Shown here one piece after another: positions 1-64,000 of a stretch of DNA of 64,000 nucleotides; within the stretch, counting starts at the first letter, position 1; every line of letters begins with the position of its first letter. Location: positions 1 through 64,000 of the forward strand of contig JAQUMH010000010.1 in NCBI GenBank assembly GCA_028718185.1, in the 5' to 3' direction. The notes beneath the pieces are model-generated. The model was not told where the DNA came from and did no database searches. It saw nothing but the letters and a program-made list of their open reading frames with translations. Source of the DNA: Elusimicrobiota bacterium. GTDB taxonomy: Bacteria > Elusimicrobiota > UBA8919. A program made the position numbers and the translations under genes.

Positions 1-2
1 TA

Positions 3-251
3 GATGCATTTGTATTTGACAAACCGTTTGCTGATTTTCTAGTATTGCAGCATCCCAAATTGAAGATACTTTGCGACCAGCTTAGTTTTGAATATTATTC
101 ATTTGCGGTAGACAAAGGTGATCCTGACTTTTTGAGATGGTTAGATTATTTCCTGGCGGAGTTAAAGTTATCCGGCGACTATGAAGTAATATACAACAAG
201 TGGTTCAAAGACCAAAGCTGGAGAAACGTAAAAGCCGGAACAGACAAATAA
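3..251 (+). CDS. ABC transporter substrate-binding protein, family 3 (C-terminal fragment)
   Basis: The reading frame is open from the left edge, so the N-terminus lies outside the window; 82 residues are visible. The sequence ends with the pattern seen at the C-terminus of extracellular solute-binding proteins of family 3 (polar amino-acid binding): an aromatic SFAVDKGDPDFL stretch, then WLDYFLAELKLSG and YNKWF. In the family these are the last helices of the second lobe. Such proteins sit in the periplasm or on the membrane and deliver ligand to an ABC permease. An internal TTG could be read as a start, but the upstream frame (DAFVFDKPFADFL) continues the same fold, so this is a truncated gene and not a small one. 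A terminator follows about 110 bases downstream, separating it from the glycan genes. Confidence 0.75.
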   Translation, partial: DAFVFDKPFADFLVLQHPKLKILCDQLSFEYYSFAVDKGDPDFLRWLDYFLAELKLSGDYEVIYNKWFKDQSWRNVKAGTDK

Positions 252-364
252 TAAAAGTTTATCTTATCTTTTCAAGAACTACTTATTCTGTCCTGCCTAC
301 CATCCAGACAGGCGTTGTGGTATATTCAGTGAGTACATGAACAAAATACAAAAATGTTTTAAAA

Positions 365-409
365 TAATGCTAATGCTAAAATAAATGGTATTAGCATTTT
401 GTATTTTTA
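365..409 (+). terminator. Rho-independent terminator after the solute-binding protein gene
   Basis: A perfect 9-bp stem (AATGCTAAT pairing with ATTAGCATT) with a loop of about 15 bases is followed by TTGTATTTTTATT. It lies about 115 bases after the stop codon of the upstream gene and before the first GH123-like gene. Confidence 0.6.
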
Positions 410-410
410 T

Positions 411-455
411 TAGTGCTCGGAGCTCGGCTCTACCGCACCGGGCGAGTATGTAATC
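411..455 (+). repeat. Dispersed GC-rich element, copy A
   Basis: The element begins GTGCTCGGAGCTCGG, contains CTACCGCACCGGGCGAG and ends in TAATCC. It closely resembles the elements at 24383-24419 (same strand) and 24061-24097 (opposite strand). It is the only GC-rich patch in an otherwise AT-rich 250-base gap. Confidence 0.55.
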
Positions 456-510
456 CTGAAGAATTGAGAGAAATACAATAACATTATTATAGGTCATAAT
501 GGGGAGTGAT

Positions 511-2259
511 ATGAATTGTCAGAGATTTTTAAAATTGGTGTTACCGATTATTGCAGTTGTTAGTTTTTCCGCAAGTGTTGTTTTTGCGGCAGTATCTTAT
601 GATGCTTTTGTGGAAAACTCAATGGTAAGTGTATTCCGGGACAAAGTATTTACCGGTACAAACAAAACAATAGAACTATATGCAGCGAAAGACGAGTATG
701 AGCCTGCACAGATAATTATTATACCAAAAGGTAAAGAAGACCTTAAGAATATTAAGATAGAATTTAGTGATATTAAATATGCACTACCAGGTAACGATGA
801 AGGTGATGTTTTTACGATAAATAAGACTAATTTTGAGTATCATAATGCAGGATATTTAATTATAGAAGCAGGGGATTGGGTTTTTAAAGATCTTAGTGAA
901 GGTCAAAGACTATCGTTTCTAAATCCACGGCATCTTAAATCCATAGACGAACTTGTCGGATTACGTCCTGACCCGTTAAAATTAGACAAAGTATTTGATG
1001 CACATGCTAATAAAAACAATACAGTCTGGCTTACCTTTTATGTACCTAAAGATACGGTAGCAGGCACATATACCGGAACAGTATCTATTATCCCTGCAAA
1101 TGGTAAACGAACTGAAGTAAATATTTCCTTGAAAGTATGGGATTTTGTTTTAATAAAGGAATGTCCTCTAGGACTACTTCCTTGGGGAGACAATACAGCT
1201 GCAGCTAAAGCTATAGGAATACCTGAGTTTGAATACGCAAAGATGAAAGCAAAACATATGATTAAACTTCATCGCGGTAATTCATACCTTTCACATACTC
1301 CATTACCTGAAGTTAGTTATGAAATTTTTGACAAAGAGACAGAAGAACTTATGCAACTTGGTATGAACAAATTCTGGATTTTTATAGATATGCGGTATTT
1401 TTACCCTGCAGGACCTCTTCGTATTAAGAACAACGATGAACGTATGGGACCTGAACGACTTGCTGTACTTAAAAAATTATACAACCATCTGAAAGAGAAG
1501 GGCTGGTTGGATAATTTTATGTTAGTTACCTGGGATGAACCGGATTTTACCAAAGCAGGTATTCTTGAAAAGTGGCAGAAATCGCAACAAGAGATAAAAG
1601 ACGCCGGATTTACTAATTTCGAGACAGAATTTACCGGTCGAGCTTTAGGGTCTCTTAACCAGATGATAGGTTATACCGGAATATGGGTTGCTCATCTTGG
1701 ACTATGGGAAGGCGAGGCAACCGACTTTTTATTAGCAAGAAAGAAAGCAGGCGACAGAATAGGCTGGTATTGGGGCGCCACATTGGCTGCACCTGGTTAC
1801 ATGCATCATCATCTTTTAATAGAACAAAGAAATATTTACTGGCTTGCCTATAAATATAACATTGATTTTTTCTCCTTTTTTGATTATGACCTTGCTTTTA
1901 GAGAATCAGTACTACCTAAACTTTGGAAAAACAAAGAAGAGGCATATCCGGTTTCAAGAAGTTATATTTATCCCAATCCCACGCCAGATAAAAACAATCC
2001 GTTTTTAAGTTCAATCCGGGAAGAAGTCCTGCGGGAGGGTAGGGAAGATTATTGTTACCTGTATATGCTGGGACAATTAGTCGAGAAATCTAAAAAAGAA
2101 GGAAACACGCAACTGGCAAAAGAAGGAGAAGATATTCTTACCAAAAGTATGAACATGGTTGCTAGAAGTGCAACTGATTATTCCACGACTCCTTCTGATA
2201 TATATCAGGCAAAAAAAATGGTTGCCGAAACTATTCTAAAACTTTCAAATAAAAAATAG
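511..2259 (+). CDS. Secreted GH123-like / DUF4091 protein, paralogue 1
   Basis: Product of 582 residues with a signal peptide (MNCQRFLKLVLPIIAV, then small residues and a cut near VFA-AVS). The mature part has an N-terminal beta-sandwich ending in WLTFYVPKDTVAGTYTG, typical of the GH123 N-terminal domain. A catalytic-barrel region follows with TWDEPDF (D342-E343), then the C-terminal signature REEVLREGREDYCYLYML seen in DUF4091 proteins. Known GH123 enzymes are beta-N-acetylgalactosaminidases that use an adjacent acidic pair near this motif; equating D342-E343 with that pair is inference. An ATG lies 12 bases upstream, but GGGGAG stands just before the ATG at 511, so I chose 511. It is one of five paralogues in the window and is closest to those at 5391 and 20984. 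The substrate is unknown. Confidence 0.82.
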   Translation: MNCQRFLKLVLPIIAVVSFSASVVFAAVSYDAFVENSMVSVFRDKVFTGTNKTIELYAAKDEYEPAQIIIIPKGKEDLKNIKIEFSDIKYALPGNDEGDVFTINKTNFEYHNAGYLIIEAGDWVFKDLSEGQRLSFLNPRHLKSIDELVGLRPDPLKLDKVFDAHANKNNTVWLTFYVPKDTVAGTYTGTVSIIPANGKRTEVNISLKVWDFVLIKECPLGLLPWGDNTAAAKAIGIPEFEYAKMKAKHMIKLHRGNSYLSHTPLPEVSYEIFDKETEELMQLGMNKFWIFIDMRYFYPAGPLRIKNNDERMGPERLAVLKKLYNHLKEKGWLDNFMLVTWDEPDFTKAGILEKWQKSQQEIKDAGFTNFETEFTGRALGSLNQMIGYTGIWVAHLGLWEGEATDFLLARKKAGDRIGWYWGATLAAPGYMHHHLLIEQRNIYWLAYKYNIDFFSFFDYDLAFRESVLPKLWKNKEEAYPVSRSYIYPNPTPDKNNPFLSSIREEVLREGREDYCYLYMLGQLVEKSKKEGNTQLAKEGEDILTKSMNMVARSATDYSTTPSDIYQAKKMVAETILKLSNKK

Positions 2260-2321
2260 CAAGTAAGCATATAAGCGGGTTAGCAGGTCAGCGGATTAAT
2301 AATTTGAAATCCAAATTATAA

Positions 2322-2344
2322 TGTAGTTGCAAAGCTTCTTTGCA
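2322..2344 (+). repeat. GCAAAGC-type palindromic extragenic element
   Basis: TGTAGTTGCAAAGC followed by TTCTTTGCAGG is a short imperfect hairpin of the family found in many gaps of this window. A TTG inside it opens the downstream frame in silico but is not a credible start. Confidence 0.5.
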
Positions 2345-2407
2345 GGTGTTCAAGGTAGAAAAAAGAAAAAAATAAGAATCAAAAAACAAATAATCTCTGT
2401 CTATAAC

Positions 2408-3973
2408 ATGAATAAAAAAATACGAGAAGAATATTTTAGTAAAATCGATAAATCATTTGCTGGAATATTAGAAACACAATTAGGCAATATTAAAGAAGCG
2501 TCTAATATAATAGCGAGTGCTATAACTCAAGGAAAACTAATTTTCAGTTTTGGTAGCGGACTGTCTTTTGTACCATCTTTAGAATTATTTGACAGAGCAG
2601 GAGGGCTGGGTCCCGTCGATATAATCTATGATCCCACCTTCGGTAAAACAAAGAATAAAATAAATTCCGGCAAGCTACTCTTAGAAAAAGAGGGATATAT
2701 TCTTCCTCCTGAATGTGTTATTATTGTGATATCAGAATCCGGTGAAGACAACATATCGCTTGAAATAGCTAAAGAAGCAAAAAAACAAAAATTAAAAGTA
2801 ATTTCTTTAAGTCCTGTTAAAAGTAAGTTATTCAATATATCTGACGTAGGAATTAATATTTGTTTACCTAATCCAAAAGAAAAAGAATCAACAAAAATAA
2901 AAATATCTATTGCAATCACAAATAGTGCAATAATCATGAATATGATAGTTATAGAAACCATTACTTATTTAATGAGTATGGGTTATTCTAAATTACCGAT
3001 TTTTATAAGTTCAAATATTGATATTGGTGATGAACACAATAGTTCTGTTTATACTGACTTAAAAAAACGATTGGATAAACTTGGAATAAACTTTCACGGA
3101 AGCTGGACAAAAGAAGAAATAGCTCTTTTCCCTGAATTTAATAGTAGACCTACTGAACCCGATGATGTAGACCGGGTTATATCCGATTTCATAATTTCAC
3201 ATCAGGATATAGAAAATGCTAAGATGGAGTTAAAAAAAAATAAACATTTATATGAATTTTGGGAGAAAACCATTGATATTTTGTCGGAAATTGAAAATAT
3301 AGAATTAGAAAATATCAAAAAAGCATCAGAAATAATATCAGAAGCACTTAAAAACGGGAAAAGTATATTTGCACATGGCAGCGGACATTCAATATCTGTA
3401 TCTTTGGGCGGCTTGGGTGAAAGTGAATATCAGTTACCATGGAACATAATTTATGACCCGACTTTTGGCAAACTTGAGCGTGCAGAAGGATATGCTGCGA
3501 CTCTTCTGTCTCGGGGTAAATATAACATAACTTCGGGTGATGTTGTCGTAATCATCTCTAATTCAGGTAGGAATGCACTTCAGATAGAAATAGCTAATGA
3601 AGCCAAAAAGATAGGAGCAACAGTAATCGCTATAACGTCTTTAAAAACAACCGGGAATTCCCGTCATCATGATAACAAAAAATTGTGTGATGTAGCAGAT
3701 ATAGTTATAAACAATTGTGTACCTGCAGGAGATGTAACTGTAAAAATAGGAAATTTACCTATTAAAACAGGTTCTCCTTCAGTATTAATCGGAATAGCTA
3801 TAATGAAAACTATTTCTATTAAAGTAATTGAAAATCTTTCAAAAAAACTTTCTTTTCTAGAAATAAAAAAACTCTTAAAAAAACCTAATCTTCGGGGACC
3901 TTGGACAAAAACAGCCCTTCAAAAATACAGTGATTTGATTGACAAAAAAGAAATAGACAATTGTGTCTTTTAG
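2408..3973 (+). CDS. Tandem double SIS-domain protein (UPF0309-like)
   Basis: Product of 521 residues made of two copies of a SIS (sugar isomerase) domain of the UPF0309 type, about residues 1-250 and 270-515. Each half has GKLIFSFGSG or GKSIFAHGSGHS, IIYDPTFGK, and a phosphosugar-binding loop. The loop is SESGED in the first half and SNSGRN in the second. The second half keeps the family pattern SRHHDNKKLCDVADIVI and PAGD; the first half has lost it (PNPKEKES), so it is probably regulatory or structural. SIS domains bind or isomerise phosphosugars in the cytoplasm; no signal peptide is seen. The longer in-frame start at 2327 lies inside a palindromic repeat, so I chose the ATG at 2408. It sits between GH123-like and ceramidase-like genes, consistent with amino-sugar metabolism. 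Confidence 0.8.
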   Translation: MNKKIREEYFSKIDKSFAGILETQLGNIKEASNIIASAITQGKLIFSFGSGLSFVPSLELFDRAGGLGPVDIIYDPTFGKTKNKINSGKLLLEKEGYILPPECVIIVISESGEDNISLEIAKEAKKQKLKVISLSPVKSKLFNISDVGINICLPNPKEKESTKIKISIAITNSAIIMNMIVIETITYLMSMGYSKLPIFISSNIDIGDEHNSSVYTDLKKRLDKLGINFHGSWTKEEIALFPEFNSRPTEPDDVDRVISDFIISHQDIENAKMELKKNKHLYEFWEKTIDILSEIENIELENIKKASEIISEALKNGKSIFAHGSGHSISVSLGGLGESEYQLPWNIIYDPTFGKLERAEGYAATLLSRGKYNITSGDVVVIISNSGRNALQIEIANEAKKIGATVIAITSLKTTGNSRHHDNKKLCDVADIVINNCVPAGDVTVKIGNLPIKTGSPSVLIGIAIMKTISIKVIENLSKKLSFLEIKKLLKKPNLRGPWTKTALQKYSDLIDKKEIDNCVF

Positions 3974-4002
3974 TGAGATTTAAAAATATTTAAAAAAATA
4001 CT

Positions 4003-5301
4003 ATGATTAGTAACAAGCTTAAAGCTGGTGTAGGAAAAGTCGATATTACTCCTCCTGTTGGAATTGATTTGTCCGGGTATATTGCCAGGACGGGACCTTC
4101 TTCAGATATTCATGATAAACTTTACGCTAAGGTATTATTATTAAATGATACTAAAACAGAAGTTGCCATAATTACATCAGACCTTCTTGGTATTAACATA
4201 GATTTGGTTGAAAAGATACGTAATTTGGCTGAGAAAAAAACCGGAATAATTAAAGAGAATATTATAATTTCCGCATCACATACCCATTCCGGACCGGCAA
4301 TATTTTTTTTACGTGATTGCGGAGAAATTGACAATGATTATTTAAATGCTTTACCAAAACTTATTGTTGATGCTATTTTAATAGCAAAAAATAATATGAA
4401 AGAGTCTCTTGTTGGAGCAGGTAGCGGTAAGGTTGAAATAAATGTAAACAGGTTTGACCCTGAAGGTCCAAAAGATTCAGAAGTCGGTGTTGTTAAATTT
4501 GAAGATACTAATAAAAATTTAATTGCGTGTATCGTTAATTATACATGTCATCCAACGTCTCTTAAGGGTGATACTCTTCCTTTCATTTCCGCCGATTATC
4601 CCGGAGTAATAATGAGCCTGATTGAAACAGTATATCCGGGTGCAATAGCGCTCTTCACAAACGGAGCTTGCGGAAATATTACTGCCAAAAAACCTGAATT
4701 CAAAGGTGATTTCAATGCAATGCAAAAACTCGGGCTTGCATTAGGAGGAGAAGTACTGAAGATACTCCAAATGATAAAAGTTACTCCGGAATTAAATCTA
4801 AATTTAAAAAGTAAAAATATACTACTGCCTTTGAATATTCCAAAAACAACATCAGTAAAAAAAGAATTACAACAGTTAAAAATAAATAAAAACAACCAGA
4901 GTAAAACACGACAGAAACAATTAAATGTACTTGTTAAGTGGTGTGAAACCGTAATTCCTTTACTACAAAAAAAAGAATATAAAAAAAATATTGAAATAGA
5001 AATTAAGACTTTGACTATAAACAATATGGCATTGGTTTTTATTCCAGCAGAGTTGTTTGTAGAATTAGGTCTTGAAATTAAAAATAAATCCAATATGCAA
5101 TATTGTTTTATTGTCGGATATGCAAATGGTAATATAGGTTACATACCTACTATTCAAGCATACAGAAAAAGCGGATACGAAGTCGATAGCGCATATAAAT
5201 ATTATGGAACTTTTCCCATTAAAATAGGTTCAGGAGAGTTAATAAAAGATACAGCTATTAAATTGTTGAAAGAAACTATAAAATTAAAGAAAAAGTTATA
5301 G
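4003..5301 (+). CDS. Neutral/alkaline ceramidase-family hydrolase (short, cytoplasmic type)
   Basis: Product of 432 residues beginning AGVGKVDITPPVGIDLSGY, the N-terminal pattern of the neutral ceramidase family. ASHTHSGP (about residues 91-98) and NYTCHPTS carry the two histidines expected to bind zinc. The segment FTNGACGNIT replaces the nucleophilic-serine segment of true ceramidases, and I do not see that serine. There is no signal peptide, and the protein is far shorter than characterised bacterial ceramidases (about 650 residues), lacking their C-terminal sandwich. It is therefore best read as a metal-dependent amidase or hydrolase of this superfamily with unknown substrate. It starts 29 bases after the SIS gene and is likely co-transcribed. 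No strong ribosome-binding site is seen. Confidence 0.72.
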   Translation: MISNKLKAGVGKVDITPPVGIDLSGYIARTGPSSDIHDKLYAKVLLLNDTKTEVAIITSDLLGINIDLVEKIRNLAEKKTGIIKENIIISASHTHSGPAIFFLRDCGEIDNDYLNALPKLIVDAILIAKNNMKESLVGAGSGKVEINVNRFDPEGPKDSEVGVVKFEDTNKNLIACIVNYTCHPTSLKGDTLPFISADYPGVIMSLIETVYPGAIALFTNGACGNITAKKPEFKGDFNAMQKLGLALGGEVLKILQMIKVTPELNLNLKSKNILLPLNIPKTTSVKKELQQLKINKNNQSKTRQKQLNVLVKWCETVIPLLQKKEYKKNIEIEIKTLTINNMALVFIPAELFVELGLEIKNKSNMQYCFIVGYANGNIGYIPTIQAYRKSGYEVDSAYKYYGTFPIKIGSGELIKDTAIKLLKETIKLKKKL

Positions 5302-5370
5302 AGTTTGTAGAGTTTTAGAGTTTATAGAGTTTAAGTTCAAAACCCTATAATCCTAAAACTCTATAACAGA
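5295..5370 (+). repeat. TATAGAGTT word-repeat, inverted-repeat form
   Basis: Several degenerate copies of TATAGAGTTT run from the ceramidase-like stop codon and are answered by AACTCTATAAC at the far end, so the whole block can fold back on itself. Related blocks lie at 7170, 22777 and 45560. It could act as a weak terminator between the two genes. Confidence 0.6.
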
Positions 5371-5390
5371 ATTTGATGGGAGGTTGTATT

Positions 5391-7163
5391 ATGGATTGGA
5401 AAAGATTTTTTGGTGTGGCAGTGTTAGTAACTGTAATTGTTGGTTTTTGGGCAAGTGTTTCCACAGCAGCGGTGATGTATGATGCTTTTGTGGAAAACTC
5501 AATGGTAAGCATATTCCGGGACAAAGCATTTACCGGTATTACTAAATCCATAGAACTATATGCAGCGAAAGACGAGTATGAACCTGCGCAGATAGTTATA
5601 ATCCCAAAAGGTACAGAAGACCTTAAGGGTATAAAGGTGGAATTTAGTGATCTTGCATATGCTTTACCGGGTAATGATGAAGGCGATGTTTTTAAGATAA
5701 GTAAAACTAATTTTGAATATCATTTTGCAGCATGGATAAACATAGATGCAGTAAAGTATAACTTAGATTTGAATGCCGGACAAACGCAATCGTTCCTAAA
5801 TGCACGTCATCTTAAATCTTTAGATGAAATTTATGGTTTTCGTCCTGACCCGTTAAAATCAGATAAAGTATTTGATGCACATTCTAATAAGAACAATACA
5901 CTATGGCTTACTTTTTATGTACCTAAAGATGCAGTAGCAGGAACATATACCGGAACAGTTTCTATTATCCCTGCAAATGGTAAACGAACAGACATAAATA
6001 TTTCCTTAAAAGTATGGGATTTTGTTTTAATAAAAGAATGTCCTTATGAACTAAACGCATGGGGAGACGATACGGCTGCTGCTAAAGCATTAGGGATAGA
6101 TGAGTTTGAGTATAAAAAGCTGATATCAAAACATTTGATTAAACTTAATCGTGGCAATACGTGTTTGGCATGGAATCCGCCATCTGAGGGTTCTTATGAT
6201 ACATTTGATAAACAGACAGAAGAGCTTATGCAGCTTGGTATGGACAAGTTTTGGATTTTTATAGATATGAGGTATTTCTATCCTGCAGGACCGCTTCGTA
6301 CTAAGAACACCGATGAGCGCATGGGTCCGGAACGACAGGCAATACTTAAAAGGTTATATAACCATTTAAAAGAAAAAGGCTGGTTAGATAATTTTATTTT
6401 ATTTACATGGGATGAACCTGATTTTACCAAAGCAGGTAATCTCGAGAAGTGGCAGAAATCACAAAAGGAATTAAAAGATGCCGGATTTAAAAATTATTTT
6501 ACAGATTTTACCGGTCGTGCTTTAGGGTCTCTCAACCAGATGATAGGTTATGCAGGTATATGGTGTGCTCATCTTGGGCTGTGGGAAGGTGAGGCGACCG
6601 ACTTTTTAATAGCAAGAAAGAAAGCGGGAGACAGGGTAGGTTGGTATTGGGGTGCGACATTAGTTGCTCCCGGATACATGCAAACTCATCTTTTAATAGA
6701 ACAACGAATTATCTCCTGGCTTGCCTATAAATATGATATATCTTTATTTCCTATTTGGAATTATGACCAAAGTTGGAGAGGATATGACTATGGTGATAGA
6801 GATGGAGTAAAAACTTTTTGGAAAACTAATGACGAATCATTCCCGATAACTAGTCTGACAAGAAATTTCATTTATTCTAATCCTACGCCGGATAAAAGCA
6901 ATCCGTTTTTAAGTTCAATCCGCGAAGAAGTTCTACGGGACGGCAGGGAAGATAATTGTTATCTCTATATGTTAGGACAATTAGTTGAAAAAAATAAAAA
7001 AGCAGGAAACGCACAACTTGCAAAAGAAGGTGAAAAAGTGCTTACTAAAAGCATGGATATGGTTGCTAAAAGTATGACAACTTACACTACAACTCCTTCT
7101 GATATATATGAGGCGAAAAAAATGGTTGCCGAAGCAATTCTGAAACTTTCAAATAAAAGATAA
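5391..7163 (+). CDS. Secreted GH123-like / DUF4091 protein, paralogue 2
   Basis: Product of 590 residues with signal peptide MDWKRFFGVAVLVTVIVG, cut near TAA-AVM. The layout matches paralogue 1: an N-terminal sandwich with WLTFYVPKDAVAGTYTG, the acidic pair D341-E342 in TWDEPDF, and the C-terminal REEVLRDGREDNCYLYML. A GGGAGG box seven bases upstream fixes the start at the ATG at 5391; the TTG and ATG further upstream overlap that box. Around residues 455-485 it has an insertion rich in Asp, Tyr and Trp (SWRGYDYGDRDG) not present in paralogues 1 and 4, in a region that may shape the substrate pocket. It lies just upstream of a GH3 gene. Confidence 0.82.
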   Translation: MDWKRFFGVAVLVTVIVGFWASVSTAAVMYDAFVENSMVSIFRDKAFTGITKSIELYAAKDEYEPAQIVIIPKGTEDLKGIKVEFSDLAYALPGNDEGDVFKISKTNFEYHFAAWINIDAVKYNLDLNAGQTQSFLNARHLKSLDEIYGFRPDPLKSDKVFDAHSNKNNTLWLTFYVPKDAVAGTYTGTVSIIPANGKRTDINISLKVWDFVLIKECPYELNAWGDDTAAAKALGIDEFEYKKLISKHLIKLNRGNTCLAWNPPSEGSYDTFDKQTEELMQLGMDKFWIFIDMRYFYPAGPLRTKNTDERMGPERQAILKRLYNHLKEKGWLDNFILFTWDEPDFTKAGNLEKWQKSQKELKDAGFKNYFTDFTGRALGSLNQMIGYAGIWCAHLGLWEGEATDFLIARKKAGDRVGWYWGATLVAPGYMQTHLLIEQRIISWLAYKYDISLFPIWNYDQSWRGYDYGDRDGVKTFWKTNDESFPITSLTRNFIYSNPTPDKSNPFLSSIREEVLRDGREDNCYLYMLGQLVEKNKKAGNAQLAKEGEKVLTKSMDMVAKSMTTYTTTPSDIYEAKKMVAEAILKLSNKR

Positions 7164-7169
7164 GAGAAA

Positions 7170-7214
7170 AAGTTATAGAGTTTATAGCGTTTATAGAGTT
7201 AAAACCCTATAACA
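7170..7214 (+). repeat. TATAGAGTT word-repeat
   Basis: GTTATAGAGTTTATAGCG followed by TTTATAGAGTT and ending in CCCTATAAC: a short fold-back block filling the gap between the GH123-like and GH3 genes. Confidence 0.55.
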
Positions 7215-7233
7215 CACATTACAGGAGAAAACT

Positions 7234-8799
7234 ATGATCACAGTTGAACAACTTAGTTTAGAGCAGAAGGTAGGTCAGATGTTTATGGCTCGGGGACCAT
7301 TAACCGGCAACAAGTTCCGCGAAGAAATAATAAAACTCGCAAAAGAAGGTAAACTAACCGGTCTCAGCGGATTCAGGGGTGTAGCAGAAAAAGCAGAATC
7401 TTACAAAAAAGATATAGATTTCCTTAAATCCATATCTCCAATTCCGATGCTTTACGCTACAAATACGGAATCCGGTGCTCCTCTTAGTAGTTTACCATAT
7501 GTTATAGCATTTGGAGCGATCGGTTCCGAAGATTACGCATATAGAGCTGCCTTACTTGCAGGACGACGGGCAAAAGCTATCGGGTGTAATATGACATTCA
7601 GTCCCGTGCTTGATGTTGCATTTGCCCCTGATTCTTGTGTAATAAACATTCGCTCTATAAGTTCAAATATTTCCGACGTATGCAGATTAGGAACTGCTAT
7701 GGTAAAAGGTTATCAGGATGCAGGACTAATACCTACTCCAAAACAGTATCCGGGATGCGGTCGTTCGCCTGTTGACCCCCACATAGAACCATCAATAGTT
7801 GATTGTGACGAAAAGACTTTTAATGACGAAGAACTCGAAATATATAGATATTGCATCAAGCATGGTAACCCGCGCGGAATAATGAGCGGACATACTATTG
7901 TTACATCTGTTGATCCTGATAATTTATGTACAACATCAAAAAAATTAGTTACTATACTCAGAAAGATGGGTTTTGAAGGTATCCTGATTACTGATTCTTT
8001 AGCAATGAGAAGTATAAAATTAAAACTAAAAAAGGAAGATATTTTCAGGGAAACATTAGCATCCGGACACGATATTTTACTTGCAGATTATGATTTAAGC
8101 CCAATTGAACAGATTTCTTATATGTTAAAAGCGGTTAAGGATGGTTATGTCAGCGAAGAACAGATAAATACATCTGTGAAAAGAATCCTCGATAATAAAT
8201 CATGGGCAGATAATAATAAAGGCGGAATAGAAAAATTAACTTATTCCGATTTAGGAGAAGATTATTATAAACTAAGTCTTGAGGTTTCCCGCAAAGCAAT
8301 AACAATGACAGGTAATTTTGAGCGGATTGGGAGCGGTAAAGGCACGCTCTTTATTGTTGTACCCGAAGAAAATAAACAAAACTTATCTTCAAAAGAAACC
8401 GGAATAGGGGATGTAAATACTACTGATTATTCCCTGAACTTAAAAAAAACATTTCCGGAAGCACAAGTATTGACCTTACCATCAAATCTTACTGCTGATG
8501 ACGTTGCAAATGCACTTGATGCAACAATAGAATATTCAAATGTTATTTTTTCAACTTATGCATTACCTTCGTGTTATAAAGGACCTGCTGATATTCCGGG
8601 AATTGTATTATCGCTTATCAGCGGACTAAGGAACAAGATTAAGGTTATGGTTCTATTCGGTAATCCTTACGCAGGACGACATTTGCCAAAGTTGCCGTGT
8701 GTAATTTATCCGTATTATGGCGGTTTTGTTGAACAAGCAGCAATCGAACTTTTACAAGGAAAATTAAAACCAACCGGTAAATTACCTGTTAAATTTTAA
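7234..8799 (+). CDS. Glycoside hydrolase family 3 (NagZ-type beta-N-acetylhexosaminidase-like)
   Basis: Product of 521 residues with no signal peptide, so probably cytoplasmic. The N-terminal barrel shows SLEQKVGQMF, FSPVLDV and KQYPGCGRSPVDPHIE. The last is a variant of the NagZ loop KHFPGHG...DSH, keeping the Asp-His dyad (D181, H183) that serves as acid/base in NagZ-type GH3. The nucleophile is predicted to be D254 in GILITDSLAM. A C-terminal alpha/beta domain ends in LKPTGKLPVKF, typical of two-domain GH3. The dyad favours N-acetylglucosaminide hydrolysis, possibly by phosphorolysis as in some family members. The altered loop (H to Q, second H to C) leaves specificity open. The start follows an ACAGGAG box. 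Confidence 0.82.
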   Translation: MITVEQLSLEQKVGQMFMARGPLTGNKFREEIIKLAKEGKLTGLSGFRGVAEKAESYKKDIDFLKSISPIPMLYATNTESGAPLSSLPYVIAFGAIGSEDYAYRAALLAGRRAKAIGCNMTFSPVLDVAFAPDSCVINIRSISSNISDVCRLGTAMVKGYQDAGLIPTPKQYPGCGRSPVDPHIEPSIVDCDEKTFNDEELEIYRYCIKHGNPRGIMSGHTIVTSVDPDNLCTTSKKLVTILRKMGFEGILITDSLAMRSIKLKLKKEDIFRETLASGHDILLADYDLSPIEQISYMLKAVKDGYVSEEQINTSVKRILDNKSWADNNKGGIEKLTYSDLGEDYYKLSLEVSRKAITMTGNFERIGSGKGTLFIVVPEENKQNLSSKETGIGDVNTTDYSLNLKKTFPEAQVLTLPSNLTADDVANALDATIEYSNVIFSTYALPSCYKGPADIPGIVLSLISGLRNKIKVMVLFGNPYAGRHLPKLPCVIYPYYGGFVEQAAIELLQGKLKPTGKLPVKF

Positions 8800-8876
8800 A
8801 TATTATTGTCAGGTGATTATTCGGTAAATAGTAAAGATTGCTCTTGTAAATAAAAGAAAAAAGGAGATAAGTATAG

Positions 8877-10886
8877 ATGCGAAATTGGATAGTTTTAGGA
8901 ATGGTATTTGGCATGTGTCTAACTTGCACAGGGCAAGTTGAGGCAAAAAAGAAAGACATAAGTAAAAAAGCTACTACCCCTAAGAAAAGTGAAACTGTTA
9001 ATAAGAAGAAAGTATCTGTCCCGAACATAAAGATTGAAGCAGAAGACTTTGATAAGGGTGGGGAAGGTGTAGGCTATCACGATATAGAAGCAAATAATAG
9101 AGGAGGGCAATATCGTACTGATGAAGGAGTAGATATAGAGAATTGTAGTGAAGGTGGTTATAATGTTGGGTACGTTTTGGCAGGTGAATGGTTAAAATAT
9201 ACAATAAATATAAAAACAGCAGGAACATATACAATAGAAGTGAGAGTAGCGTGTGGTGGTAATGGTGGTAGTTTCCACATAGAGATAGATGATGTAGACA
9301 AAACAGGACCGTTGACAGTTCCTGACACAGGTGGTTGGCAGACTTGGCAAACTCTAATAAAGAAAGGAGTAAGTTTAAGTGCAGGGCAACATATAATGAA
9401 GTTGGCGATGGATACGATTGGCACTGAGGCTACCGGTAATTTCAATTACATAAATCTTAAATACGAAAGCGAACAAAGTGATGCTGCTACAGAAGAAAAA
9501 CCGACTAAAAATGTTGCTAAAAAATTGACGGATATTTCTGGTAATATAGCCAAAGGGAAACCGGTTGTAGCATCATCAATAGAAGCGGGATATGGTAATG
9601 AGGCGAGTAACGCGGTAGATGGTAATATGTCAACACGATGGTCATCAACATATAGTGACCCGCAATGGGTACAGGTTGATTTAGGCACAACATATAACAT
9701 AACAAAAGTTGTATTAAAATGGGAAGAAGCATATGGTAAAGATTATGAGATACAAGTATCAAATTCAAGTAATGGTATCTGGCAAACAATATATACAAAA
9801 ACAGGTGGAACAGGCGGCACAGAAGATATACCGTCATTAAGTGGCAATGGTAGATATGTTCGAATGTATGGGACATCAAGAAAGACAAATTACGGATATT
9901 CATTATATGAGTTTGAGATATATGGCCAAGTAGAACCATTAACACCGATAATAACTGTAACATCGCCAAATGGTAATGAAATATGGCGTCCGGCAAATAG
10001 CGACCAGACAGTAAAATGGACTAGTGCAGGAATAACAGGAAATGTTAATATTGATATATCAACAGATGGAGGGACTACATGGACTTCATTGGTATCCAAC
10101 ACGCCAAATGACGGCAGTCATCTGGTAAAAACACCAAACACACCAAGCACAACCTGCCGAATAAGGGTTCAGAAATCCGATGGCAGTCCAACAGATACAT
10201 CCAATAATAATTTTACAATTAGTACCTTTACACCTGTAAGAATAATGCCTCTCGGAGATTCAATAACTGCCTTTAACCCTAATTACCGTACCCATTTATG
10301 GACATTACTGAACCCTGATACTGACCACCCGAATTTAGATTTTGTCGGAAGTGTGACAGATAATAACTGCCCAGACCCAAATCATGAAGGACATGGCGGC
10401 TATACAATAGGTGGTCTTGGAAATCCGCCCGAACATAACGGACTTTATAATAATATTGACGCATGGCTAACACTGAATCAACCCGATATTATTTTACTGC
10501 ATATTGGAACAAATGATGTCGGTAGTTTTACAGGCGACTTGCTCGCTAATACGCCGGATAGACTTAGTGCTCTTATAGATAAAATCACGACAAAATTGCC
10601 AGATATAAAAATTTATGTAGTGTCAATTATTCCTATCGCTAGTTATGGTGCCAAGACGGTTACTGAATTGCATAATGATGTTACTAAATATAACAATGCA
10701 ATTCCCAGTGTAGTAGCAGCAAAACAAAAACAGGGCAAAAAAGTTTATTTTGTTGATATGAATACCGAAGCTAACATTATCCCTGCCACGGATCTTAGAG
10801 ATGGTTGTCATGTTAGCCAGTCTGGCGCCGATAAAATGGCTGACGTCTGGTATAGTCATCTTACAAGACCTCCATCTAAAAAATAA
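8877..10886 (+). CDS. Secreted modular esterase: CBM6, F5/8C (CBM32-like), Ig-like, SGNH/CE3-like
   Basis: Product of 669 residues. The signal peptide is MRNWIVLGMVFGMCLTCTG, cut near VEA-KKK, followed by a Lys/Thr linker. Domains: CBM6 (about 47-200, IEAEDFDKGGEG and GEWLKYTINI), discoidin or F5/8 type C (about 220-350, NAVDGNMSTRWSS and GRYVRMYG), a KRE9-like beta-sandwich (about 355-445, SPNGNEIWRP), then an SGNH hydrolase (about 450-669). The catalytic motifs are complete: GDSIT with S462, GTND at 544-547, and DGCH with D642 and H645. The order and the HEGHGGYTIGG segment resemble carbohydrate esterase family 3. It probably removes acetyl groups from a polysaccharide outside the cell. The start follows AAGGAG. 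The signal sequence is shared with the products at 14298 and 20984. Confidence 0.85.
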   Translation: MRNWIVLGMVFGMCLTCTGQVEAKKKDISKKATTPKKSETVNKKKVSVPNIKIEAEDFDKGGEGVGYHDIEANNRGGQYRTDEGVDIENCSEGGYNVGYVLAGEWLKYTINIKTAGTYTIEVRVACGGNGGSFHIEIDDVDKTGPLTVPDTGGWQTWQTLIKKGVSLSAGQHIMKLAMDTIGTEATGNFNYINLKYESEQSDAATEEKPTKNVAKKLTDISGNIAKGKPVVASSIEAGYGNEASNAVDGNMSTRWSSTYSDPQWVQVDLGTTYNITKVVLKWEEAYGKDYEIQVSNSSNGIWQTIYTKTGGTGGTEDIPSLSGNGRYVRMYGTSRKTNYGYSLYEFEIYGQVEPLTPIITVTSPNGNEIWRPANSDQTVKWTSAGITGNVNIDISTDGGTTWTSLVSNTPNDGSHLVKTPNTPSTTCRIRVQKSDGSPTDTSNNNFTISTFTPVRIMPLGDSITAFNPNYRTHLWTLLNPDTDHPNLDFVGSVTDNNCPDPNHEGHGGYTIGGLGNPPEHNGLYNNIDAWLTLNQPDIILLHIGTNDVGSFTGDLLANTPDRLSALIDKITTKLPDIKIYVVSIIPIASYGAKTVTELHNDVTKYNNAIPSVVAAKQKQGKKVYFVDMNTEANIIPATDLRDGCHVSQSGADKMADVWYSHLTRPPSKK

Positions 10887-10924
10887 TTGATAAAGCAATG
10901 TCATTACCAACACTTGTATAGTAT

Positions 10925-10953
10925 TTGACAAGAAGTAAAAATTTATATACAAT
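10925..10953 (+). promoter_or_regulatory. Sigma70-type promoter for the amino-sugar operon
   Basis: TTGACA (10925-10930) and TACAAT (10948-10953) are separated by exactly 17 bases, 35 bases upstream of the BadF/NAGK-like start codon. It is the best-matching promoter in the window. Confidence 0.7.
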
Positions 10954-10988
10954 TTATTTTAAACATATTTAAATACAAAAGGTTTTTA

Positions 10989-11963
10989 ATGAAAAAAGAA
11001 TTTTTCCTTGGTATAGACGGCGGAGCTTCAAAAACTGCAGCAGTGCTAACAGACTCTGAAGGGAATATTTTATCTGATTATAAAACTTCTGGAATTCATA
11101 TTAGTTCTCTAGGCAAACCTCAGTTAAAATCCTGTCTTTTATTATTGGAAGTTATCCAAACTATTTGCAAAAAAGGTAAAATATCACCAAAAGATGTACG
11201 ATTTTTTTCTTTTGGACTGTCAGGTATAGATTTCGATGACCAGCAGCCGATACAACTCAAAGAAATTTCAAGAGTATCAGGTATTCCTAAAGAAAAAATA
11301 ATACTTGTTAATGACGCAATAATCGCTCTGTGGGGCGCAACCCCTAATCCAGCAGCGGGGCTTTTTTCACATGGGAGTAGTTTCACAAATGCTTTAAGAC
11401 CAAAATACGGCAATGAAACACTATTTCATCATCTTTGTTTAGCTGTGTCGACATATGATTTACGTACCGAGGTATTTGTTCGTATTTTAAGAATGATTGA
11501 AGGTCGTGAGAAATCCACTCCGCTTAAAAGAAAAATAATGAAATTTCTTAATATCAAAAGTGATGATGTTTTTTGCCGGAAACTTTATTTAGACGAAATT
11601 CACTGGAGAGAGAAAAGAGCTACAGCCAGGATAATTTACAATGAATGGTTAAAAGGGGATACTACCGCCGCATATCTGGTAAATAAAGCTATAGATGAAT
11701 ATGTCCTTATTGCGATAACAATGATAAATAAAATAGACTCTGAATCCGCGCATATTGTATTTGGCGGCGGGGTTATTAATAACGCTCCAAGAAAATTCTG
11801 GAAAATCCTTGTTAAGAAAATACATAATTCTTATCCTAATGTAGTTGTCAAACCTCCTGACTTGCCTCCTGAATACGGAGCAGTCGTACTGGCTGCGGAT
11901 AAAGCAGGATATGAACCGCAGGAATATTTTAAAAAAATACTTGCGACAAAATCGCGTATTTAA
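10989..11963 (+). CDS. BadF/BadG/BcrA-type ATPase, N-acetylglucosamine kinase-like
   Basis: Product of 324 residues. FLGIDGGASKT (residues 6-16) is the phosphate-binding loop of the ASKHA fold, and VNDAIIALWGA is the second conserved strand with its Asp. The family includes N-acetylglucosamine kinases and 2-hydroxyacyl-CoA dehydratase activators. The latter carry a Cys cluster that is absent here, and the neighbours are sugar enzymes, so a sugar kinase is favoured. The usual glycine-rich GTGS segment is replaced by LFSHGSSFTNAL, which is atypical. It is cytoplasmic and the first gene after a strong promoter, followed by a NagB-like protein and GH4, suggesting phosphorylation of imported or released amino sugar. 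Confidence 0.72.
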   Translation: MKKEFFLGIDGGASKTAAVLTDSEGNILSDYKTSGIHISSLGKPQLKSCLLLLEVIQTICKKGKISPKDVRFFSFGLSGIDFDDQQPIQLKEISRVSGIPKEKIILVNDAIIALWGATPNPAAGLFSHGSSFTNALRPKYGNETLFHHLCLAVSTYDLRTEVFVRILRMIEGREKSTPLKRKIMKFLNIKSDDVFCRKLYLDEIHWREKRATARIIYNEWLKGDTTAAYLVNKAIDEYVLIAITMINKIDSESAHIVFGGGVINNAPRKFWKILVKKIHNSYPNVVVKPPDLPPEYGAVVLAADKAGYEPQEYFKKILATKSRI

Positions 11964-11984
11964 ATGTATAAGAATTTTAATGTT

Positions 11985-12057
11985 TAGCAGAGCTAACGCT
12001 CTGCGGCTACAATATCAATTGGTTTGTAGCTGCAAAGCGAAGCTTTGCCTAATTTGA
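11985..12057. repeat. Pair of palindromic extragenic elements in opposite orientations
   Basis: An inverted copy (AGCAGAGCTAACGCTCTGC then GGCTACA) is followed 14 bases later by a forward copy (TGTAGCTGCAAAGCGAAGC then TTTGC). They lie between the kinase and deaminase-like genes inside the presumed operon, so the transcript would carry two hairpins here. Confidence 0.6.
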
Positions 12058-12067
12058 AAAAGATAAT

Positions 12068-12970
12068 ATGATAAATAAAACTTTTGGCAAAAACAAACAT
12101 AAAGTGCCTGTAACAATATTCAATGACGCTGAAGAATTAGGAAAGGTCCTTGCAAAAGAAATATTATATAAAATATCCGAAGCAAAGGATAAAAAACGTC
12201 CGTTTTTATTAGGATGTCCCGGGGGTAGAAGCCCGCAATCCACATATTTTGCGATTGGCGAACAGGCAAAACTGTCAGGTGCAGATTTATCTCATGTTGT
12301 AATAGTTATGATGGACGATTACGTAGTACAGAAAGGGAAAAAATTTGTTTATTGTCCCAAAAATGCACATTACAGTTGTCATCGCTTTGCCCGTAAAGAT
12401 ATTTTAAATGTAATAAACAAAGGAATTAAAAATAAATTCCGGATACAGAAAAAAAATGTATGGTTCCCTGACCCCGCGAATATTTCCGAATACGATATTA
12501 AACTGAAGAAAGCTGGTGGTGTAGATTTATTTCTTATCGCTTCAGGAGCTTCAGACGGGCACGTGGCATTCAACCCACACGGAAGTCCAATTGACAGTAA
12601 AACCCGTATAGTGAAACTTGCAGAAACAACCCGTAAAGATAATATCAAAACATTTCCCAAATTTAAAAGTATTGATGATGTCCCGCATTACGGAGTATCA
12701 GTTGGATTGGAAACCTTAACTTTATTATCAAAAGAAGTAATACTTGTTATACACGGACAGAACAAGAAAGAAGCCGCCCGTTATATTTCCGCATTAGATG
12801 ATTTTACGCCTGATTGGCCCGTAAGTATTATTTTTAGATGCAAAAAACCTCGCATCTTTATTGATAAAACTGCTTACCCGTCAGCTATTTCTACTTCCAT
12901 AAAAAAGAATATGAAAGATGAAGGAATGATTATAGATATGTTGTTGACAAAATTATTACAGGAGGAATAG
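12068..12970 (+). CDS. NagB-like glucosamine-6-phosphate deaminase/isomerase family protein
   Basis: Product of 300 residues with the NagB layout: LGCPGGRSPQSTY (phosphate loop), MMDDYV with D83 at the place of the catalytic Asp of MDEYV, SDGHVAFNP with D163 and H165, then TRIVKLAETTRKDN and VPHYGVSVGLETL. NagB enzymes convert glucosamine-6-phosphate to fructose-6-phosphate and ammonia. One oddity matters: the Glu of the Asp-His-Glu ring-opening triad (AFNEP in NagB) is Pro170 here. The protein may therefore handle a different amino-sugar phosphate or be an isomerase of another type. It ends in a GGAGGA box that serves the next gene four bases on, so the two are likely translationally coupled. 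The gene symbol is withheld because of the triad change. Confidence 0.75.
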   Translation: MINKTFGKNKHKVPVTIFNDAEELGKVLAKEILYKISEAKDKKRPFLLGCPGGRSPQSTYFAIGEQAKLSGADLSHVVIVMMDDYVVQKGKKFVYCPKNAHYSCHRFARKDILNVINKGIKNKFRIQKKNVWFPDPANISEYDIKLKKAGGVDLFLIASGASDGHVAFNPHGSPIDSKTRIVKLAETTRKDNIKTFPKFKSIDDVPHYGVSVGLETLTLLSKEVILVIHGQNKKEAARYISALDDFTPDWPVSIIFRCKKPRIFIDKTAYPSAISTSIKKNMKDEGMIIDMLLTKLLQEE

Positions 12971-12974
12971 TAAA

Positions 12975-14240
12975 ATGAAAAAAGGTATTTCTGTTTGTGT
13001 TGTAGGAGCTGGGAGTTCTTACACTCCCGTATTGATAGAAGGAATATTAGCACAATCTCCGGAAAAGTTACCCATCACTTCTATCCAATTCACGGATATT
13101 GATACCAAACGTCTTGGATTAATGACGGGACTATCTGAAAGAATGATTAAACAAAGCGGGAGGAATATTGCTCTTAAAAGCGATGTCAATCTTGAAAAGA
13201 TGCTGGAAGGTTCTGATTTCGTAATCACCCAGATACGTGTCGGCGGGATGGATGCACGTCATTTAGATGAGAGTATCCCGCTTAAATACGGAATCATCGG
13301 GCAGGAAACAACCGGACCTGGAGGAATGTTCAAAGCACTTCGCACTATTCCTTATATGATAGAAATAGCAAATAAAGTCCAGCGAATAGTTCCCGATGCT
13401 TTTATACTGAATTATACAAATCCAAGCGGAATCATAACCGAATCAGTAACCAATTATACAAAAGCAAAATTCATAGGATTATGTTCGGGTATCCCGGGTA
13501 TGATAAAAGATATAAAAGAAGAGTTTAAAGAAAAGTATCCTGACCTTAAAGCATATAGCGTAGGACTTAACCATCTTGGTTTTATATATAAGATAATTTC
13601 AAACGGAAAAGATGTAATTAACGAGATTATTGACGAGCAGTGCCGAAAGGATAAAACTAATTCACTGGATATAAAACTATCGAGAATATTTCGCGCTATA
13701 CCAATATCTTATCTTAATTATTATTATCATCATGACCACTACTTTAAGAAATTAAAATCTTCTGAACTCACACGGGCACAAACCATCAAACTGCTTGAGC
13801 AGGAAGTATTTAAAGACGCAGCAGACATTAACATATCACATAAACCCGAAGTACTTAAAAAACGAGGTGGCGGTGGTTATGCTTTCGTTACTTTTAGCTG
13901 TATGTCGGCAATATATAATAACACAGGTGAGGAACTTGTTATGAGCACCCAGAACAAAGGTTGTGTAGAAGGTATCGATGATAATAGTGTCGTGGAAATT
14001 GCTTGTAAACTAACTTCAAAAGGTGCAAAACCTATTAAAGTGGGCGAGATTCCAATAGCATTCAGAGGACTTATACAAGCAGTCAAAACATATGAAACAC
14101 TTACGGTAGAAGCAGCTGTAAAGAAAAGCAAAGCAATTGCTCTCCAGGCACTGGTAAGCCATCCTTTAGTAGGCGACCTTGATATAGCAGAACCGCTTCT
14201 TGAAGAAATGTTAAAAGCACATAAATTAGAATATAAATAG
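12975..14240 (+). CDS. Glycoside hydrolase family 4, 6-phospho-beta-glucosidase-like
   Basis: Product of 421 residues with GH4 hallmarks: an N-terminal NAD-binding strand (ISVCVVGAGSSYTP), QIRVGGMDARHLDE, GQETTGPGG, RTIPYM and NYTNPSGI. C170 (LCSGIPG) and H200 (LNHLGF) match the positions of the Mn2+ ligands in phospho-beta-glucosidases. GH4 enzymes work by NAD-dependent oxidation-elimination and usually cleave 6-phosphorylated glycosides in the cytoplasm. GH4 also contains alpha-galactosidases and alpha-glucosidases, but the QETTG and Cys/His motifs favour the phospho-beta-glucosidase branch. The start is 4 bases after the NagB-like stop, with the ribosome-binding site inside the upstream gene. 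Confidence 0.85.
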   Translation: MKKGISVCVVGAGSSYTPVLIEGILAQSPEKLPITSIQFTDIDTKRLGLMTGLSERMIKQSGRNIALKSDVNLEKMLEGSDFVITQIRVGGMDARHLDESIPLKYGIIGQETTGPGGMFKALRTIPYMIEIANKVQRIVPDAFILNYTNPSGIITESVTNYTKAKFIGLCSGIPGMIKDIKEEFKEKYPDLKAYSVGLNHLGFIYKIISNGKDVINEIIDEQCRKDKTNSLDIKLSRIFRAIPISYLNYYYHHDHYFKKLKSSELTRAQTIKLLEQEVFKDAADINISHKPEVLKKRGGGGYAFVTFSCMSAIYNNTGEELVMSTQNKGCVEGIDDNSVVEIACKLTSKGAKPIKVGEIPIAFRGLIQAVKTYETLTVEAAVKKSKAIALQALVSHPLVGDLDIAEPLLEEMLKAHKLEYK

Positions 14241-14297
14241 TTTTTGTCCTGATGAACATGGGATACAAACTAATTGTAAAAAAGGAGGTAACTGCAA

Positions 14298-15110
14298 ATG
14301 CGGAAATTGGTGGTTTTTGGGTTAGTATTAGGTATGTGTATAAGTTGTATTGGACAAGTTGAAGCAGTAAAGAAATCAATCAAGAAAAAAACAACTACGC
14401 AAGTACAAGGTGCTAAAAAAAGCACGAGTACTCCTGTGGCAGGACTTGTGGGATACTGGAAATTCGACGAAGGAACCGGCACTATCGCAAATGATTCTTC
14501 CGGTAACGGAAACAAGGGAACTATTAGTGGATGCAACTGGGTAGAAGGAAAAGTAAAATCTGCTTTGGAGTTTAATGGGACAAATGCTTATGTAAATTGT
14601 GGTAATGGTGCAAGTTTGAATTTAACTGATAGTATGACAATATCAGCGTGGGTTAAAGTTCCGGAGCTTTTGCCACAAAATGGTATTGGTCCAATTATAG
14701 GAAAAAAACATCTTGGCGGAACTACATTTGGATATTGGTTGGCTGCTTCTGAATATGGAATAATAACACTTAGTGTAAGCAACGGCACAGTTTCTGATAG
14801 TGGTCAGTCATCGACTAAACTTGCGGCGAATGTTTGGCAAATGCTAACTGCTACATTTTCAAGCGGTAAGATAAATTATTATTACAACGGAGTTTTGTTT
14901 GATTCAGACAATATTTCAGCATCAATTACAACCATTTCATCAGGAAGCGAAAATTTAGCTATAGGTGCAAGTAGCGCGATGGACGCCGGCGGTCCGTATT
15001 TTTTCAAAGGTATCATTGACGAAGTTAAGCTATACAATAGAGCTTTAAGTGCTGATGAAATTAAGGCAGAATATAACGCAGTAGCAGGCAAACTTAACAT
15101 TAAACAGTAA
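14298..15110 (+). CDS. Secreted LamG / concanavalin-A-like lectin domain protein
   Basis: Product of 270 residues. The signal peptide MRKLVVFGLVLGMCISC is nearly the same as that of the esterase at 8877. A Lys/Thr linker is followed by one LamG-like jelly roll (about residues 50-265). Its marks are VGYWKFDEGTG, DSSGNGNKG, ALEFNGTNAYV, MTISAWVK and the terminal IDEVKLYNRALSADEIKAEY. Such domains bind carbohydrate or calcium and carry no catalytic signature here. AAGGAGG stands 10 bases before the ATG. It is probably a stand-alone glycan-binding surface or periplasmic protein. Confidence 0.8.
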   Translation: MRKLVVFGLVLGMCISCIGQVEAVKKSIKKKTTTQVQGAKKSTSTPVAGLVGYWKFDEGTGTIANDSSGNGNKGTISGCNWVEGKVKSALEFNGTNAYVNCGNGASLNLTDSMTISAWVKVPELLPQNGIGPIIGKKHLGGTTFGYWLAASEYGIITLSVSNGTVSDSGQSSTKLAANVWQMLTATFSSGKINYYYNGVLFDSDNISASITTISSGSENLAIGASSAMDAGGPYFFKGIIDEVKLYNRALSADEIKAEYNAVAGKLNIKQ

Positions 15111-15164
15111 AATCAATAGCTATATGCGGATTATGAACTATAATCGCTATAGAAGAGGATTAAC

Positions 15165-15869
15165 ATGAAAAGAAAATATTTATCAATTGTTTTTTTAGCA
15201 GGAATTGTAGTAAGTTGTATTTGTACTGATGACTGTTTGAGTGAAACAAGTAAACAACAAGTTAAGAAAGTTCAGGCTGAAAAATCGAAAAACACTTCAG
15301 GTAATCTGATTAGAAATCCCGGAGCAGAGGATGATATTGACTGGTGGTCTTCATTTATACCCTACCAAAATGCAATAAGCTGGGGGACAACTGATAAAGA
15401 AGCACATACCGGAAAAAAGAGTGCATATCTGGTTTTATTAAACTGCAATGTAATTCCTGACGATATGATTCTCTCAAAACCTTTTTTTGAAGCAGGACTT
15501 ATTGTAGGGAAATCTACAGGTACTTACTATCGCTGTATAGCACCTGAAGGTTATCAGGTCAAGCCAAATACAAAATATTATTTTTCGTTCTGGTTAAAAG
15601 GCAAAGGGTTCACTGGCGGTTTGTCAGTAGTTCCTTGGGGATTTGACGATAACGGTAGTTCCTGTGATAGATTTATAAAATCTACTTTGGATAAAAAAAT
15701 TGTTACTTCTGATTACTGGACAGAATATAAAGGGTACTTTACCATGAAAGAGACTACTAAAAAAATAGTATTAGTATTTTACGTTAATGCAAAAGATAAT
15801 ATAGACGCTACTCAGGGAGCAACTTTTTACGTAGATGATGTCTATATAGGTTTAACAGAACCAAAATAA
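15165..15869 (+). CDS. Putative lipoprotein with CBM4/9-like carbohydrate-binding domain
   Basis: Product of 234 residues. The N-terminus MKRKYLSIVFLAGIVVSC fits a lipobox (VVSC, Cys18), so membrane anchoring is likely. A Lys/Gln/Ser linker leads into NLIRNPGAED, the usual opening of CBM4/9-type domains. NTKYYFSFWLKGKG and a closing ATFYVDDVYIG complete the jelly-roll pattern. No catalytic domain is present. It is followed by a GH123-like gene whose secreted product it might assist. Confidence 0.68.
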   Translation: MKRKYLSIVFLAGIVVSCICTDDCLSETSKQQVKKVQAEKSKNTSGNLIRNPGAEDDIDWWSSFIPYQNAISWGTTDKEAHTGKKSAYLVLLNCNVIPDDMILSKPFFEAGLIVGKSTGTYYRCIAPEGYQVKPNTKYYFSFWLKGKGFTGGLSVVPWGFDDNGSSCDRFIKSTLDKKIVTSDYWTEYKGYFTMKETTKKIVLVFYVNAKDNIDATQGATFYVDDVYIGLTEPK

Positions 15870-15907
15870 TTTCTGTTAACTATAAATTTAAATTATGGGG
15901 ATTTTAA

Positions 15908-15940
15908 TGTAGCAGCAAAGCGACAGCTTTGCTTAAGTTA
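15908..15940 (+). repeat. Palindromic extragenic element
   Basis: TGTAGCAGCAAAGCGACAGC then TTTGCTTAAGTTA: a hairpin of the dispersed family lying directly before the ribosome-binding site (AGGAGG, 15941-15946) of the next gene, where it might affect translation. Confidence 0.6.
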
Positions 15941-15953
15941 AGGAGGTATGGAA

Positions 15954-17717
15954 ATGTTATGTTTTAAAAGAATTGTTTTAGTACTTGTATTTATTGTCGG
16001 CATATGTTTTTTATGTAGTATTTGTAAAAGCGCCGAGTTATACGATGCGTTTTTAGAAAATTCTATAACTAAAGTGTTACGAGATAAGACATATCAAAGA
16101 AAAGAGAAAGCAATATCGCTATATTCTGCAAAAGACGAATATGAGGATGGCCAGATTATAATTATCCCTAAAGGTAAAAACGATTTAAAAGGTATAAAGA
16201 TACAATTTAGTGATTTAGTCGGTAAAGATACTCAAGGAAAAGTAATAACATTAAGTCCAACTAATTTTGAATATTATCCGGTTGCATGGATAAAAGGAAG
16301 AAATCTTTCTGAAAATTTAAATAATAGTCTTATTCAGCAGTATTTGACTCCGCGAAAACTTACACTTGAAGATGTTGCGGCTTATCAGCCGAGCGCTTTT
16401 CGACCTGATACAGTATTTGATGCACATCCCGGACAAAATTTTGTAGTTTGGCTTAGTTTTTACGTTCCTAAAAATACAGTAGCAGGAACTTATACAGGAA
16501 CAGTATCTGTAATCCCTGAAAACGAAAAACGCGAAGATTTAAAAATAAGTTTAACAGTCTGGGATTTTGTTTTAATAGATAAATGTCCATTATCTTTTCT
16601 CGTTATCTCAGATTTTAAAGCAGGATCTAAATGTACCGGTCTGAGCGAGTTTGAATATGCCAAATATAGTGCTAAACACATGCTAAAGCTTCATCGTGGA
16701 AATACTTATTTGGATTGGTCTCCGCCAAGTGAAGGCAGTTACGATACTTTTGATAAACAGACAGAAGAACTTATGCAACTTGGAATGAATAAATTCTGGA
16801 TTTTTATAGACCAGAGATATTTTTATCCTGCGGGATCACTTCGTATTAAAAACAATGATGAACGTATGGGACCAGAACGACAAGCAATTCTCAAAAGAAT
16901 GTACAACCATCTGAAAGAGAAAGAGTGGTTAAACAATTTTTTAATATATACATGGGATGAACCAGACTTTACCCAAGAAGGTATTCTTGAGAAGTGGCAA
17001 AAATCGCAGCAACAAGTAAAAGATGCAGGATTTGCTAATTGGCTAACAACTTTTGCCGGTAGAGCAGAGCACGCACTTGACCAGATGGTTGGTTATGCCG
17101 GTATATGGGGGGCTAACCTTCGTCTTTTTGATGGAGGACCAACAGACGAATTTATAAAAGCACGTAAGAAAGCAGGCGACAAGATAGGTTGGTATTGGGG
17201 CAGCCCTGTACTTGCTCCAGCTAAAAACTTTGATTTGACTTTAATAGAAGGACGAACTATACATTGGCTTGCTTTTAAATATGGTATTGATTTGTTTGGT
17301 GCTTTTAATTATGACCTTGCTTGCAGACAAGGTGCAGATAGTCCTTGGCTTAATGATTATGCCTTTGTTACTCCGCAAGGAATAAATAAAATCTGGAAAA
17401 ATAGGGAAGAAGTCATTATGGGAGATTCGTATGTATATCCCAATCCGGACTTGGATAAGACTAGACCTTTGTTAAGCACAATCAGTGAACATGTATTCCG
17501 GGAAGGCAGGGAAGATTATTGTTACCTGTATATGTTAGGTCAGTTAATTGAAAAACAAAAAAAACAAGGGAATACACAATTAGCGATGGAAGGCCAGAAT
17601 GCGCTTGATAAAAGTTCGGCTATGGTATATAAAAGTATTACAGAATGGTCTGCTAATCCTTCGGATATGTTTCAAGCGAGAAAAATGTTAGCTGAAGCTA
17701 TATTGAAATTAAAATGA
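15954..17717 (+). CDS. Secreted GH123-like / DUF4091 protein, paralogue 3
   Basis: Product of 587 residues with a hydrophobic leader MLCFKRIVLVLVFIVG, cut near KSA-ELY. AGGAGG is seven bases before the ATG at 15954 but only one base before the ATG at 15948. Paralogue 5 starts with the same MLCF, so I chose 15954. The layout is as in the other paralogues: WLSFYVPKNTVAGTYTG, acidic pair D335-E336 (TWDEPDF) and FREGREDYCYLYML. With the protein at 38300 it forms a second subgroup marked by FLENSITKVLRDK and VTPQGI. Its stop codon overlaps the start of the GH31 gene (ATGA), implying coupled translation and a shared pathway. Confidence 0.82.
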   Translation: MLCFKRIVLVLVFIVGICFLCSICKSAELYDAFLENSITKVLRDKTYQRKEKAISLYSAKDEYEDGQIIIIPKGKNDLKGIKIQFSDLVGKDTQGKVITLSPTNFEYYPVAWIKGRNLSENLNNSLIQQYLTPRKLTLEDVAAYQPSAFRPDTVFDAHPGQNFVVWLSFYVPKNTVAGTYTGTVSVIPENEKREDLKISLTVWDFVLIDKCPLSFLVISDFKAGSKCTGLSEFEYAKYSAKHMLKLHRGNTYLDWSPPSEGSYDTFDKQTEELMQLGMNKFWIFIDQRYFYPAGSLRIKNNDERMGPERQAILKRMYNHLKEKEWLNNFLIYTWDEPDFTQEGILEKWQKSQQQVKDAGFANWLTTFAGRAEHALDQMVGYAGIWGANLRLFDGGPTDEFIKARKKAGDKIGWYWGSPVLAPAKNFDLTLIEGRTIHWLAFKYGIDLFGAFNYDLACRQGADSPWLNDYAFVTPQGINKIWKNREEVIMGDSYVYPNPDLDKTRPLLSTISEHVFREGREDYCYLYMLGQLIEKQKKQGNTQLAMEGQNALDKSSAMVYKSITEWSANPSDMFQARKMLAEAILKLK

Positions 17718-20700
17718 GCGTCAGAAAAAATATAGTAATTTTTAAAAATGCCCGGTTCAGTATTTTATCTAATGAATGTATCAGGTTAGAGTATTCAGAA
17801 GATAGTAATTTTATAGATGAACCTTCAATGTTTGCTATAAACAGAAACATTGATTTCAGAGAATACAAATCCAACATAAAAAACAACAAGTTAACTATAG
17901 AAACTAATCGTTTCAAACTTACTTATCTCCATAACGGACATTCTTTTTCTGCAAATAACCTCGAAGTAATAATCCTAAACGGCAATAAAAAAGTAATTTG
18001 GAAACCCGGTATGAAAAACATTGGTAATCTGGGCGGGACATTAACGACTCTTGATACAATCAGTGATGAAGTTGACCTTAATGAAGGTCTTCTTTCGCGC
18101 GACGGCTGGTATCTGCTTGACGATACAGAGAACCACTTATTTAAAGATGGTTGGGTAACACAAAAACCAAATAAAAACAATACAGACTGGTATCTGTTCG
18201 CATACGGGACTGATTTTAAATCGGCACTTAAATCAATGACCCTCGTAGCAGGTAAGGTACCTATACCCCGCAAGTATGCCTTAGGTGCATGGTATTCAAG
18301 ATACTGGCCTTACACATCAAAAGAATATCGCGAGATAGTTGGAGAATACAAGAAATATGATTTCCCGCTTGATATAATGGTTTTAGATATGCTCTGGCAC
18401 AGAAAAGGATGGACAGGCTGGTCTTGGGACAGGAAGTTATTACCTGATGCTGAGAGACTTCTTAAATGGTTCCACAAGCAGAATATTTATACTACCCTTA
18501 ATGTACATCCTGCGGATGGAATACAACCCCATGAAGATATGTATAAAGCATTTATGAAAGATATGGGTCAAGACTATTCAAAAGGCGAAACTATCCGGTT
18601 CGATGCAGGCAACAAACACTATCTTGACAAACTTTTCAAACACACACATACCCCTCTTGAAAAATATGGCGTTGACTTCTGGTGGCTGGACTGGCAACAA
18701 CATGAGTTTACAGACACTATACCGGACCTTACTAACCTGAAAATACTTAATTATTATTACTTCAAACATACCGAGAAAAATAATAAGCGGGGATTATCTT
18801 TTAGCAGGTGGGCAGGTTGGGGTGACCACAGACATCCGATACAATTTTCAGGTGATGCACATGCTGACTGGCCTATGCTTAAGTTTGAGGTTCCATTCAC
18901 GGCAACTGCCGGAAATGTTGGCTGCTTTTTCTGGTCTCACGATACAGGCGGGCACTTTGGCGACCGTAATGAAGAATGTTATACCCGCTGGGTACAGTTT
19001 TCTGCTATGTCGGCAACTCTGCGTTCACATTCTACCCGTGACCCTGATTTAGATAGAAGACCCTGGACTTATAGTAAAAAGGCAATGGACTCAATGCGTA
19101 TTTCATTCCATTTGCGTTCAATCATATTTCCATACATCTATTCAAGTGTCTGGCAGTGCTATAATCAGTCCCTGCCTCTGATAAGACCTTTATACATTGA
19201 ATATCCGGAGAACGAGAATTCTTATAAAAATCCACAGGAGTATCTTTTCGGAGATTTGTTTCTTGTAGCTCCAGTCGCTTCACAGGGTAGAGGACCCGGG
19301 AAAATTGCGTTACAGAATGTATATTTCCCTGAGGGTCCTTGGTATAACTGGTTTACCGGAGAAAAATATTGCGGTGAAAGCGATACAATATCTGCATCGG
19401 ACATAAATGAATTTCCCCTCTATGTAAAAGGCGGAGTTCCAATTCCAATACAACATTATACACCAAGAATGACAACCACTCCTTTAAAAGAACTTGTTCT
19501 GCGGTGCTACCCCGGAGAAAACGGCAAAATTGGAAAATATTCACTCTACGAGGACGACGGTATAACTGAGGGATACTTAAAAGGAAAACATGCTATAACT
19601 GACCTTGAATATAATCGTGTAGGAAATAAAATTACGGTAACAATAAATCCCGCAAAAGGGAATTACAAAGGACAAGCAAAGAAACGTTCATATATTATTG
19701 AACTTCCTTGCACTGAAAAATGTAGAGAGGCAATTTATAACGATAAACCTATTAAAACGGAATATGATAATAAGACATTTACCAACCGAATATATATCCC
19801 TCAACAATCGTTAACAAAAAAGATTATAATAAGAGTAGAAGTTAAAGAATTGAATCCGGATATATTAAGCAAAAAAGCTTTGGCACGAAGAATTAAAGGA
19901 TTGTTAAACAAAGACTACGGTAATACTTCCCTGCAGGATATTGTAGTTGACTGCCTTTTGAAGAAAACAGACAAAGAAGTATTAGAAACCTTACTTACAT
20001 TGTGCAATATTAGAATGCAGTATAAACAAGGTTTTGGATTAATATTATATAATAACTCAAAGTCAGTTGATAAAGATATTTTTAATGTTATTGTAACTGA
20101 TTATTGTAAAAATAAAGTAAAAACACTGCTGAACAGCAAATTCAAAGTAAGCGATTATCTTAATATTCAAAATGATAATGTAAAAACACATCTTGCACAA
20201 CCAGAATTAGGGTTCTCTTCCAAACGGGAAATTCAAATTGGTTTTAAAGTAAAAAAATATCCTGTAACTATTAAGAAAATTATAGAACAGAAACAAAGTT
20301 ATCTTACCAAATGGAATGTACTCGGTCCATTCCCATTTAACAGGGAACAACCACTTTCAGAACAAAACTTCGGGACTGAAAATGTTGCCATTAATTTAAA
20401 CGCGGGTTTCAGGGGATTAGACTCTAAACTAATATACTGGCAGAAATTTTCCAATATTAAAAATAACTCTATTAACCTTATGCAACCATGCGGTTTCGGC
20501 AGAATAATGGCATACATGGCAACGTTCATATATTCTAAAAAGAAACAGAATATTTTGCTTAGAATTAATTCTGACTCCAAATTTGAATTTTGGCACAACA
20601 GCAAAAAAATATACGAACAGAAAAAAGTACGATTTTTTGGCTACGATCCGGATATAATATCACTGGTCATGGAACCCGGCGACAATGAACTTCTAATAAA

Positions 20701-20812
20701 ATTTGCCAAAACCAACCTGGGATTATGGACAATCAGAGTAAAAATAGAAACCAAATACCCTGTCAAAGAATTCTACGGACCTGGACATAAACATATCTAT
20801 CACGACGAATGA
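17714..20812 (+). CDS. Glycoside hydrolase family 31 with C-terminal extension
   Basis: Product of 1,032 residues without a signal peptide. The GH31 barrel is clear: YALGAWYSRYWPYTSKEY, DIMVLDMLWH, then VDFWWLDWQQ with the predicted nucleophile D326, and FSGDAHADW with the predicted acid/base D381. The 55-residue spacing is normal for the family. The WWLDWQQ form differs from the WxDMNE of classic alpha-glucosidases and fits branches acting on other alpha-linked sugars; an alpha-N-acetylgalactosaminidase-like role is possible but unproven. The usual beta domains end near residue 700. About 330 further residues carry a helical stretch and a sandwich opening WNVLGPFPF with a late NELLIKFAKTN, resembling sugar-binding accessory domains. 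It overlaps the previous gene by four bases. Confidence 0.85.
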   Translation: MSVRKNIVIFKNARFSILSNECIRLEYSEDSNFIDEPSMFAINRNIDFREYKSNIKNNKLTIETNRFKLTYLHNGHSFSANNLEVIILNGNKKVIWKPGMKNIGNLGGTLTTLDTISDEVDLNEGLLSRDGWYLLDDTENHLFKDGWVTQKPNKNNTDWYLFAYGTDFKSALKSMTLVAGKVPIPRKYALGAWYSRYWPYTSKEYREIVGEYKKYDFPLDIMVLDMLWHRKGWTGWSWDRKLLPDAERLLKWFHKQNIYTTLNVHPADGIQPHEDMYKAFMKDMGQDYSKGETIRFDAGNKHYLDKLFKHTHTPLEKYGVDFWWLDWQQHEFTDTIPDLTNLKILNYYYFKHTEKNNKRGLSFSRWAGWGDHRHPIQFSGDAHADWPMLKFEVPFTATAGNVGCFFWSHDTGGHFGDRNEECYTRWVQFSAMSATLRSHSTRDPDLDRRPWTYSKKAMDSMRISFHLRSIIFPYIYSSVWQCYNQSLPLIRPLYIEYPENENSYKNPQEYLFGDLFLVAPVASQGRGPGKIALQNVYFPEGPWYNWFTGEKYCGESDTISASDINEFPLYVKGGVPIPIQHYTPRMTTTPLKELVLRCYPGENGKIGKYSLYEDDGITEGYLKGKHAITDLEYNRVGNKITVTINPAKGNYKGQAKKRSYIIELPCTEKCREAIYNDKPIKTEYDNKTFTNRIYIPQQSLTKKIIIRVEVKELNPDILSKKALARRIKGLLNKDYGNTSLQDIVVDCLLKKTDKEVLETLLTLCNIRMQYKQGFGLILYNNSKSVDKDIFNVIVTDYCKNKVKTLLNSKFKVSDYLNIQNDNVKTHLAQPELGFSSKREIQIGFKVKKYPVTIKKIIEQKQSYLTKWNVLGPFPFNREQPLSEQNFGTENVAINLNAGFRGLDSKLIYWQKFSNIKNNSINLMQPCGFGRIMAYMATFIYSKKKQNILLRINSDSKFEFWHNSKKIYEQKKVRFFGYDPDIISLVMEPGDNELLIKFAKTNLGLWTIRVKIETKYPVKEFYGPGHKHIYHDE

Positions 20813-20935
20813 TGTTGATATTGATATAACAACAATATTTTGTATAATATGTCTGGTAAAAATAAATGAAAAAGTTTAAAATTAATTTTGTTTTGATTAT
20901 TTTATTACGCATTCTTTTATAACTAAACTGATTAG

Positions 20936-20965
20936 CGAACATAAGAGCATAAGAACATAAGAACT
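20936..20965 (+). repeat. AAGAACATAAG word-repeat
   Basis: GCGAACATAAGAGCATAAG followed by AACATAAGAAC: three degenerate copies of ACATAAGAG just before the ribosome-binding site of the next gene. The rest of the 170-base gap (20813-20935) is AT-rich with no element I recognise. Confidence 0.55.
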
Positions 20966-20983
20966 GTTTTTAAAGGAGATTAA

Positions 20984-22774
20984 ATGAAAAAGAAGAATTG
21001 GATTATTTTGGGAATAGTAGTTGGTCTTTGTATAACCTGTAGCATAGGACAGATTGAGGCAAAAAGAAATATTTCTACTGCTAAAAATAGTAATACTAAA
21101 ACAAGTAAAAATATTTCTAATACAGGTATGCCGTATGAAACTTTTACGGAAAATTCTTCGTTGAGCGTATTTCGTGATAAAGAATTTACCGGTAAAACTA
21201 AATCCATAGAACTATATACAGCGAAAGACGAGTATGAACCTGCTCAGATAATTATAATACCAAAAGGTAAAGAAGACCTGAAAGGTATAAAGATTGAATT
21301 TTCTGACCTCAACGGTAAATTATCAGATAATACTCCTATTAAAATAACTAAAGATAATTTTGAATATCATAATGCGGCATTTATAATTAACGAAGCGGGG
21401 ACTTGGCCTTTTAATGATTGGAGTCAGGGACAGACAAAAGAGTTTCTGAAAGCAAGGCATTTAACTAACATAAATGAACTCATTGGATTACGACCTGACC
21501 CTTTAAAACCGGACAAAGTATTTAATGCACATGCTAATAAAAACAATACAGTCTGGCTTACTTTTTATGTACCCAAAGATACAGTAGCAGGAACATATAC
21601 AGGAACGGTTTCTATCATCCCAAAGAACGGCAAAAGGACAGAAATAAATATTTCATTAATAGTTTGGGATTTTATTTTAATAAAAGAATGTCCTTTGGGG
21701 TTACTCCAATGGGGTGACACCGGTGCCGGTGCTATCGCTACAGGGATACCGGAATTTGAATATATGAAAATTAAAGCAAAACATATGGTTAAATTGCATC
21801 GTGGGAACACATATATAAACTGGAGCCCTGATCCTAAATCAGATTTTACTACATTTGATGAACAGACAGAAGAACTTATGAAACTTGGCATGAACAAGTT
21901 CAGTGTTTTTGTAGATATGATGATAATTTATGGTGCAGAACTCGGTAAGGGAACAACTTCAGGACCCGGACGCCAGGCTGTTCTTAAAAGATTATATAAC
22001 CATTTGAAAGAGAAAGGGTGGTTGAATAATTTCATGTTGGTTAGTTGGGATGAACCTGACTTTCTAAAAGCAGGTCTTATTGATGAGTGGAGGAAATCAC
22101 AAAAGGAGATAATAGATGCCGGGTTTACTAATTTTGAATCAGAATTTACCGGTCGTGCTCTGGGATGTCTTGATAAAATGATTGGCTATGCCGGTGTATG
22201 GGTTCCTCACATTGGGCTTTGGGAAGGCGAGATAAACAACTTTATTTTAGCAAGGAAGAAAGCCGGCGACAGAATAGGCTGGTATTGGGGTGCCAGTCTA
22301 ATTGCTCCCGGTCCCATGCAGCATCAGCTTTTAATAGAACAGCGGACTATCTACTGGCTTGCTTATAAATATCAAATTGATTTATTTCCTTTTTTTGATT
22401 ACGACCTTGGCTTTAGAGATACCGTACTACCTAAACTTTGGAAAAATCAGGAAGAGGCATATCCGGTAACAAGAGGTTATATTTATCCCAATCCTACACC
22501 TGATAAAAACTATCCATTTTTAAGTTCAATACGGGAAGAAGCACTACGGGAAGGCAGGGAAGATTATTGTTACCTGTATATGCTGGGACAATTAGTTAAA
22601 AAATATAAAAAAGAAGGAAATATACAACTGGCTAAAGAAGGAGAAGACGTTATTGCTAAAAGTATTGATATGGTTGCAAAAAGTATGACTGATTACTCAA
22701 CAAATCCTTCTGATATATTTCAGGCAAAGAAGATGGTAGCAGAAGCTATATTAAAACTTTCAAATAGGAAATAA
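20984..22774 (+). CDS. Secreted GH123-like / DUF4091 protein, paralogue 4
   Basis: Product of 596 residues. The catalytic part belongs with paralogues 1 and 2 (FTENSSLSVFRDKEFTG, WLTFYVPKDTVAGTYTG, acidic pair D356-E357 in SWDEPDF, REEALREGREDYCYLYML). The signal peptide (WIILGIVVGLCITCSIG, then QIEAKRN) and the Lys/Ser/Thr linker are instead those of the esterase at 8877 and the LamG protein at 14298. This looks like exchange of the export segment between unrelated genes. AAGGAG precedes the ATG. It is the last gene before the convergent AraC regulator. Confidence 0.82.
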   Translation: MKKKNWIILGIVVGLCITCSIGQIEAKRNISTAKNSNTKTSKNISNTGMPYETFTENSSLSVFRDKEFTGKTKSIELYTAKDEYEPAQIIIIPKGKEDLKGIKIEFSDLNGKLSDNTPIKITKDNFEYHNAAFIINEAGTWPFNDWSQGQTKEFLKARHLTNINELIGLRPDPLKPDKVFNAHANKNNTVWLTFYVPKDTVAGTYTGTVSIIPKNGKRTEINISLIVWDFILIKECPLGLLQWGDTGAGAIATGIPEFEYMKIKAKHMVKLHRGNTYINWSPDPKSDFTTFDEQTEELMKLGMNKFSVFVDMMIIYGAELGKGTTSGPGRQAVLKRLYNHLKEKGWLNNFMLVSWDEPDFLKAGLIDEWRKSQKEIIDAGFTNFESEFTGRALGCLDKMIGYAGVWVPHIGLWEGEINNFILARKKAGDRIGWYWGASLIAPGPMQHQLLIEQRTIYWLAYKYQIDLFPFFDYDLGFRDTVLPKLWKNQEEAYPVTRGYIYPNPTPDKNYPFLSSIREEALREGREDYCYLYMLGQLVKKYKKEGNIQLAKEGEDVIAKSIDMVAKSMTDYSTNPSDIFQAKKMVAEAILKLSNRK

Positions 22775-22776
22775 AG

Positions 22777-22854
22777 AAAAAGTTATAGAGTTCATAGAGT
22801 TATAGAGTTTTAGAGTCCGTAGCGTCGTAGACCCTATAACTCTATAACTTTTTA
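22777..22854. terminator. Bidirectional terminator built from TATAGAGTT repeats
   Basis: AAAAAGTTATAGAGTT at the left is matched by AACTCTATAACTTTTT at the right, with further TATAGAGTT words in between. It lies between two convergent genes and has A- and T-runs at both ends, so it could end transcripts from both sides. Confidence 0.6.
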
Positions 22855-22868
22855 AATATTAATTTATG

Positions 22869-23651
22869 CTATGCTAGCGGAAACTTATGTAGGTGTCCCG
22901 GGGTTGTGCCGCTGTATTTACTGAATATTTTACTGAAGTGATGTTCGTTTGCAAAACCTGTTTCTCTGGCAATAACTTTTAACGGCAGATTTGTTGTTAA
23001 GATTAATTCTTCCGCCATATCAATACGTAATATTCTTAAATCTTCCATTGGTGTTCGTCCTGTAAGTTTTTCATATTTTTGTAAAAAATGATATTTATTT
23101 AAATCAGCATAATTAGCTAATTTCTCCAGGCTAATTTTTTCTTTTATATTATCACGCATAAAATTTCTTATCTTCCAGATAAATTCCGATGTTCCTTTCT
23201 TTATTTTACTTAACCTCAAGCATTCAGCGACTATTGTTTCAATGACTGCTTCTTGAAATTGAATGTTGTATTTGGAATTAAATTGCCATTCCTGAAAAAG
23301 CCATTTTACCAAAAGCCTTATTCTGCCGTCGTTGTCATGTGTTAATACCGGAATTTCTGTTTTTTCTTTATCTTTTCTTTCCCAGTTAATATATATAGCC
23401 TCAACCGGATTTATTTTACTCGGTTGTTCTTTGTGTTCTACACCCGCGCTATAAAACAAAACATCTTTTGCCTTTGCATTTATATTTTTATTGCCAATCA
23501 GGACAGACATTTCTCCGCTGGTAATAATAATCATTTCATGGAAAGCATGAGAATGATTGCGTATTTTCCACTTTACTTTTGGATCAATTCTACCCACAAA
23601 GTGCAATTTTATTTTACTCTTATACATAATATATACCGTCATTCCAATCAC
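22869..23651 (-). CDS. AraC-family transcriptional regulator with N-terminal cupin-like domain
   Basis: Product of up to 260 residues and the only leftward gene. The N-terminal half (about 20-110, HSHAFHEMIIITSGEMSVLIG and DVLFYSAGVEHKEQ) is an AraC-type cupin sensor, which usually binds a sugar or similar effector. The C-terminal half (about 160-258) is a double helix-turn-helix: LEKLANYADLNKYHFLQKYEK and LKVIARETGFANEHHFSKIF, closing GTTPGHLHK. The first possible start is a GTG at 23651; ATGs at 23642 and 23627 are equally credible, and no clear ribosome-binding site decides. It is the only regulator in the window, so it is the natural candidate to control the glycan genes. That is inference from position. 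Confidence 0.85.
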   Translation of the reverse strand: MIGMTVYIMYKSKIKLHFVGRIDPKVKWKIRNHSHAFHEMIIITSGEMSVLIGNKNINAKAKDVLFYSAGVEHKEQPSKINPVEAIYINWERKDKEKTEIPVLTHDNDGRIRLLVKWLFQEWQFNSKYNIQFQEAVIETIVAECLRLSKIKKGTSEFIWKIRNFMRDNIKEKISLEKLANYADLNKYHFLQKYEKLTGRTPMEDLRILRIDMAEELILTTNLPLKVIARETGFANEHHFSKIFSKYSGTTPGHLHKFPLA

Positions 23652-23668
23652 TTAACTACCATAAAAAT

Positions 23669-23696
23669 ATTATACTAAATAGTCTTAAATTTGCAA
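23669..23696 (-). promoter_or_regulatory. Promoter of the AraC-type regulator
   Basis: On the minus strand TTGCAA (23696-23691) and a perfect TATAAT (23674-23669) are spaced by 16 bases, placing the transcript start within about 10-20 bases of the candidate start codons. Confidence 0.6.
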
Positions 23697-23898
23697 GATA
23701 TTTCTTGTTTTTTTGGAAATGACGAGTTTTAGCAATTATAATACAGTGTCTTCGTCGATATGCTTCTTTTTAGTACCACAATTTTAGATACAACACAACA
23801 ATTGCAGACATTAAACAATTATATTTACCGAGGGAAAACAGAATTATTGCATAAAAGCTAAATATATGATATCACCTACTTTTTGTAATAAAAACATC

Positions 23899-23927
23899 TT
23901 GACAAAAAACCATCATGGTGTTATATA
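23899..23927 (+). promoter_or_regulatory. Promoter of the long leader or non-coding RNA
   Basis: TTGACA (23899-23904) and TATATA (23922-23927) are separated by 17 bases. No gene starts for another 590 bases, so the transcript would begin with a long untranslated region holding the structures described at 24061-24419. Confidence 0.6.
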
Positions 23928-24060
23928 TATGGTGAAGAGCAAGAAGTGATTACAAATAGCATATTGTGAGTATCCATAGAAAATTTACATTTTACGAATA
24001 AACAGAAGGAGGAAACAAAAGTAAAATATGTTGTTTTACCCCGCTAACTGCGGGGTTGCA

Positions 24061-24097
24061 TTCTCGGTCGGTGCAGTAGCTCCGACCTGCGAGTGCT
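24061..24097 (-). repeat. Dispersed GC-rich element, copy C (inverted)
   Basis: TTCTCGGTCGGTGCAGTAGC then TCCGACC is the near-reverse-complement (about 32 of 37 positions) of the element at 24383-24419. A CCCCGC...GCGGGG hairpin lies directly before it (24039-24055). In the transcript the two copies could pair and close a loop of about 285 bases. Confidence 0.6.
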
Positions 24098-24104
24098 AAT
24101 CCGA

Positions 24105-24183
24105 AAAGGCTGCTCCTGCGAAAGCGGGATGAGTTCGCAAAACCAAGGGCTAAGATAGTGAAAGCCAACAGGTTGCCGATAAG
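24105..24183 (+). ncRNA. Candidate c-di-GMP-I-like (GEMM) riboswitch aptamer
   Basis: In order the segment shows AAGGC, a hairpin capped by CGAAAG (a GNRA-type tetraloop), CGCAAAACCAAGGG, CTAAG, then GCCAACAGGTTGCCGA. This matches the order of conserved blocks of the GEMM/c-di-GMP-I aptamer (GGC, GAAA loop, CGCAAAGCC, GGG.CUAAG, AGGUUGCCGA), although the CGCAAA block is preceded by a short insertion (GATGAGTT). Family aptamers often control adhesion and matrix genes. Here the next gene is the PorV-like gene. No covariance search was possible, so a degenerate or non-functional copy cannot be excluded. Confidence 0.42.
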
Positions 24184-24201
24184 CGACAAATAATAAGAAA
24201 G

Positions 24202-24280
24202 ATCTTAGTAATAAATTGAAATAAAGTAGAAATATAGAGAAATTACTAAGACCAACTATCAAGCCAGCAAGGTTACCGAA
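24202..24280 (+). ncRNA. Switch-like hairpin and second GEMM-like 3-prime signature
   Basis: TCTTAGTAAT (24203-24212) and ATTACTAAGA (24242-24251) form a perfect 10-bp stem. The left arm can alternatively pair as ATCTTAG with CTAAGAT (24150-24156) inside the aptamer-like region, so the two structures exclude each other. AAGCCAGCAAGGTTACCGA (24261-24279) then repeats the 3-prime block of the upstream candidate aptamer, CTAAGA included. Confidence 0.4.
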
Positions 24281-24284
24281 AATC

Positions 24285-24382
24285 AAAGAAGTTAATTAGA
24301 AAATTAGTTGATTAGTGAATTAGGTTGAATAAACTTAATTCGCTAAATTAGCCAACTAATATCTATTGAACTTCTTTTTTTT
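24285..24382 (+). terminator. Long hairpin with U-tract (terminator or attenuator)
   Basis: AAAGAAGTT (24285-24293) pairs with AACTTCTTT (24369-24377). Between them, ATTAG-rich words on the left are imperfectly complementary to GCTAAATTAGCCAACT on the right. Eight T residues (24375-24382) close the structure. It would end the promoter-driven RNA at about 450 bases, or attenuate the PorV-like gene 140 bases downstream. Confidence 0.5.
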
Positions 24383-24419
24383 AGTGCTCGGAGTTCGGAG
24401 CTACTGCACCGAACGAGAA
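24383..24419 (+). repeat. Dispersed GC-rich element, copy B
   Basis: AGTGCTCGGAGTTCGG then AGCTACTGCACCGAACGAG: same strand and same family as 411-455, and inverted relative to 24061-24097. It is followed by a hairpin (ATCCCGATT with AATCGGGGT, 24424-24462) and AAGAAC words at 24471-24502. Confidence 0.6.
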
Positions 24420-24470
24420 CACAATCCCGATTACATATTCCATTATAAATAAGAATCGGGGTAATCAAAT

Positions 24471-24502
24471 TAGAACACAAGAACAAAAGAATATAAGAAC
24501 AG
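24471..24502 (+). repeat. AAGAACATAAG word-repeat
   Basis: AGAACACAAGAACAAAAG followed by AATATAAGAACAG: degenerate tandem words directly before the PorV-like ribosome-binding site (AAAGGGGG). Confidence 0.5.
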
Positions 24503-24519
24503 TAGTAAAGGGGGTTAAT

Positions 24520-25470
24520 ATGCGTAAGATGTTAAGTTCAGTAATGCTGGCAGTAATGATAGTCGGTACTATATGTACAGCTAAATTAGAAGCCGGTGCT
24601 GGCACAACAGCTATGCAATTCTTGAAAGTAGGAATAGGTGCCAAGCAGGAAGGTATGGGTGGTGCACAGGTAGCAGTAGCAGAAGATGTCAATAGCGTAT
24701 ACTGGAATCCTGCAGGATTAGGTTCAGTAAGTGCAACCGAACTATCATTTATGCATTTATCACTTTATGAAGGAATAAATTACGAATATCTGGCAATAGG
24801 ACATCCTGTAAACGAGAGCTCCACAATAGGGTTACAAATAATGTACCTTAATTATGGTAGTATGGACAAGACATTAGAAGATGTTAACGGTGCATATGAT
24901 GCGGTAGGCAGTGTAGGCACTTTCGGTGCTAAAGACATTGGTGGCGCGATAAGTTACGGCAAACAGGTTGACGATACAATCAATGTAGGTGGTAGTTTAA
25001 AGATGGTAAACCAGAAGATAGACACAAACAATGCATCCGGATTTGGGTTAGATTTAGGGGTAGAGTATGTCCCTGTTAAAGGTGGAATACAATTAGGTTT
25101 AGCGATACAAAACATAGGTGGAAAAGTAGGCAGCAGCAGTATGCCGAGCAATATAAAAGCCGGGCTAGGCAAGAAGTTATCGGCATTTGAAGGCGAGAAC
25201 AATTTAACGGTAGCAGCAGATGTTAATTATAGATTAGACAATACAGGTATAAAAGAGAATATAGGAATGGAATTAATGATTGCTGAGATGATAGGAATCA
25301 GAGCAGGTTATAAAATAGGATATGATGAAGAGACCTACACGTTAGGCGGCGGGTTTAAGATAAATGGTGAAAGTTCTACGTTTAATATAGATTATGCGTT
25401 TGTCCCGACAAAAGACTTAGGTGACACACACAGGATATCGTTAGGGATAAGGTTTGGGGCAAAGGAATAG
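24520..25470 (+). CDS. PorV/PorQ-like outer-membrane beta-barrel protein (UPF0164 type)
   Basis: Product of 316 residues with a signal peptide (MRKMLSSVMLAVMIVG, cut near LEA-GAG). TAMQFLKVGIGAKQEGMGGAQVA, EDVNSVYWNPAGL and LSFMHLSLYEG are the signature of the PorV/UPF0164 family, related to FadL-type barrels. The rest alternates amphipathic strands (GGAISYGKQV, LGLAIQNIGGK) and ends in a strand, ISLGIRFGAKE, typical of outer-membrane proteins. In the type IX system PorV carries C-terminal-domain cargo at the outer membrane. The next gene encodes a giant protein with such a C-terminal module, which supports a shared export role here. No core type IX motor genes are in the window. Confidence 0.82.
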   Translation: MRKMLSSVMLAVMIVGTICTAKLEAGAGTTAMQFLKVGIGAKQEGMGGAQVAVAEDVNSVYWNPAGLGSVSATELSFMHLSLYEGINYEYLAIGHPVNESSTIGLQIMYLNYGSMDKTLEDVNGAYDAVGSVGTFGAKDIGGAISYGKQVDDTINVGGSLKMVNQKIDTNNASGFGLDLGVEYVPVKGGIQLGLAIQNIGGKVGSSSMPSNIKAGLGKKLSAFEGENNLTVAADVNYRLDNTGIKENIGMELMIAEMIGIRAGYKIGYDEETYTLGGGFKINGESSTFNIDYAFVPTKDLGDTHRISLGIRFGAKE

Positions 25471-25489
25471 AAACAGAGGCGTCCGAAGT

Positions 25490-25630
25490 CCAATGTTCGA
25501 TGTCAAATGTCAAGAAAATTGAAAGATTGAAAGATTAATGATAGAATGTAAAACAAAAATAAGTCCGAAGTCAAAAAAGATTATAAAATATATGAACACG
25601 AGAACATTAGAACATAATAACATAAGAACT
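25490..25630 (+). repeat. AATGTC and AAGAACAT word-repeats
   Basis: GTCCAATGTTCGATGTCAAATG then TCAAG, GAAAGATTGAAAGATTAATG, and GAACACGAGAACATTAG then AACATAATAACATAAGAAC are three neighbouring runs of degenerate words. An open frame runs through them into the next gene, but the GGGGG box at 25640-25644 places the true start at 25652. Confidence 0.5.
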
Positions 25631-25651
25631 GAAGTAAAAGGGGGTAAAGAT

Positions 25652-28600
25652 ATGGGTAAGATTATTAGATGGGGTATGATGTTAATAGCAGTAACATTTG
25701 TTAGTTGCATGGTTACAAGAAGCTGGGCTGATTTTTATCCAGGGACGGCTGACAACATTTACAGAGATTATACTAAAATAGCACAACTTGGCGTTTGTGG
25801 AAATCCGGTAACAGCAAGTTGGTTTTTTAAATCTAATGGCGGACAATGTGATCCAACCCCACCATCAAACGCTCCGGTTCCGTATACTTTAACCGGCGTT
25901 GATATTGCCAACGCAACGAAAGCAGAAGTATATGTAACTTTTTGGGGCGGACACAATAAGGTAACCGGTCATAAGTTCAACGTAAATGGTGGAACGCAAT
26001 TTTATTATATGCCACAACTTACCGGTACACCTACTGCTTCTTCTAATTATCTTAAATTTCAATATTCCGCAGCACCAACAGCTATTCCTATATCCACGTT
26101 AGTTTCAGGAAATAATACTATTGGAGTTACTGCTGAAACTCAGCCTGACGGCGTTCCGTTTTACTGGGTATATTCGGTTACAGTACGTGTCTATTATGAT
26201 AGTTCAAAACTTCATCCTACGGGAACTATATCAGTGACTCCTGGAGCTGATAGTCAAACTTTCACTGCCAATGTGCCCGCATATACAGGTGGAATAAGGC
26301 AAGTAGACTATATCGGGAACTATAAAGATTATAACTGGGAAGGTGATGGCCGTTTTCAAAACTGGCATCATACATATAAGAACGGAATACTTGATAAACA
26401 TATAGGTACTGGTTCCGGTACTTCTTATTCAGCAACATGGGATACCCGCTGGGTACCCGACCAGGACCAACCAATGAAAGCAGTAGCTCGTATAGTTGGT
26501 AACGATGGTATGTGTTATATCACAGATGCTGTTAATCTTAACTTTTCCAGGAACTATTCCATAAAATTAATTTCTTCTATTGATGTTCCACAAGGTTTTG
26601 GTGTCGCCAGTTATGGTCCAGTTACAAGCTACTGTCATTATAATATTGATACAATGACCAATGCAACAGCTGCAAAACTTATTATTCATACTTTTGCCGG
26701 TTCAGGAGAGTGTTGGAACAATACAGCAGATGATGCTACTATACGTGAATTGGGAATTAATGGTACTGTGTTAGCCGGTACACCGGGCACAGGCACACCG
26801 GCAAGTATTCCTATTGGTATATCATTAGCGAATGGGGGTAACGCTTTTAATACTTATGATATCACAAATCTTAGTTATTTGCATTCCGGCTCAAATGAAT
26901 TTTTTATCAGGTGCAATACGGCACACCATTGGCTTGAGGTAACTTGGCCGGGACCGGCATTATTAGTGAAATATAATACTGTCGGCATGCCTACGGCGAG
27001 TATAACAAGTCCGTCTAATAGTGCAACATTTTCAGCACCGGCGAATATAACAATCAATGCAACAGCAACTGACAGTGATGGAACAATAACCAAGGTAGAA
27101 TTTTATCAAGGTACTACTAAGTTAGGTGAAGATACAGTAAGTCCATATAGTTATGCATGGTCAAATGTCCCGGGAGGTAGTTATACACTTACAGTAAAAG
27201 CAACAGATAATAGTGGAAACATAACGACATCAAATCCTGTAAGTATCACCGTGTCAGGAGGTTCAACAGTAGGCGGTTGGTGGGATACCAATTGGAATTA
27301 TAGAGTAGGGTTGGATATTCAGGCAGGAGCATATACAAGGACCAATAAACCCGTAGAAAAAGATATTAATTTTACAACATTAGTAACCGGTCTTGGAGGA
27401 AGTGGAGCATTTGACCCGGGTTCTATCCGTGTAGTAGAAGTACTTGGAGATGGTACAGTAGTTAATGCAAATGTTCCGTTCCAGTTTAACCAATCAAGCA
27501 CATATAATGCAACAACAAACGCGTCCGGCACACTTGTGTTTATTATGGATAATACGACAGTAGCGAATGCAACGAGATATTATCATGTATATTTTAACAC
27601 AGGGACAAGTATGACAGCTCCCACAGTAACCCCACAGGTAACACTGACAGATAATGTAATGGTAGAAGGACAATCGAGTTATAAATTAGATACAGCGAAT
27701 GCGACTTATATGTATCATAAAATAGGTGGTGGTTTTGCCAGTATAATAGACAAACAAAACAATGACTGGATATCATACAAGCAAACACCTCATAACAGTT
27801 CAGGAGGTTCATTCCGCGGAATACCAAATCTGGGTGTATGTGGTCATCCCGGATATACAGCAGATGCATATGACCCGACAACTGTTCTTGGCGCCAATTC
27901 AACAATAGTAAGTCAGGGTCCTTTAAAAACTACTATTCATTCAATAACAACAGATAACAACTGGGAATGGACATGGGATTTCTATCCTACTTATGCAAAG
28001 ATGACATTATTGAAAAGGGACCCTGCAAAAAGTTATTGGTTTTTATATGAAGGCACTCCTGGTGGGTCATTTGTAGCGGGTAGTGATTATTACTATAGGT
28101 CAAGTGATACAAGTCAACAAAGCGGTTCGACGGCTTTTGGTGCGGACATACCATCTCCTGAATGGATATATTTTGCAGATGGAACAATAAACAGGAGTTT
28201 ATTTTTAGTTAATAATACTGATGATTCTTTAACTGATAGCCATCATGCTATGACAGATAGTGGTGGTAGTATGACAGTATTTGGTTTTGGCAGAGGAACA
28301 ACAGCAGACCCTTCATCTACAGCAAATTGGCTAACTGCATGTCCTGCATACTTCACAATAGGACTTGCAGACAGCAGAGATTATGCAACGACATCAAAGA
28401 CAATAGAATCAGCGTGGCGAGATTTGGGTATTGTACAGCGAACAGCAGAAAAGAAAGATGGTAGTATAACACCGCCGCCACCGTCACTAACTCTGTCGTT
28501 TAAAGAAGTAACTCTTAATGCTGCCGGATATCTTTATGGGCGGGCAATTGGAGATATAGATGGCGATGGTAAAAGCGAGGTAGTGGCAAACGATTGGGCA

Positions 28601-31600
28601 TCATATAGTCTCGGCAGTCACGGACTTGTTTATTTCGATTATCCTGATGCAACAGAAAAAACACTTATATCATTTTCAGGTTATCCTGACTATACCTATT
28701 GGCGAAGTGATGACATAAGATTAGCGGACATGAACAAAGATGGTAAATTGGATGTAATAGGCGGAATATCTGCTACTTATGGAGATAACAATAATTGTAT
28801 GGTAGAGTTATGGGAGAACATGGGTGGCGGAGTATGGACACGGCATAATTTGGATACAGCAGCAAATACGTATTACATAAAGAACATAGTAATAGCAGAC
28901 ATAGACAGGGATGGTAAATTAGATGTAGTGATTAGAACTGACCCATATAGCAGTAGTCTAAGTGCAAACATATGCATATATTTTCAGGATACTTTAAATT
29001 CTTGGGTTAAGAAAAGTTTTAATACAGTTATAGATGAAGGTATGGATGTAGGTGATATAGATGGTGATGGCTATCCGGATATAGCAATTGGCGGCAGATG
29101 GTATAAGACACCAGCGACCGGTCAAAGAACAGGAACATATACTGCCTACGATTTTGCGTCTAAATGGTTACCCACAAGTCCGGAACAGTCAGGTTTCCCT
29201 AGTTGGGCACAAGGCGGCTGCAGAGTAAAGATTGCAGATTTAAACGATGATGGTAAAAATGAGATACTAGTAAGTCCTGCAGAAGCGCCTACAAAAACTC
29301 TTCCGGTAGCATATTATACTTCTAATAATCCGACTGGTGGAGTAAGTGCATGGACTGAACATGTCTTAGAGGCAAATATTCAGAATGCGCACACATTAGA
29401 AGTAGCGGACTTTGATAAGAACGGTAAATTGGATGTACTCTGTGGCGGTATTGGTCTTAATAATTTTGGAGATAATGCTGATAAAGGACTTTGGGTTTAT
29501 TTACAAAGTCCGGATGGAACTTTTACTCGTTCTAATATAACACAAGCTACCAAAGGTGCTTATTGTGCAATAATAGGCGACCTCAATAATGATGGTGATA
29601 TAGATATAGCAAATGTTAGTAGTTTTACTAATGGTCCTTCTACGGTTTATGAGAATCTAGCTTCTGCGTTTTCACTTGATAAATGGACATACAAACAAAT
29701 AGATAATAGTCGTGAAGTATATAGAACTACACCCTGGACTGTTGCGTTTTTTGGTATAACAGCAGCAGACCTTACTGGTCATAATAATGGATACAAGGAT
29801 ATAGTATCAGGTAAATATTTCTATCGTAATCCCGGTGGCGATATGACAGGCACATGGAATAGGACTACCTTTCCCGTTAACTGTGACGGTATCCTTGCAG
29901 TGGATGTAGATAGCGATGCATATGCTGATGTTATAGCAGAAATGCTTCCGGATGTATATTGGTTAGAAGCTACTTCACCTGATGGCTCTTCATGGGTGGT
30001 GCGGGCAACAATAGGTCAGGTACCGGCTACAGTACATGGATTAGGTCAGGGAGCAGCACTCGCACAAATAATACCAGGCGGTAAACCCGAGATAGTAATT
30101 ACAGGTGGCTCTACTGGTAGTGAGACCTATTATTTCCAAATTCCTACTACAAACCCGGAAGCAGGGAACTGGCCAAGAACACTTGTTACAAGCGCAGGTA
30201 GCGATGAAATGATAGGAGTTGGTGACATAGATAAAGATGGAAATTTAGATATAGCCGCAGCGGACCGCAGTACACCATATCAGGTGGCATGGTGGAAAAA
30301 TCCCGGTGTTGCCGGACAGGCAAACTGGACTAAATATGTAATAGGAACAATTAACGTAGGACCAGCGTCGGGTTTTCCGAACTGTGCGCGTTTAGCAGAT
30401 ATAAATGGCGATGGTAGATTAGATTTGGTAATAAGTGCGGAGGACTATTTGAGTACCGGTCCCAATTCACCTTCATACTGGTATGAATGTCCGGCTAATC
30501 CAACTGCTAATAATTGGATATGTCATACGATAGCTATGGGTAGCGCACTTAACAGTTTGGATGTTGCAGATGTAGACAAAGACGGCGACATTGATGTTAT
30601 GGTAGGCGAGATGAAGACAAACAAGAGACTTTGGATTTATGAGAATAACGGACAAGGCACTCTTACATCACATTTAGTGGCTAGTGGTTACGAGACCAAC
30701 GGAGCAAAAATGCTTGATTTGGATGGCGATGGCGATTTGGACATAGTAAGCCCAACTTTTGATGCTCCTCAATATCTACATATGTGGCGTAATGATGCTG
30801 TTGGCACTGGCACACCCGTTAATACACCACCGACAGTAAACATAAGTGCAATTGATGTTACAAATGGTAATATAGCACCTGCTACATTAACAATAAAAGT
30901 AAACGCATCTGACACTGACGGTATAAAGCAAGTAGATTTTTATAGTAATAGTAACTGGATTGGAACAGACACTAGTTCACCATATGAGTTTGCATGGACT
31001 GTTAACAACCCGGGGGATTACAGTATACAAGCAAAAGCAACCGATAATGGTACTCCCAATGCTACTGCAATGTCGGCAGCACAAGTAGTGACAATAACAG
31101 GTGTTACACCACCGGCAACACAGCAGGCATATCCCGCAGGCGTAGCATGGTTAGTCGGAACAGGGACAACAACAATACAGTCAGAAGATTACGATATGGT
31201 AACAAATGGTGTTGCCGAAGGCGAAGCATACCATGATACAACAACCAGCAACAAGGGTGGCGGATACAGAACAGCTGAAGGCGTAGATGTGAGAGCAATT
31301 ACTTCAGATGCAGGTGGTGGCTACCAGGTAGGTTGGACAGTACCCGGCGAGTGGTTAGAATACAGTATAAATGTAAATCAAGCCGGTAATTACAAAATAA
31401 TACTTAGGGGCGCCAATGGAGAGACAAGCGACGGTGGTCCAATGCACATTGAATTCGTCCAAAATAACGCAACTTATGTTCAAACGACACCTTCAGTAGG
31501 CACACCGCCGACAGGTAGTTATGAAACATTTACAGATGTAACACTTTCAGCCGGAGTAACACTTAACGCAGGTAACCAGATAATGAAGTTGGTTATGGAC

Positions 31601-34600
31601 AATAGTTCAGCAGTTGGCAATGGTGATATTAATTATATCCAGTTAGTACTGGTAAGTGCAGAGACACCTAATACAGTAGCGACACCGACAATAAGTCCGG
31701 CAGCAGGGACATATTCAGGTTCTGTTAGTGTAACACTTACGTGTGCAACCGGCGGGGCAGAAATAAGATATACAACAAACGGGACAGACCCGACATCATC
31801 ATCAACGTTATATTCCGCACCGTTTACATTAACTGCGAATGCTACAGTAAAAGCCTGTGCGTTCAAAACTGCTATGACCGACAGTTCAATAAATAGTGTG
31901 GCATATATCATAACAAATACTTCAACTCAGCAGGCATATCCCGCAGGAGTAGCATGGTTGGTAGGAACAGGGTCAACAACGATACAAGTAGAAGATTACG
32001 ATATGGTAACAAGTGGTTCCGGTGAAGGTGTAGCATATCATGATACAACACCTGGTCAGGAAGACGCATCGAACACATACAGACCAACAGAGGGAGTGGA
32101 CGTAGAGGCATGCACTGACATAGGTGTGGGATATGATATAGGATACACAATCGTAGGTGAATGGTTAGAATACAGCGTGAATGTTAATCAGAGCGGCAAA
32201 TATAAAATAGTATTAAGAACCGCCCGTGGCACTACAGTTGATGATATGGTACATCTTTCATTCATTCAGAACAGTGCAACATATCTTGTAACACCGTCAG
32301 TAAGCTTACCTGGAACAGGCGGCTGGCAGGTATGGGTAGATACAGAAGTCGCAACTGATGTAACACTTAATGCGGGTAACCAGATAATGAGATTAGAACT
32401 GGATTCCAGCGCTGCGACATATTGCAGTAATTTTAATTACATCAAGTTAATAAGAACAAGTGCAGAGACAATTAATACAGTAGAAACACCGACAATTAGC
32501 CCGAGCGCAGGAACATATTCAAATTCTGTTACAGTAACGTTAGGCTGTGCAACCAGTGGAGCAGAGATAAGATATACGACAAACGGTACAGACCCGACAT
32601 CATCGTCAACGCTATATTCCGCACCGTTTACATTAACTGCGAGTGCAACGGTCAGAGCCCGTGCGTTCAAAGCTGCTATGACCGACAGTTCAGTGAATAG
32701 TGTAGCATATACAGTAACAATTGCTTCACCGCAACAGTCATATGGCAATAATGGTAACCCGTGGCAGATAATAACAGGTACGACAACGATAGAGGTAGAA
32801 AATTTCGACACTGTAACAAGCGGTATTGCTGAAGGCGAGGCGTATCATGATATGGATGCCACTAACAGGGGTGGAGCATACAGGACAACCGATGGTGTAG
32901 ATATAGAGGCAGTCACCGGTGCAAGTAACGGCTACGATATCGGGTATGTAGTTCCCGGCGAATGGTTAGAATACAGTGTAAATGTAAATCAAGATGGCGA
33001 CTACAAAATAATAGTAAGCGCAGGCAATGGAGGTACAACTGCAAGTCCGTTCCATGTTGAATTTGGTCCGCATAATGCAACAAACATTGTAACACCATCA
33101 GTAAGCATACCTAATACAGGCGGATGGACGACCTTTACGGATATAACAGTTGCAAATTCTGTAACACTTGCCGCCGGCAACCAGATAATGAAGTTAGTAA
33201 TGGAAACCGGTAGTGCATCTAATAACGGTAATTTTGATTACATCAAATTAATAAGACAAACTCCTGATACCACACCACCTGTAGTAAGTGCAGTAGTATC
33301 GGCAAATATTACCGGCAGTGGATTGGTAATAACATGGACTACCAATGAGCCGGCAAACAGTAAGATAGAGTATGGATTAACTACAAGTTATGGTAGCGCT
33401 ACCGTTATAACAGATACCACTGGTGTATATACACACAGTGTTACACTAAGTGGTCTTACTGAGAAGACAGCCTATCATTACAGGATGGTGTCCGTAGATA
33501 TGAACGGTAACACGACAATGACCGGAGATTACAGTTTTACAACGACAGCATATGATACTACAGCACCGGTAATAAGTAATGTATCCGCAGGAGTAACACA
33601 AAATAGTGCAGTAATAAAATGGAATACCGATGAGAACTCCGATTCTCAGGTAGGATATGGAACTACGACATTGATGGGTACCGCAACTACCTTAGATGCG
33701 ACATCAACCAGGTTACATAGTGTTTCACTTAGCGGATTACAGAAAGGGAAAACTTATTATTACAAGGTTTATAGCAAAGATGCAACCGGCAATCTTGCTA
33801 CATCATCACAATATAGTTTCAAGACATACAACCTGAAACACAAGATATATACCTATTACTATGATGATGGGACAACGACAACTAAAGTAGGTGCAACACC
33901 GGCTGTGAGTTTGAAGTTCAAGGTACAGGTATATAATGTAGATGAGAACAGTATTGCAACTGACTATACCGGCACTTTAACACTTACAACGAAGAACAGC
34001 AAAGGCACTGAACTGGATACAACAGATTCAACATTAGTTACTGCAGATGCAGGTGAGAAGGAAGTTGCTATCCCGTTCCGTAGTGATATAAATACAGTAG
34101 AGTTAAGCGGTGATACGACAGCGCCGGTAGTGATAGGCTTTAATGATATGTATATAGCAAAATTAGTTGGCTACCAGGGTGGTTCAATACGTGGCGCCAA
34201 CGGGTTAAAGATACTTATACCTACAGGAGTCTTGTCTGCGAACAAATATCTTGCATCAATAAAGACGAGTGCTGCACCGGAAGTAAAGAACACAATGAAA
34301 TATGTTAATACACTAAATCCGATATGTTACGATTTCGGCGAGTTAACATTCAACAATAATGCACCTGTATTGGAAAACCAGACATTCACAAGGGCAGTGA
34401 ACATAACAATACCATATACAGCAGCGGACATAGGGACATTAAACGAGGATGGACTTAGAATCTACTACTGGACAGGAACAGATTGGGAATTAGTATCAGG
34501 AGTCCAGACAGTAGACAAATCAAACAACACAATAACTGCAACAGTCAAACATTTCTCAACATACCGGATATTAGGTAGTTATGTATCTGCCGACATGAGT

Positions 34601-34876
34601 AATGTTAAAGTTTATCCTAATCCTTATAATCCTGACACAGCAGTTCTTGGTAAGCTAAAAATTATAAATTTACCAATGAATAGCGTTATGAAGTTGTATA
34701 GTGTGGATGGTGAATTAATCAGGGAACTCAAAGAGCTCGACTTTGGTAATCTTGGTTGGCTCGAGTGGGATGGCAAGAATGGCGATGGTGACAAAGTAGC
34801 CAGAGCAGTATATATCTATCACATCGAAGACGCTGCCGGCAACAAGAAGACAGGCAAGATAGGACTTATAAGATAG
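25652..34876 (+). CDS. Giant secreted protein: Ig, VCBS propeller, 3 CBM6, Fn3, FlgD-Ig C-terminus
   Basis: Product of 3,074 residues. Signal peptide MGKIIRWGMMLIAVTFVSC, cut near SWA-DFY. Approximate domains: unassigned N-terminal region 25-445; Ig-like 447-536; unassigned sandwich region 540-943 opening WWDTNWNYRVGL; about a dozen FG-GAP/VCBS-type repeats 960-1720, each with a calcium loop such as GDIDGDGK or ADINGDGR; Ig-like 1724-1815; CBM6, hexosaminidase-C-like, CBM6, hexosaminidase-C-like, CBM6 (1824-2535); two Fn3 (2540-2726); a conserved module 2728-2985; and a FlgD-Ig-like end with VYPNPYNPDT and WDGKNGDGD. No catalytic domain was identified, so it is likely a surface adhesin or glycan-binding scaffold, possibly with an unrecognised enzyme in 540-943. 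Start chosen by GGGGG eight bases upstream. Its neighbour is PorV-like. Confidence 0.85.
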   Translation: MGKIIRWGMMLIAVTFVSCMVTRSWADFYPGTADNIYRDYTKIAQLGVCGNPVTASWFFKSNGGQCDPTPPSNAPVPYTLTGVDIANATKAEVYVTFWGGHNKVTGHKFNVNGGTQFYYMPQLTGTPTASSNYLKFQYSAAPTAIPISTLVSGNNTIGVTAETQPDGVPFYWVYSVTVRVYYDSSKLHPTGTISVTPGADSQTFTANVPAYTGGIRQVDYIGNYKDYNWEGDGRFQNWHHTYKNGILDKHIGTGSGTSYSATWDTRWVPDQDQPMKAVARIVGNDGMCYITDAVNLNFSRNYSIKLISSIDVPQGFGVASYGPVTSYCHYNIDTMTNATAAKLIIHTFAGSGECWNNTADDATIRELGINGTVLAGTPGTGTPASIPIGISLANGGNAFNTYDITNLSYLHSGSNEFFIRCNTAHHWLEVTWPGPALLVKYNTVGMPTASITSPSNSATFSAPANITINATATDSDGTITKVEFYQGTTKLGEDTVSPYSYAWSNVPGGSYTLTVKATDNSGNITTSNPVSITVSGGSTVGGWWDTNWNYRVGLDIQAGAYTRTNKPVEKDINFTTLVTGLGGSGAFDPGSIRVVEVLGDGTVVNANVPFQFNQSSTYNATTNASGTLVFIMDNTTVANATRYYHVYFNTGTSMTAPTVTPQVTLTDNVMVEGQSSYKLDTANATYMYHKIGGGFASIIDKQNNDWISYKQTPHNSSGGSFRGIPNLGVCGHPGYTADAYDPTTVLGANSTIVSQGPLKTTIHSITTDNNWEWTWDFYPTYAKMTLLKRDPAKSYWFLYEGTPGGSFVAGSDYYYRSSDTSQQSGSTAFGADIPSPEWIYFADGTINRSLFLVNNTDDSLTDSHHAMTDSGGSMTVFGFGRGTTADPSSTANWLTACPAYFTIGLADSRDYATTSKTIESAWRDLGIVQRTAEKKDGSITPPPPSLTLSFKEVTLNAAGYLYGRAIGDIDGDGKSEVVANDWASYSLGSHGLVYFDYPDATEKTLISFSGYPDYTYWRSDDIRLADMNKDGKLDVIGGISATYGDNNNCMVELWENMGGGVWTRHNLDTAANTYYIKNIVIADIDRDGKLDVVIRTDPYSSSLSANICIYFQDTLNSWVKKSFNTVIDEGMDVGDIDGDGYPDIAIGGRWYKTPATGQRTGTYTAYDFASKWLPTSPEQSGFPSWAQGGCRVKIADLNDDGKNEILVSPAEAPTKTLPVAYYTSNNPTGGVSAWTEHVLEANIQNAHTLEVADFDKNGKLDVLCGGIGLNNFGDNADKGLWVYLQSPDGTFTRSNITQATKGAYCAIIGDLNNDGDIDIANVSSFTNGPSTVYENLASAFSLDKWTYKQIDNSREVYRTTPWTVAFFGITAADLTGHNNGYKDIVSGKYFYRNPGGDMTGTWNRTTFPVNCDGILAVDVDSDAYADVIAEMLPDVYWLEATSPDGSSWVVRATIGQVPATVHGLGQGAALAQIIPGGKPEIVITGGSTGSETYYFQIPTTNPEAGNWPRTLVTSAGSDEMIGVGDIDKDGNLDIAAADRSTPYQVAWWKNPGVAGQANWTKYVIGTINVGPASGFPNCARLADINGDGRLDLVISAEDYLSTGPNSPSYWYECPANPTANNWICHTIAMGSALNSLDVADVDKDGDIDVMVGEMKTNKRLWIYENNGQGTLTSHLVASGYETNGAKMLDLDGDGDLDIVSPTFDAPQYLHMWRNDAVGTGTPVNTPPTVNISAIDVTNGNIAPATLTIKVNASDTDGIKQVDFYSNSNWIGTDTSSPYEFAWTVNNPGDYSIQAKATDNGTPNATAMSAAQVVTITGVTPPATQQAYPAGVAWLVGTGTTTIQSEDYDMVTNGVAEGEAYHDTTTSNKGGGYRTAEGVDVRAITSDAGGGYQVGWTVPGEWLEYSINVNQAGNYKIILRGANGETSDGGPMHIEFVQNNATYVQTTPSVGTPPTGSYETFTDVTLSAGVTLNAGNQIMKLVMDNSSAVGNGDINYIQLVLVSAETPNTVATPTISPAAGTYSGSVSVTLTCATGGAEIRYTTNGTDPTSSSTLYSAPFTLTANATVKACAFKTAMTDSSINSVAYIITNTSTQQAYPAGVAWLVGTGSTTIQVEDYDMVTSGSGEGVAYHDTTPGQEDASNTYRPTEGVDVEACTDIGVGYDIGYTIVGEWLEYSVNVNQSGKYKIVLRTARGTTVDDMVHLSFIQNSATYLVTPSVSLPGTGGWQVWVDTEVATDVTLNAGNQIMRLELDSSAATYCSNFNYIKLIRTSAETINTVETPTISPSAGTYSNSVTVTLGCATSGAEIRYTTNGTDPTSSSTLYSAPFTLTASATVRARAFKAAMTDSSVNSVAYTVTIASPQQSYGNNGNPWQIITGTTTIEVENFDTVTSGIAEGEAYHDMDATNRGGAYRTTDGVDIEAVTGASNGYDIGYVVPGEWLEYSVNVNQDGDYKIIVSAGNGGTTASPFHVEFGPHNATNIVTPSVSIPNTGGWTTFTDITVANSVTLAAGNQIMKLVMETGSASNNGNFDYIKLIRQTPDTTPPVVSAVVSANITGSGLVITWTTNEPANSKIEYGLTTSYGSATVITDTTGVYTHSVTLSGLTEKTAYHYRMVSVDMNGNTTMTGDYSFTTTAYDTTAPVISNVSAGVTQNSAVIKWNTDENSDSQVGYGTTTLMGTATTLDATSTRLHSVSLSGLQKGKTYYYKVYSKDATGNLATSSQYSFKTYNLKHKIYTYYYDDGTTTTKVGATPAVSLKFKVQVYNVDENSIATDYTGTLTLTTKNSKGTELDTTDSTLVTADAGEKEVAIPFRSDINTVELSGDTTAPVVIGFNDMYIAKLVGYQGGSIRGANGLKILIPTGVLSANKYLASIKTSAAPEVKNTMKYVNTLNPICYDFGELTFNNNAPVLENQTFTRAVNITIPYTAADIGTLNEDGLRIYYWTGTDWELVSGVQTVDKSNNTITATVKHFSTYRILGSYVSADMSNVKVYPNPYNPDTAVLGKLKIINLPMNSVMKLYSVDGELIRELKELDFGNLGWLEWDGKNGDGDKVARAVYIYHIEDAAGNKKTGKIGLIR

Positions 34877-34899
34877 TCAAATAGTCCAAAGTCATAGTC

Positions 34900-34929
34900 G
34901 TAGTTGCAGAGCTTGCTCTGCTGAAGTTA
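34900..34929 (+). repeat. Palindromic extragenic element
   Basis: CGTAGTTGCAGAGCTTGC followed by TCTGCTGAAGTTA, preceded by AGTCAAATAGTCC words. Confidence 0.55.
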
Positions 34930-34982
34930 CTGTTTGACTCTTGTCTGCCATAACATTAGTGGAGGAACCATCTTAAAGATAG

Positions 34983-35020
34983 TAGAAAATGCCGAATGAA
35001 CTTCGGCATTTTCTATTTTG
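34983..35020 (+). terminator. Rho-independent terminator of the giant gene
   Basis: TAGAAAATGCCGAA and TTCGGCATTTTCTA form a perfect 14-bp stem with a five-base loop, followed by TTTT, about 105 bases after the stop codon. Confidence 0.75.
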
Positions 35021-35108
35021 AAGTAGTTGAGAATTAATTAAAAACCTACTTGAACAACCTTACTATTATTGACAATTAGAAAAGAAAGATTAAGATAAGA
35101 GCAGAATG

Positions 35109-35224
35109 AATTCTCTTTCAGGTGTCATTGCGAACCCCGTAGGGGGTGTGGCAATCTCAATACTTAATTGAGATTACTTCGTCTCGAAGTTTATCCCGAC
35201 TTTCTTCGGGACTCCTCGCAATAA
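35109..35224. repeat. MITE-like element, copy 1
   Basis: The element runs from ATTCTCTTTCAGGTGTCATTG to CTCGCAATAAC. GTCATTGCGA at the left is answered by TCGCAATAAC at the right (inverted ends). The centre holds the palindrome AATCTCAATACTTAATTGAG then ATT. A second copy lies at 57804-57917. It encodes nothing and has no transposase nearby. Confidence 0.65.
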
Positions 35225-35242
35225 CAACAAAACAACTGATGT

Positions 35243-35297
35243 TGTAGCCGCAGAGCGTCAGCTCTGCTAAACATTGAAATTCCTGTACACTAAGTTA
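35243..35297 (+). repeat. Palindromic element with conserved tail
   Basis: TGTAGCCGCAGAGCGTCAGC then TCTGCTAAACATTGAAATTC and CTGTACACTAAGTTAA: a complete copy of the hairpin plus AT-rich tail arrangement found again at 54035, 56457, 56528 and 59007. Confidence 0.65.
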
Positions 35298-35333
35298 AAG
35301 AACACATGGACTTAAGAACAGAATAAAAAAACA

Positions 35334-35397
35334 TCACACTATCGCACTATCGCGCCATCGCACTATTTCGTTATTGCACTATTTCGTTATCGCACTG
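35334..35397 (+). repeat. ATCGCACT word-repeat
   Basis: About six degenerate copies of CACTATCGCACTATTTCG stand directly before the GGAGG of the next gene. This is a word family not seen elsewhere in the window. A possible TTGACA/TAAGAT promoter lies upstream at 35069-35096. Confidence 0.6.
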
Positions 35398-35413
35398 TTT
35401 TATTGGAGGTTAA

Positions 35414-38182
35414 ATGTTCAGACAGAAGTTGATAAAAGTTTGTGGTATATTTGCATTAGTTATTTTTACGAGCATTAGTTTTTTGTCAGGTGTTTCTGAC
35501 ACCACACCGCCTGCCAAAATAACGTATTTTCTTACAGCATTTCCAACACCAAAAACCATCACACTAGTATGGCGGTCTGTTGGTGATGATGGAAACACAG
35601 GCACAGCAACAAAATATGATATCAGATATTCACTCTCTCCGATAACAACAGAAGCTGGATGGAATTCAGCTACTAAGGTTAAATGTGATTTAACTCCAAA
35701 TCCTGCAGGTTCTGCAGAATCTTTCATTGTCTTTGGGCTTTCACCTTCAACTAAATACTACTTTGCAATAAAAGCATGTGACAAAGTTCCTAACTGGTCA
35801 CCATTATCTAAATCACCGGGTACCACAACACCTGCTATCACAGACACCACACCACCCGGTAAAATAACAGACCTTACAGCAAGCAACCCGACACCAAAAT
35901 CAATTATGCTTACTTGGACCGCTCCCGGCAACGATGATAATAGTAAAGGTAAGGCTGCAAGATATCTACCACAGGATATTAATCACGAAAACCTAATCCC
36001 GCAATCACAATTACCATATCGTCCGGCTGCAAGATATATACCATATGACATAAGATACTCATTGACACCTATAACAGATGCTAACTGGGATTCTGCTACT
36101 AAAGTTAAAGAAGCACCTGCAGCACAAGAGATATTTAAACAAGAGAAATTTACAATCCCTGGTCTTTCACCTTCAACAAAATATTACTTTGCAATAAAAA
36201 CAGCAGATGAAGTTCCTAACTGGTCAAAAGTATCAAATAGCCCTAATGAAACTACAAAACCTAAGGGCGTAGCTGTTCCATATAAAGGAGTCCCATTTCA
36301 GATACCGGGTAAGATAGAAGCTGAAGATTATGATACTGGAGGGGAAGAAACATCATATCACGATACAACAACCGGTAATGCAGCTAGTGAAGGAGGAAGT
36401 ACTTACCGTACAACAGAAGATGTAGATGTTGAACCTTGTACTGATGCAGATGGCGGTTATAACGTCGGCTGGGCAGTTGCAGGAGAATGGTTAAAATATA
36501 CAACAAATATTTCTAATACAGGAATATATATGATAGAAGTGCGAGTAGCATGTGGTGGTAATGGAGGAACCTTTCATATAGAGTTTGATGATTTAGATAA
36601 GACAGGACCAATGACAGTACCTGACACCGGTGGATGGCAGATTTATCAAACAGTAAGGAAAACAGGAGTTAATTTAATTGCCGGAAAACATATAATGAAG
36701 CTGGCAATGGATACCAATGGTTATCCAGGAGCTACTGGTAATTTTAATTACATCAACATTATACGTGAAGGTAATCTAGGAAAAACTGATACAGTAGCAC
36801 CATCAGCAATAGCCAGCTTGGTGATCGGCAATGTAACAGGTAATTCAGTATTGTTAAGTTGGACATCACCCGGCAATGATGGGAATAGTGGAACAGCAAG
36901 CGTGTATGATATCCGGTATGCAACAATGAAAATAGATAATAGCAACTGGAGTAGTGCAACTCAATGCGTTGGTGAGCCGACACCACAGATATCCGGCAGT
37001 AAACAAACCTACACAGTGCAGCATTTAAGACCTAACACAAAATATTATTTTGCAATTAAGACAGCAGACGAAGTTCCGAACTGGTCTCCATTATCAAATT
37101 CGCCATGTGCAACAACTTCTCTTTCTGTAACAGTGCCAAATGAAAAGATGCTTTTCTATGAAGGCTCAATATTCCCAAATCCCAATCTTGCACCCATAAA
37201 CCCGCCATATCTCATTTCATGGCGAGACGGTCCTGGTGAGCAACCTCATGAAACAGTAAATTATTTTGGTTACAAGTGGGCGACTAAATCACAACACGAT
37301 GAAATGATAGCGAAAGGGAAACTCCCGATACCATTTAGTTACGCTTGCAGAGATGATGCATCACAAAAATATAATCAGTGGTATCTTGACACTGAAGAAA
37401 AGATGTATAACAACTACTTAAAGATTGCACAGGAAGGATATTATGGTATAGAAATAGACGAATATTCTGCATGGGACTCGGATATGCGAGCAAAAAAATC
37501 TATAAACGCACTTAGACATGTGAAACAACAATATCCTAATTTGTTCATGGATGCTGCTTTATATGGTGATGGTATGGATGAAATAATAGCAAGTGGAGCC
37601 GATATATTAAATCTTTATGAATTGGAGATATATATCTATCCTGGATTCAAGGATTACAGAACATATATCAAGAAATGGACTGACTGGATAAAATACTACG
37701 GGCTTGAAGGTAAAACCATAGGTATCCTGGGTGGTGGAGATGACTACAACGGCAATGCACCGGATGTTGACTTATGGATAAAATACTTACGTGCAGAATC
37801 ACCCCAGATGGCAGGTCTCGGATTAGGAATATTTAAACTCTACAATTTAACCACTGCTGAAAGAACAGTATATGACAAGGTGATGGATGATAATTTTTTC
37901 AAAATATCACCGTCCGTTTCTATAACTGCACCGACTAAAAATGCAAAATTAAGCGGAACAGTCAAAATAGCGGTAATCGCTACCAAAAATCCTGAGACAG
38001 GCAACCCTGTTGTCTCTTACCGTTATTTCATAGATACCAAACTTGTTAAAATATCATCAAGTCCTGAGTACTTATGGAACACTACCGGCTATTCAAAAGG
38101 CAAACATATAATAACAGTTCACGCAGTAGCAGACGATTATCTTGCCGGTGTGAGTCAGGTAAATGTAATGTTAAATAAATAG
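35414..38182 (+). CDS. Secreted Fn3-CBM6-Fn3 protein with unrecognised TIM-barrel-like domain (member 1)
   Basis: Product of 922 residues with a signal peptide (MFRQKLIKVCGIFALVIFTS, cut near LSG-VSD). Domains: two Fn3 (about 29-293, each ending in YYFAIK...DEVPNW), CBM6 (298-455), Fn3 (459-570), an unrecognised domain (575-835) and an Ig-like end. The unrecognised domain opens FYEGSIFPNPNLAPINPPY. It contains GYYGIEIDEYSAW with an adjacent acidic pair D682-E683, INALRHVKQQYPNLFMDAA, LYELEIYIYPG and AESPQMAGLGLGIF. That alternation of strands with helices, with acids at strand ends, suggests a TIM barrel, hence possibly a glycosidase. The domain recurs at 40444 and 49715. GGAGG precedes the start. 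It lacks the FlgD-Ig end of the giant proteins. Confidence 0.75.
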   Translation: MFRQKLIKVCGIFALVIFTSISFLSGVSDTTPPAKITYFLTAFPTPKTITLVWRSVGDDGNTGTATKYDIRYSLSPITTEAGWNSATKVKCDLTPNPAGSAESFIVFGLSPSTKYYFAIKACDKVPNWSPLSKSPGTTTPAITDTTPPGKITDLTASNPTPKSIMLTWTAPGNDDNSKGKAARYLPQDINHENLIPQSQLPYRPAARYIPYDIRYSLTPITDANWDSATKVKEAPAAQEIFKQEKFTIPGLSPSTKYYFAIKTADEVPNWSKVSNSPNETTKPKGVAVPYKGVPFQIPGKIEAEDYDTGGEETSYHDTTTGNAASEGGSTYRTTEDVDVEPCTDADGGYNVGWAVAGEWLKYTTNISNTGIYMIEVRVACGGNGGTFHIEFDDLDKTGPMTVPDTGGWQIYQTVRKTGVNLIAGKHIMKLAMDTNGYPGATGNFNYINIIREGNLGKTDTVAPSAIASLVIGNVTGNSVLLSWTSPGNDGNSGTASVYDIRYATMKIDNSNWSSATQCVGEPTPQISGSKQTYTVQHLRPNTKYYFAIKTADEVPNWSPLSNSPCATTSLSVTVPNEKMLFYEGSIFPNPNLAPINPPYLISWRDGPGEQPHETVNYFGYKWATKSQHDEMIAKGKLPIPFSYACRDDASQKYNQWYLDTEEKMYNNYLKIAQEGYYGIEIDEYSAWDSDMRAKKSINALRHVKQQYPNLFMDAALYGDGMDEIIASGADILNLYELEIYIYPGFKDYRTYIKKWTDWIKYYGLEGKTIGILGGGDDYNGNAPDVDLWIKYLRAESPQMAGLGLGIFKLYNLTTAERTVYDKVMDDNFFKISPSVSITAPTKNAKLSGTVKIAVIATKNPETGNPVVSYRYFIDTKLVKISSSPEYLWNTTGYSKGKHIITVHAVADDYLAGVSQVNVMLNK

Positions 38183-38235
38183 TCCAATGTCCCTGCCCGC
38201 CGAAGGTTTAGTGGTGGGCGAAGTCCTTAGTCCAG

Positions 38236-38274
38236 TAGTCGCTTGCCCTTGACAAGCCTAAGAACATAAGAACG
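38236..38274 (+). repeat. CTTGCCC-type palindrome and AAGAAC word
   Basis: TAGTCGCTTGCCC then TTGACAAGCC is a variant hairpin of the extragenic family, followed by TAAGAACATAAGAACG. The TTGACA here belongs to the repeat and is not taken as a promoter. Confidence 0.5.
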
Positions 38275-38299
38275 TTGTTCAATTAACGGGAGGTAAGAC

Positions 38300-40072
38300 A
38301 TGTTATGTTTTAGAAGAATTAGTTTAGTATTAGTTGCTATTTTTAGTATCATTTTTTTAAGTGGTATTTGTATAGGTGCTGAGTTATACGAAACATTTTT
38401 AGAAAATTCTTTAACTAAAGTGCTAAGGGATAAGACGTATCAAGGGAAAGACAAAGCATTAGCAATATATTCCGCTAAAGACGAATATGAGAGTGGTCAG
38501 ATTATAATAATTCCCAAAGGGAAAAACGACTTAAAAAATATAAAGATACAATTTAGTGATTTAACAGGTAAAGATACTCAAGGAAAGGTAATAAAGATAA
38601 GTCCGACCAACTTTGAATATTATCCGGTCGCATGGGCAAAAGGAAGAAATCTTACAGAGGATTTGAATAATAGTCTGATTCAACAGTATTTGCCTCCGCG
38701 AAAACTTACTCTTGAAGATGTTGCAGCATATCAGCCGACCGCTTTTAGACCTGATACAGTATTTGATGCACACCCAGGACAGAATTTTGTAGTTTGGCTC
38801 AGTTTTTATATTCCCAAAGATACAATAGCAGGAACTTATACCGGCACAATATCTGTTATACCGCAGAATGGGAAACGCGAAGATTTAAAAATCAGTTTAA
38901 CAGTCTGGGATTTTGTGTTAATCGAGAAATGTCCGCTATCTTTTCTTTTTTCATCGGATTTAAAGGCAGGAGCTAAATGTACCGGTCTGAGTGAATATGA
39001 ATATGCCAAATACAGTGCTAAACATATGGTAAAACTTCATCGAGGGAATACTTATCTGGACTGGTCTCCGCCAAGTGAAGGTAGTTATGAAAATTATGAT
39101 AAACAGATAGAAGAACTTATGAAACTTGGTATGGACAAATTTTTGATTTTTATAGACCAGCGTTATTTTTATCCTGTAGGACCGCTTCGTATTAAGAACA
39201 ATGATGACCGTATGGGACCGGAACGACAGGCGATACTTAAAAGATTATATAATCATTTGAAAGAGAAAGGCTGGTTGGATAATTTTATATTGATGACCTG
39301 GGACGAACCTGATTTTACCCAGGAAGGTATTCTTGAGAAGTGGCAGAAGTCACAACAAGAAGTAAAAGATGCCGGATTTACTAATTTTGAATGTGATTTT
39401 ACCGGTAGAGCAGAACGTGCACTTGACCAGATGATAGGTTATGCTGGTATATGGTCACCTAACCTTCGTAATTTTGATGGAGGGCCTACGGATGAATTTA
39501 TAAAAGAACGGAAGAAAGCAGGAGATAGGATAGGCTGGTATTGGGGCAGTCCTATACTTGCTCCAACTAAAAGTAATGATTTGACTTTAATAGAACAACG
39601 GACAATAAACTGGCTTGCTTTTAAATACTGTATTGAGTTGTTCGGCGCTTATAATTATGACCTTGTCTGCAGACAAGGCACAGATAGTCCCTGGCGTACC
39701 AATTATGAGCAGGTTACTCCTCAAGGAATTAGTAAGATTTGGAAAAGCAGGGAAGAAGTTACCGATGGAAGTTCATATGTATATCCTAACCCGGATATGG
39801 ATAAGACCAGACCTTTGTTAAGTACAATCAAGGAACATATATTGCGGGATGGCAGAGAAGATTATTGCTACCTGTGTATGTTAGGCAAGTTAATAGAGAA
39901 ACATAAAAAACAGGGAAATACTCAGTTGGCTACCGAAGGACAAAATGCGATTGATAAAAGTTCAGCTTTGGTATTTAAAAGTATAACAGAATGGTCTGTT
40001 AATCCTTCGGATATGTTTCAAGCAAGAAAGATGTTAGCCGAAGCTATTTTGAAACTTTCAAATAAAAAATAA
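38300..40072 (+). CDS. Secreted GH123-like / DUF4091 protein, paralogue 5
   Basis: Product of 590 residues, leader MLCFRRISLVLVAIFSI, cut near IGA-ELY. It is the close partner of paralogue 3: FLENSLTKVLRDK, WLSFYIPKDTIAGTYTG, acidic pair D335-E336 in TWDEPDF, VTPQGI and LRDGREDYCYLCML. GGGAGG stands before the start. Unlike paralogue 3 it is not followed by GH31 but by a 370-base gap with its own promoter-like sequence. The duplicate may have been carried away from its original partner. Confidence 0.82.
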   Translation: MLCFRRISLVLVAIFSIIFLSGICIGAELYETFLENSLTKVLRDKTYQGKDKALAIYSAKDEYESGQIIIIPKGKNDLKNIKIQFSDLTGKDTQGKVIKISPTNFEYYPVAWAKGRNLTEDLNNSLIQQYLPPRKLTLEDVAAYQPTAFRPDTVFDAHPGQNFVVWLSFYIPKDTIAGTYTGTISVIPQNGKREDLKISLTVWDFVLIEKCPLSFLFSSDLKAGAKCTGLSEYEYAKYSAKHMVKLHRGNTYLDWSPPSEGSYENYDKQIEELMKLGMDKFLIFIDQRYFYPVGPLRIKNNDDRMGPERQAILKRLYNHLKEKGWLDNFILMTWDEPDFTQEGILEKWQKSQQEVKDAGFTNFECDFTGRAERALDQMIGYAGIWSPNLRNFDGGPTDEFIKERKKAGDRIGWYWGSPILAPTKSNDLTLIEQRTINWLAFKYCIELFGAYNYDLVCRQGTDSPWRTNYEQVTPQGISKIWKSREEVTDGSSYVYPNPDMDKTRPLLSTIKEHILRDGREDYCYLCMLGKLIEKHKKQGNTQLATEGQNAIDKSSALVFKSITEWSVNPSDMFQARKMLAEAILKLSNKK

Positions 40073-40188
40073 TTTAGTTTTAATTTTATAAAATATCAAC
40101 CTAATGCCCAATTTCTATAGTCGTTGAGTTTCAGACAATAAATATGAATACGATTTAATGATTATGTTTTTTATAAAATATAAATTGC

Positions 40189-40217
40189 TTGACAAAACAG
40201 TAAAAGTGTGTTACATA
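40189..40217 (+). promoter_or_regulatory. Possible promoter upstream of the 1,702-residue protein
   Basis: TTGACA (40189-40194) lies 17 bases before TACATA (40212-40217). The -10 box is weak. The start codon is about 225 bases downstream, past the composite repeat. Confidence 0.4.
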
Positions 40218-40248
40218 TGTAGTAAAGTAAGATAGAAAACAGAAACTA

Positions 40249-40353
40249 CAAGTTAGGCTTGCCAAGAGTCTGGCGACAACTACAAACATAGTAATTAAAT
40301 TGTAGTTTCACGCCCTCGGCGTGATAACATTATAATTCCTATACATCAAGTTA
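40249..40353 (+). repeat. Composite extragenic repeat, copy 1 (about 104 bp)
   Basis: AAGTTAGGCTTGCC, TCTGGCGACAACTAC, AATTAAATTGTAGTTTCACG, CCCTCGGCGTGATAAC and TTCCTATACATCAAGTTA occur in the same order and spacing at 56378-56481 with few differences. It consists of two back-to-back hairpin elements plus the AT-rich tail. Confidence 0.7.
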
Positions 40354-40443
40354 AGATACAACAAATTTCCATATATTTACACATAACACATGGAATTTAT
40401 CCCAGTTCTATCGGGACATTACACAATTTTAAAGAAGGTATCC

Positions 40444-43400
40444 ATGGGTAAACCCATTAAATATTTTTTATCGTTAATAGAAATGGCACTAATCAAACAA
40501 AAAAAATATTTCAATCTATATTTTTTTATTTTTTTTATCATTTTGGTAATGACTGTTAGCAGTACTATAGATGCAGCAGCTGCGACCAAACTCAACTCGA
40601 TTTTTTACGAAGGTGGTACATATCCAAGTCCAAATCTTGCACCGATAAGCTCACCATATTTTATATTTTGGTTCAGGGAAGGTTCGCCGGAAGTTAATAC
40701 GCAACAACCTCATGTAACTGCGGTGGACTGTAATCAGACACCCAGCGAATCAAGATATAATGAAATGATAAATCAAGGGAAAATTGCAATGGCAGAAGTG
40801 CTTCTGTCTAATATTAGTGAGGATGCAGTTTACAATGAATATAAAACCCAGGCAGATAAAGGTTTTAATTTCTCAATCGATGAGCTGGGAAGTGGTTACT
40901 ACTATCAGCAAAATGATCCTGTACGGTATGAGTATGGATACCTCAATTTATGGGCATTTAGATCACTCAGAAAATTAAAACAAGAATATCCCAATCTTTT
41001 TGTACAAGCATGGACTACGTTTAATTTATCTCCACTTGCTGTCGCAGGAATGGATGTTATAGATATATTTTCGCCGGAGCTATATATTAATGGTGCCACT
41101 TCGGCAAACTCATATGTTAACGTTGTTCATAATTATGAAACAACAATAGACACGTATGTTTATGCAGCGACACTTTACGGAGTTGAGGGAAAAACTGTTA
41201 TAGGTTTAGATGCAGGATGTTGGTTCAATAATGTTAACACGTTCGGTACAACGGTGCAAGTCGATGCAAGACTACAATACTTGCGAAGCAAATCTCCTCA
41301 AATAGCAAGCAATGGAATATCACTTTTTTGGATTAGTAATACCATTTGCCCTTGTGGAAATCCATATAGAGCACAGTTTGACGCGTTAATGGATAAGAAC
41401 TTCTACAAGTTATCTCCGACTGCTTTAATAAATACCCCGGCAAACGGAGCAACAGTCAGTGGGACCGTCACAATTAATGTTACCGGTAATGTAAATACTA
41501 CGACAAATAGTCCTGTTACTTCTTATCGTTATTTTGTAGACAACAAGTTAGTTAAGATATCTTCACTTTCAACATATTCCTGGGATACTGCTGGTTATTC
41601 GCCGGGCAATCATATAATAACAGTTCACGCTGTGTCGGCTGATTATATGGGTGGCGCAAAACAGATAACCGTGAACATACCTACAGGATTAAATTTAGCA
41701 TTAAATAAAACAGCAACAGCTTCTTCTAATGTTGCTGACACTGGTAAAGCAGTAGATGGTAATTTAGGTTCTAACTGGACATCATCGAGTAGTGACCCGC
41801 AATGGCTTTGTGTAGATTTAGGTGGAGAATACAATCTTACAGGAGCTATATTGAAGTGGGGAACAAATTATGGTAAAGGTTATCGGATACAAGTATCTAC
41901 TAATAATATAAATTGGCAAAACATATATATAAAAATAAATAATGGTACAGGTGGAACTGAAAATATAATATTAAGTGGAAATGGTAGATATGTCCGTATG
42001 TACGGGACATCAAGAGGGACAACCAATGGATACTCCTTAAATGAGTTTGAGATATATGGAATTGCTCCTGCTCCCGACACAACCTCACCTGCTACAATAA
42101 ACACATTAGCGGCAGGAAATGCAACCAGCAACAGTATAGTTCTGGGTTGGACATCAGTAGGTGATGATGGAAATTCAGGCACAGCAAACGCATATGATAT
42201 CCGGTATTCAAATGTAAATATAACTGATAGTAATTGGTCAACAACTACACAATGCAGTGGCGAACCAACTCCATTAGTAGCCGGAAGTAATCAGAGTTAT
42301 ACCGTCCAGGGTTTAAGTGCAGGAATAACCTATTATTTTGCGATGAAAGTAAGAGATGAAGTACCAAACTGGTCAGGAATATCCAATGTAGTAAGCAAAG
42401 CAACAAATGCACCTGACACGACAGCACCCTCATCAATAAACACATTAGTGACAGGAGTTGCAACCAGCAACAGTATAGTGTTGAGTTGGACATCAGTAGG
42501 TGATGATGGAAATATTGGTACAGCGAGTGTGTATGATATACGGTATTCAAATGTGAATATAACAGATAGCAACTGGGCAACAGCAATACAATGTAGTGGA
42601 GAACCAACACCATCGGTTGCCGGAAGTAATCAGAGTTATACTGTCCAGGGCTTAAGTGCAGGAATAACCTATTATTTTGGTATGAAAGTAGGTGATGAAA
42701 TACCTAACTGGTCAGGAATATCCAATATAGTAAATGGACAGACAAATAATCAAGGTAACCTCGCAATAGGAAAAACAGCAACAGCATCATCACTGGAAGG
42801 TACGGCAGGCAGAGACGAATCAGCCGCAATAGATGGTAATCAAGCAACCCGGTGGGCGTCAGATGTAGGAGACCCGCAGTGGATAAAAATAGATTTAGTT
42901 GAGACATATAATATAAATCAAGTCATATTAAGATGGGAAGACGCATATGGAAAGGATTACCAGCTCCAAGTATCAAGTAACAATATAAACTGGACAACAA
43001 TATATACAAAGACAGGAGGGACCGGTGGAGTAGAAACTCTCAGTGGTCTTAACGGTAGTGGCAGGTATATCAGGATGTATGGAACGGCTCGAGGAACAAT
43101 TTACGGATATTCGTTATGGGAGTTTGAAGTATATGGGACACCTGTGACAACACCTACAAAGAGTATAACAATAACCTACCCGAATGGCGGTGAAAATTTA
43201 ATAGCCGGCAGTCAACAAACAGTAACATGGACAAGTGTAGGAATAACAGGGAATGTAACGATACAAATATCCGTAGATGGTGGAACGAACTGGAGTACAC
43301 TTGCTACAAACATAGCGGATGACGGCAGTGAAGTCGTAACTCTGCCAAACAGTGCAAGTAGTAGTTGCTTAATAAGAATTGTAGAAATAATCGGAGGAAC

Positions 43401-45552
43401 AACTGACAGTTCAAATACTAATTTTGCAATAACAGTAACAGGTCAGATGTCATTTGGTAATAATGGTAACCCATGGCTGATAGGAACAGGTACAACAACA
43501 ATAGAGGCAGAAAACTATGACACGGGTGGTGAGGCTGTAGCATACCATGATACGACACCAGGCAATAGTGGTAACGCATACAGAACAAATGAGGATGTGG
43601 ATGTGGAGACTTGTATTGATACCGGTGGCGGCTACAATATAGGATTTGCAGTACCAACCGAGTGGTTAGAATACAGTGTAAATATTAATGAAACTGCTGA
43701 GTACAAAATAATAATTAGAGGAGCCATGCAAGGAACAGCAAGTCCCGTACATCTTGAATTTGGAAACCACAATTTAGTCCCGTATGAGACAACACCATCA
43801 GTAGCTATACCCAATACCGGCGGTTGGCAGACATGGCAAGATGTAGAAGTCTCATCCAATACCGCACTTACTGCAGGTAACCAGATAATGAAATTAGTCC
43901 TGGATACAGGAGCAGGAAGTAGCAACGGTAATTTCAATTATATAAAGATAATAAGATTAACTGCTGACACAACGCCACCGGTAGTGAGTGCGCCGACACC
44001 GGGTAACATAAGTGGCAGTGGAATAGTTATAACCTGGACAACAAATGAGCCGGCAAACAGTAAGGTAGAGTATGGTTTAACTACAAGTTATGGCAGCGCA
44101 ACACCGGTAACAGATACTGGTGGAGTATATTCGCATAGTGTTACACTAAGTAATCTTACTGAGAACACAGTCTATCATTACAGGATGGTGTCCGTAGATA
44201 TGAATGGTAACCCGACAACGACCGCTGATTATAGTTTTACAACAACTGCAAATGACACTACTCCGCCAGTGATAAGCAATATATCTGCAGGTGTAACACA
44301 AAACAGTGCCATTATAACATGGAATACCGATGAGGACTCAGATTCGCAAGTAGCGTATGGACTAACATCAGTGCTTGGCAGTACAACCACATTAGATACA
44401 ACCGCAACAAAATTACATAGTGTCTCACTAAACGCGTTACTGAAAGGTAAAACCTATTATTATAAGGTTTTAAGTAAAGATACATCTGGTAACCTTACAA
44501 TATCAACACAAAACAGTTTTAAAACATGTAACATAAAATACAGGATATATACATATTACTATGATGAGGTGACAACACCTGCAAGCCTGAAGTTCAAATT
44601 ACAGGTATATAATTTAGATGAAGGTAGTTTAGCAACCGATTACACAAGTACATTAACCCTTACGACTAAGAACAGTAATAATAGTATTCTGGATACAACA
44701 GATTCAACACTAACTGTATCAGATTCAGGCGAGAAGGATGTTTCAATCCCATTCCGTAGTGATATAACTACAGTGGAGTTAACAGGTGACGTAACAGCGC
44801 CGGTAGTTGTAAATTTCAATGATATGTATACAGCAAAGTTAGTAGGTTACCAGGGCGGAACAATACGGGGAGCCAACGGGTTAAAGATAATAATACCGAC
44901 AGGAGTCTTATCTGCAAACAAATATCTTGCAGCAATAAGGACAAGTATACCTCCTGCAGCAAACAACACAACAAAATATGTTAACACAGTTAATCCGATA
45001 TGTTATGATTTTGGTGAGCTGACATTTGGTGAAAGTGCACCGGTATTGGAAAATCAGGTATTTACAAGAGCAGTAAACATAACAATACCATATACAGCAT
45101 CAGATGTAGGAACATTGAACGAAGCTGGACTTAGAATCTACTATTGGACCGGTACAGATTGGGATTTGGTGACAGGAGTCCAGACAGTAGACAAAGTAAA
45201 CAATACAGTAACCGCAACAGTCAGACATTTCTCAACATATCGTATATTGGGTAGTTATGTTTCTACTGATTTAAACGACATTAAAATATATCCTAACCCA
45301 TATAATCCTGATACAGCAGCGCAAGGTAAGTTAAAAGTAATAAACCTGCCAACAAACAGCGTTATGAAATTATATAGTGTTGATGGTGAATTAATCAGGG
45401 AACTCAAAGAGCTCGACTTTGGTAATCTTGGCTGGCTCGAGTGGGACGGCAAGAACGCCGATGGTGACAAAGTAGCCAGAGCAGTATATATTTACCAGAT
45501 AGAAGATACTGCCGGAGGTAAGAAAACAGGCAAGATTGGACTAGTGAAATAA
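40444..45552 (+). CDS. Giant secreted protein: TIM-barrel-like domain (member 2), F5/8C, Fn3, CBM6, FlgD-Ig end
   Basis: Product of 1,702 residues. The start follows AAGAAGG; a hydrophobic stretch (FNLYFFIFFIILVMTVSS) at about 23-40 is the signal. Domains: the unrecognised barrel-like domain (50-325; FSIDELGSGY with D146-E147), Ig-like (326-415), F5/8 type C (416-540), two near-identical Fn3 (about 543-765), F5/8 type C (768-898), KRE9-like sandwich (906-998), CBM6 (1001-1174), two Fn3 (1176-1362), the conserved pre-terminal module, and the FlgD-Ig end with IYPNPYNPDT. The barrel is N-terminal here, whereas it is C-terminal in its relatives, which supports an independent catalytic or binding unit. 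The last 500 residues closely match the products at 25652 and 45671. Confidence 0.82.
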   Translation: MGKPIKYFLSLIEMALIKQKKYFNLYFFIFFIILVMTVSSTIDAAAATKLNSIFYEGGTYPSPNLAPISSPYFIFWFREGSPEVNTQQPHVTAVDCNQTPSESRYNEMINQGKIAMAEVLLSNISEDAVYNEYKTQADKGFNFSIDELGSGYYYQQNDPVRYEYGYLNLWAFRSLRKLKQEYPNLFVQAWTTFNLSPLAVAGMDVIDIFSPELYINGATSANSYVNVVHNYETTIDTYVYAATLYGVEGKTVIGLDAGCWFNNVNTFGTTVQVDARLQYLRSKSPQIASNGISLFWISNTICPCGNPYRAQFDALMDKNFYKLSPTALINTPANGATVSGTVTINVTGNVNTTTNSPVTSYRYFVDNKLVKISSLSTYSWDTAGYSPGNHIITVHAVSADYMGGAKQITVNIPTGLNLALNKTATASSNVADTGKAVDGNLGSNWTSSSSDPQWLCVDLGGEYNLTGAILKWGTNYGKGYRIQVSTNNINWQNIYIKINNGTGGTENIILSGNGRYVRMYGTSRGTTNGYSLNEFEIYGIAPAPDTTSPATINTLAAGNATSNSIVLGWTSVGDDGNSGTANAYDIRYSNVNITDSNWSTTTQCSGEPTPLVAGSNQSYTVQGLSAGITYYFAMKVRDEVPNWSGISNVVSKATNAPDTTAPSSINTLVTGVATSNSIVLSWTSVGDDGNIGTASVYDIRYSNVNITDSNWATAIQCSGEPTPSVAGSNQSYTVQGLSAGITYYFGMKVGDEIPNWSGISNIVNGQTNNQGNLAIGKTATASSLEGTAGRDESAAIDGNQATRWASDVGDPQWIKIDLVETYNINQVILRWEDAYGKDYQLQVSSNNINWTTIYTKTGGTGGVETLSGLNGSGRYIRMYGTARGTIYGYSLWEFEVYGTPVTTPTKSITITYPNGGENLIAGSQQTVTWTSVGITGNVTIQISVDGGTNWSTLATNIADDGSEVVTLPNSASSSCLIRIVEIIGGTTDSSNTNFAITVTGQMSFGNNGNPWLIGTGTTTIEAENYDTGGEAVAYHDTTPGNSGNAYRTNEDVDVETCIDTGGGYNIGFAVPTEWLEYSVNINETAEYKIIIRGAMQGTASPVHLEFGNHNLVPYETTPSVAIPNTGGWQTWQDVEVSSNTALTAGNQIMKLVLDTGAGSSNGNFNYIKIIRLTADTTPPVVSAPTPGNISGSGIVITWTTNEPANSKVEYGLTTSYGSATPVTDTGGVYSHSVTLSNLTENTVYHYRMVSVDMNGNPTTTADYSFTTTANDTTPPVISNISAGVTQNSAIITWNTDEDSDSQVAYGLTSVLGSTTTLDTTATKLHSVSLNALLKGKTYYYKVLSKDTSGNLTISTQNSFKTCNIKYRIYTYYYDEVTTPASLKFKLQVYNLDEGSLATDYTSTLTLTTKNSNNSILDTTDSTLTVSDSGEKDVSIPFRSDITTVELTGDVTAPVVVNFNDMYTAKLVGYQGGTIRGANGLKIIIPTGVLSANKYLAAIRTSIPPAANNTTKYVNTVNPICYDFGELTFGESAPVLENQVFTRAVNITIPYTASDVGTLNEAGLRIYYWTGTDWDLVTGVQTVDKVNNTVTATVRHFSTYRILGSYVSTDLNDIKIYPNPYNPDTAAQGKLKVINLPTNSVMKLYSVDGELIRELKELDFGNLGWLEWDGKNADGDKVARAVYIYQIEDTAGGKKTGKIGLVK

Positions 45553-45559
45553 GATAAGC

Positions 45560-45636
45560 GTTATAGAGTTCGTAGGGTCATAGAGTTATAGGGTCTACGA
45601 CTCTACAAACTCTATGAACTCTAAAACTCTATAACA
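45560..45636 (+). repeat. TATAGAGTT word-repeat, inverted-repeat form
   Basis: GTTATAGAGTTCGTAGGG at the left and AACTCTAAAACTCTATAAC at the right pair as arms of one long hairpin, with TATAGAG words between. It follows the stop codon by 8 bases and may act as a terminator although no T-run is present. Confidence 0.6.
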
Positions 45637-45670
45637 GACATCACTCATAACACATTTTATTGAAGGAACT

Positions 45671-48600
45671 ATGAAAATAAAAAGAATGATGTTATTATTT
45701 ATTATTAGTTTTCTTTTTATTGGACAGATGGTTTATGCTGCGGCCCAATTAAAAGGTAGCTGGATTAATTTTGGAGATTATGATAGCATCAAAAGAATAA
45801 TCAGCGGATTGTTCCCACTGTATGGATGTAATATTGCAATCGTCAGAGTATGGGATCAATATGATTATGTAGGATATCCTATTCACGGTACTTGGTATAA
45901 CGCAGCCAAAGCGCTGGAACTTGGAAATTTAGGTAGAGCAAATGGTATAAAAGTTATTCCTGAGGTGCAGTTTTTTGGTCACCAGGCGTCTAGAGTAGCC
46001 GATGGTGATGTTAAAGGAAATTTTTTACTGGCATATCCGCAATATGATGAAAACAGAGGAGGTCAGCCGGTAAATGACTCGCGTAGTTTATGTCCTAATG
46101 CACCCGGTATTGCGGCGATTGTATGCGGCATGGCAGAGGAAATAGCATTAGCTTTTGGGAATCATGCAATTTGTATCGGGTTTGATGAAGTTTATAATAT
46201 TAACGTATGTTCTCTTTGTAAGGCGACCGGTAGAACCAATGGCCAACAATTTGTTTATTGGCTGAACATTATAAATAATTATCTTCAGAGTAAAGGCATA
46301 GAAGTATATATGTATGGTGATATGTTAATACCTGGTACAGTCGGACTGCCCTATGACCAGCAGTTTTATCCGACTACACATTGGACGGCATCTCCGGATG
46401 ATACGTGGCAGCACATAGATGAAATAGAACACAAAGAAAATATAACTATTAACGATTGGCATTATGATGATTTGGCTTCTTATCCGTCCATCCCATATTT
46501 TGGAAAGAAAGGTTTTAAGGTAAACCTAAGCCCGGGTTATGATGGGGGTGGTACGCCATCTTTTGTTAATTTTGCATTGAATTCTAAAGGACCGAAATAT
46601 TATAATACAGCAGGTATAGTTTTTTGGGGCATGAATCCATCCGACGTCAATTATCTTTTAGATGGCACAGGGGCAGCTTCAGGATTCGCTTTAGCTTTTA
46701 AGTGGGCAATGAACAATGTGAATGGATATTACAAACCGCTGACAGGTTCTCAACCGGTTATATCTGCAGTAACATCGAATGTAGCTGGTAATTCAGCAAC
46801 GATAACATGGACAACTGATGTTCCTTGTGATTCTCAGGTTCAATATTCACAGGAGCGTAACACTTATAACAATTTAATAACCACTTATACTAATATCACA
46901 ACTCTTGATACAAATTTGGTAACCAGCCACAGCGTCCCGATTACCGGTTTACAATCAGGAAAAACATATCATTTTAATGTAATTACTAAAAATGTAACAG
47001 GTTATGCTGTTTCTCCTGATAATACATTTGGTGCAAGTATAACCGTAACATACCCAAATGGCGGAGAAAATTTATTAATTAACAGTCAACAAACAGTAAC
47101 ATGGGGAAGTGTAGGTGTAGCAGGTAATGTAAAAATAGAATTATCAGTTGATGGAGGAACGACATGGAGTACTCTTGTAGCTAATACAGCAAATGATGGC
47201 AGCGAAGTAGTTACTCTGCCGAACAGTCCCAGTAGTACCTGTTTAATAAGATTGTCAGCAATAAGCGGTGGAACAACCGACAGTTCAGATGCAAACTTTT
47301 CAATAGTAATATCAAATCAGATAACATATGGAAACAATGGAAACCTCTGGCAGATATCGTCAGTTTTATTAAGTGCAACAACAATACAAGCAGAGAACTA
47401 TGACACAGGCGGTGAAGGTGTGGCATACCATGATACAACAGCCGGCAACAGTGGTAATGCCTATAGAATAAGTGAGGATGTAGATATAGAAAATTGTAAT
47501 GATATCGGTGGTGGGTATGATGTAGGGTGGACAAAAGCAGGAGAGTGGCTGGAATACAGTATAAATGTAAATGAGGGTGGCGAATACCAAATAATACTAA
47601 GAACAGCCCGCCAACCGGCAGTCAATGATATAGTACACTTTGAATTCACTCAGAACGATGTGGTTTATTTCATAACACCGTCAGTAAGCTTGCCGGCAAC
47701 AGGTGGCTGGGGAATTTGGACAGATACAGAAGTCGTAAACTCGGTAACACTTCTCCCAGGCAACCAGATAATGAAGTTAGTTTTTGACCCCAGTGCGGCG
47801 ACTGATTGCAGTAATGTCAATTACATTAAAATAATAAAACTAACGGCCGATACAACACCACCGGAAGTAAGTGCAATATCAACAACAAGTATAACCGGCA
47901 GTGGAGCGGTAGTAACATGGACAACTAATGAGGCTGCAAACAGTAAAGTTCAATACGGTACAACGCTGCCATATAGCAGTACAACAACATTAGCAAATTT
48001 TGTAACCAGCCACAGTGTCCCTATAACTGGTCTTACCGAAAAGACATTATATCATTACAGGATAATAACAGCAGATATAAGTAATAACCCGACAACAACC
48101 GGTGATTATATTTTTACAACAACTGCAAATGATCCTGATGCACCGGTAATAAGTAATGTTCATGCCGGCGTAACAGTAAATAGTGCAGCAATAACATGGA
48201 CAACCAATGAGCCGTCAGATTCACAGGTAGCATATGGACTCACAACAGCTCTGGGTAGTACAACTACACTAATTACAACACTTGTAACCGACCACAGCGT
48301 CCCAATTAGTAATTTAGAGAAAGGAAAGACATATTATTACACGATTTACAGCCGGGATGCAGCCACAAATCTTGCAACATCCGCACTTTACCAATTTAGT
48401 ACGTATAACTTACAACACAGAATATATACATATTTCTACGATGATTCAACCACACCGGCAAATTTGCAGTTCTTATTGCAGGTGTATAATGATGAGAATA
48501 TTTTAGTAACGGATTACGGAGGAACACTGACCATTAAGACAAAAGATTCCAATGGTGCTGTATTAGATACGATTAATTCAACATTTATTAAAGCAGATTC

Positions 48601-49426
48601 AGGTGAGAAAGATGTTTCAATTCCGTTCAGCAAAAATGTAGATACTATCGAATTAACCGGTGATACCACAACGACGATAGTAATAAATTTTAGCGATCTG
48701 TATATATCTAAGTTAGTTGGCAGTAAGGGCGGAACAATAAAAGGAATAAATGGGATAAAAATAGTCGTACCATCAGGAGTCCTATCAACTAACAAGTATC
48801 TTGCAACAAAAAGGACAAGTGTACCGCCAGTTGTAGGTAATACATTGAAATATGTTAACACAGTTAATCCAATATGTTATGATTTTGGCGAACTAACATT
48901 TAACAATAATGCTCCAACGCTGCAAAACCAGGTATTCACAAGAGCAGTAAACATAACAATACCATATACAGCAGCGGATATAGGAACATTAAACGAGGAT
49001 GGACTTAGAATATATTACTGGACCGGCACAGATTGGGATTTAGTGACAGGAGTCCAGACAGTAGACAAAGTAAACAATACAGTTACTGCAATAGTAAAAC
49101 ACTTTTCAACATACCGAATATTGGGCAGTTATGTATCTGTTGATTTAAGCAAAATTAAAATATATCCTAACCCATTTAATCCTAACACAGCAATTAACGG
49201 TATGTTAAAAGTAATAAACCTGCCAATTAACTGTGTTATGAAATTGTATAGTGTAAATGGTGAATTAATCAGGGAACTCAAAGAGCTCGACTTTGGCAAT
49301 TTAGGCTGGCTCGAGTGGGACGGTAAAAATGCCGATGGTGACAAGGTAGCCAGAGCAGTATATATTTACCAGATAGAAGACACTGCCGGTGGCAGAAAGA
49401 CTGGCAAGATAGGATTAGTCAAATAG
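45671..49426 (+). CDS. Secreted GH20-like hexosaminidase with Fn3, CBM6 and FlgD-Ig end
   Basis: Product of 1,251 residues, signal peptide MKIKRMMLLFIISFLFIG, cut near VYA-AAQ. The N-terminal barrel (20-355) shows GIKVIPEVQFFGH, CIGFDEVYNI with the acidic pair D172-E173, VYMYGDML, and INDWHYDD. This matches the GH20 catalytic pattern (Asp-Glu pair, substrate-assisted hydrolysis of beta-N-acetylhexosaminides), though the usual GGDE is GFDE. A small Cys pair (CSLC) near 180 is unusual. Then Fn3 (361-453), KRE9-like sandwich (455-550), CBM6 (552-725), two Fn3 (727-913), the conserved module and a FlgD-Ig end with IYPNPFNPNT. It is likely exported to the surface like the two other proteins with this end. 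Confidence 0.78.
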   Translation: MKIKRMMLLFIISFLFIGQMVYAAAQLKGSWINFGDYDSIKRIISGLFPLYGCNIAIVRVWDQYDYVGYPIHGTWYNAAKALELGNLGRANGIKVIPEVQFFGHQASRVADGDVKGNFLLAYPQYDENRGGQPVNDSRSLCPNAPGIAAIVCGMAEEIALAFGNHAICIGFDEVYNINVCSLCKATGRTNGQQFVYWLNIINNYLQSKGIEVYMYGDMLIPGTVGLPYDQQFYPTTHWTASPDDTWQHIDEIEHKENITINDWHYDDLASYPSIPYFGKKGFKVNLSPGYDGGGTPSFVNFALNSKGPKYYNTAGIVFWGMNPSDVNYLLDGTGAASGFALAFKWAMNNVNGYYKPLTGSQPVISAVTSNVAGNSATITWTTDVPCDSQVQYSQERNTYNNLITTYTNITTLDTNLVTSHSVPITGLQSGKTYHFNVITKNVTGYAVSPDNTFGASITVTYPNGGENLLINSQQTVTWGSVGVAGNVKIELSVDGGTTWSTLVANTANDGSEVVTLPNSPSSTCLIRLSAISGGTTDSSDANFSIVISNQITYGNNGNLWQISSVLLSATTIQAENYDTGGEGVAYHDTTAGNSGNAYRISEDVDIENCNDIGGGYDVGWTKAGEWLEYSINVNEGGEYQIILRTARQPAVNDIVHFEFTQNDVVYFITPSVSLPATGGWGIWTDTEVVNSVTLLPGNQIMKLVFDPSAATDCSNVNYIKIIKLTADTTPPEVSAISTTSITGSGAVVTWTTNEAANSKVQYGTTLPYSSTTTLANFVTSHSVPITGLTEKTLYHYRIITADISNNPTTTGDYIFTTTANDPDAPVISNVHAGVTVNSAAITWTTNEPSDSQVAYGLTTALGSTTTLITTLVTDHSVPISNLEKGKTYYYTIYSRDAATNLATSALYQFSTYNLQHRIYTYFYDDSTTPANLQFLLQVYNDENILVTDYGGTLTIKTKDSNGAVLDTINSTFIKADSGEKDVSIPFSKNVDTIELTGDTTTTIVINFSDLYISKLVGSKGGTIKGINGIKIVVPSGVLSTNKYLATKRTSVPPVVGNTLKYVNTVNPICYDFGELTFNNNAPTLQNQVFTRAVNITIPYTAADIGTLNEDGLRIYYWTGTDWDLVTGVQTVDKVNNTVTAIVKHFSTYRILGSYVSVDLSKIKIYPNPFNPNTAINGMLKVINLPINCVMKLYSVNGELIRELKELDFGNLGWLEWDGKNADGDKVARAVYIYQIEDTAGGRKTGKIGLVK

Positions 49427-49493
49427 TCCTTGCCCGCCATCGGTTTCTTGCCCGCCAAAGATTCAGTGGAGGGAGTGGTGGGCGATGTCCAAT

Positions 49494-49566
49494 GTCGTAG
49501 TTGCAGAGCTTGCTCTGCTTCTGTGAAAGCTGTTTGATGTTGTAGTGGTTTGCTCTTGGCAAACCC
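49494..49566 (+). repeat. Two palindromic extragenic elements
   Basis: TGTCGTAGTTGCAGAGC then TTGCTCTGCTTC, and 20 bases on TGTAGTGGTTTGCTC then TTGGCAAACCC. The bases before (49427-49493) hold CCCGCCA and AATGTCC words. Confidence 0.55.
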
Positions 49567-49605
49567 AAACAAAGCTGATAATTTCATTACACTCTACATA
49601 CATTC

Positions 49606-49650
49606 AAAAAAGGAATCTTTACCTGACGGTTGATAAAGATTCCTTTTTTT
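49606..49650. terminator. Strong Rho-independent terminator
   Basis: AAAAAAGGAATCTTTA and TAAAGATTCCTTTTTTT form a near-perfect stem of about 16 bp with a T-run, ending the GH20-like transcript. The A-run on the left would let it work in both directions. Confidence 0.8.
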
Positions 49651-49714
49651 ATTGATATTTATTTTTAATTTTATATAATCGTATTACTTTAATTTATTTA
49701 AGGAGTTGTTTACT

Positions 49715-52399
49715 ATGCCTAAAAAATATTTGATAAGATTATGTGTTATGTTTGTTCTTGGTATATTCACGAACGTTTGTATTTTGTCAGGTATTTCCGA
49801 CACAACACCACCTGCCAAAATAACATATTTCCTGACCGCATTCCCGACATCTAAAACCATCACACTTGTATGGCGGTCTGTCGGTGATGATGGCAATTTC
49901 GGAACAGCAACAAAATACGATATCAGGTATTCTCTGTCGCCTATTATCACAGAAGCAGAATGGAATGCTGCTAATAAAGCTAAATGTGATTTAACTCCAA
50001 ATCCTGCAGGTTCTGCGGAATCGTTTATAATTTTTGGTCTTTCACCTTCAACCAAATACTACTTTGCAATTAAAGCAGGTGACAAAGTTCCTAACTGGTC
50101 ACTATTATCAAAATCACCAAGTGCTACGACACTTGCTCTCACAGACATTATACCACCTGTTAAAATAACAAACCTTGCAACAAGTAACCCGGCACCGGAA
50201 TCAATTACTCTTACATGGACTGCTCCCGGCGATAATGGCGTTACAAGTAAAACTAAAATGTGGGAACAATATAAGGTAAGATACTCTACTACAGGTCTGG
50301 TTGCAAAGTATATACCATATGATATAAGATACTCACTTTCACCTATAACAGATGCAAACTGGGATTCAGCAACTAAAATCCAAGATACACCGGCAGCACA
50401 AGAAGTAGCTAATGAAGAGAGATTCACAGTCGTTGGACTTTCACCTTCAACAAAATATTATTTTGCGATAAAGACAGCAGATGAAGTTCCTAACTGGTCT
50501 GTTGTATCAAACAGTCCTAATGGCACTACAAAACCTATGGGTATAAACATTCCATTCAAGGGAGTACCATTTCAGATACCATGCAAGCTAGAAGTAGAAG
50601 ATTTTGATAACGGCGGACAGGATATATCATATTACGATACATCAAAAGGTAACTCAACATATCGCGATATACCCACAGGTGAGCCGGAAAATGCGTACAG
50701 GAAAAAAACAGATGTTGATGTTGAACCAAGTAATGATGCAAGCGGGGGTAATGATGTTGGCTGGGTCATGGCGGGAGAATGGTTAAAATATACAATAAAT
50801 GTTATGACAGCAGGAACATATACATTAGAAGTACGGGTAGCATGTGGTGGTAATGGCGGTAATTTTCACATAGAGTTTGATGACATAGATAAAACCGGAC
50901 AAATGACAGTTCCTAATACCGGCGGGTTTCAGAATTGGCAAACACTAAAGAAGACAGGAGTAAGTTTAAGTGCAGGTAAACACATTATGAAGTTGGTAAT
51001 GGATACTACCGGTACTGAAGCAACCGGTAATTTTGATTATATAAATATAATGAGTGAAGGGCAATTAAAACCGGGTATAACAGTAATAGTTCCTAATGGC
51101 GGAGAAAATTGGGTTGCAGGTAACCGGAAGACAGTAAGTTGGGCAAGTCAAGGTACAGTAGGAAATGTAAATATAGATTTATCAACGGATGGGGGAACAA
51201 ACTGGACAACTGTAGTCCCAAATACAGCAAACGATGGTATTGAGTCTTTTATAGTTCCAAATAAAGCAAGCGGTAATTGTATGATACGCGTACAAGATAT
51301 AGCAGGTATTCCAAGTGATATATCAAATAATAATTTTACAATTTCTCTTACTCCACCAAATGACAAGTTGTTTTTCCATGAAGGAGCAGTATTCCCAAAT
51401 CCCAATCTTGCACCCATAAATCCGCCATATATTATTTCGTGGTTTGCCGGTGATAGCGAGCAGCCTCATGAAACCACGAATTTTTCTTCATTTAAATATG
51501 CTGACAAGTCATGGCACGATAGAATGGTATCCAAAGGAAAACTTCCGATACCATATAGTCCTGCCCAGAGAGATGATGCGTCAAAGGCTGCGGATCCGGA
51601 TTATCTTGACACTGAAGAGAAGATGTATAATAACTATTTAAGGGTTGCAAAGGAAGGATATTATGGTATATCCATTGACGAATGGGTTGCATGGGAAGGT
51701 GACAATCGGGTAAAGGAATCTATTAGTGCGCTAAGACGTGTGAAAAAACAATATCCGGATTTTTTAATGGGTGCTGCTTATTATGGTGATGGTTTTGATG
51801 ATGTAATGGCAAATGCAAGTGATATAATTGATCTTTATGAACCGGAAATATATATCTATCCCGGAGTTAAGGATTACAGAACATATATCAAGAAATGGAC
51901 TGATTGGATAAAATACTATGGACTTGAAGGTAAGAATATAGGTATCTTGAGCGGAGGAGACGAATTTAACGGAAATGCACCTGATATAGACTTATGGATA
52001 AAATACTTTAGAGCAGAATCACCCCAGATGGCTGGTCTTGGATTATTAATATTTAACCTTAACAATTTATCTGTCACAGAATTAGCAGAACACGATAAGG
52101 TAATGGATGATAATTTTTTTAAACTATCGCCGACTGTTTCCATAACTGCACCTGATAAAAACGCAAAATTAAGCGGAACAGTAAAAATTACAGCTATTGC
52201 TACTAAGAATCCTGAGACAGAAAACCCAATTGTATCTTATCGTTATTTCATAGACAACAAACTCGTTAAAATATCATCAACTCCTGAGTACTTATGGAAC
52301 ACTACCGGTTATCCAAAAGGTAATCATATAATAACAGTCCATGCAGTAGCAGATGATTATCTTACCGGTGTAAGCCAGGTAAATGTAACTATAAAATAG
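49715..52399 (+). CDS. Secreted Fn3-CBM6 protein with TIM-barrel-like domain (member 3)
   Basis: Product of 894 residues; the start is ATG at 49715, nine bases after AAGGAG (a TTG at 49706 overlaps that box). Leader MPKKYLIRLCVMFVLGIFTN. It is a paralogue of the protein at 35414 along most of its length: two Fn3, CBM6 (about 290-450), then a KRE9-like sandwich (455-545) where the relative has an Fn3, then the same unrecognised domain (550-810; GYYGISIDEWVAW with D655-E656, LYEPEIYIYPG, AESPQMAGLGLLIF) and the same Ig-like end. The swap of the middle module while both flanks stay alike is direct evidence of domain shuffling. It was probably duplicated together with neighbouring sequence. Confidence 0.75.
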   Translation: MPKKYLIRLCVMFVLGIFTNVCILSGISDTTPPAKITYFLTAFPTSKTITLVWRSVGDDGNFGTATKYDIRYSLSPIITEAEWNAANKAKCDLTPNPAGSAESFIIFGLSPSTKYYFAIKAGDKVPNWSLLSKSPSATTLALTDIIPPVKITNLATSNPAPESITLTWTAPGDNGVTSKTKMWEQYKVRYSTTGLVAKYIPYDIRYSLSPITDANWDSATKIQDTPAAQEVANEERFTVVGLSPSTKYYFAIKTADEVPNWSVVSNSPNGTTKPMGINIPFKGVPFQIPCKLEVEDFDNGGQDISYYDTSKGNSTYRDIPTGEPENAYRKKTDVDVEPSNDASGGNDVGWVMAGEWLKYTINVMTAGTYTLEVRVACGGNGGNFHIEFDDIDKTGQMTVPNTGGFQNWQTLKKTGVSLSAGKHIMKLVMDTTGTEATGNFDYINIMSEGQLKPGITVIVPNGGENWVAGNRKTVSWASQGTVGNVNIDLSTDGGTNWTTVVPNTANDGIESFIVPNKASGNCMIRVQDIAGIPSDISNNNFTISLTPPNDKLFFHEGAVFPNPNLAPINPPYIISWFAGDSEQPHETTNFSSFKYADKSWHDRMVSKGKLPIPYSPAQRDDASKAADPDYLDTEEKMYNNYLRVAKEGYYGISIDEWVAWEGDNRVKESISALRRVKKQYPDFLMGAAYYGDGFDDVMANASDIIDLYEPEIYIYPGVKDYRTYIKKWTDWIKYYGLEGKNIGILSGGDEFNGNAPDIDLWIKYFRAESPQMAGLGLLIFNLNNLSVTELAEHDKVMDDNFFKLSPTVSITAPDKNAKLSGTVKITAIATKNPETENPIVSYRYFIDNKLVKISSTPEYLWNTTGYPKGNHIITVHAVADDYLTGVSQVNVTIK

Positions 52400-52418
52400 T
52401 CAAATGTCCAGGTCCAAC

Positions 52419-52477
52419 GTAGCTGCAGAGTCCCGCACAACAAATATGCGAGATAAACTCCGCTCTGCTTTAGTTTA
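52419..52477 (+). repeat. Palindromic extragenic element with an insert in its loop
   Basis: GTAGCTGCAGAG and CTCTGCTTTAGTT are the two arms of the usual hairpin. About 32 bases (beginning TCCCGCACAACAAATATGCG) replace the normal two- to four-base loop. Confidence 0.5.
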
Positions 52478-52501
52478 GCCAAATTTTTCTCATCAGCATC
52501 T

Positions 52502-53164
52502 ATGAATAAAGAAACATTAAAAGCATTTATTTTTGATATGGATGGTGTAATCATTGATAGTGAACCAATTTACTTAGAAGTTAACAAAAAAACATTTAAA
52601 AAATTAAAAATAAATATTTCCCCAAAAAAGTATTTGCAATTCATAGGTGTTTCAAATCAAGAAATGTGGTATTATCTTAAGAAAAAATATAATCTGAATC
52701 AATCGGTAAAAGAATTGGTTAATTTGCAGGTTGAAGGTGCTTTGGGAAAAATCGAGAAACACAATATGGAACCAATTGATGGTATCCCTGAACTTTTAAG
52801 GGATTTAAAAAAAAACAATATAATAATGGCAGTAGCTTCATCCTCGTCAATAAAAAGCATTAAAACAATTTTAAAAAAACTAAATATTCAGAACTATTTC
52901 TTAACTCTTGTAAGTGGAGAAGAAATGAAAAATGGCAAACCAGCGCCGGACATTTTTCTTGAAGCTGCAAAACGATTGAAAGTAGAACCAAAAAATTGTA
53001 TAGTTATAGAAGATTCAGAAAAAGGTGTCCGGGCAGCAAAATCCGCAGGCATGAAATGTATCGGGTTTCAAAATCTTAATTCTTATAACCAAAATTTATC
53101 AAAAGCAGACAAGATAGTTGATACTATAAAAGAAATAAATTTAAAAGAATTTATAAAACTGTAA
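52502..53164 (+). CDS. HAD-superfamily phosphatase / beta-phosphoglucomutase-like
   Basis: Product of 220 residues, cytoplasmic. HAD motifs are all present: FIFDMDGVIIDSE (motif I, nucleophile Asp in DMDGV), VASSSS (motif II), GKPAPDIFLEAA with the motif III Lys, and VIEDSEKGVRAA (motif IV). The helical cap after motif I and the EDS form fit the beta-phosphoglucomutase subgroup, but generic sugar-phosphate phosphatases look the same. No clear ribosome-binding site is seen. The isomerase-like gene starts 20 bases downstream, so both are likely in one transcript handling sugar phosphates. Confidence 0.82.
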   Translation: MNKETLKAFIFDMDGVIIDSEPIYLEVNKKTFKKLKINISPKKYLQFIGVSNQEMWYYLKKKYNLNQSVKELVNLQVEGALGKIEKHNMEPIDGIPELLRDLKKNNIIMAVASSSSIKSIKTILKKLNIQNYFLTLVSGEEMKNGKPAPDIFLEAAKRLKVEPKNCIVIEDSEKGVRAAKSAGMKCIGFQNLNSYNQNLSKADKIVDTIKEINLKEFIKL

Positions 53165-53184
53165 AAGAAGGAGGGATTTTTACT

Positions 53185-54000
53185 GTGAAACAGAAAATTG
53201 GACTGATAACCGGTGTTAGTGAAAAAATTAGGGAAAACTTTGAAAGGGTAACAAAACTTGGGTTTAATATTTGCCAGGTTTCATCTACAGCAGAATTTAT
53301 GATAGATAAATTAAAACCTAAAGAAGTAATAGGAACGGCAAAAGAACTTGGCGTTGAAATAGATTCTTTCTTCTTGCTTTTTGAAGGACAGGTGTGGGAT
53401 AGATTTAAAGGTCCTCCAACAATGGGTTTTGTTCCTGAAAGCACCCGTGTTAAACGATTAGACCTGGCAAAAAAGTTTTCTGATATGGTTTGCGAAATGA
53501 AAGTAAAAAATATTCTTTCACATGTCGGTTTCATACCTAACGACCCGAAAGATTCTCAGTATGCAGGCTTTATTAATACAGTTAGAATATTCGCTGAACA
53601 CTGCAAAAAGAACAATCAGACATTTTGTTTTGAAACAGGACAGGAATTACCGTCAACGCTAAAAAGAACAATTCTTGATATTGGACTTGATAATATCGGT
53701 ATTAATCTTGACCCTGCAAACATCATTCTTTACGGTATGGCTTATCCGTTAGATGCGATAGAAATTTTAGGTAAATATATTAAAGGGTTGCATGCTAAAG
53801 ACGGATTATGGCCTAATCGCGAAGATGGACTTGGAATTGAAACCCCAATCGGCGAAGGAAGCGTTAATTTCCCTTTAATGATTTCCAAATTAAAAGAAAA
53901 CGGATTTAACGGTCCGGTTTTTATAGAACGGGAAATATCCGGAGAACAGCAAAAAATTGACATCCTAAAAGCAAAAACATTTTTAGAAAAATATTTATAG
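53185..54000 (+). CDS. Sugar phosphate isomerase/epimerase-like TIM-barrel protein
   Basis: Product of 271 residues starting at GTG; AAGGAGGG ten bases upstream makes this start convincing. The pattern is that of xylose-isomerase-like TIM barrels (AP-endonuclease-2 fold): IGLITGVSE at the first strand, FCFETGQE with a metal-binding Glu, GINLDPANIILYG with the Asp, LHAKDGLWP with the His and Asp, and PVFIEREISG with the last Glu. These are the expected metal ligands of the family. Members interconvert keto- and aldo-sugars or epimerise them in the cytoplasm. The exact substrate cannot be read from sequence. Confidence 0.82.
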   Translation: MKQKIGLITGVSEKIRENFERVTKLGFNICQVSSTAEFMIDKLKPKEVIGTAKELGVEIDSFFLLFEGQVWDRFKGPPTMGFVPESTRVKRLDLAKKFSDMVCEMKVKNILSHVGFIPNDPKDSQYAGFINTVRIFAEHCKKNNQTFCFETGQELPSTLKRTILDIGLDNIGINLDPANIILYGMAYPLDAIEILGKYIKGLHAKDGLWPNREDGLGIETPIGEGSVNFPLMISKLKENGFNGPVFIEREISGEQQKIDILKAKTFLEKYL

Positions 54001-54010
54001 CAAATTAATA

Positions 54011-54091
54011 CCCCGATGGACATCGGGGCCAATATTGTAGTAGCAGAGCAAGCTCTGCCTGTTTCTTTCAAATTCCTATACAACAAGTTAG
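54011..54091 (+). repeat. CCCCGATG hairpin and palindromic element with tail
   Basis: CCCCGATGGACATCGGGG is a perfect 8-bp stem without a T-run. It is followed by TGTAGTAGCAGAGCAAGC then TCTGCC and the tail TCAAATTCCTATACAACAAG. Confidence 0.6.
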
Positions 54092-54121
54092 ATATCCACT
54101 AAAAAATAATTTGAGGTATTT

Positions 54122-55360
54122 ATGGACAAAACAAACAAAGAAGATATTCAAATCCTTAGGGACTTAGCAAAGCAATACGCGGAAATTTCAGCAAATCCAA
54201 CACAGGAAGAAAGACGTAAACTATGGAGCGACCATTTCAGTTTAAAAAAAACCCGTCCGCCTATATTGGTTTCTTGCGGAATGTCCAGCCTTTGGTGCAG
54301 GGAAGTTTTTTCTGATAAAGCAATGAAATGCAAGGATTCTTTTTATCGCGATTATGAAAGAATGTTTCGTTTGCGATTTTTTCACGATTCCATAGGAGAT
54401 GATTGTATTTTTGAACCTTGGATTACACTTGATGCTTCCGTCCAAGGAAATGGGGAAGCTAACTGGGGAGTAGACCTGGGTCGTCACGATTCTGTAGCTA
54501 GCGGTGCCCGTAGATATGATCCTCCGATAAAAGATTGGAGCGATGTTAAAAAACTTAAAGTGATACATCACCAAGTTGATGAAAAAGACACAAAGTTAAG
54601 ATATTCAAAACTTTACGATGCAATTGGCGATATTTTAACTATTGATATAATTAGATGTCCAGTTTATTTTAGTTTTGGAGCAGATATTTCTACTGATTTA
54701 GGTAAATTACGCGGTATTGAAACATTTATGCTGGATATGTATGAAAACCCCAAGGAATTACATAATCTTTTAGCTTTTATGCAAGATGGAATTTTAACTA
54801 ACAACCAGGAAGCAGAAGATGCAAGTCATTATACTTTAACTCTGCATAATAATCAGGCTATGCCATATGTAAATGAATTGTCATGGCCAAAACCTAATAC
54901 ACCATGCAAGCGAAAAGACCTTTGGGGTTTCGTTGCAGCACAGGAATTTACACTTGTATCCCCGGAATTTCATGATGAATTTTTATTTAAGTATCAAATA
55001 CCTATTATGGAGAAATACGGTCTTGTTCATTATGGTTGTTGTGAAGACCTGACCAGAAAGATAGATATACTCAGAAAATTAAAGAACCTGCGAAGTATTG
55101 CCGTAACTCCTGTCGCTAATCTTAATAAATGTGTTGAGCAAATAGGCAGCGATTACGTAGTATCGTGGCGACCAAATCCAGCTGAGATGGTTTGTGTAAG
55201 TTGGGATAAAAACCGCATAAAAAGGATTATAGGTGATGCGAAAGAATCCTGTAAAAACAGCATTTATCATATTCGCCTGAAAGATGTACATACAGTGCAG
55301 GGAGAACCGGATAGATTAGCCCGCTGGGTAAAAATAGTCAGAGATATTATTGAAAAGTAG
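54122..55360 (+). CDS. Uroporphyrinogen decarboxylase / corrinoid methyltransferase-like protein
   Basis: Product of 412 residues without a signal peptide. The fold signature is of the URO-D superfamily: an N-terminal helical part, YDPPIKDWSDVKKLKV, and a C-terminal VHYGCCEDLTRKIDIL then SIAVTPVANL and YVVSWRPNPAE. In MtaA/MtbA-type methyltransferases of this superfamily a His and Cys at this place bind zinc, so HYGCCE may be metal-binding. True haem-pathway enzymes are about 340 residues with different arginine motifs, so a haem role is unlikely. Relatives are often seen beside carbohydrate genes in uncultured bacteria, with unknown role. GAGG precedes the start. Confidence 0.7.
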   Translation: MDKTNKEDIQILRDLAKQYAEISANPTQEERRKLWSDHFSLKKTRPPILVSCGMSSLWCREVFSDKAMKCKDSFYRDYERMFRLRFFHDSIGDDCIFEPWITLDASVQGNGEANWGVDLGRHDSVASGARRYDPPIKDWSDVKKLKVIHHQVDEKDTKLRYSKLYDAIGDILTIDIIRCPVYFSFGADISTDLGKLRGIETFMLDMYENPKELHNLLAFMQDGILTNNQEAEDASHYTLTLHNNQAMPYVNELSWPKPNTPCKRKDLWGFVAAQEFTLVSPEFHDEFLFKYQIPIMEKYGLVHYGCCEDLTRKIDILRKLKNLRSIAVTPVANLNKCVEQIGSDYVVSWRPNPAEMVCVSWDKNRIKRIIGDAKESCKNSIYHIRLKDVHTVQGEPDRLARWVKIVRDIIEK

Positions 55361-55382
55361 TATTTTAAAATTTAAATAATAA

Positions 55383-55463
55383 TGTAGCCGCAAAGCAAAG
55401 CTTTGCTTCCTTAAAGACAATCTAATGTCCAAAAATGTAGTAGCTTGCCCTTGGCAAGCACAC
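55383..55463 (+). repeat. Two palindromic extragenic elements
   Basis: TGTAGCCGCAAAGCAAAGC then TTTGC, and TGTAGTAGCTTGCCC then TTGGCAAGCAC, separated by an AATGTCC word. Confidence 0.6.
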
Positions 55464-55533
55464 ACATAATCGATAATTTCATAACACATTACACATCACG
55501 CTTTATACAATTTTAAAACAGGAGCTCTTAATC

Positions 55534-56376
55534 ATGGAGATATTTTTTTTAGGTACCGGAGCAGGTGAGTTTTTTCCTTCCATATTTTGTAATTGTCCAA
55601 TTTGTAAACAATCAAGAAAAAATGGCCGGAAAAGTCTTTCATTTGGTTGTTCTATTTTGATAGACAATCAATATCTTGTAGACGCACCGACAGGCTTATG
55701 TTTAAACATGGCATTGTTCAAGATTAAAATAAAATTTCCTTTTTATATATTTATATCACATTCTCACCAGGACCATTTTGACCCGCAGGAAATAATATCC
55801 TCGCAAAACGATAAAAAAATCAAAACACATCTTTACATAAATAAAACCATATTTAAACTTCTAAAACATTATACAAAGTTCAACCGTTTTTTTAATTTCG
55901 ATAAATTCAAGAACTACTATGTCCATATAATCAAGCCGTTTAAGTTATTAAACCTTAACAAAGATGCTGTTGTTATTCCGGTACTTGCTCATCACGATAA
56001 AACATACAACGAAGAAAACCTTAATTACATAATGAAAATCAAAGGAAAAACAATTCTTTACGCTTGTGATACGGGCTGGTATTTTGAAAAAACATGGGAA
56101 GAAATTGAAAAACATCATTATGACGCTGTTATACTTGAATGTAGTGTACCTAACAATAATAAACCTATGCAAAATGTCGATTTAATGAAATGGGGACATA
56201 TGACACTATGGGCTTTTCTAAAATTTCATGAACGTATAACAAAAAAGGGATTACTTAAACCCGGCGGGAAATTTATAGCAACACATGTCGCTCATATAGA
56301 TACACACATTTTAAAAAATAAATTATCCAAACATAATATTCAACTTGCTTATGACGGTTTAAAAATAAAAATCTAA
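55534..56376 (+). CDS. PhnP-like metallo-beta-lactamase-fold hydrolase, copy 1 (cytoplasmic)
   Basis: Product of 280 residues starting directly with the fold (MEIFFLGTGAGEF), so cytoplasmic. A CNCPIC pair near residue 20 matches the structural zinc site of PhnP-type enzymes, and ISHSHQDHFDPQE is the metal-binding HxHxDH motif. VLAHHDKTYNEENLNYIM, ILYACDTGWY and IATHVAHID give the remaining His/Asp ligands. PhnP cleaves cyclic phosphodiesters; related enzymes act on other phosphoesters. Here the substrate is open. It is the first of three tandem paralogues that differ mainly in their N-termini. AGGAGC precedes the ATG. Confidence 0.82.
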   Translation: MEIFFLGTGAGEFFPSIFCNCPICKQSRKNGRKSLSFGCSILIDNQYLVDAPTGLCLNMALFKIKIKFPFYIFISHSHQDHFDPQEIISSQNDKKIKTHLYINKTIFKLLKHYTKFNRFFNFDKFKNYYVHIIKPFKLLNLNKDAVVIPVLAHHDKTYNEENLNYIMKIKGKTILYACDTGWYFEKTWEEIEKHHYDAVILECSVPNNNKPMQNVDLMKWGHMTLWAFLKFHERITKKGLLKPGGKFIATHVAHIDTHILKNKLSKHNIQLAYDGLKIKI

Positions 56377-56377
56377 C

Positions 56378-56481
56378 CAAGTTAGGCTTGCCAAGGGTCT
56401 GGCGACAACTACAAAACTATAATTAAATTGTAGTCTCACGCCCTCGGCGTGATAACATTGAAATTCCTATACATCAAGTTA
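56378..56481 (+). repeat. Composite extragenic repeat, copy 2 (about 104 bp)
   Basis: Same blocks, order and spacing as 40249-40353 (AAGTTAGGCTTGCC, TCTGGCGACAACTAC, CCCTCGGCGTGATAAC, TTCCTATACATCAAGTTA). It begins two bases after the stop codon. Confidence 0.7.
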
Positions 56482-56527
56482 GTCCCGCCACTGAACCGTT
56501 GGCGGGCAGATACAGACCAGTTTATAT

Positions 56528-56635
56528 TGTAGCCGCAGAGCGTCAGCTCTGCTAAACATTGAAATACCAATACGTCAAGTAAATGTCCCAATGTACATCC
56601 AGTTACATTATTGTAGTGGCAGAGCTTGCTCTGCC
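56528..56635 (+). repeat. Two palindromic extragenic elements
   Basis: TGTAGCCGCAGAGCGTCAGC then TCTGCTAAACATTGAAATAC with a tail, and TGTAGTGGCAGAGC then TTGCTCTGCC. An AATGTCCCAATGTACATCC word run lies between them. Confidence 0.6.
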
Positions 56636-56672
56636 TGCATCTTTCAATAAAAGAAAATGAAGGAGTGTATTT

Positions 56673-57617
56673 ATGTCAAAAAGAACATGGTTTTTAATAT
56701 CGTTGCTTTTAATACTAATTTTAATAAAATTTAATATTTTCTCATATATACTACCAAAAGGAGAAAAGAAAGATATGGAAATACTTTTTCTTGGTACGGG
56801 CGGTGGCGAATTTCATCCTTCTATTTTTTGTAATTGTCCAATCTGCAATAATGCAAGGATAGGTGGTCGACAAAACCTTTGGTTTAATTCTTCAATACTG
56901 ATAGACAATCAATACCTTGTAGATGCACCGACAGGATTATCCTTAAACATGGCATTATTTAAGATTAACGTAAAATTTCCTTTCTATATATTTATATCGC
57001 ATTCTCACCAGGACCATTTTGACCCGCAGGAAATAATAGGTCACAGGGATGATAACACCCGCAAGATATACCTATATATAAACAAAACTATATTTGAACT
57101 TTTAAAAAATTACACAAAATTTAATCGTTTCTTTAATTTTGATAAACAAAAAAATTGTTTTGTAAATATAGTAAAACCGTTTGAATTATTAAAAATTAAT
57201 GAAGAAGCCACTGTTATGCCGGTACTTGCTAATCATGACAGGACATATAACGAAGAAAATCTTAATTACATATTAAACATTAAAGGACGCACAATTCTTT
57301 ACGCATCTGATACCGGCTGGTATTCTGAAAAAACATGGGAAGAAATAGAAAAACACCATTATGACGTTATCATACTTGAATGTACCGGATGGAAAAACAA
57401 TGAACCGATACCGGATGCCAAATTATCATGGATGGGACATATGACATTATGGTCTTTTTTAAAGTTCCATGAACGGATAACAAAAAAAGGATTGCTTAAA
57501 CCAAGCGGGAAATTTTTCGCAACACATGTCGCTCACTTAAATAAAAGTAAACTAGTAAAAACACTATCCAAGTATAAAATCCAAGTTGCCTATGACGGCT
57601 TAAAAATAAAAATTTAA
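56673..57617 (+). CDS. PhnP-like metallo-hydrolase, copy 2 (membrane-anchored)
   Basis: Product of 314 residues. The catalytic part is close to copy 1 (LGTGGGEF, CNCPIC, ISHSHQDHFDPQE, VLANHDRTYNEEN, ILYASDTGWY, ATHVAHLN). It has 33 extra N-terminal residues (TWFLISLLLILILIKFNIF) that form one membrane helix after SKR, with no obvious cleavage site. It is therefore probably anchored with the enzyme on the outer face of the inner membrane. The Met of copy 1 is still present after the added segment (KKDMEILFLG), showing that the anchor was added in front of the original start. GAAGGAG precedes the ATG. Confidence 0.82.
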   Translation: MSKRTWFLISLLLILILIKFNIFSYILPKGEKKDMEILFLGTGGGEFHPSIFCNCPICNNARIGGRQNLWFNSSILIDNQYLVDAPTGLSLNMALFKINVKFPFYIFISHSHQDHFDPQEIIGHRDDNTRKIYLYINKTIFELLKNYTKFNRFFNFDKQKNCFVNIVKPFELLKINEEATVMPVLANHDRTYNEENLNYILNIKGRTILYASDTGWYSEKTWEEIEKHHYDVIILECTGWKNNEPIPDAKLSWMGHMTLWSFLKFHERITKKGLLKPSGKFFATHVAHLNKSKLVKTLSKYKIQVAYDGLKIKI

Positions 57618-57803
57618 AGAAGGGAAATAAAAAAGGTTGTTTGTCATGCTGAATAATAGTGCTTGCCCACCTACGGTTTTTTGTCCGCCAAAGATTCAGT
57701 AGAGGAACTGGTGGAAAGCATCTCGTCTTAAAATTTTAGTTAAGATTCAAGAATGACAACATGAAATAAATGTCCCTGTGGTAAAAAATCTTTTGAAACT
57801 TTT

Positions 57804-57917
57804 GAATTCTCTTTCGATGTCATTGCGAACTCCGTAGGGGTGTGGCAATCTCAACACTTAATTGAGATTACTTCGTCGCGGAGTTTATCCCGACTTTCGT
57901 CGGGATTCCTAGTAATG
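57804..57917. repeat. MITE-like element, copy 2
   Basis: Same as 35109-35224 over about 110 bases, beginning ATTCTCTTTCGATGTCATTG; the right end is degraded (CTAGTAATGG). The bases before it (57618-57803) contain TGTCATGCTGAA and GATTCAAGAATGACAA, ends of another common inverted-repeat element, and CCGCCAAAGATTCAGT words shared with 49453. Confidence 0.65.
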
Positions 57918-57976
57918 GTATTGTTTACCTTGTGGCAAGCCACGCTGAATTAACAAGTTAAAGAGGTAAAGAAAAC

Positions 57977-58945
57977 ATGAAAAAGATTATACTGATTATT
58001 TTTTTAGCATCATCGTTTGCATTAAACCAAAAACTTGCAGCAGAACCAACAGGTGTGGAAATAATTTTCCTAGGTACCGGTGCCGGGGAATTTTGGCCTT
58101 CTGCTTTTTGTGATTGTCCAATTTGCAAAAAAACAAAGAAAGATGGTTGGAAAGAATTTTGGTTTTATTCTTCTATATTGATAGATAGAACTGTTTTGGT
58201 AGATGCACCGCCGGCAGTCGGTATATCAGCATCATTGAATAATATAAGTTTAAGTACTGTGAAAAATGTATTTATTACACATTCGCATCCTGACCACTTG
58301 GATTTAAACCAGCTTACATCTAAGGTAAGATCGATAAAAACACCTGAAGAAATAAACCAGTCAAGTCCTACGTCAAAAGTAGAAAATGCACCCGTTATTA
58401 ATGTTTACTGTAATGAAATAGTGGATAATCTTGCGAAAAGTTATCATAATTTTAACCGGTTTTGGCGACTTGATTCAATAAACCTTAAATTTAACGTTGT
58501 TGAGCCTTTTGAAAAGTTAGAAGTTGACGGAATGATTGTTATTCCGTTACTGGCAAATCACGACACCGCTAATGATGAAAAACCGCTTAATTATATATTT
58601 CAAAAAAATGATAAAACAATACTTTACGCCTGCGATACGGGCTGGTATCATGAACAGACATGGAAAGAAATTCAAAAATATCATTATGATGTTATTATAC
58701 TTGAATGCACTATGTGGAATAACAATGAAGCTATGCAAAACCGCAGCTTATTAAAAGAGACACACATGACCTTGTGGTCTTTTTTAAAGTTCCACAACTA
58801 CATTATGGAAAAGGGTTTATTAAAACCCGGCGGGAAATTTATTGCAACGCACGTCGCTCATTTAGATAAAAGTATTTTGAAGAAAATATTATCTAAACAT
58901 AATATCCAACTTGCATATAATGGATTAAACGTAATACTAAAATAG
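57977..58945 (+). CDS. PhnP-like metallo-hydrolase, copy 3 (exported)
   Basis: Product of 322 residues with a cleavable-looking signal peptide (MKKIILIIFLASSFALN, cut near LAA-EPT), so periplasmic or secreted. The fold is the same (FLGTGAGEF, CDCPIC, ITHSHPDHLDLN, LLANHDTANDEKPLNYI, ILYACDTGWY, IATHVAHLD). It is the most divergent copy: the middle carries an insertion of about 20 residues after the HxHxDH motif (KTPEEINQSSPTSK). The three copies thus place similar chemistry in three compartments. Confidence 0.82.
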   Translation: MKKIILIIFLASSFALNQKLAAEPTGVEIIFLGTGAGEFWPSAFCDCPICKKTKKDGWKEFWFYSSILIDRTVLVDAPPAVGISASLNNISLSTVKNVFITHSHPDHLDLNQLTSKVRSIKTPEEINQSSPTSKVENAPVINVYCNEIVDNLAKSYHNFNRFWRLDSINLKFNVVEPFEKLEVDGMIVIPLLANHDTANDEKPLNYIFQKNDKTILYACDTGWYHEQTWKEIQKYHYDVIILECTMWNNNEAMQNRSLLKETHMTLWSFLKFHNYIMEKGLLKPGGKFIATHVAHLDKSILKKILSKHNIQLAYNGLNVILK

Positions 58946-58963
58946 TGATTGTTTTTTATTATA

Positions 58964-59059
58964 AAGTTAGGTAAAGCTTCGCTTTGCATCTACAAACAAA
59001 TCGACATTGTAGCCGCAGAGCGTTAGCTCTGCTAAATATTGAAATTTCTGTACATCAAA
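58964..59059. repeat. Opposed palindromic elements with tail
   Basis: An inverted copy (TTAGGTAAAGCTTCGC then TTTGCATCTACAA) faces a forward copy (TGTAGCCGCAGAGCGTTAGC then TCTGCTAAATATTGAAATTT). A separate hairpin ATTCCCGCTTTCGTGGGAAT follows at 59064-59083. Nothing else is recognised up to the promoter at 59286. Confidence 0.6.
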
Positions 59060-59285
59060 ATAGATTCCCGCTTTCGTGGGAATTACATGCTGGGCAGAAA
59101 CGACACCCCATTAATGAAAGATTGTCATTCCCGAGTGCCTTAATCGGAAATCTACAACACTGAATTTTCTATACTAAATTATTAAGATTGCTGATTAGTT
59201 TATAAAAATTTACATAATTCGGACAATATCTTATCGTATAGGTCATATCTCTTAAAAATAAAAAAGCTGAAAGTAAAAAAAGTAC

Positions 59286-59318
59286 TTGACAAGGTTTTTT
59301 TTATTACTATACTATAAT
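59286..59318 (+). promoter_or_regulatory. Promoter of the terminal giant gene
   Basis: TTGACA (59286-59291) is followed by TATACT at 16 bases (59308-59313) and by a perfect TATAAT at 59313-59318. Transcription would start about 70 bases before the start codon. Confidence 0.6.
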
Positions 59319-59392
59319 ACTAAGTAGTAATTATAAATAAATAAATTCTAACGGAAGTTTGCTAGTAGCGAGACGTGCAACTGTAAACTTAA

Positions 59393-62300
59393 ATGGAAAT
59401 ATTCGTAAAGTTAAAAAAGGTATCTTTTGTCTTTCTAATAATACTTTCTTCAACACTTCTTCATTCTGCGGCACCCACAGTACCTGTCCTTTATTCACCT
59501 TCTACGGCAACATGGACAAATGTCAATATGTTTGACTGGTCTTCATCTACCACTACAACAGGTGATGCTATTTTTTACGATATAGCAGTAGATAATGCAG
59601 AAGATTTTGCAACAGTTGTTTCATCAGCTTATAATATATATAGGTCTTCCTGTTTAATATCCGAATTAGACAACACGTTAAGTGAGAATACTCAATATTG
59701 GTGGCATGTCAGGGCTAGCACTTCTACATCAGGAGAATATTCAGCATGGAGTTCTACCCGTACATTTAAGTTAGATACAACAGATGCTGTATTTAGTAAC
59801 ATGCTAGTAAAGACATCTACGGGAGGATGGGCAGCGAATACTGTATATGTTAACGTATCAACACCACAAATACGAATTAATGTTCAAGACGTCAATTCGG
59901 GATTGAGTGTAGGACAGACCGAAACTTTAGCGAGTAGTGGTTGTGTTCTCTTGATGCATTTGAATGGGAATGCCAATGATAGTTCAGGATATGGGAATGA
60001 TGGAACGATAACAGGCGCCGCATGGACAAATACACCTACATGGAAGTCAGTTGGTGGTAGTGAGAGTATTTTATTTTTTGATGGAAATGGTGATTATGTA
60101 GATTGTGGTAATAATGAAAGTTTAGATGTTACAACTGAATTTACATTATCAGCATGGATAAACCCTACAGATGTTGTTGGTTATAACGGTATTATAGGAA
60201 GAAAACCTGGTTATAGTAGTTATTATGGGTATGCTATGGGACACGAAGGCGATGGCATACATGTTAATGTAGGAGGTGGCACAAACTCAGGTCCTGCTTA
60301 TTCTATTGGGGGTAATATTAAAGCAGGTATTTGGCAGATGGTAACTGCGACATATAAAAGCGGTAATTATGGCGGTGGTAAATATGGTAAAATTGATTAT
60401 TATTACAATGGAAGCTGGTTTGATTATGATTTAATTGTAACTAGCTCAATTGTATCAGGAACTGATAAATTGGGAATAGGTTGTGGAGATGCAACTAACC
60501 GTCCGTATATTTTCCAGGGTTATTTAGATGAAGCAGGGGTATGGAATAGGGCGTTAAGTGCGGAAGAGATAGCGGTTATGTATAATTCCTGTGCAGTAAA
60601 ATACTCAACAAATGCATGGACAAGTTCTGCCATAATTACATCAACAGATACAATGTTTACGACAGGTACCGACGGAACTACAGCAATACAATTTTCAACA
60701 GCAACAGAGGTACCGTTAAAAAATGGTACTGATAACAGGATACAGTTTTTAGCCAGAGATGCAGCCGGTAATTTATCTGAGTCAGCCAGTTACACAATAA
60801 ATGTGGATACTGTTGCACCGTCAGACATAACAACACTTGCAGGAAGTAGTATTGATAATATTAGCAATATTGATGCACATTTATCGTGGTTAGCGCCTGG
60901 TTCGGATGCACAGACAGGAACTATAAATGACGGTCAATTCAAAATACGACGTGCAACTTGGTCAGTCACTCCTGAAAGTATGTGGGGAACTGGTTATGAT
61001 GCTAAGCCGGCAGTAATAGAGCAGGAAGTAACTATAGATACAACTTCCGTAACACCTCTATCTTATCAAACAACAACATTTTATACTTTAGCAAATAATA
61101 CATCACACTACTTTAGAATATGGACAAGGGACATAGTGGGTAACTGGTCAAACATATCCAATGGTTGTACTGTATATCTTTCTCCGCCACCTCCGCCTGG
61201 CAGTTTTTCAGGTGTAGCACTTTCTACATATTCCATACAATGGTCTTGGACTGATGTTGCCGGCGAGACAGGATATCGTGTACGATATTCAACAAAAGCA
61301 TCTCCTTCGGATGCACCTGCTTCACCGTCGTTACCTACTAATCAGATTACATGGACTGAATCCGGACTTATGGCGAATACGTCATATTACAGGGTTGTTG
61401 TATCTACTAATAGTCAGGGAGAAAGTGGTCTTTCAAACGCAGCAACAACTTACACACTTGCAAGCCCGCCGCTTGTACCCATAGTATTTTCTAATGTAGG
61501 GCAATCAAGTGCTACACTAACTTGGACAGCAAGTACAGATAATCCGGCATGGACAAGATATGGAGTGATAACTTCTACAAGTTCTGATTTTGCCGGAACA
61601 GCTGTCAGCACAACAGTCGCGTTTGCTGATAATCTTACAACTAACACAAAATCTGTTATTTCATTAGGTACTGATACCACTTATTATTTTAGAATATTAG
61701 CATATAATGAAAGTCAAATTCAGACAGCATCCATAGAATCCAGTACAAAAACAAAGGAAGGAATTCCTGATAGACCAAGAAATTTGAAAATTTCGGCGTT
61801 GTTAGGTACTACATCTATCTACTGGCAGTTTGATGACAATTCTACAAACGAGACAGAATTATATGTTTCCAGTAACATGGATATAACGGCAAGACTATCG
61901 ACTAATTTAGCGAACACAGCATCTAAAGGTACTACTTATTGGTTAGAATTAGGACTTTCTACTAACACACTATACACTAGATATGTTGAAGCAACTAATA
62001 TTTATGGTTCTACTTGGTCAGTTGTAATTACAAGCTACACTATGGCGGCTGCACCTTTAAACATAACTTTTTCGAACGTCGGTTTTTCAAGTGTAACAGT
62101 TCCAATCCAGTGGGATGCAAATACTAATCCTGCAGGGACAAGGTTTGGTGTTTCACGTTCAGCAAATAGTACATTCAGTGCCACGGTAAGCACCTTTGTA
62201 GTTTATTCAAATAATTTAACTACCAATTCGACAACCGCAACCGGACTTACTGCAAGCACAACATATTATTTCCGTGTTTGGGCATATAACGGTAACCAGA

Positions 62301-64000
62301 CTACAACATTATATACAACTTCTGTTTCCACAATAACAAATGAAGCACCACCCAATAAACCATCAAATTTAAAAATATCGACATCAACATCATTAGGAAC
62401 TACCTCAATATACTGGCAATTTGACGATAATTCCACTAATGAGACGGGATTATATATTTCCAGCGGTACAAACATAGCGGGAAGACTATCAACTAATTTA
62501 GCCAACACAGCAACAACAGGCACTACTTATTGGTTGGAAATAGGTCTTTCTACCAATACTTCATATACAAGATATGCCGAAGCAATTAATGCCTCCGGAT
62601 ATAGTGTTTGGTCAACTCTAATTACAAGCTATACAGCTGCTGATGTACCTTCAAATCTTACTTTCCCTAATGTTTATACATCAAGTGCAACGCTAACTTG
62701 GTCTGCTAGCACTAACCCTACTGGTACAAGGTATGGGATAATAACTTCAAGCAGTTCTGATTTTTATGGAGCTTCCATAAGCACGACAGTCACTTATGCA
62801 AATAATCTTACTGCTAATACAACACCTGTAACTTCTCTAATTGCTGAAACAACATATTATTTTAGAGTAATAGCATTTAATGGTAATCAAATCCAAACAT
62901 CATCTTTTGTTCAGTCCAGCACAATGACAAAATCAGGTGCTTATATACCTAATTTGCCGAAAAATTTAAAAATTGTATCATTCGGAACTACTTCTATTTA
63001 CTGGCAGTTTGATGATAATTCTACTAATGAGACAGGGTTATATCTTTCCAGCGGTACAAATATAACAATGCGATTATCTTCTAACTTAGCTAATACGGCA
63101 ACAACAGGTACTACTTACTGGTTAGAAATAGGACTTTCAACTAATACAGCATACACAAGATATGCCGAAGCGTATACTTTAGCAGGTTCTTCGTGGTCAG
63201 TTGCGATTACAAGTTACACTGCTGCTGCGGTACCTTCCAGTATTACCTTTTCTAATATTGGTACGTCAAGTGCAACTTTAACATGGTCTGCTAATAATAA
63301 TCCTAATACTACAAGGTATGCAGTAGAACGTTCATCAGATAATATTGTTTGGGATTGGAAACAACTATTAGCTGACAACCTTACAGCAGTAACTTACATA
63401 GATTCTACTTTAGTTCCTAATACTACATTTTATTACAGGGTAACAGCATATAACGGCAATGGAACTGCCACGAGTGCATCGACAATATACAATGTTTGCA
63501 CTAAAGCAGATATTGAACCACCCGCTGCTCCTGTCATTACTATTACTTTGTCTAACGCTCAAACAACAATAAAAACCGGCGATAAAATGACATTAACAGG
63601 TACTGCTGAATTGGGTTCAAGTATTTATAGTATAACTATAAAGGATTTAGACGGGAACATATTAGCACAATGGATAGACCCTGAAAGCTTAACTTCCGAC
63701 ACCATAAATAATATAACTTTAAAATCTGCTTCATCTAGTTCTAATGGTACTGTGGATATCATAACATCATCTATCACGCTGGGTAATATCGCGGCAAAGT
63801 TTCCGATGGTGGGCGGAATAACGATAGGGATTGTTGTTCAGGACAGCGCCGGGAATAAATCGCAGACGGGAACTTCAGATGCTATTATGTTATCGGCAGA
63901 GACAAATAAGATAACGCTTTACAATAATTTATTTAATCCGGTGAAAGGCGATAAAATGACAATTCGTTATGAAACAGTTCAACCGGGTAAGATAACAATA
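59393..64000 (+). CDS. Giant secreted LamG / Fn3-repeat protein (3-prime incomplete)
   Basis: The frame is open to the right edge, giving at least 1,536 residues. A TAA lies directly before the ATG, so this is the first possible start; no good ribosome-binding site is seen. The signal peptide covers about residues 8-27 (KKVSFVFLIILSSTLLHSA). Then an Fn3-like domain, a LamG jelly roll (about 183-403; MHLNGNANDSSGYGNDG, LSAWINP, AGVWNRALSAEE), and Fn3 domains. Next come three repeats of about 195 residues (from about 61780, 62370 and 62960), each with TTSIYWQFDDNSTNET and TTYWLEIGLSTNT. The last visible part, LYNNLFNPVKGDKM, opens a FlgD-Ig-like C-terminal domain, which suggests the same export route as the other giants. 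It is probably an adhesin or structural surface protein. Confidence 0.8.
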   Translation, partial: MEIFVKLKKVSFVFLIILSSTLLHSAAPTVPVLYSPSTATWTNVNMFDWSSSTTTTGDAIFYDIAVDNAEDFATVVSSAYNIYRSSCLISELDNTLSENTQYWWHVRASTSTSGEYSAWSSTRTFKLDTTDAVFSNMLVKTSTGGWAANTVYVNVSTPQIRINVQDVNSGLSVGQTETLASSGCVLLMHLNGNANDSSGYGNDGTITGAAWTNTPTWKSVGGSESILFFDGNGDYVDCGNNESLDVTTEFTLSAWINPTDVVGYNGIIGRKPGYSSYYGYAMGHEGDGIHVNVGGGTNSGPAYSIGGNIKAGIWQMVTATYKSGNYGGGKYGKIDYYYNGSWFDYDLIVTSSIVSGTDKLGIGCGDATNRPYIFQGYLDEAGVWNRALSAEEIAVMYNSCAVKYSTNAWTSSAIITSTDTMFTTGTDGTTAIQFSTATEVPLKNGTDNRIQFLARDAAGNLSESASYTINVDTVAPSDITTLAGSSIDNISNIDAHLSWLAPGSDAQTGTINDGQFKIRRATWSVTPESMWGTGYDAKPAVIEQEVTIDTTSVTPLSYQTTTFYTLANNTSHYFRIWTRDIVGNWSNISNGCTVYLSPPPPPGSFSGVALSTYSIQWSWTDVAGETGYRVRYSTKASPSDAPASPSLPTNQITWTESGLMANTSYYRVVVSTNSQGESGLSNAATTYTLASPPLVPIVFSNVGQSSATLTWTASTDNPAWTRYGVITSTSSDFAGTAVSTTVAFADNLTTNTKSVISLGTDTTYYFRILAYNESQIQTASIESSTKTKEGIPDRPRNLKISALLGTTSIYWQFDDNSTNETELYVSSNMDITARLSTNLANTASKGTTYWLELGLSTNTLYTRYVEATNIYGSTWSVVITSYTMAAAPLNITFSNVGFSSVTVPIQWDANTNPAGTRFGVSRSANSTFSATVSTFVVYSNNLTTNSTTATGLTASTTYYFRVWAYNGNQTTTLYTTSVSTITNEAPPNKPSNLKISTSTSLGTTSIYWQFDDNSTNETGLYISSGTNIAGRLSTNLANTATTGTTYWLEIGLSTNTSYTRYAEAINASGYSVWSTLITSYTAADVPSNLTFPNVYTSSATLTWSASTNPTGTRYGIITSSSSDFYGASISTTVTYANNLTANTTPVTSLIAETTYYFRVIAFNGNQIQTSSFVQSSTMTKSGAYIPNLPKNLKIVSFGTTSIYWQFDDNSTNETGLYLSSGTNITMRLSSNLANTATTGTTYWLEIGLSTNTAYTRYAEAYTLAGSSWSVAITSYTAAAVPSSITFSNIGTSSATLTWSANNNPNTTRYAVERSSDNIVWDWKQLLADNLTAVTYIDSTLVPNTTFYYRVTAYNGNGTATSASTIYNVCTKADIEPPAAPVITITLSNAQTTIKTGDKMTLTGTAELGSSIYSITIKDLDGNILAQWIDPESLTSDTINNITLKSASSSSNGTVDIITSSITLGNIAAKFPMVGGITIGIVVQDSAGNKSQTGTSDAIMLSAETNKITLYNNLFNPVKGDKMTIRYETVQPGKITI

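Follow-up and report, generated by a model that had tools for sequence, protein, structure and literature searches.

A predicted c-di-GMP-I-type riboswitch with one 5' half and two 3' halves ahead of PorV-family genes in an Elusimicrobiota genome

The closest described relatives of the leader studied here are the c-di-GMP-I riboswitches of Rfam family RF01051 (GEMM-I) and the variant RF03167 (c-di-GMP-I-GGC). The leader has the same block order, a GAAA-capped P2, a CGCAAA junction, the AACC/GGUU elements, a CCGA end, a terminator behind the aptamer and genes for the outer surface downstream. It differs in that there are two 3' halves per 5' half, that the P2 junction is altered, that the copy in the window scores under the gathering threshold and that in the derived copies, to which it belongs, the terminator lies apart from the second 3' half. 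In the accessible text of published accounts, GEMM switches of described mechanism have a single 3' strand, and their ON or OFF logic comes from the expression platform. The pilM (ON) and Cd1 (OFF) switches follow a P-A-T-H strand scheme, and the A strand of pilM is part of the terminator, so that, as here, aptamer strand and terminator are mutually exclusive (accessible sections of PMC9262584). In the elements described below, in contrast, the A strand is present twice, and the terminator arm has as its antiterminator partner a further copy of a strand from the aptamer itself. Repeated aptamer parts within one leader are also found in tandem c-di-GMP-I riboswitches (PMC9481103, PMC12452182, PMC4759541). 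In the portions of the first two papers that were available, these repeat whole aptamers, whereas here the repeat comprises the 3' half alone and neither an entire aptamer nor an expression platform. Glycine riboswitches with a ghost aptamer likewise place a complete aptamer beside a partial one; the available text of PMC6944388 has ghost aptamers scaffold by tertiary contact, whereas the two 3' halves considered here would be alternative partners of one strand. No description of a duplicated 3' half was found in the literature searched, which included the available parts of PMC9049102, PMC11218506 and PMC10907184 and covered few subscription papers.

The leader is flanked by an AraC-type gene and a PorV-family gene within a window of 64,000 nucleotides, by which we mean the whole stretch of DNA that was analysed. 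Below, P denotes the 5' half of the putative aptamer, A1 the proximal and A2 the distal 3' half, and H the 3' arm of the terminator. The features are as follows.

23899-23927, + strand: promoter-like TTGACA (23899-23904), 17 nt, TATATA (23922-23927); from sequence, with similar boxes upstream of other copies
24039-24055, + strand: short GC hairpin CCCCGC-TAACT-GCGGGG within the variable 5' flank
24063-24093, + strand: upstream copy of a dispersed palindromic repeat, forming a long inverted pair with 24387-24417
24100-24158, + strand: P, 5' half of the c-di-GMP-I-like aptamer (RF01051 match, genome pattern sites, P2 covariation), with G20 equivalent at 24108, GAAA loop at 24120-24123, CGCAAA at 24136-24141 and P3a GGGCTAAGATAG at 24147-24158
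24163-24179, + strand: A1, putative proximal 3' half AGCCAACAGGTTGCCGA; C92 kept, G83 absent
24180-24254, + strand: variable spacer, folding here as TCTTAGTAAT (24203-24212) / ATTACTAAGA (24242-24251)
24255-24279, + strand: A2, putative distal 3' half ACTATCAAGCCAGCAAGGTTACCGA; G83 and C92 both kept in the window copy, CTATC lengthening P3
24286-24382, + strand: AT-rich terminator hairpin, then T8 (24375-24382)
24387-24417, - strand: downstream inverted copy of the dispersed palindromic repeat
24520-25470, + strand: PorV/PorQ-family outer-membrane protein gene (NF033709)
25538-34876, + strand: giant surface protein gene, 3112 aa (FG-GAP, CBM6, CBM35, Big_7, CHB_HEX_C, fn3)

An earlier sequence-only reading of this DNA had reported the aptamer, a TTGACA/TATATA promoter, a terminator-type leader whose AT-rich hairpin ends in eight T residues, and a PorV-like gene followed by one for a giant surface protein. 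All of these are present, the gene behind the leader matching NF033709 with 180 bits (cut-off 90) and the next encoding the FG-GAP/CBM protein; what the reading overlooked was that a second 3' half exists and that the leader belongs to a family of about 30 copies. The generic promoter scanner did not list the TTGACA/TATATA boxes of the window, nor did the generic terminator scan flag its hairpin and T8. A TTGAC[AT]-N16-18-TA-box arrangement lies at most 500 nt upstream in 19 of 28 derived copies scanned, and a similar hairpin with a T-run is retained in the paralogous copies. The same reading had also proposed a switch between alternative ATCTTAG/CTAAGA pairings. The pairing in question belongs to the 10-bp spacer hairpin, which is unique to the window copy among 28 double copies, and it is therefore not a conserved switch.

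The aptamer had been proposed from the ordered GEMM blocks GGC, GAAA loop, CGCAAAACC, CTAAG and GGTTGCCGA, and these were found at 24108-24179. The Rfam model RF01051 aligned over its full length to 24098-24180. The alignment scored 26.3 bits (E 0.0083 in 1 kb), which is under the gathering score of 35 bits, and across the whole window no Rfam family reached its gathering score. In the window's own genome (G000, 3.03 Mb) RF01051 had 38 matches at E<=10, of which six lay above gathering and 32 under it; C2:96424 scored 38.3 bits and C9:51843 34.6 bits. At the same E-value 8 of 14 control genomes also had matches, none above gathering. Of 99 genomes sampled from the phylum, the window's own included, 50 had an RF01051 match at E<=1, and in 33 a match exceeded gathering. 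One element with double halves, G005:C112:7001 from a relative in the same family, reached 52.4 bits. The RF01051 match of the window leader is not a product of chance.

The recurrence of the 5' half and the covariation of P2 speak further against chance. The 5' half, searched as a 28-base pattern, had 33 sites in G000, namely the 32 members of the derived subfamily, that of the window, and a divergent cousin, C2:96424; the reversed control pattern had none. The pattern had no site in the remaining 98 phylum genomes, where relatives keep the plan with different sequences. A GAAA loop caps the P2 stem in all 32 derived copies, and the stems comprise 11 different sequence pairs, complementary save for one type of C-A mismatch. 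A stem that covaries around an invariant loop implies selection at the RNA level, and on this sequence evidence the P2 covariation shows selection on RNA structure. By a strict motif both 3' halves are present in 30 of the 32 derived copies, the remaining two being C11:33022, with a degenerate A1, and C11:186, at a contig end. Near-identical copies also occupy the first bases of contigs C19, C25 and C26, so the assembly seems to have broken at the riboswitch repeat and the copy number may be undercounted. The P2 variant GGC-NN-CYC...UGAG-UN-CGC of the derived family is shared by single-half GEMM-I elements of two related genomes (L078, L079, L082, L083 and L086 in G002 and G005), which suggests a lineage-specific aptamer subtype.

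Following Vc2 numbering as we take it to apply, the equivalents of the ligand contacts are G 24108 (G20), A 24139 (A47) and, for C92, C 24176 in A1 and C 24276 in A2. In P3 the CTAAG strand of the tetraloop receptor is kept; a matching strand of the UAUGG type, which we assume to be the receptor partner, was not recognised in A1 or A2. The interhelical pair C44-G83 corresponds to C 24136 and G 24267, the latter in A2, and the G is missing from A1. G20, A47 and C92 contact the ligand in GEMM-I (PMC4744006), and C44-G83 is universally conserved in GEMM (PMC4744006, PMC3764141), as stated in the sections of these papers that were available. A23 and A25 of P2 (GGCAAA), listed among conserved GEMM-I positions in the available part of PMC3764141, were not found: the window has GGC-TG-C, and GGC-UG-C replaces them across the derived family. 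The 5' flanks vary among copies and, by eye, have no common pairing with the 3' flanks that would make a P1 closing helix; a description of Cd1 without P1 is mentioned in PMC9262584 (accessible sections).

The departure of P2 from the consensus, the many own-genome matches under gathering and the U that takes the place of C92 in 12 of the 30 A2 sites of derived copies might mean that the aptamer is real and senses another cyclic dinucleotide, or that many copies no longer bind a ligand. This is unlikely in our judgement, and would be compatible with the strand-competition models discussed below. G occupies the equivalent of position 20, as in the c-di-GMP state, and not the A of the c-AMP-GMP type, the placement of this position in the alignment depending on the Vc2 numbering that we assume; an aptamer of the cGAMP type is not favoured for the same reason. 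The genome also has eight GGDEF and five HD_5 matches, which make a c-di-GMP signalling system plausible. That position 20 sets specificity, G for c-di-GMP and A for c-AMP-GMP, is stated in the available part of PMC9481103.

The arrangement of one P with an A1 and an A2 is the main feature of this leader. In the derived copies A2 begins 42-146 nt beyond A1, CTATC is present in 31 of 32 A2 sites, and the calculated pairing of P with A2 is stronger than that with A1. The A1-A2 spacers are unrelated between copy groups and, by eye, usually form hairpins; inspection of the spacers of 28 double copies revealed no second 5' half. A second 3' half was scored on a motif together with a duplex of -11 kcal/mol or lower, with dinucleotide shuffles as control, in elements that had a first half and at least 220 nt (30 of 37 own elements, 25 of 34 from relatives and 33 of 44 others). 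Own elements had one in 27 of 30 cases (0.83% of shuffles), those from relatives in 11 of 25 (1.08%) and those from other families in 2 of 33 (4.58%), the own copies being paralogues and some of those from relatives orthologues or near-duplicates. Independent sequence classes of double halves would perhaps number six or seven. Duplex energy with a wide motif was not discriminating, since at least two halves were then counted in 26/71 family, 14/44 other and 134/1100 shuffled sequences. A tighter motif gave at least two in 29/37 own elements, 14/34 from relatives and 3/44 others, with an incomplete shuffle control. Partner exchange among 14 elements gave mean pairing values for P3a with A2 of -13.7 (own) and -9.2 (foreign), and with A1 of -10.6 and -5.8. 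For A2 every cognate pairing was stronger than the mean of its non-cognates, some individual non-cognates being stronger still; for A1 two cognates failed to exceed that mean. On the sequence comparisons, the leader is best explained as that of a riboswitch of the c-di-GMP-I type (GEMM-I) whose single 5' half is predicted to pair with either of two 3' halves.

The P-A1-A2 plan recurs with different sequences in genomes of the same family, and one convincing double-half element lies outside it (L111, G011:C11). When five double elements were aligned, the RF01051 match extended to A2, with A1 as an insert, in four (L007, L066:520, L074 and L076:5182), and in the fifth (L076:502) stopped at A1 with 52.4 bits. 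For C19 and C25 the match reaching A2 scored 29.8 and 29.7 bits and that stopping at A1 24.9 and 24.8. Three double-half elements of relatives (G003:C45:4428, G007:C227:4759 and G006:C108:22617) are directly followed by a second GEMM-I-like element, forming natural tandems; these second elements have a long P2 insertion and a AGATACAGAATCTA junction.

How the second half relates to the terminator depends on the group of elements. In single-half relatives H pairs with the 3' strand of the aptamer, as in the ON switch pilM (PMC9262584). Among the doubles outside the derived subfamily, H pairs better with A2 than with A1 in 15 of 15, including C2:96424, C1:651849 and C5:4296 of the window's own genome, a count favoured by the choice of the T-run with the best A2:H energy. 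When the first T-run was used, A2:H pairing was obtained in 10 of 14, and the other four fell on an internal T-run. Equilibrium pairing calculated on growing transcripts proceeded from P:A1 to P:A2 and then to A2:H in most non-derived elements tested, the A1-to-A2 switch being weak or absent in C2:96424, G004:C93 and L111. In the derived copies A2:H amounts to merely -2.5 to -5.0 kcal/mol (three checked), and the terminator partner begins about 15 nt past the GG of A2 and overlaps neither 3' half. For this reason the derived relay ends at P:A2. No common antiterminator was detected among the 25 derived copies searched, an internal T-run having been picked in some. As calculated, an ON layout, in which an aptamer strand is shared with the terminator, is that of 15 of 15 non-derived doubles and not that of the window subfamily.

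Tandem c-di-GMP-I riboswitches are common (347 doublets in the available part of PMC9481103) and occur in relatives (G003:C45, G007:C227), and the sequences that separate the two halves are not related to one another. The second 3' half could accordingly be what is left of a tandem pair whose second 5' half has decayed, with no present role, much like a ghost aptamer. We regard this as quite improbable, given that A2 is itself a terminator arm in the 15 non-derived doubles, that the two halves are maintained together with complementary P3 changes and that the strict motif retains both in nearly all derived copies (30/32).

Diagnostic positions bear on which of the two halves would bind the ligand. 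The ligand-pairing base C92 is retained in A1 of 30/30 derived copies and in A2 of 18/30, with U in the other 12. G83-C84 shows the opposite pattern, being kept in A2 of 26/30 and in A1 of none of the 30. In the non-derived doubles G83 stands at register in A1 in 10 of 15 and in A2 in 14 of 15 (table read by eye). Here A1 looks competent too, and these elements may differ from the derived copies. The stabilising contacts of Cd1 include the pair that we take as the C44-G83 equivalent (PMC9262584, accessible sections). Since G83-C84 is kept in A2 and the RF01051 match tends to extend to A2 where A2 is near, we favour P+A2 as the ligand-bound antiterminator of an ON switch with A1 as a built-in competitor, and give this reading a probability of about 0.5. 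P would pair first with A1 during transcription and thus be parked until the emerging A2 displaced A1 through its longer pairing with P. In the relatives A2 would then be contested by H. Binding of c-di-GMP to P+A2 would keep A2 from H and let transcription continue, while without ligand A1 would help to hand A2 to H and transcription would stop, A1 thereby reducing leak-through. The derived subfamily would have conserved the P:A1 and P:A2 steps and moved its terminator off A2.

The roles of the two halves can also be read the other way. If P+A1 were the real aptamer, ligand would trap it early and free A2 for the terminator, and P+A2 would be the ligand-free antiterminator; addition of a second 3' half would then have converted an ON riboswitch to an OFF riboswitch. 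A1 is transcribed first and has C92 in 30/30 derived copies, most elements pair P more strongly with A2 when no ligand is present, the non-derived A1 retains G83 in two thirds of cases by eye, and in L076:502 the profile aligns to A1. Against this, a pure antiterminator strand would not need the G83-C84 that derived A2 sites mostly keep and derived A1 sites uniformly lack, the profile extends to A2 in most aligned doubles, and single-half elements of the same genomes have A strands overlapping the terminator, as in an ON layout. An OFF switch is the main alternative, though on the unlikely side.

The wider proposition is that the 3' strand of the aptamer has been duplicated, that the 5' half chooses between two partners for one of which the terminator competes, and that at about 30 loci one second messenger thereby governs cassettes for PorV-type and giant carbohydrate-binding surface proteins; we put this at slightly better than even. 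By such a duplication evolution could readily tune the leak of a riboswitch or flip its sign, and single-half, double-half and derived versions coexist naturally in one bacterial family. Among 28 derived copies examined, downstream sequence exists for 25. The first gene is PorV-like in 19 of these, and in the remaining 6 it is related to the giant protein. The 3-Mb genome contains 53 PorV/PorQ-family matches, 44 of them above cut-off, a striking expansion in itself, and the riboswitch would therefore control a large part of this set, not all of it. This suggests c-di-GMP control of a large surface-protein repertoire in the lineage.

The fold of 24000-24480 was stronger than 100 of 100 shuffles (z -13.4), much of this signal being due to the inverted pair of dispersed palindromes. 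The long closing helix 24063-24093/24387-24417 was rejected as a functional stem: its flanks are modular dispersed palindromes, a strong inverted pair is found in some copies only, and most others have no such flanks. A leader that is mainly a repeat or mobile element, with the aptamer blocks hitch-hiking or arising by chance, is very unlikely. Palindromes do lie beside many copies, with 51 sites in the genome at up to two mismatches, and copies are found at several contig ends. The palindromes are modular, however, being missing beside several copies and present elsewhere without an aptamer, while the P-A1-A2-terminator core does not vary, and a PorV-like or giant gene follows each of the 25 copies that have downstream sequence. 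The palindrome core CGGTGCAGTAGCTCCG, to which these 51 sites belong, is also found in G002 and G005 and occurs in either orientation, adjoining riboswitches and elsewhere. In many copies, e.g. L052 and L053, a different repeat module, TTTTATTGAGTCCCCTACYGGAGACCAATAAAACAATCCCG, replaces the palindrome behind the terminator.

Follow-up and report, generated by a model that had tools for sequence, protein, structure and literature searches.

A repeated domain of predicted (beta/alpha)8-barrel fold in modular proteins of an Elusimicrobiota bacterium, with a suggestive likeness to the GH114/135/166/191 enzymes

Three genes on the forward strand of the 64,000-nucleotide stretch of Elusimicrobiota DNA analysed here (the window) encode modular proteins that have in common a region of about 257-277 residues, which we call domain X. 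The first protein, P0001 (35414..38182, from its open reading frame and Pfam), consists of a hydrophobic N-terminus, Fn3 repeats, a CBM6 module, a further Fn3 domain, domain X (residues 577-833; 37142..37912, placed by alignment and AlphaFold2 and predicted to be a (beta/alpha)8 barrel) and, directly after it, a Big_7 Ig domain (37910..38119). P0002 (40444..45552) begins with a divergent copy of domain X (residues 49-325; 40588..41418) and its adjoining Big_7 domain (41416..41625), followed by F5/8C, Fn3 and CBM6 modules found by Pfam and a FlgD-like C-terminal tail recognised by inspection. P0003 (49715..52399) carries Fn3 repeats, CBM6, domain X (residues 550-806; 51362..52132) and Big_7 (52130..52339), the flanking modules again being assigned by Pfam. 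Also on the forward strand, and also identified with Pfam, a GH123-type protein is encoded between the first two X genes (38300..40072), a weak assignment in which the N-terminal models match at their cut-offs and the catalytic model falls just below, and a GH20 protein with Fn3 and CBM6 modules is encoded at 45671..49426. Upstream in the window are four further GH123 genes, and genes for GH3, GH4 and GH31 enzymes and a ceramidase-like protein, and the window also encodes a GDSL esterase with CBM6, a NagB-like deaminase, a sugar-kinase-like (BadF-type) ATPase and a SIS protein.

An earlier note on this DNA had proposed that the products of the genes at 35414, 40444 and 49715 share a domain, and this was borne out. 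The P0001 and P0003 copies are 70% identical and the P0001 and P0002 copies 34% identical, the latter pair matching with an E of 8.6e-29 in a sequence search of the bacterium's own genome, so the likeness is not due to chance. The same search (3.03 Mb, 27 contigs) returned 13 copies of domain X in seven clusters on six contigs, an expansion within one genome that the note had not described; 12 of them are 64-100% identical to P0001 (P0001 itself counted), and P0002 is the divergent thirteenth. Invariant columns number 46 in the 13-way alignment and include D107, E108 and E163, i.e. D682, E683 and E738 of P0001, so numbered in the note for the first two. Both the Asp-Glu pair (37457..37462 in P0001; D146-E147, 40879..40884, in P0002; D655-E656, 51677..51682, in P0003) and the later Glu (37625..37627 in P0001; E212, 41077..41079, in P0002; E711, 51845..51847, in P0003) are kept in 13/13 copies. 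Pairwise dN/dS values of 0.08-0.31, for domain X pairs with dS<1.2, indicate that these proteins are maintained by purifying selection. Among the motifs listed in the note, FYEG (in the form FHEG as well), PNLAPI, EIDEY/SIDEL/SIDEW and AESPQMAGLG/SKSPQIASNG stand as written, and QYPxLF and LYExEIYIYPG proved looser, reading QYPDFL in P0003 and FSPELYINGA in P0002, respectively.

Domain X stays blank in Pfam, which recognises the flanking Fn3, CBM6, F5/8C and Big_7 domains, and sequence searches of NCBIfam and the PDB gave no real match, in keeping with the note's view that the domain could not be assigned to a family. One of the 13 members matched Dimeth_Pyl at E 0.004, which we take as chance. 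A search of 340 further genomes from this phylum gave no real match; nine hits there at E 0.002-0.005 were rejected, each spanning one helix only (37-38 residues). Pattern scans of 84,980 GTDB species genomes and of IMG/VR, and tblastn searches of phages and plasmids, did not find the domain; beyond the phylum this negative is less than firm, because pattern scans see only those relatives that keep the chosen peptides. Domain X is a real, conserved and amplified family that is missing from the sequence libraries searched.

The architecture of the proteins is equally regular. A Big_7 Ig domain lies immediately C-terminal to domain X in all 13 copies, and ten of the proteins follow the order Fn3 repeats, CBM6, X, Big_7. 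The placement given in the note, C-terminal in two of the window's proteins and N-terminal in the third, is right, with the refinement that the moving unit is X together with Big_7; the neighbouring CBM6, Fn3 and F5/8C modules it named were likewise seen by Pfam. In P0002 domain X comes first, with CBM6 and F5/8C further on, and the X proteins of loci L023 and L029 are without CBM6, the former having F5/8C and the latter ending in a Por secretion tail. No second Pfam-recognised catalytic domain occurs in any X protein, and in most of them X is the sole unexplained folded domain beside binding modules. The hydrophobic N-termini, judged by inspection, suggest export. A type IX-like secretion route is hinted at by a PorV/PorQ family protein at 24520-25470 of the window, by the Por secretion tail on the X protein at L029:8876-11368, and by the FlgD-like tails at the C-termini of P0002, P0005 and P0006. 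A 3112-residue protein encoded at 25538-34876 shows, by inspection, FG-GAP-like repeats, CBM6-like segments and a FlgD-like tail.

The TIM-barrel fold suggested in the note is supported by structure prediction. With the 13-way alignment, AlphaFold2 modelled the P0001 domain at a pLDDT of 79.7 and a pTM of 0.80, with eight strands in (beta/alpha)8 order (25-29, 40-42, 66-68, 103-110, 136-142, 159-164, 193-198 and 228-232), helices separating most of them, and the first 19 residues (FYEG...PNLAP) poorly modelled. When P0002 was placed first in the alignment, the order of elements was largely the same (pLDDT 64.6, pTM 0.70). Domain X is accordingly predicted to fold as a (beta/alpha)8 barrel with acids on strands 4 and 6: in the P0001 model D107-E108 closes strand 4, the usual seat of catalytic acids in barrel glycosidases, and E163 lies on strand 6. 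This second conserved carboxylate, E738 in P0001, goes beyond the note, and it would form with D682 a classical retaining pair, D682 being the proposed nucleophile and E738 the proposed acid/base.

Foldseek searches of the PDB with the predicted P0001 and P0002 structures returned barrels, the best solved match being the GH166 enzyme PelA (5tcb), which ranked first with both models (E 8e-7 for P0001 and 6e-5 for P0002). The GH191 enzyme TM1410 (2aam/9euz) made up most of ranks 2-12 with the P0001 model and stood at rank 6 with the P0002 model, the GH114 enzyme Ega3 was found at rank 43 with the P0001 model, and GH18 enzymes were prominent with the P0002 model. TM-scores were about 0.5, which speaks for a barrel with a family preference and not for a confident family assignment. 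GH114, GH135, GH166 and GH191 are families of endo-alpha-galactosaminidases; common to all four are the (beta/alpha)8 barrel and a retaining endo mechanism, with Asp as nucleophile and Glu as acid/base (PMC12054363). The published catalytic pairs are Asp156/Glu225 in TmGH191, Asp189/Glu247 in Ega3 and Asp160/Glu223 in PelA (PMC12054363). For Sph3 of GH135 the residues are given as Asp166, Glu167 and Glu222 in one source (PMC10485009), at odds with the pair Asp196/Glu222 printed in another (PMC12054363); we use the former numbering, with which FDETP in the solved structure (5c5g) agrees.

For comparison with these enzymes, the predicted strand 4 of domain X reads GYYGIEID(E), and the distance from Asp to the strand-6 Glu is 56 residues in the 12 close copies and 66 in P0002, compared with 56 in Sph3, 58 in Ega3, 63 in PelA and 69 in GH191. 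PelA likewise has a barrel, with an Asp nucleophile and a Glu acid/base like those proposed for X, but is only ~11-12% identical to domain X and has LFLDTLD where X carries D-E; unlike PelA, moreover, the X proteins appear to be secreted, with binding modules and without a deacetylase domain. The GH191 strand 4, GFKGIYLD, resembles GYYGIEID, whereas its Asp-to-Glu spacing of 69 differs from the 56 of X. In GH114, GH191 and GH166 strand 3 is followed by a three-stranded insertion, which in GH191 and GH166 precedes helix 3; a strandless loop of ~17 residues, modelled with moderate confidence, takes this place in the P0001 structure. GH114 (Ega3, PF03537) gives the best profile-profile score, with the catalytic Asp aligned and the same strand-4 motif, but among the sequences gathered here it mostly has DT at the nucleophile where X has DE. 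That motif, G[YF]x[GN][IVLF]x[ILVF]D, which was picked after the fact, is present in 12/13 X copies and 10/12 GH114-like sequences and is otherwise absent from 56 thousand residues of neighbouring open reading frames. GH135 (Sph3, spherulin-4, PF12138) matches the layout predicted for X in its adjacent Asp-Glu on strand 4, its Glu on strand 6 and its spacing of 56, yet X is without the GH135 signatures VPxYxYPG, NPxxGPG and NPWDxLP.

For profile comparisons, GH114-like and GH135 sequences were collected within the phylum and from plasmids, phages and IMG/VR, and the X profile was scored by hhalign (Viterbi) with column-shuffled X profiles as controls. Against GH114 the score was 29.96, reached by 0/200 shuffles (top shuffle 29.6), in an alignment of 62 columns only in which D682 falls at the position of the GH114 nucleophile. 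The result is suggestive of distant homology, with the reservation that several families were tried and the score is not proof. GH135 scored 23.2 (1/100 shuffles), dropping to 17.2 (14/100) with a deeper alignment, and the strand-6 Glu was two residues out of register, pairing with E736. On the same scale the accepted relatives GH135 and GH114 score 38.7 against each other. In the bacterium's own genome PF03537 found nothing above its cut-off, the best hit being one X member at E 0.14, and PF12138 had no match. By the sequence thresholds tested, domain X is therefore not to be filed under GH114 or GH135; membership of GH166 and GH191 was judged by fold only. GH135, despite its attractive D-E pair, was set aside as home family as its profile score was lost with the deeper alignment. 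GH5 was rejected too, with a marginal score (21.1, 1/100 shuffles) but an alignment out of register, as was GH18, whose strand-4 DxxDxDxE is missing from X (GYYGIEIDE) and which had no match in the genome at E<=1e-8.

The predicted fold and active-site layout point to GH114/135/166/191, and domain X thus looks like an unassigned lineage of a known kind. The earlier note had seen in the acid pair a possible new glycosidase family: the pair is indeed invariant and closes strand 4 in the model, and what the predicted structure points to is this known superfamily, of which X is suggested to be a member. It is also possible, if rather unlikely, that X is a TIM-barrel glycoside hydrolase of a separate, unnamed family and that its galactosaminidase likeness is generic barrel similarity. 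The modest TM-scores are compatible with this, as many other TIM barrels, e.g. GH18, GH26, GH5, KDO8P synthase and IMPDH, also match at E<1e-3, X has no usable family-level HMM match, and the GH135 signal is not robust. Generic similarity, however, fits less well with PelA coming first from two models, with two carboxylates on the expected strands, or with a GH114 match in active-site register above all shuffles, when GH123 and an AP-endonuclease barrel (13.6, 69/100 shuffles) fail and GH5 is out of register.

GH20 and GH123 enzymes also have an adjacent D-E on strand 4, and since X shares this pair, along with GH123 and GH20 genomic neighbours and an amino-sugar context, it could in principle be a substrate-assisted hexosaminidase in which D-E would act as stabiliser and acid/base and the N-acetyl group of the substrate as nucleophile. 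We consider this improbable, as the X profile scores at shuffle level against the window's own GH123 paralogues (17.3, 31/100 shuffles), X has no sequence or profile match to GH20 or GH123 catalytic domains, neither of which was retained as home family, and the invariant strand-6 Glu, a carboxylate additional to theirs, would be needless in such a mechanism. There is similarly little to commend a catalytically dead barrel for glycan binding or structural spacing, for although a non-catalytic barrel, the rice xylanase inhibitor, is among the Foldseek matches and the X proteins are rich in binding modules, D, E and E stay invariant in 13 copies whose identity to P0001 is 35-76%, dN/dS is low, and each X protein is already equipped with dedicated binding or Fn3/Ig modules and has no further catalytic domain that is recognised.

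Genomic surroundings bear on the likely substrate. The genome of about 3 Mb has 15 GH123 catalytic-domain matches, only one of them under the family cut-off, and a GH123 gene is no more than 10.5 kb away from 7/13 X copies, or 4/7 X clusters, for an expected genome fraction of at most 0.073; the binomial P values, 1e-5 by copy and 8e-4 by cluster, are indicative only, because the distance was chosen after the positions had been seen. The target that suggests itself is an amino-sugar glycan. A glycosphingolipid is a possible target, allowed by the ceramidase and GH123 genes, that we rank below a GalN/GalNAc polymer. An amino-sugar glycan locus occupies 499-22774 of the window and comprises the four GH123 genes, those for GH3, GH4 and GH31, the NagB-like, BadF-type kinase and SIS proteins, and the neutral-ceramidase-like protein, at 4003-5301. 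Elsewhere in the window, a metallo-beta-lactamase-fold match was seen in two of three consecutive genes (55534-58945), and the remaining one (57977) looks similar by eye. Beside X genes, two proteins, at L022:9205-11706 and L022:17562-20000 (- strand), combine SBP_bac_1, a solute-binding domain, with the ABC permease domain BPD_transp_1 in one chain. Large modular proteins adjoining X copies (L022:972-4205, L028:2269-5535, L026:6994-11391 and L023:1256-5095) have first several hundred residues without a Pfam match, which may be further catalytic domains.

On balance, we lean towards reading domain X as the catalytic part of a retaining endo-glycosidase, a distant new lineage of the GH114/135/166/191 group, with GalNAc/GalN-rich glycans as the probable target; its fold and active-site placement are predicted from models, and its place in that group, its mechanism and its substrate we infer. 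As a retaining endo-glycosidase, X would be the catalytic barrel of exported modular glycoside hydrolases, its acids placed where strand 4 reaches its C-terminal end and on strand 6. D682 would attack the anomeric carbon with E738 as acid/base, giving retaining endo cleavage, and CBM6, Fn3 and F5/8C modules would keep X attached to a glycan that is polymeric or insoluble. The oligosaccharides set free could then pass to the neighbouring GH123, GH20, GH3, GH4 and GH31 enzymes, and on to an amino-sugar catabolic route of NagB-like, sugar-kinase-like and SIS proteins. More tentatively, and with some doubt on our part, X may found a new CAZy family, whose 13 secreted variants would each suit particular linkages or degrees and patterns of acetylation in an exopolysaccharide rich in GalNAc/GalN.

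Few enzymes cut the galactosamine-rich polysaccharides of biofilms (Pel, galactosaminogalactan), with two or fewer characterised members per CAZy family among these galactosamine-polymer-cutting enzymes (PMC12054363). Domain X is a probable catalytic domain overlooked by sequence libraries and placeable by its predicted fold. If the proposed reading is true, its 13 natural variants on binding modules would offer a ready-made set with which to map specificity, and the bacterium would stand out as one dedicated to consuming galactosamine-rich polymers.
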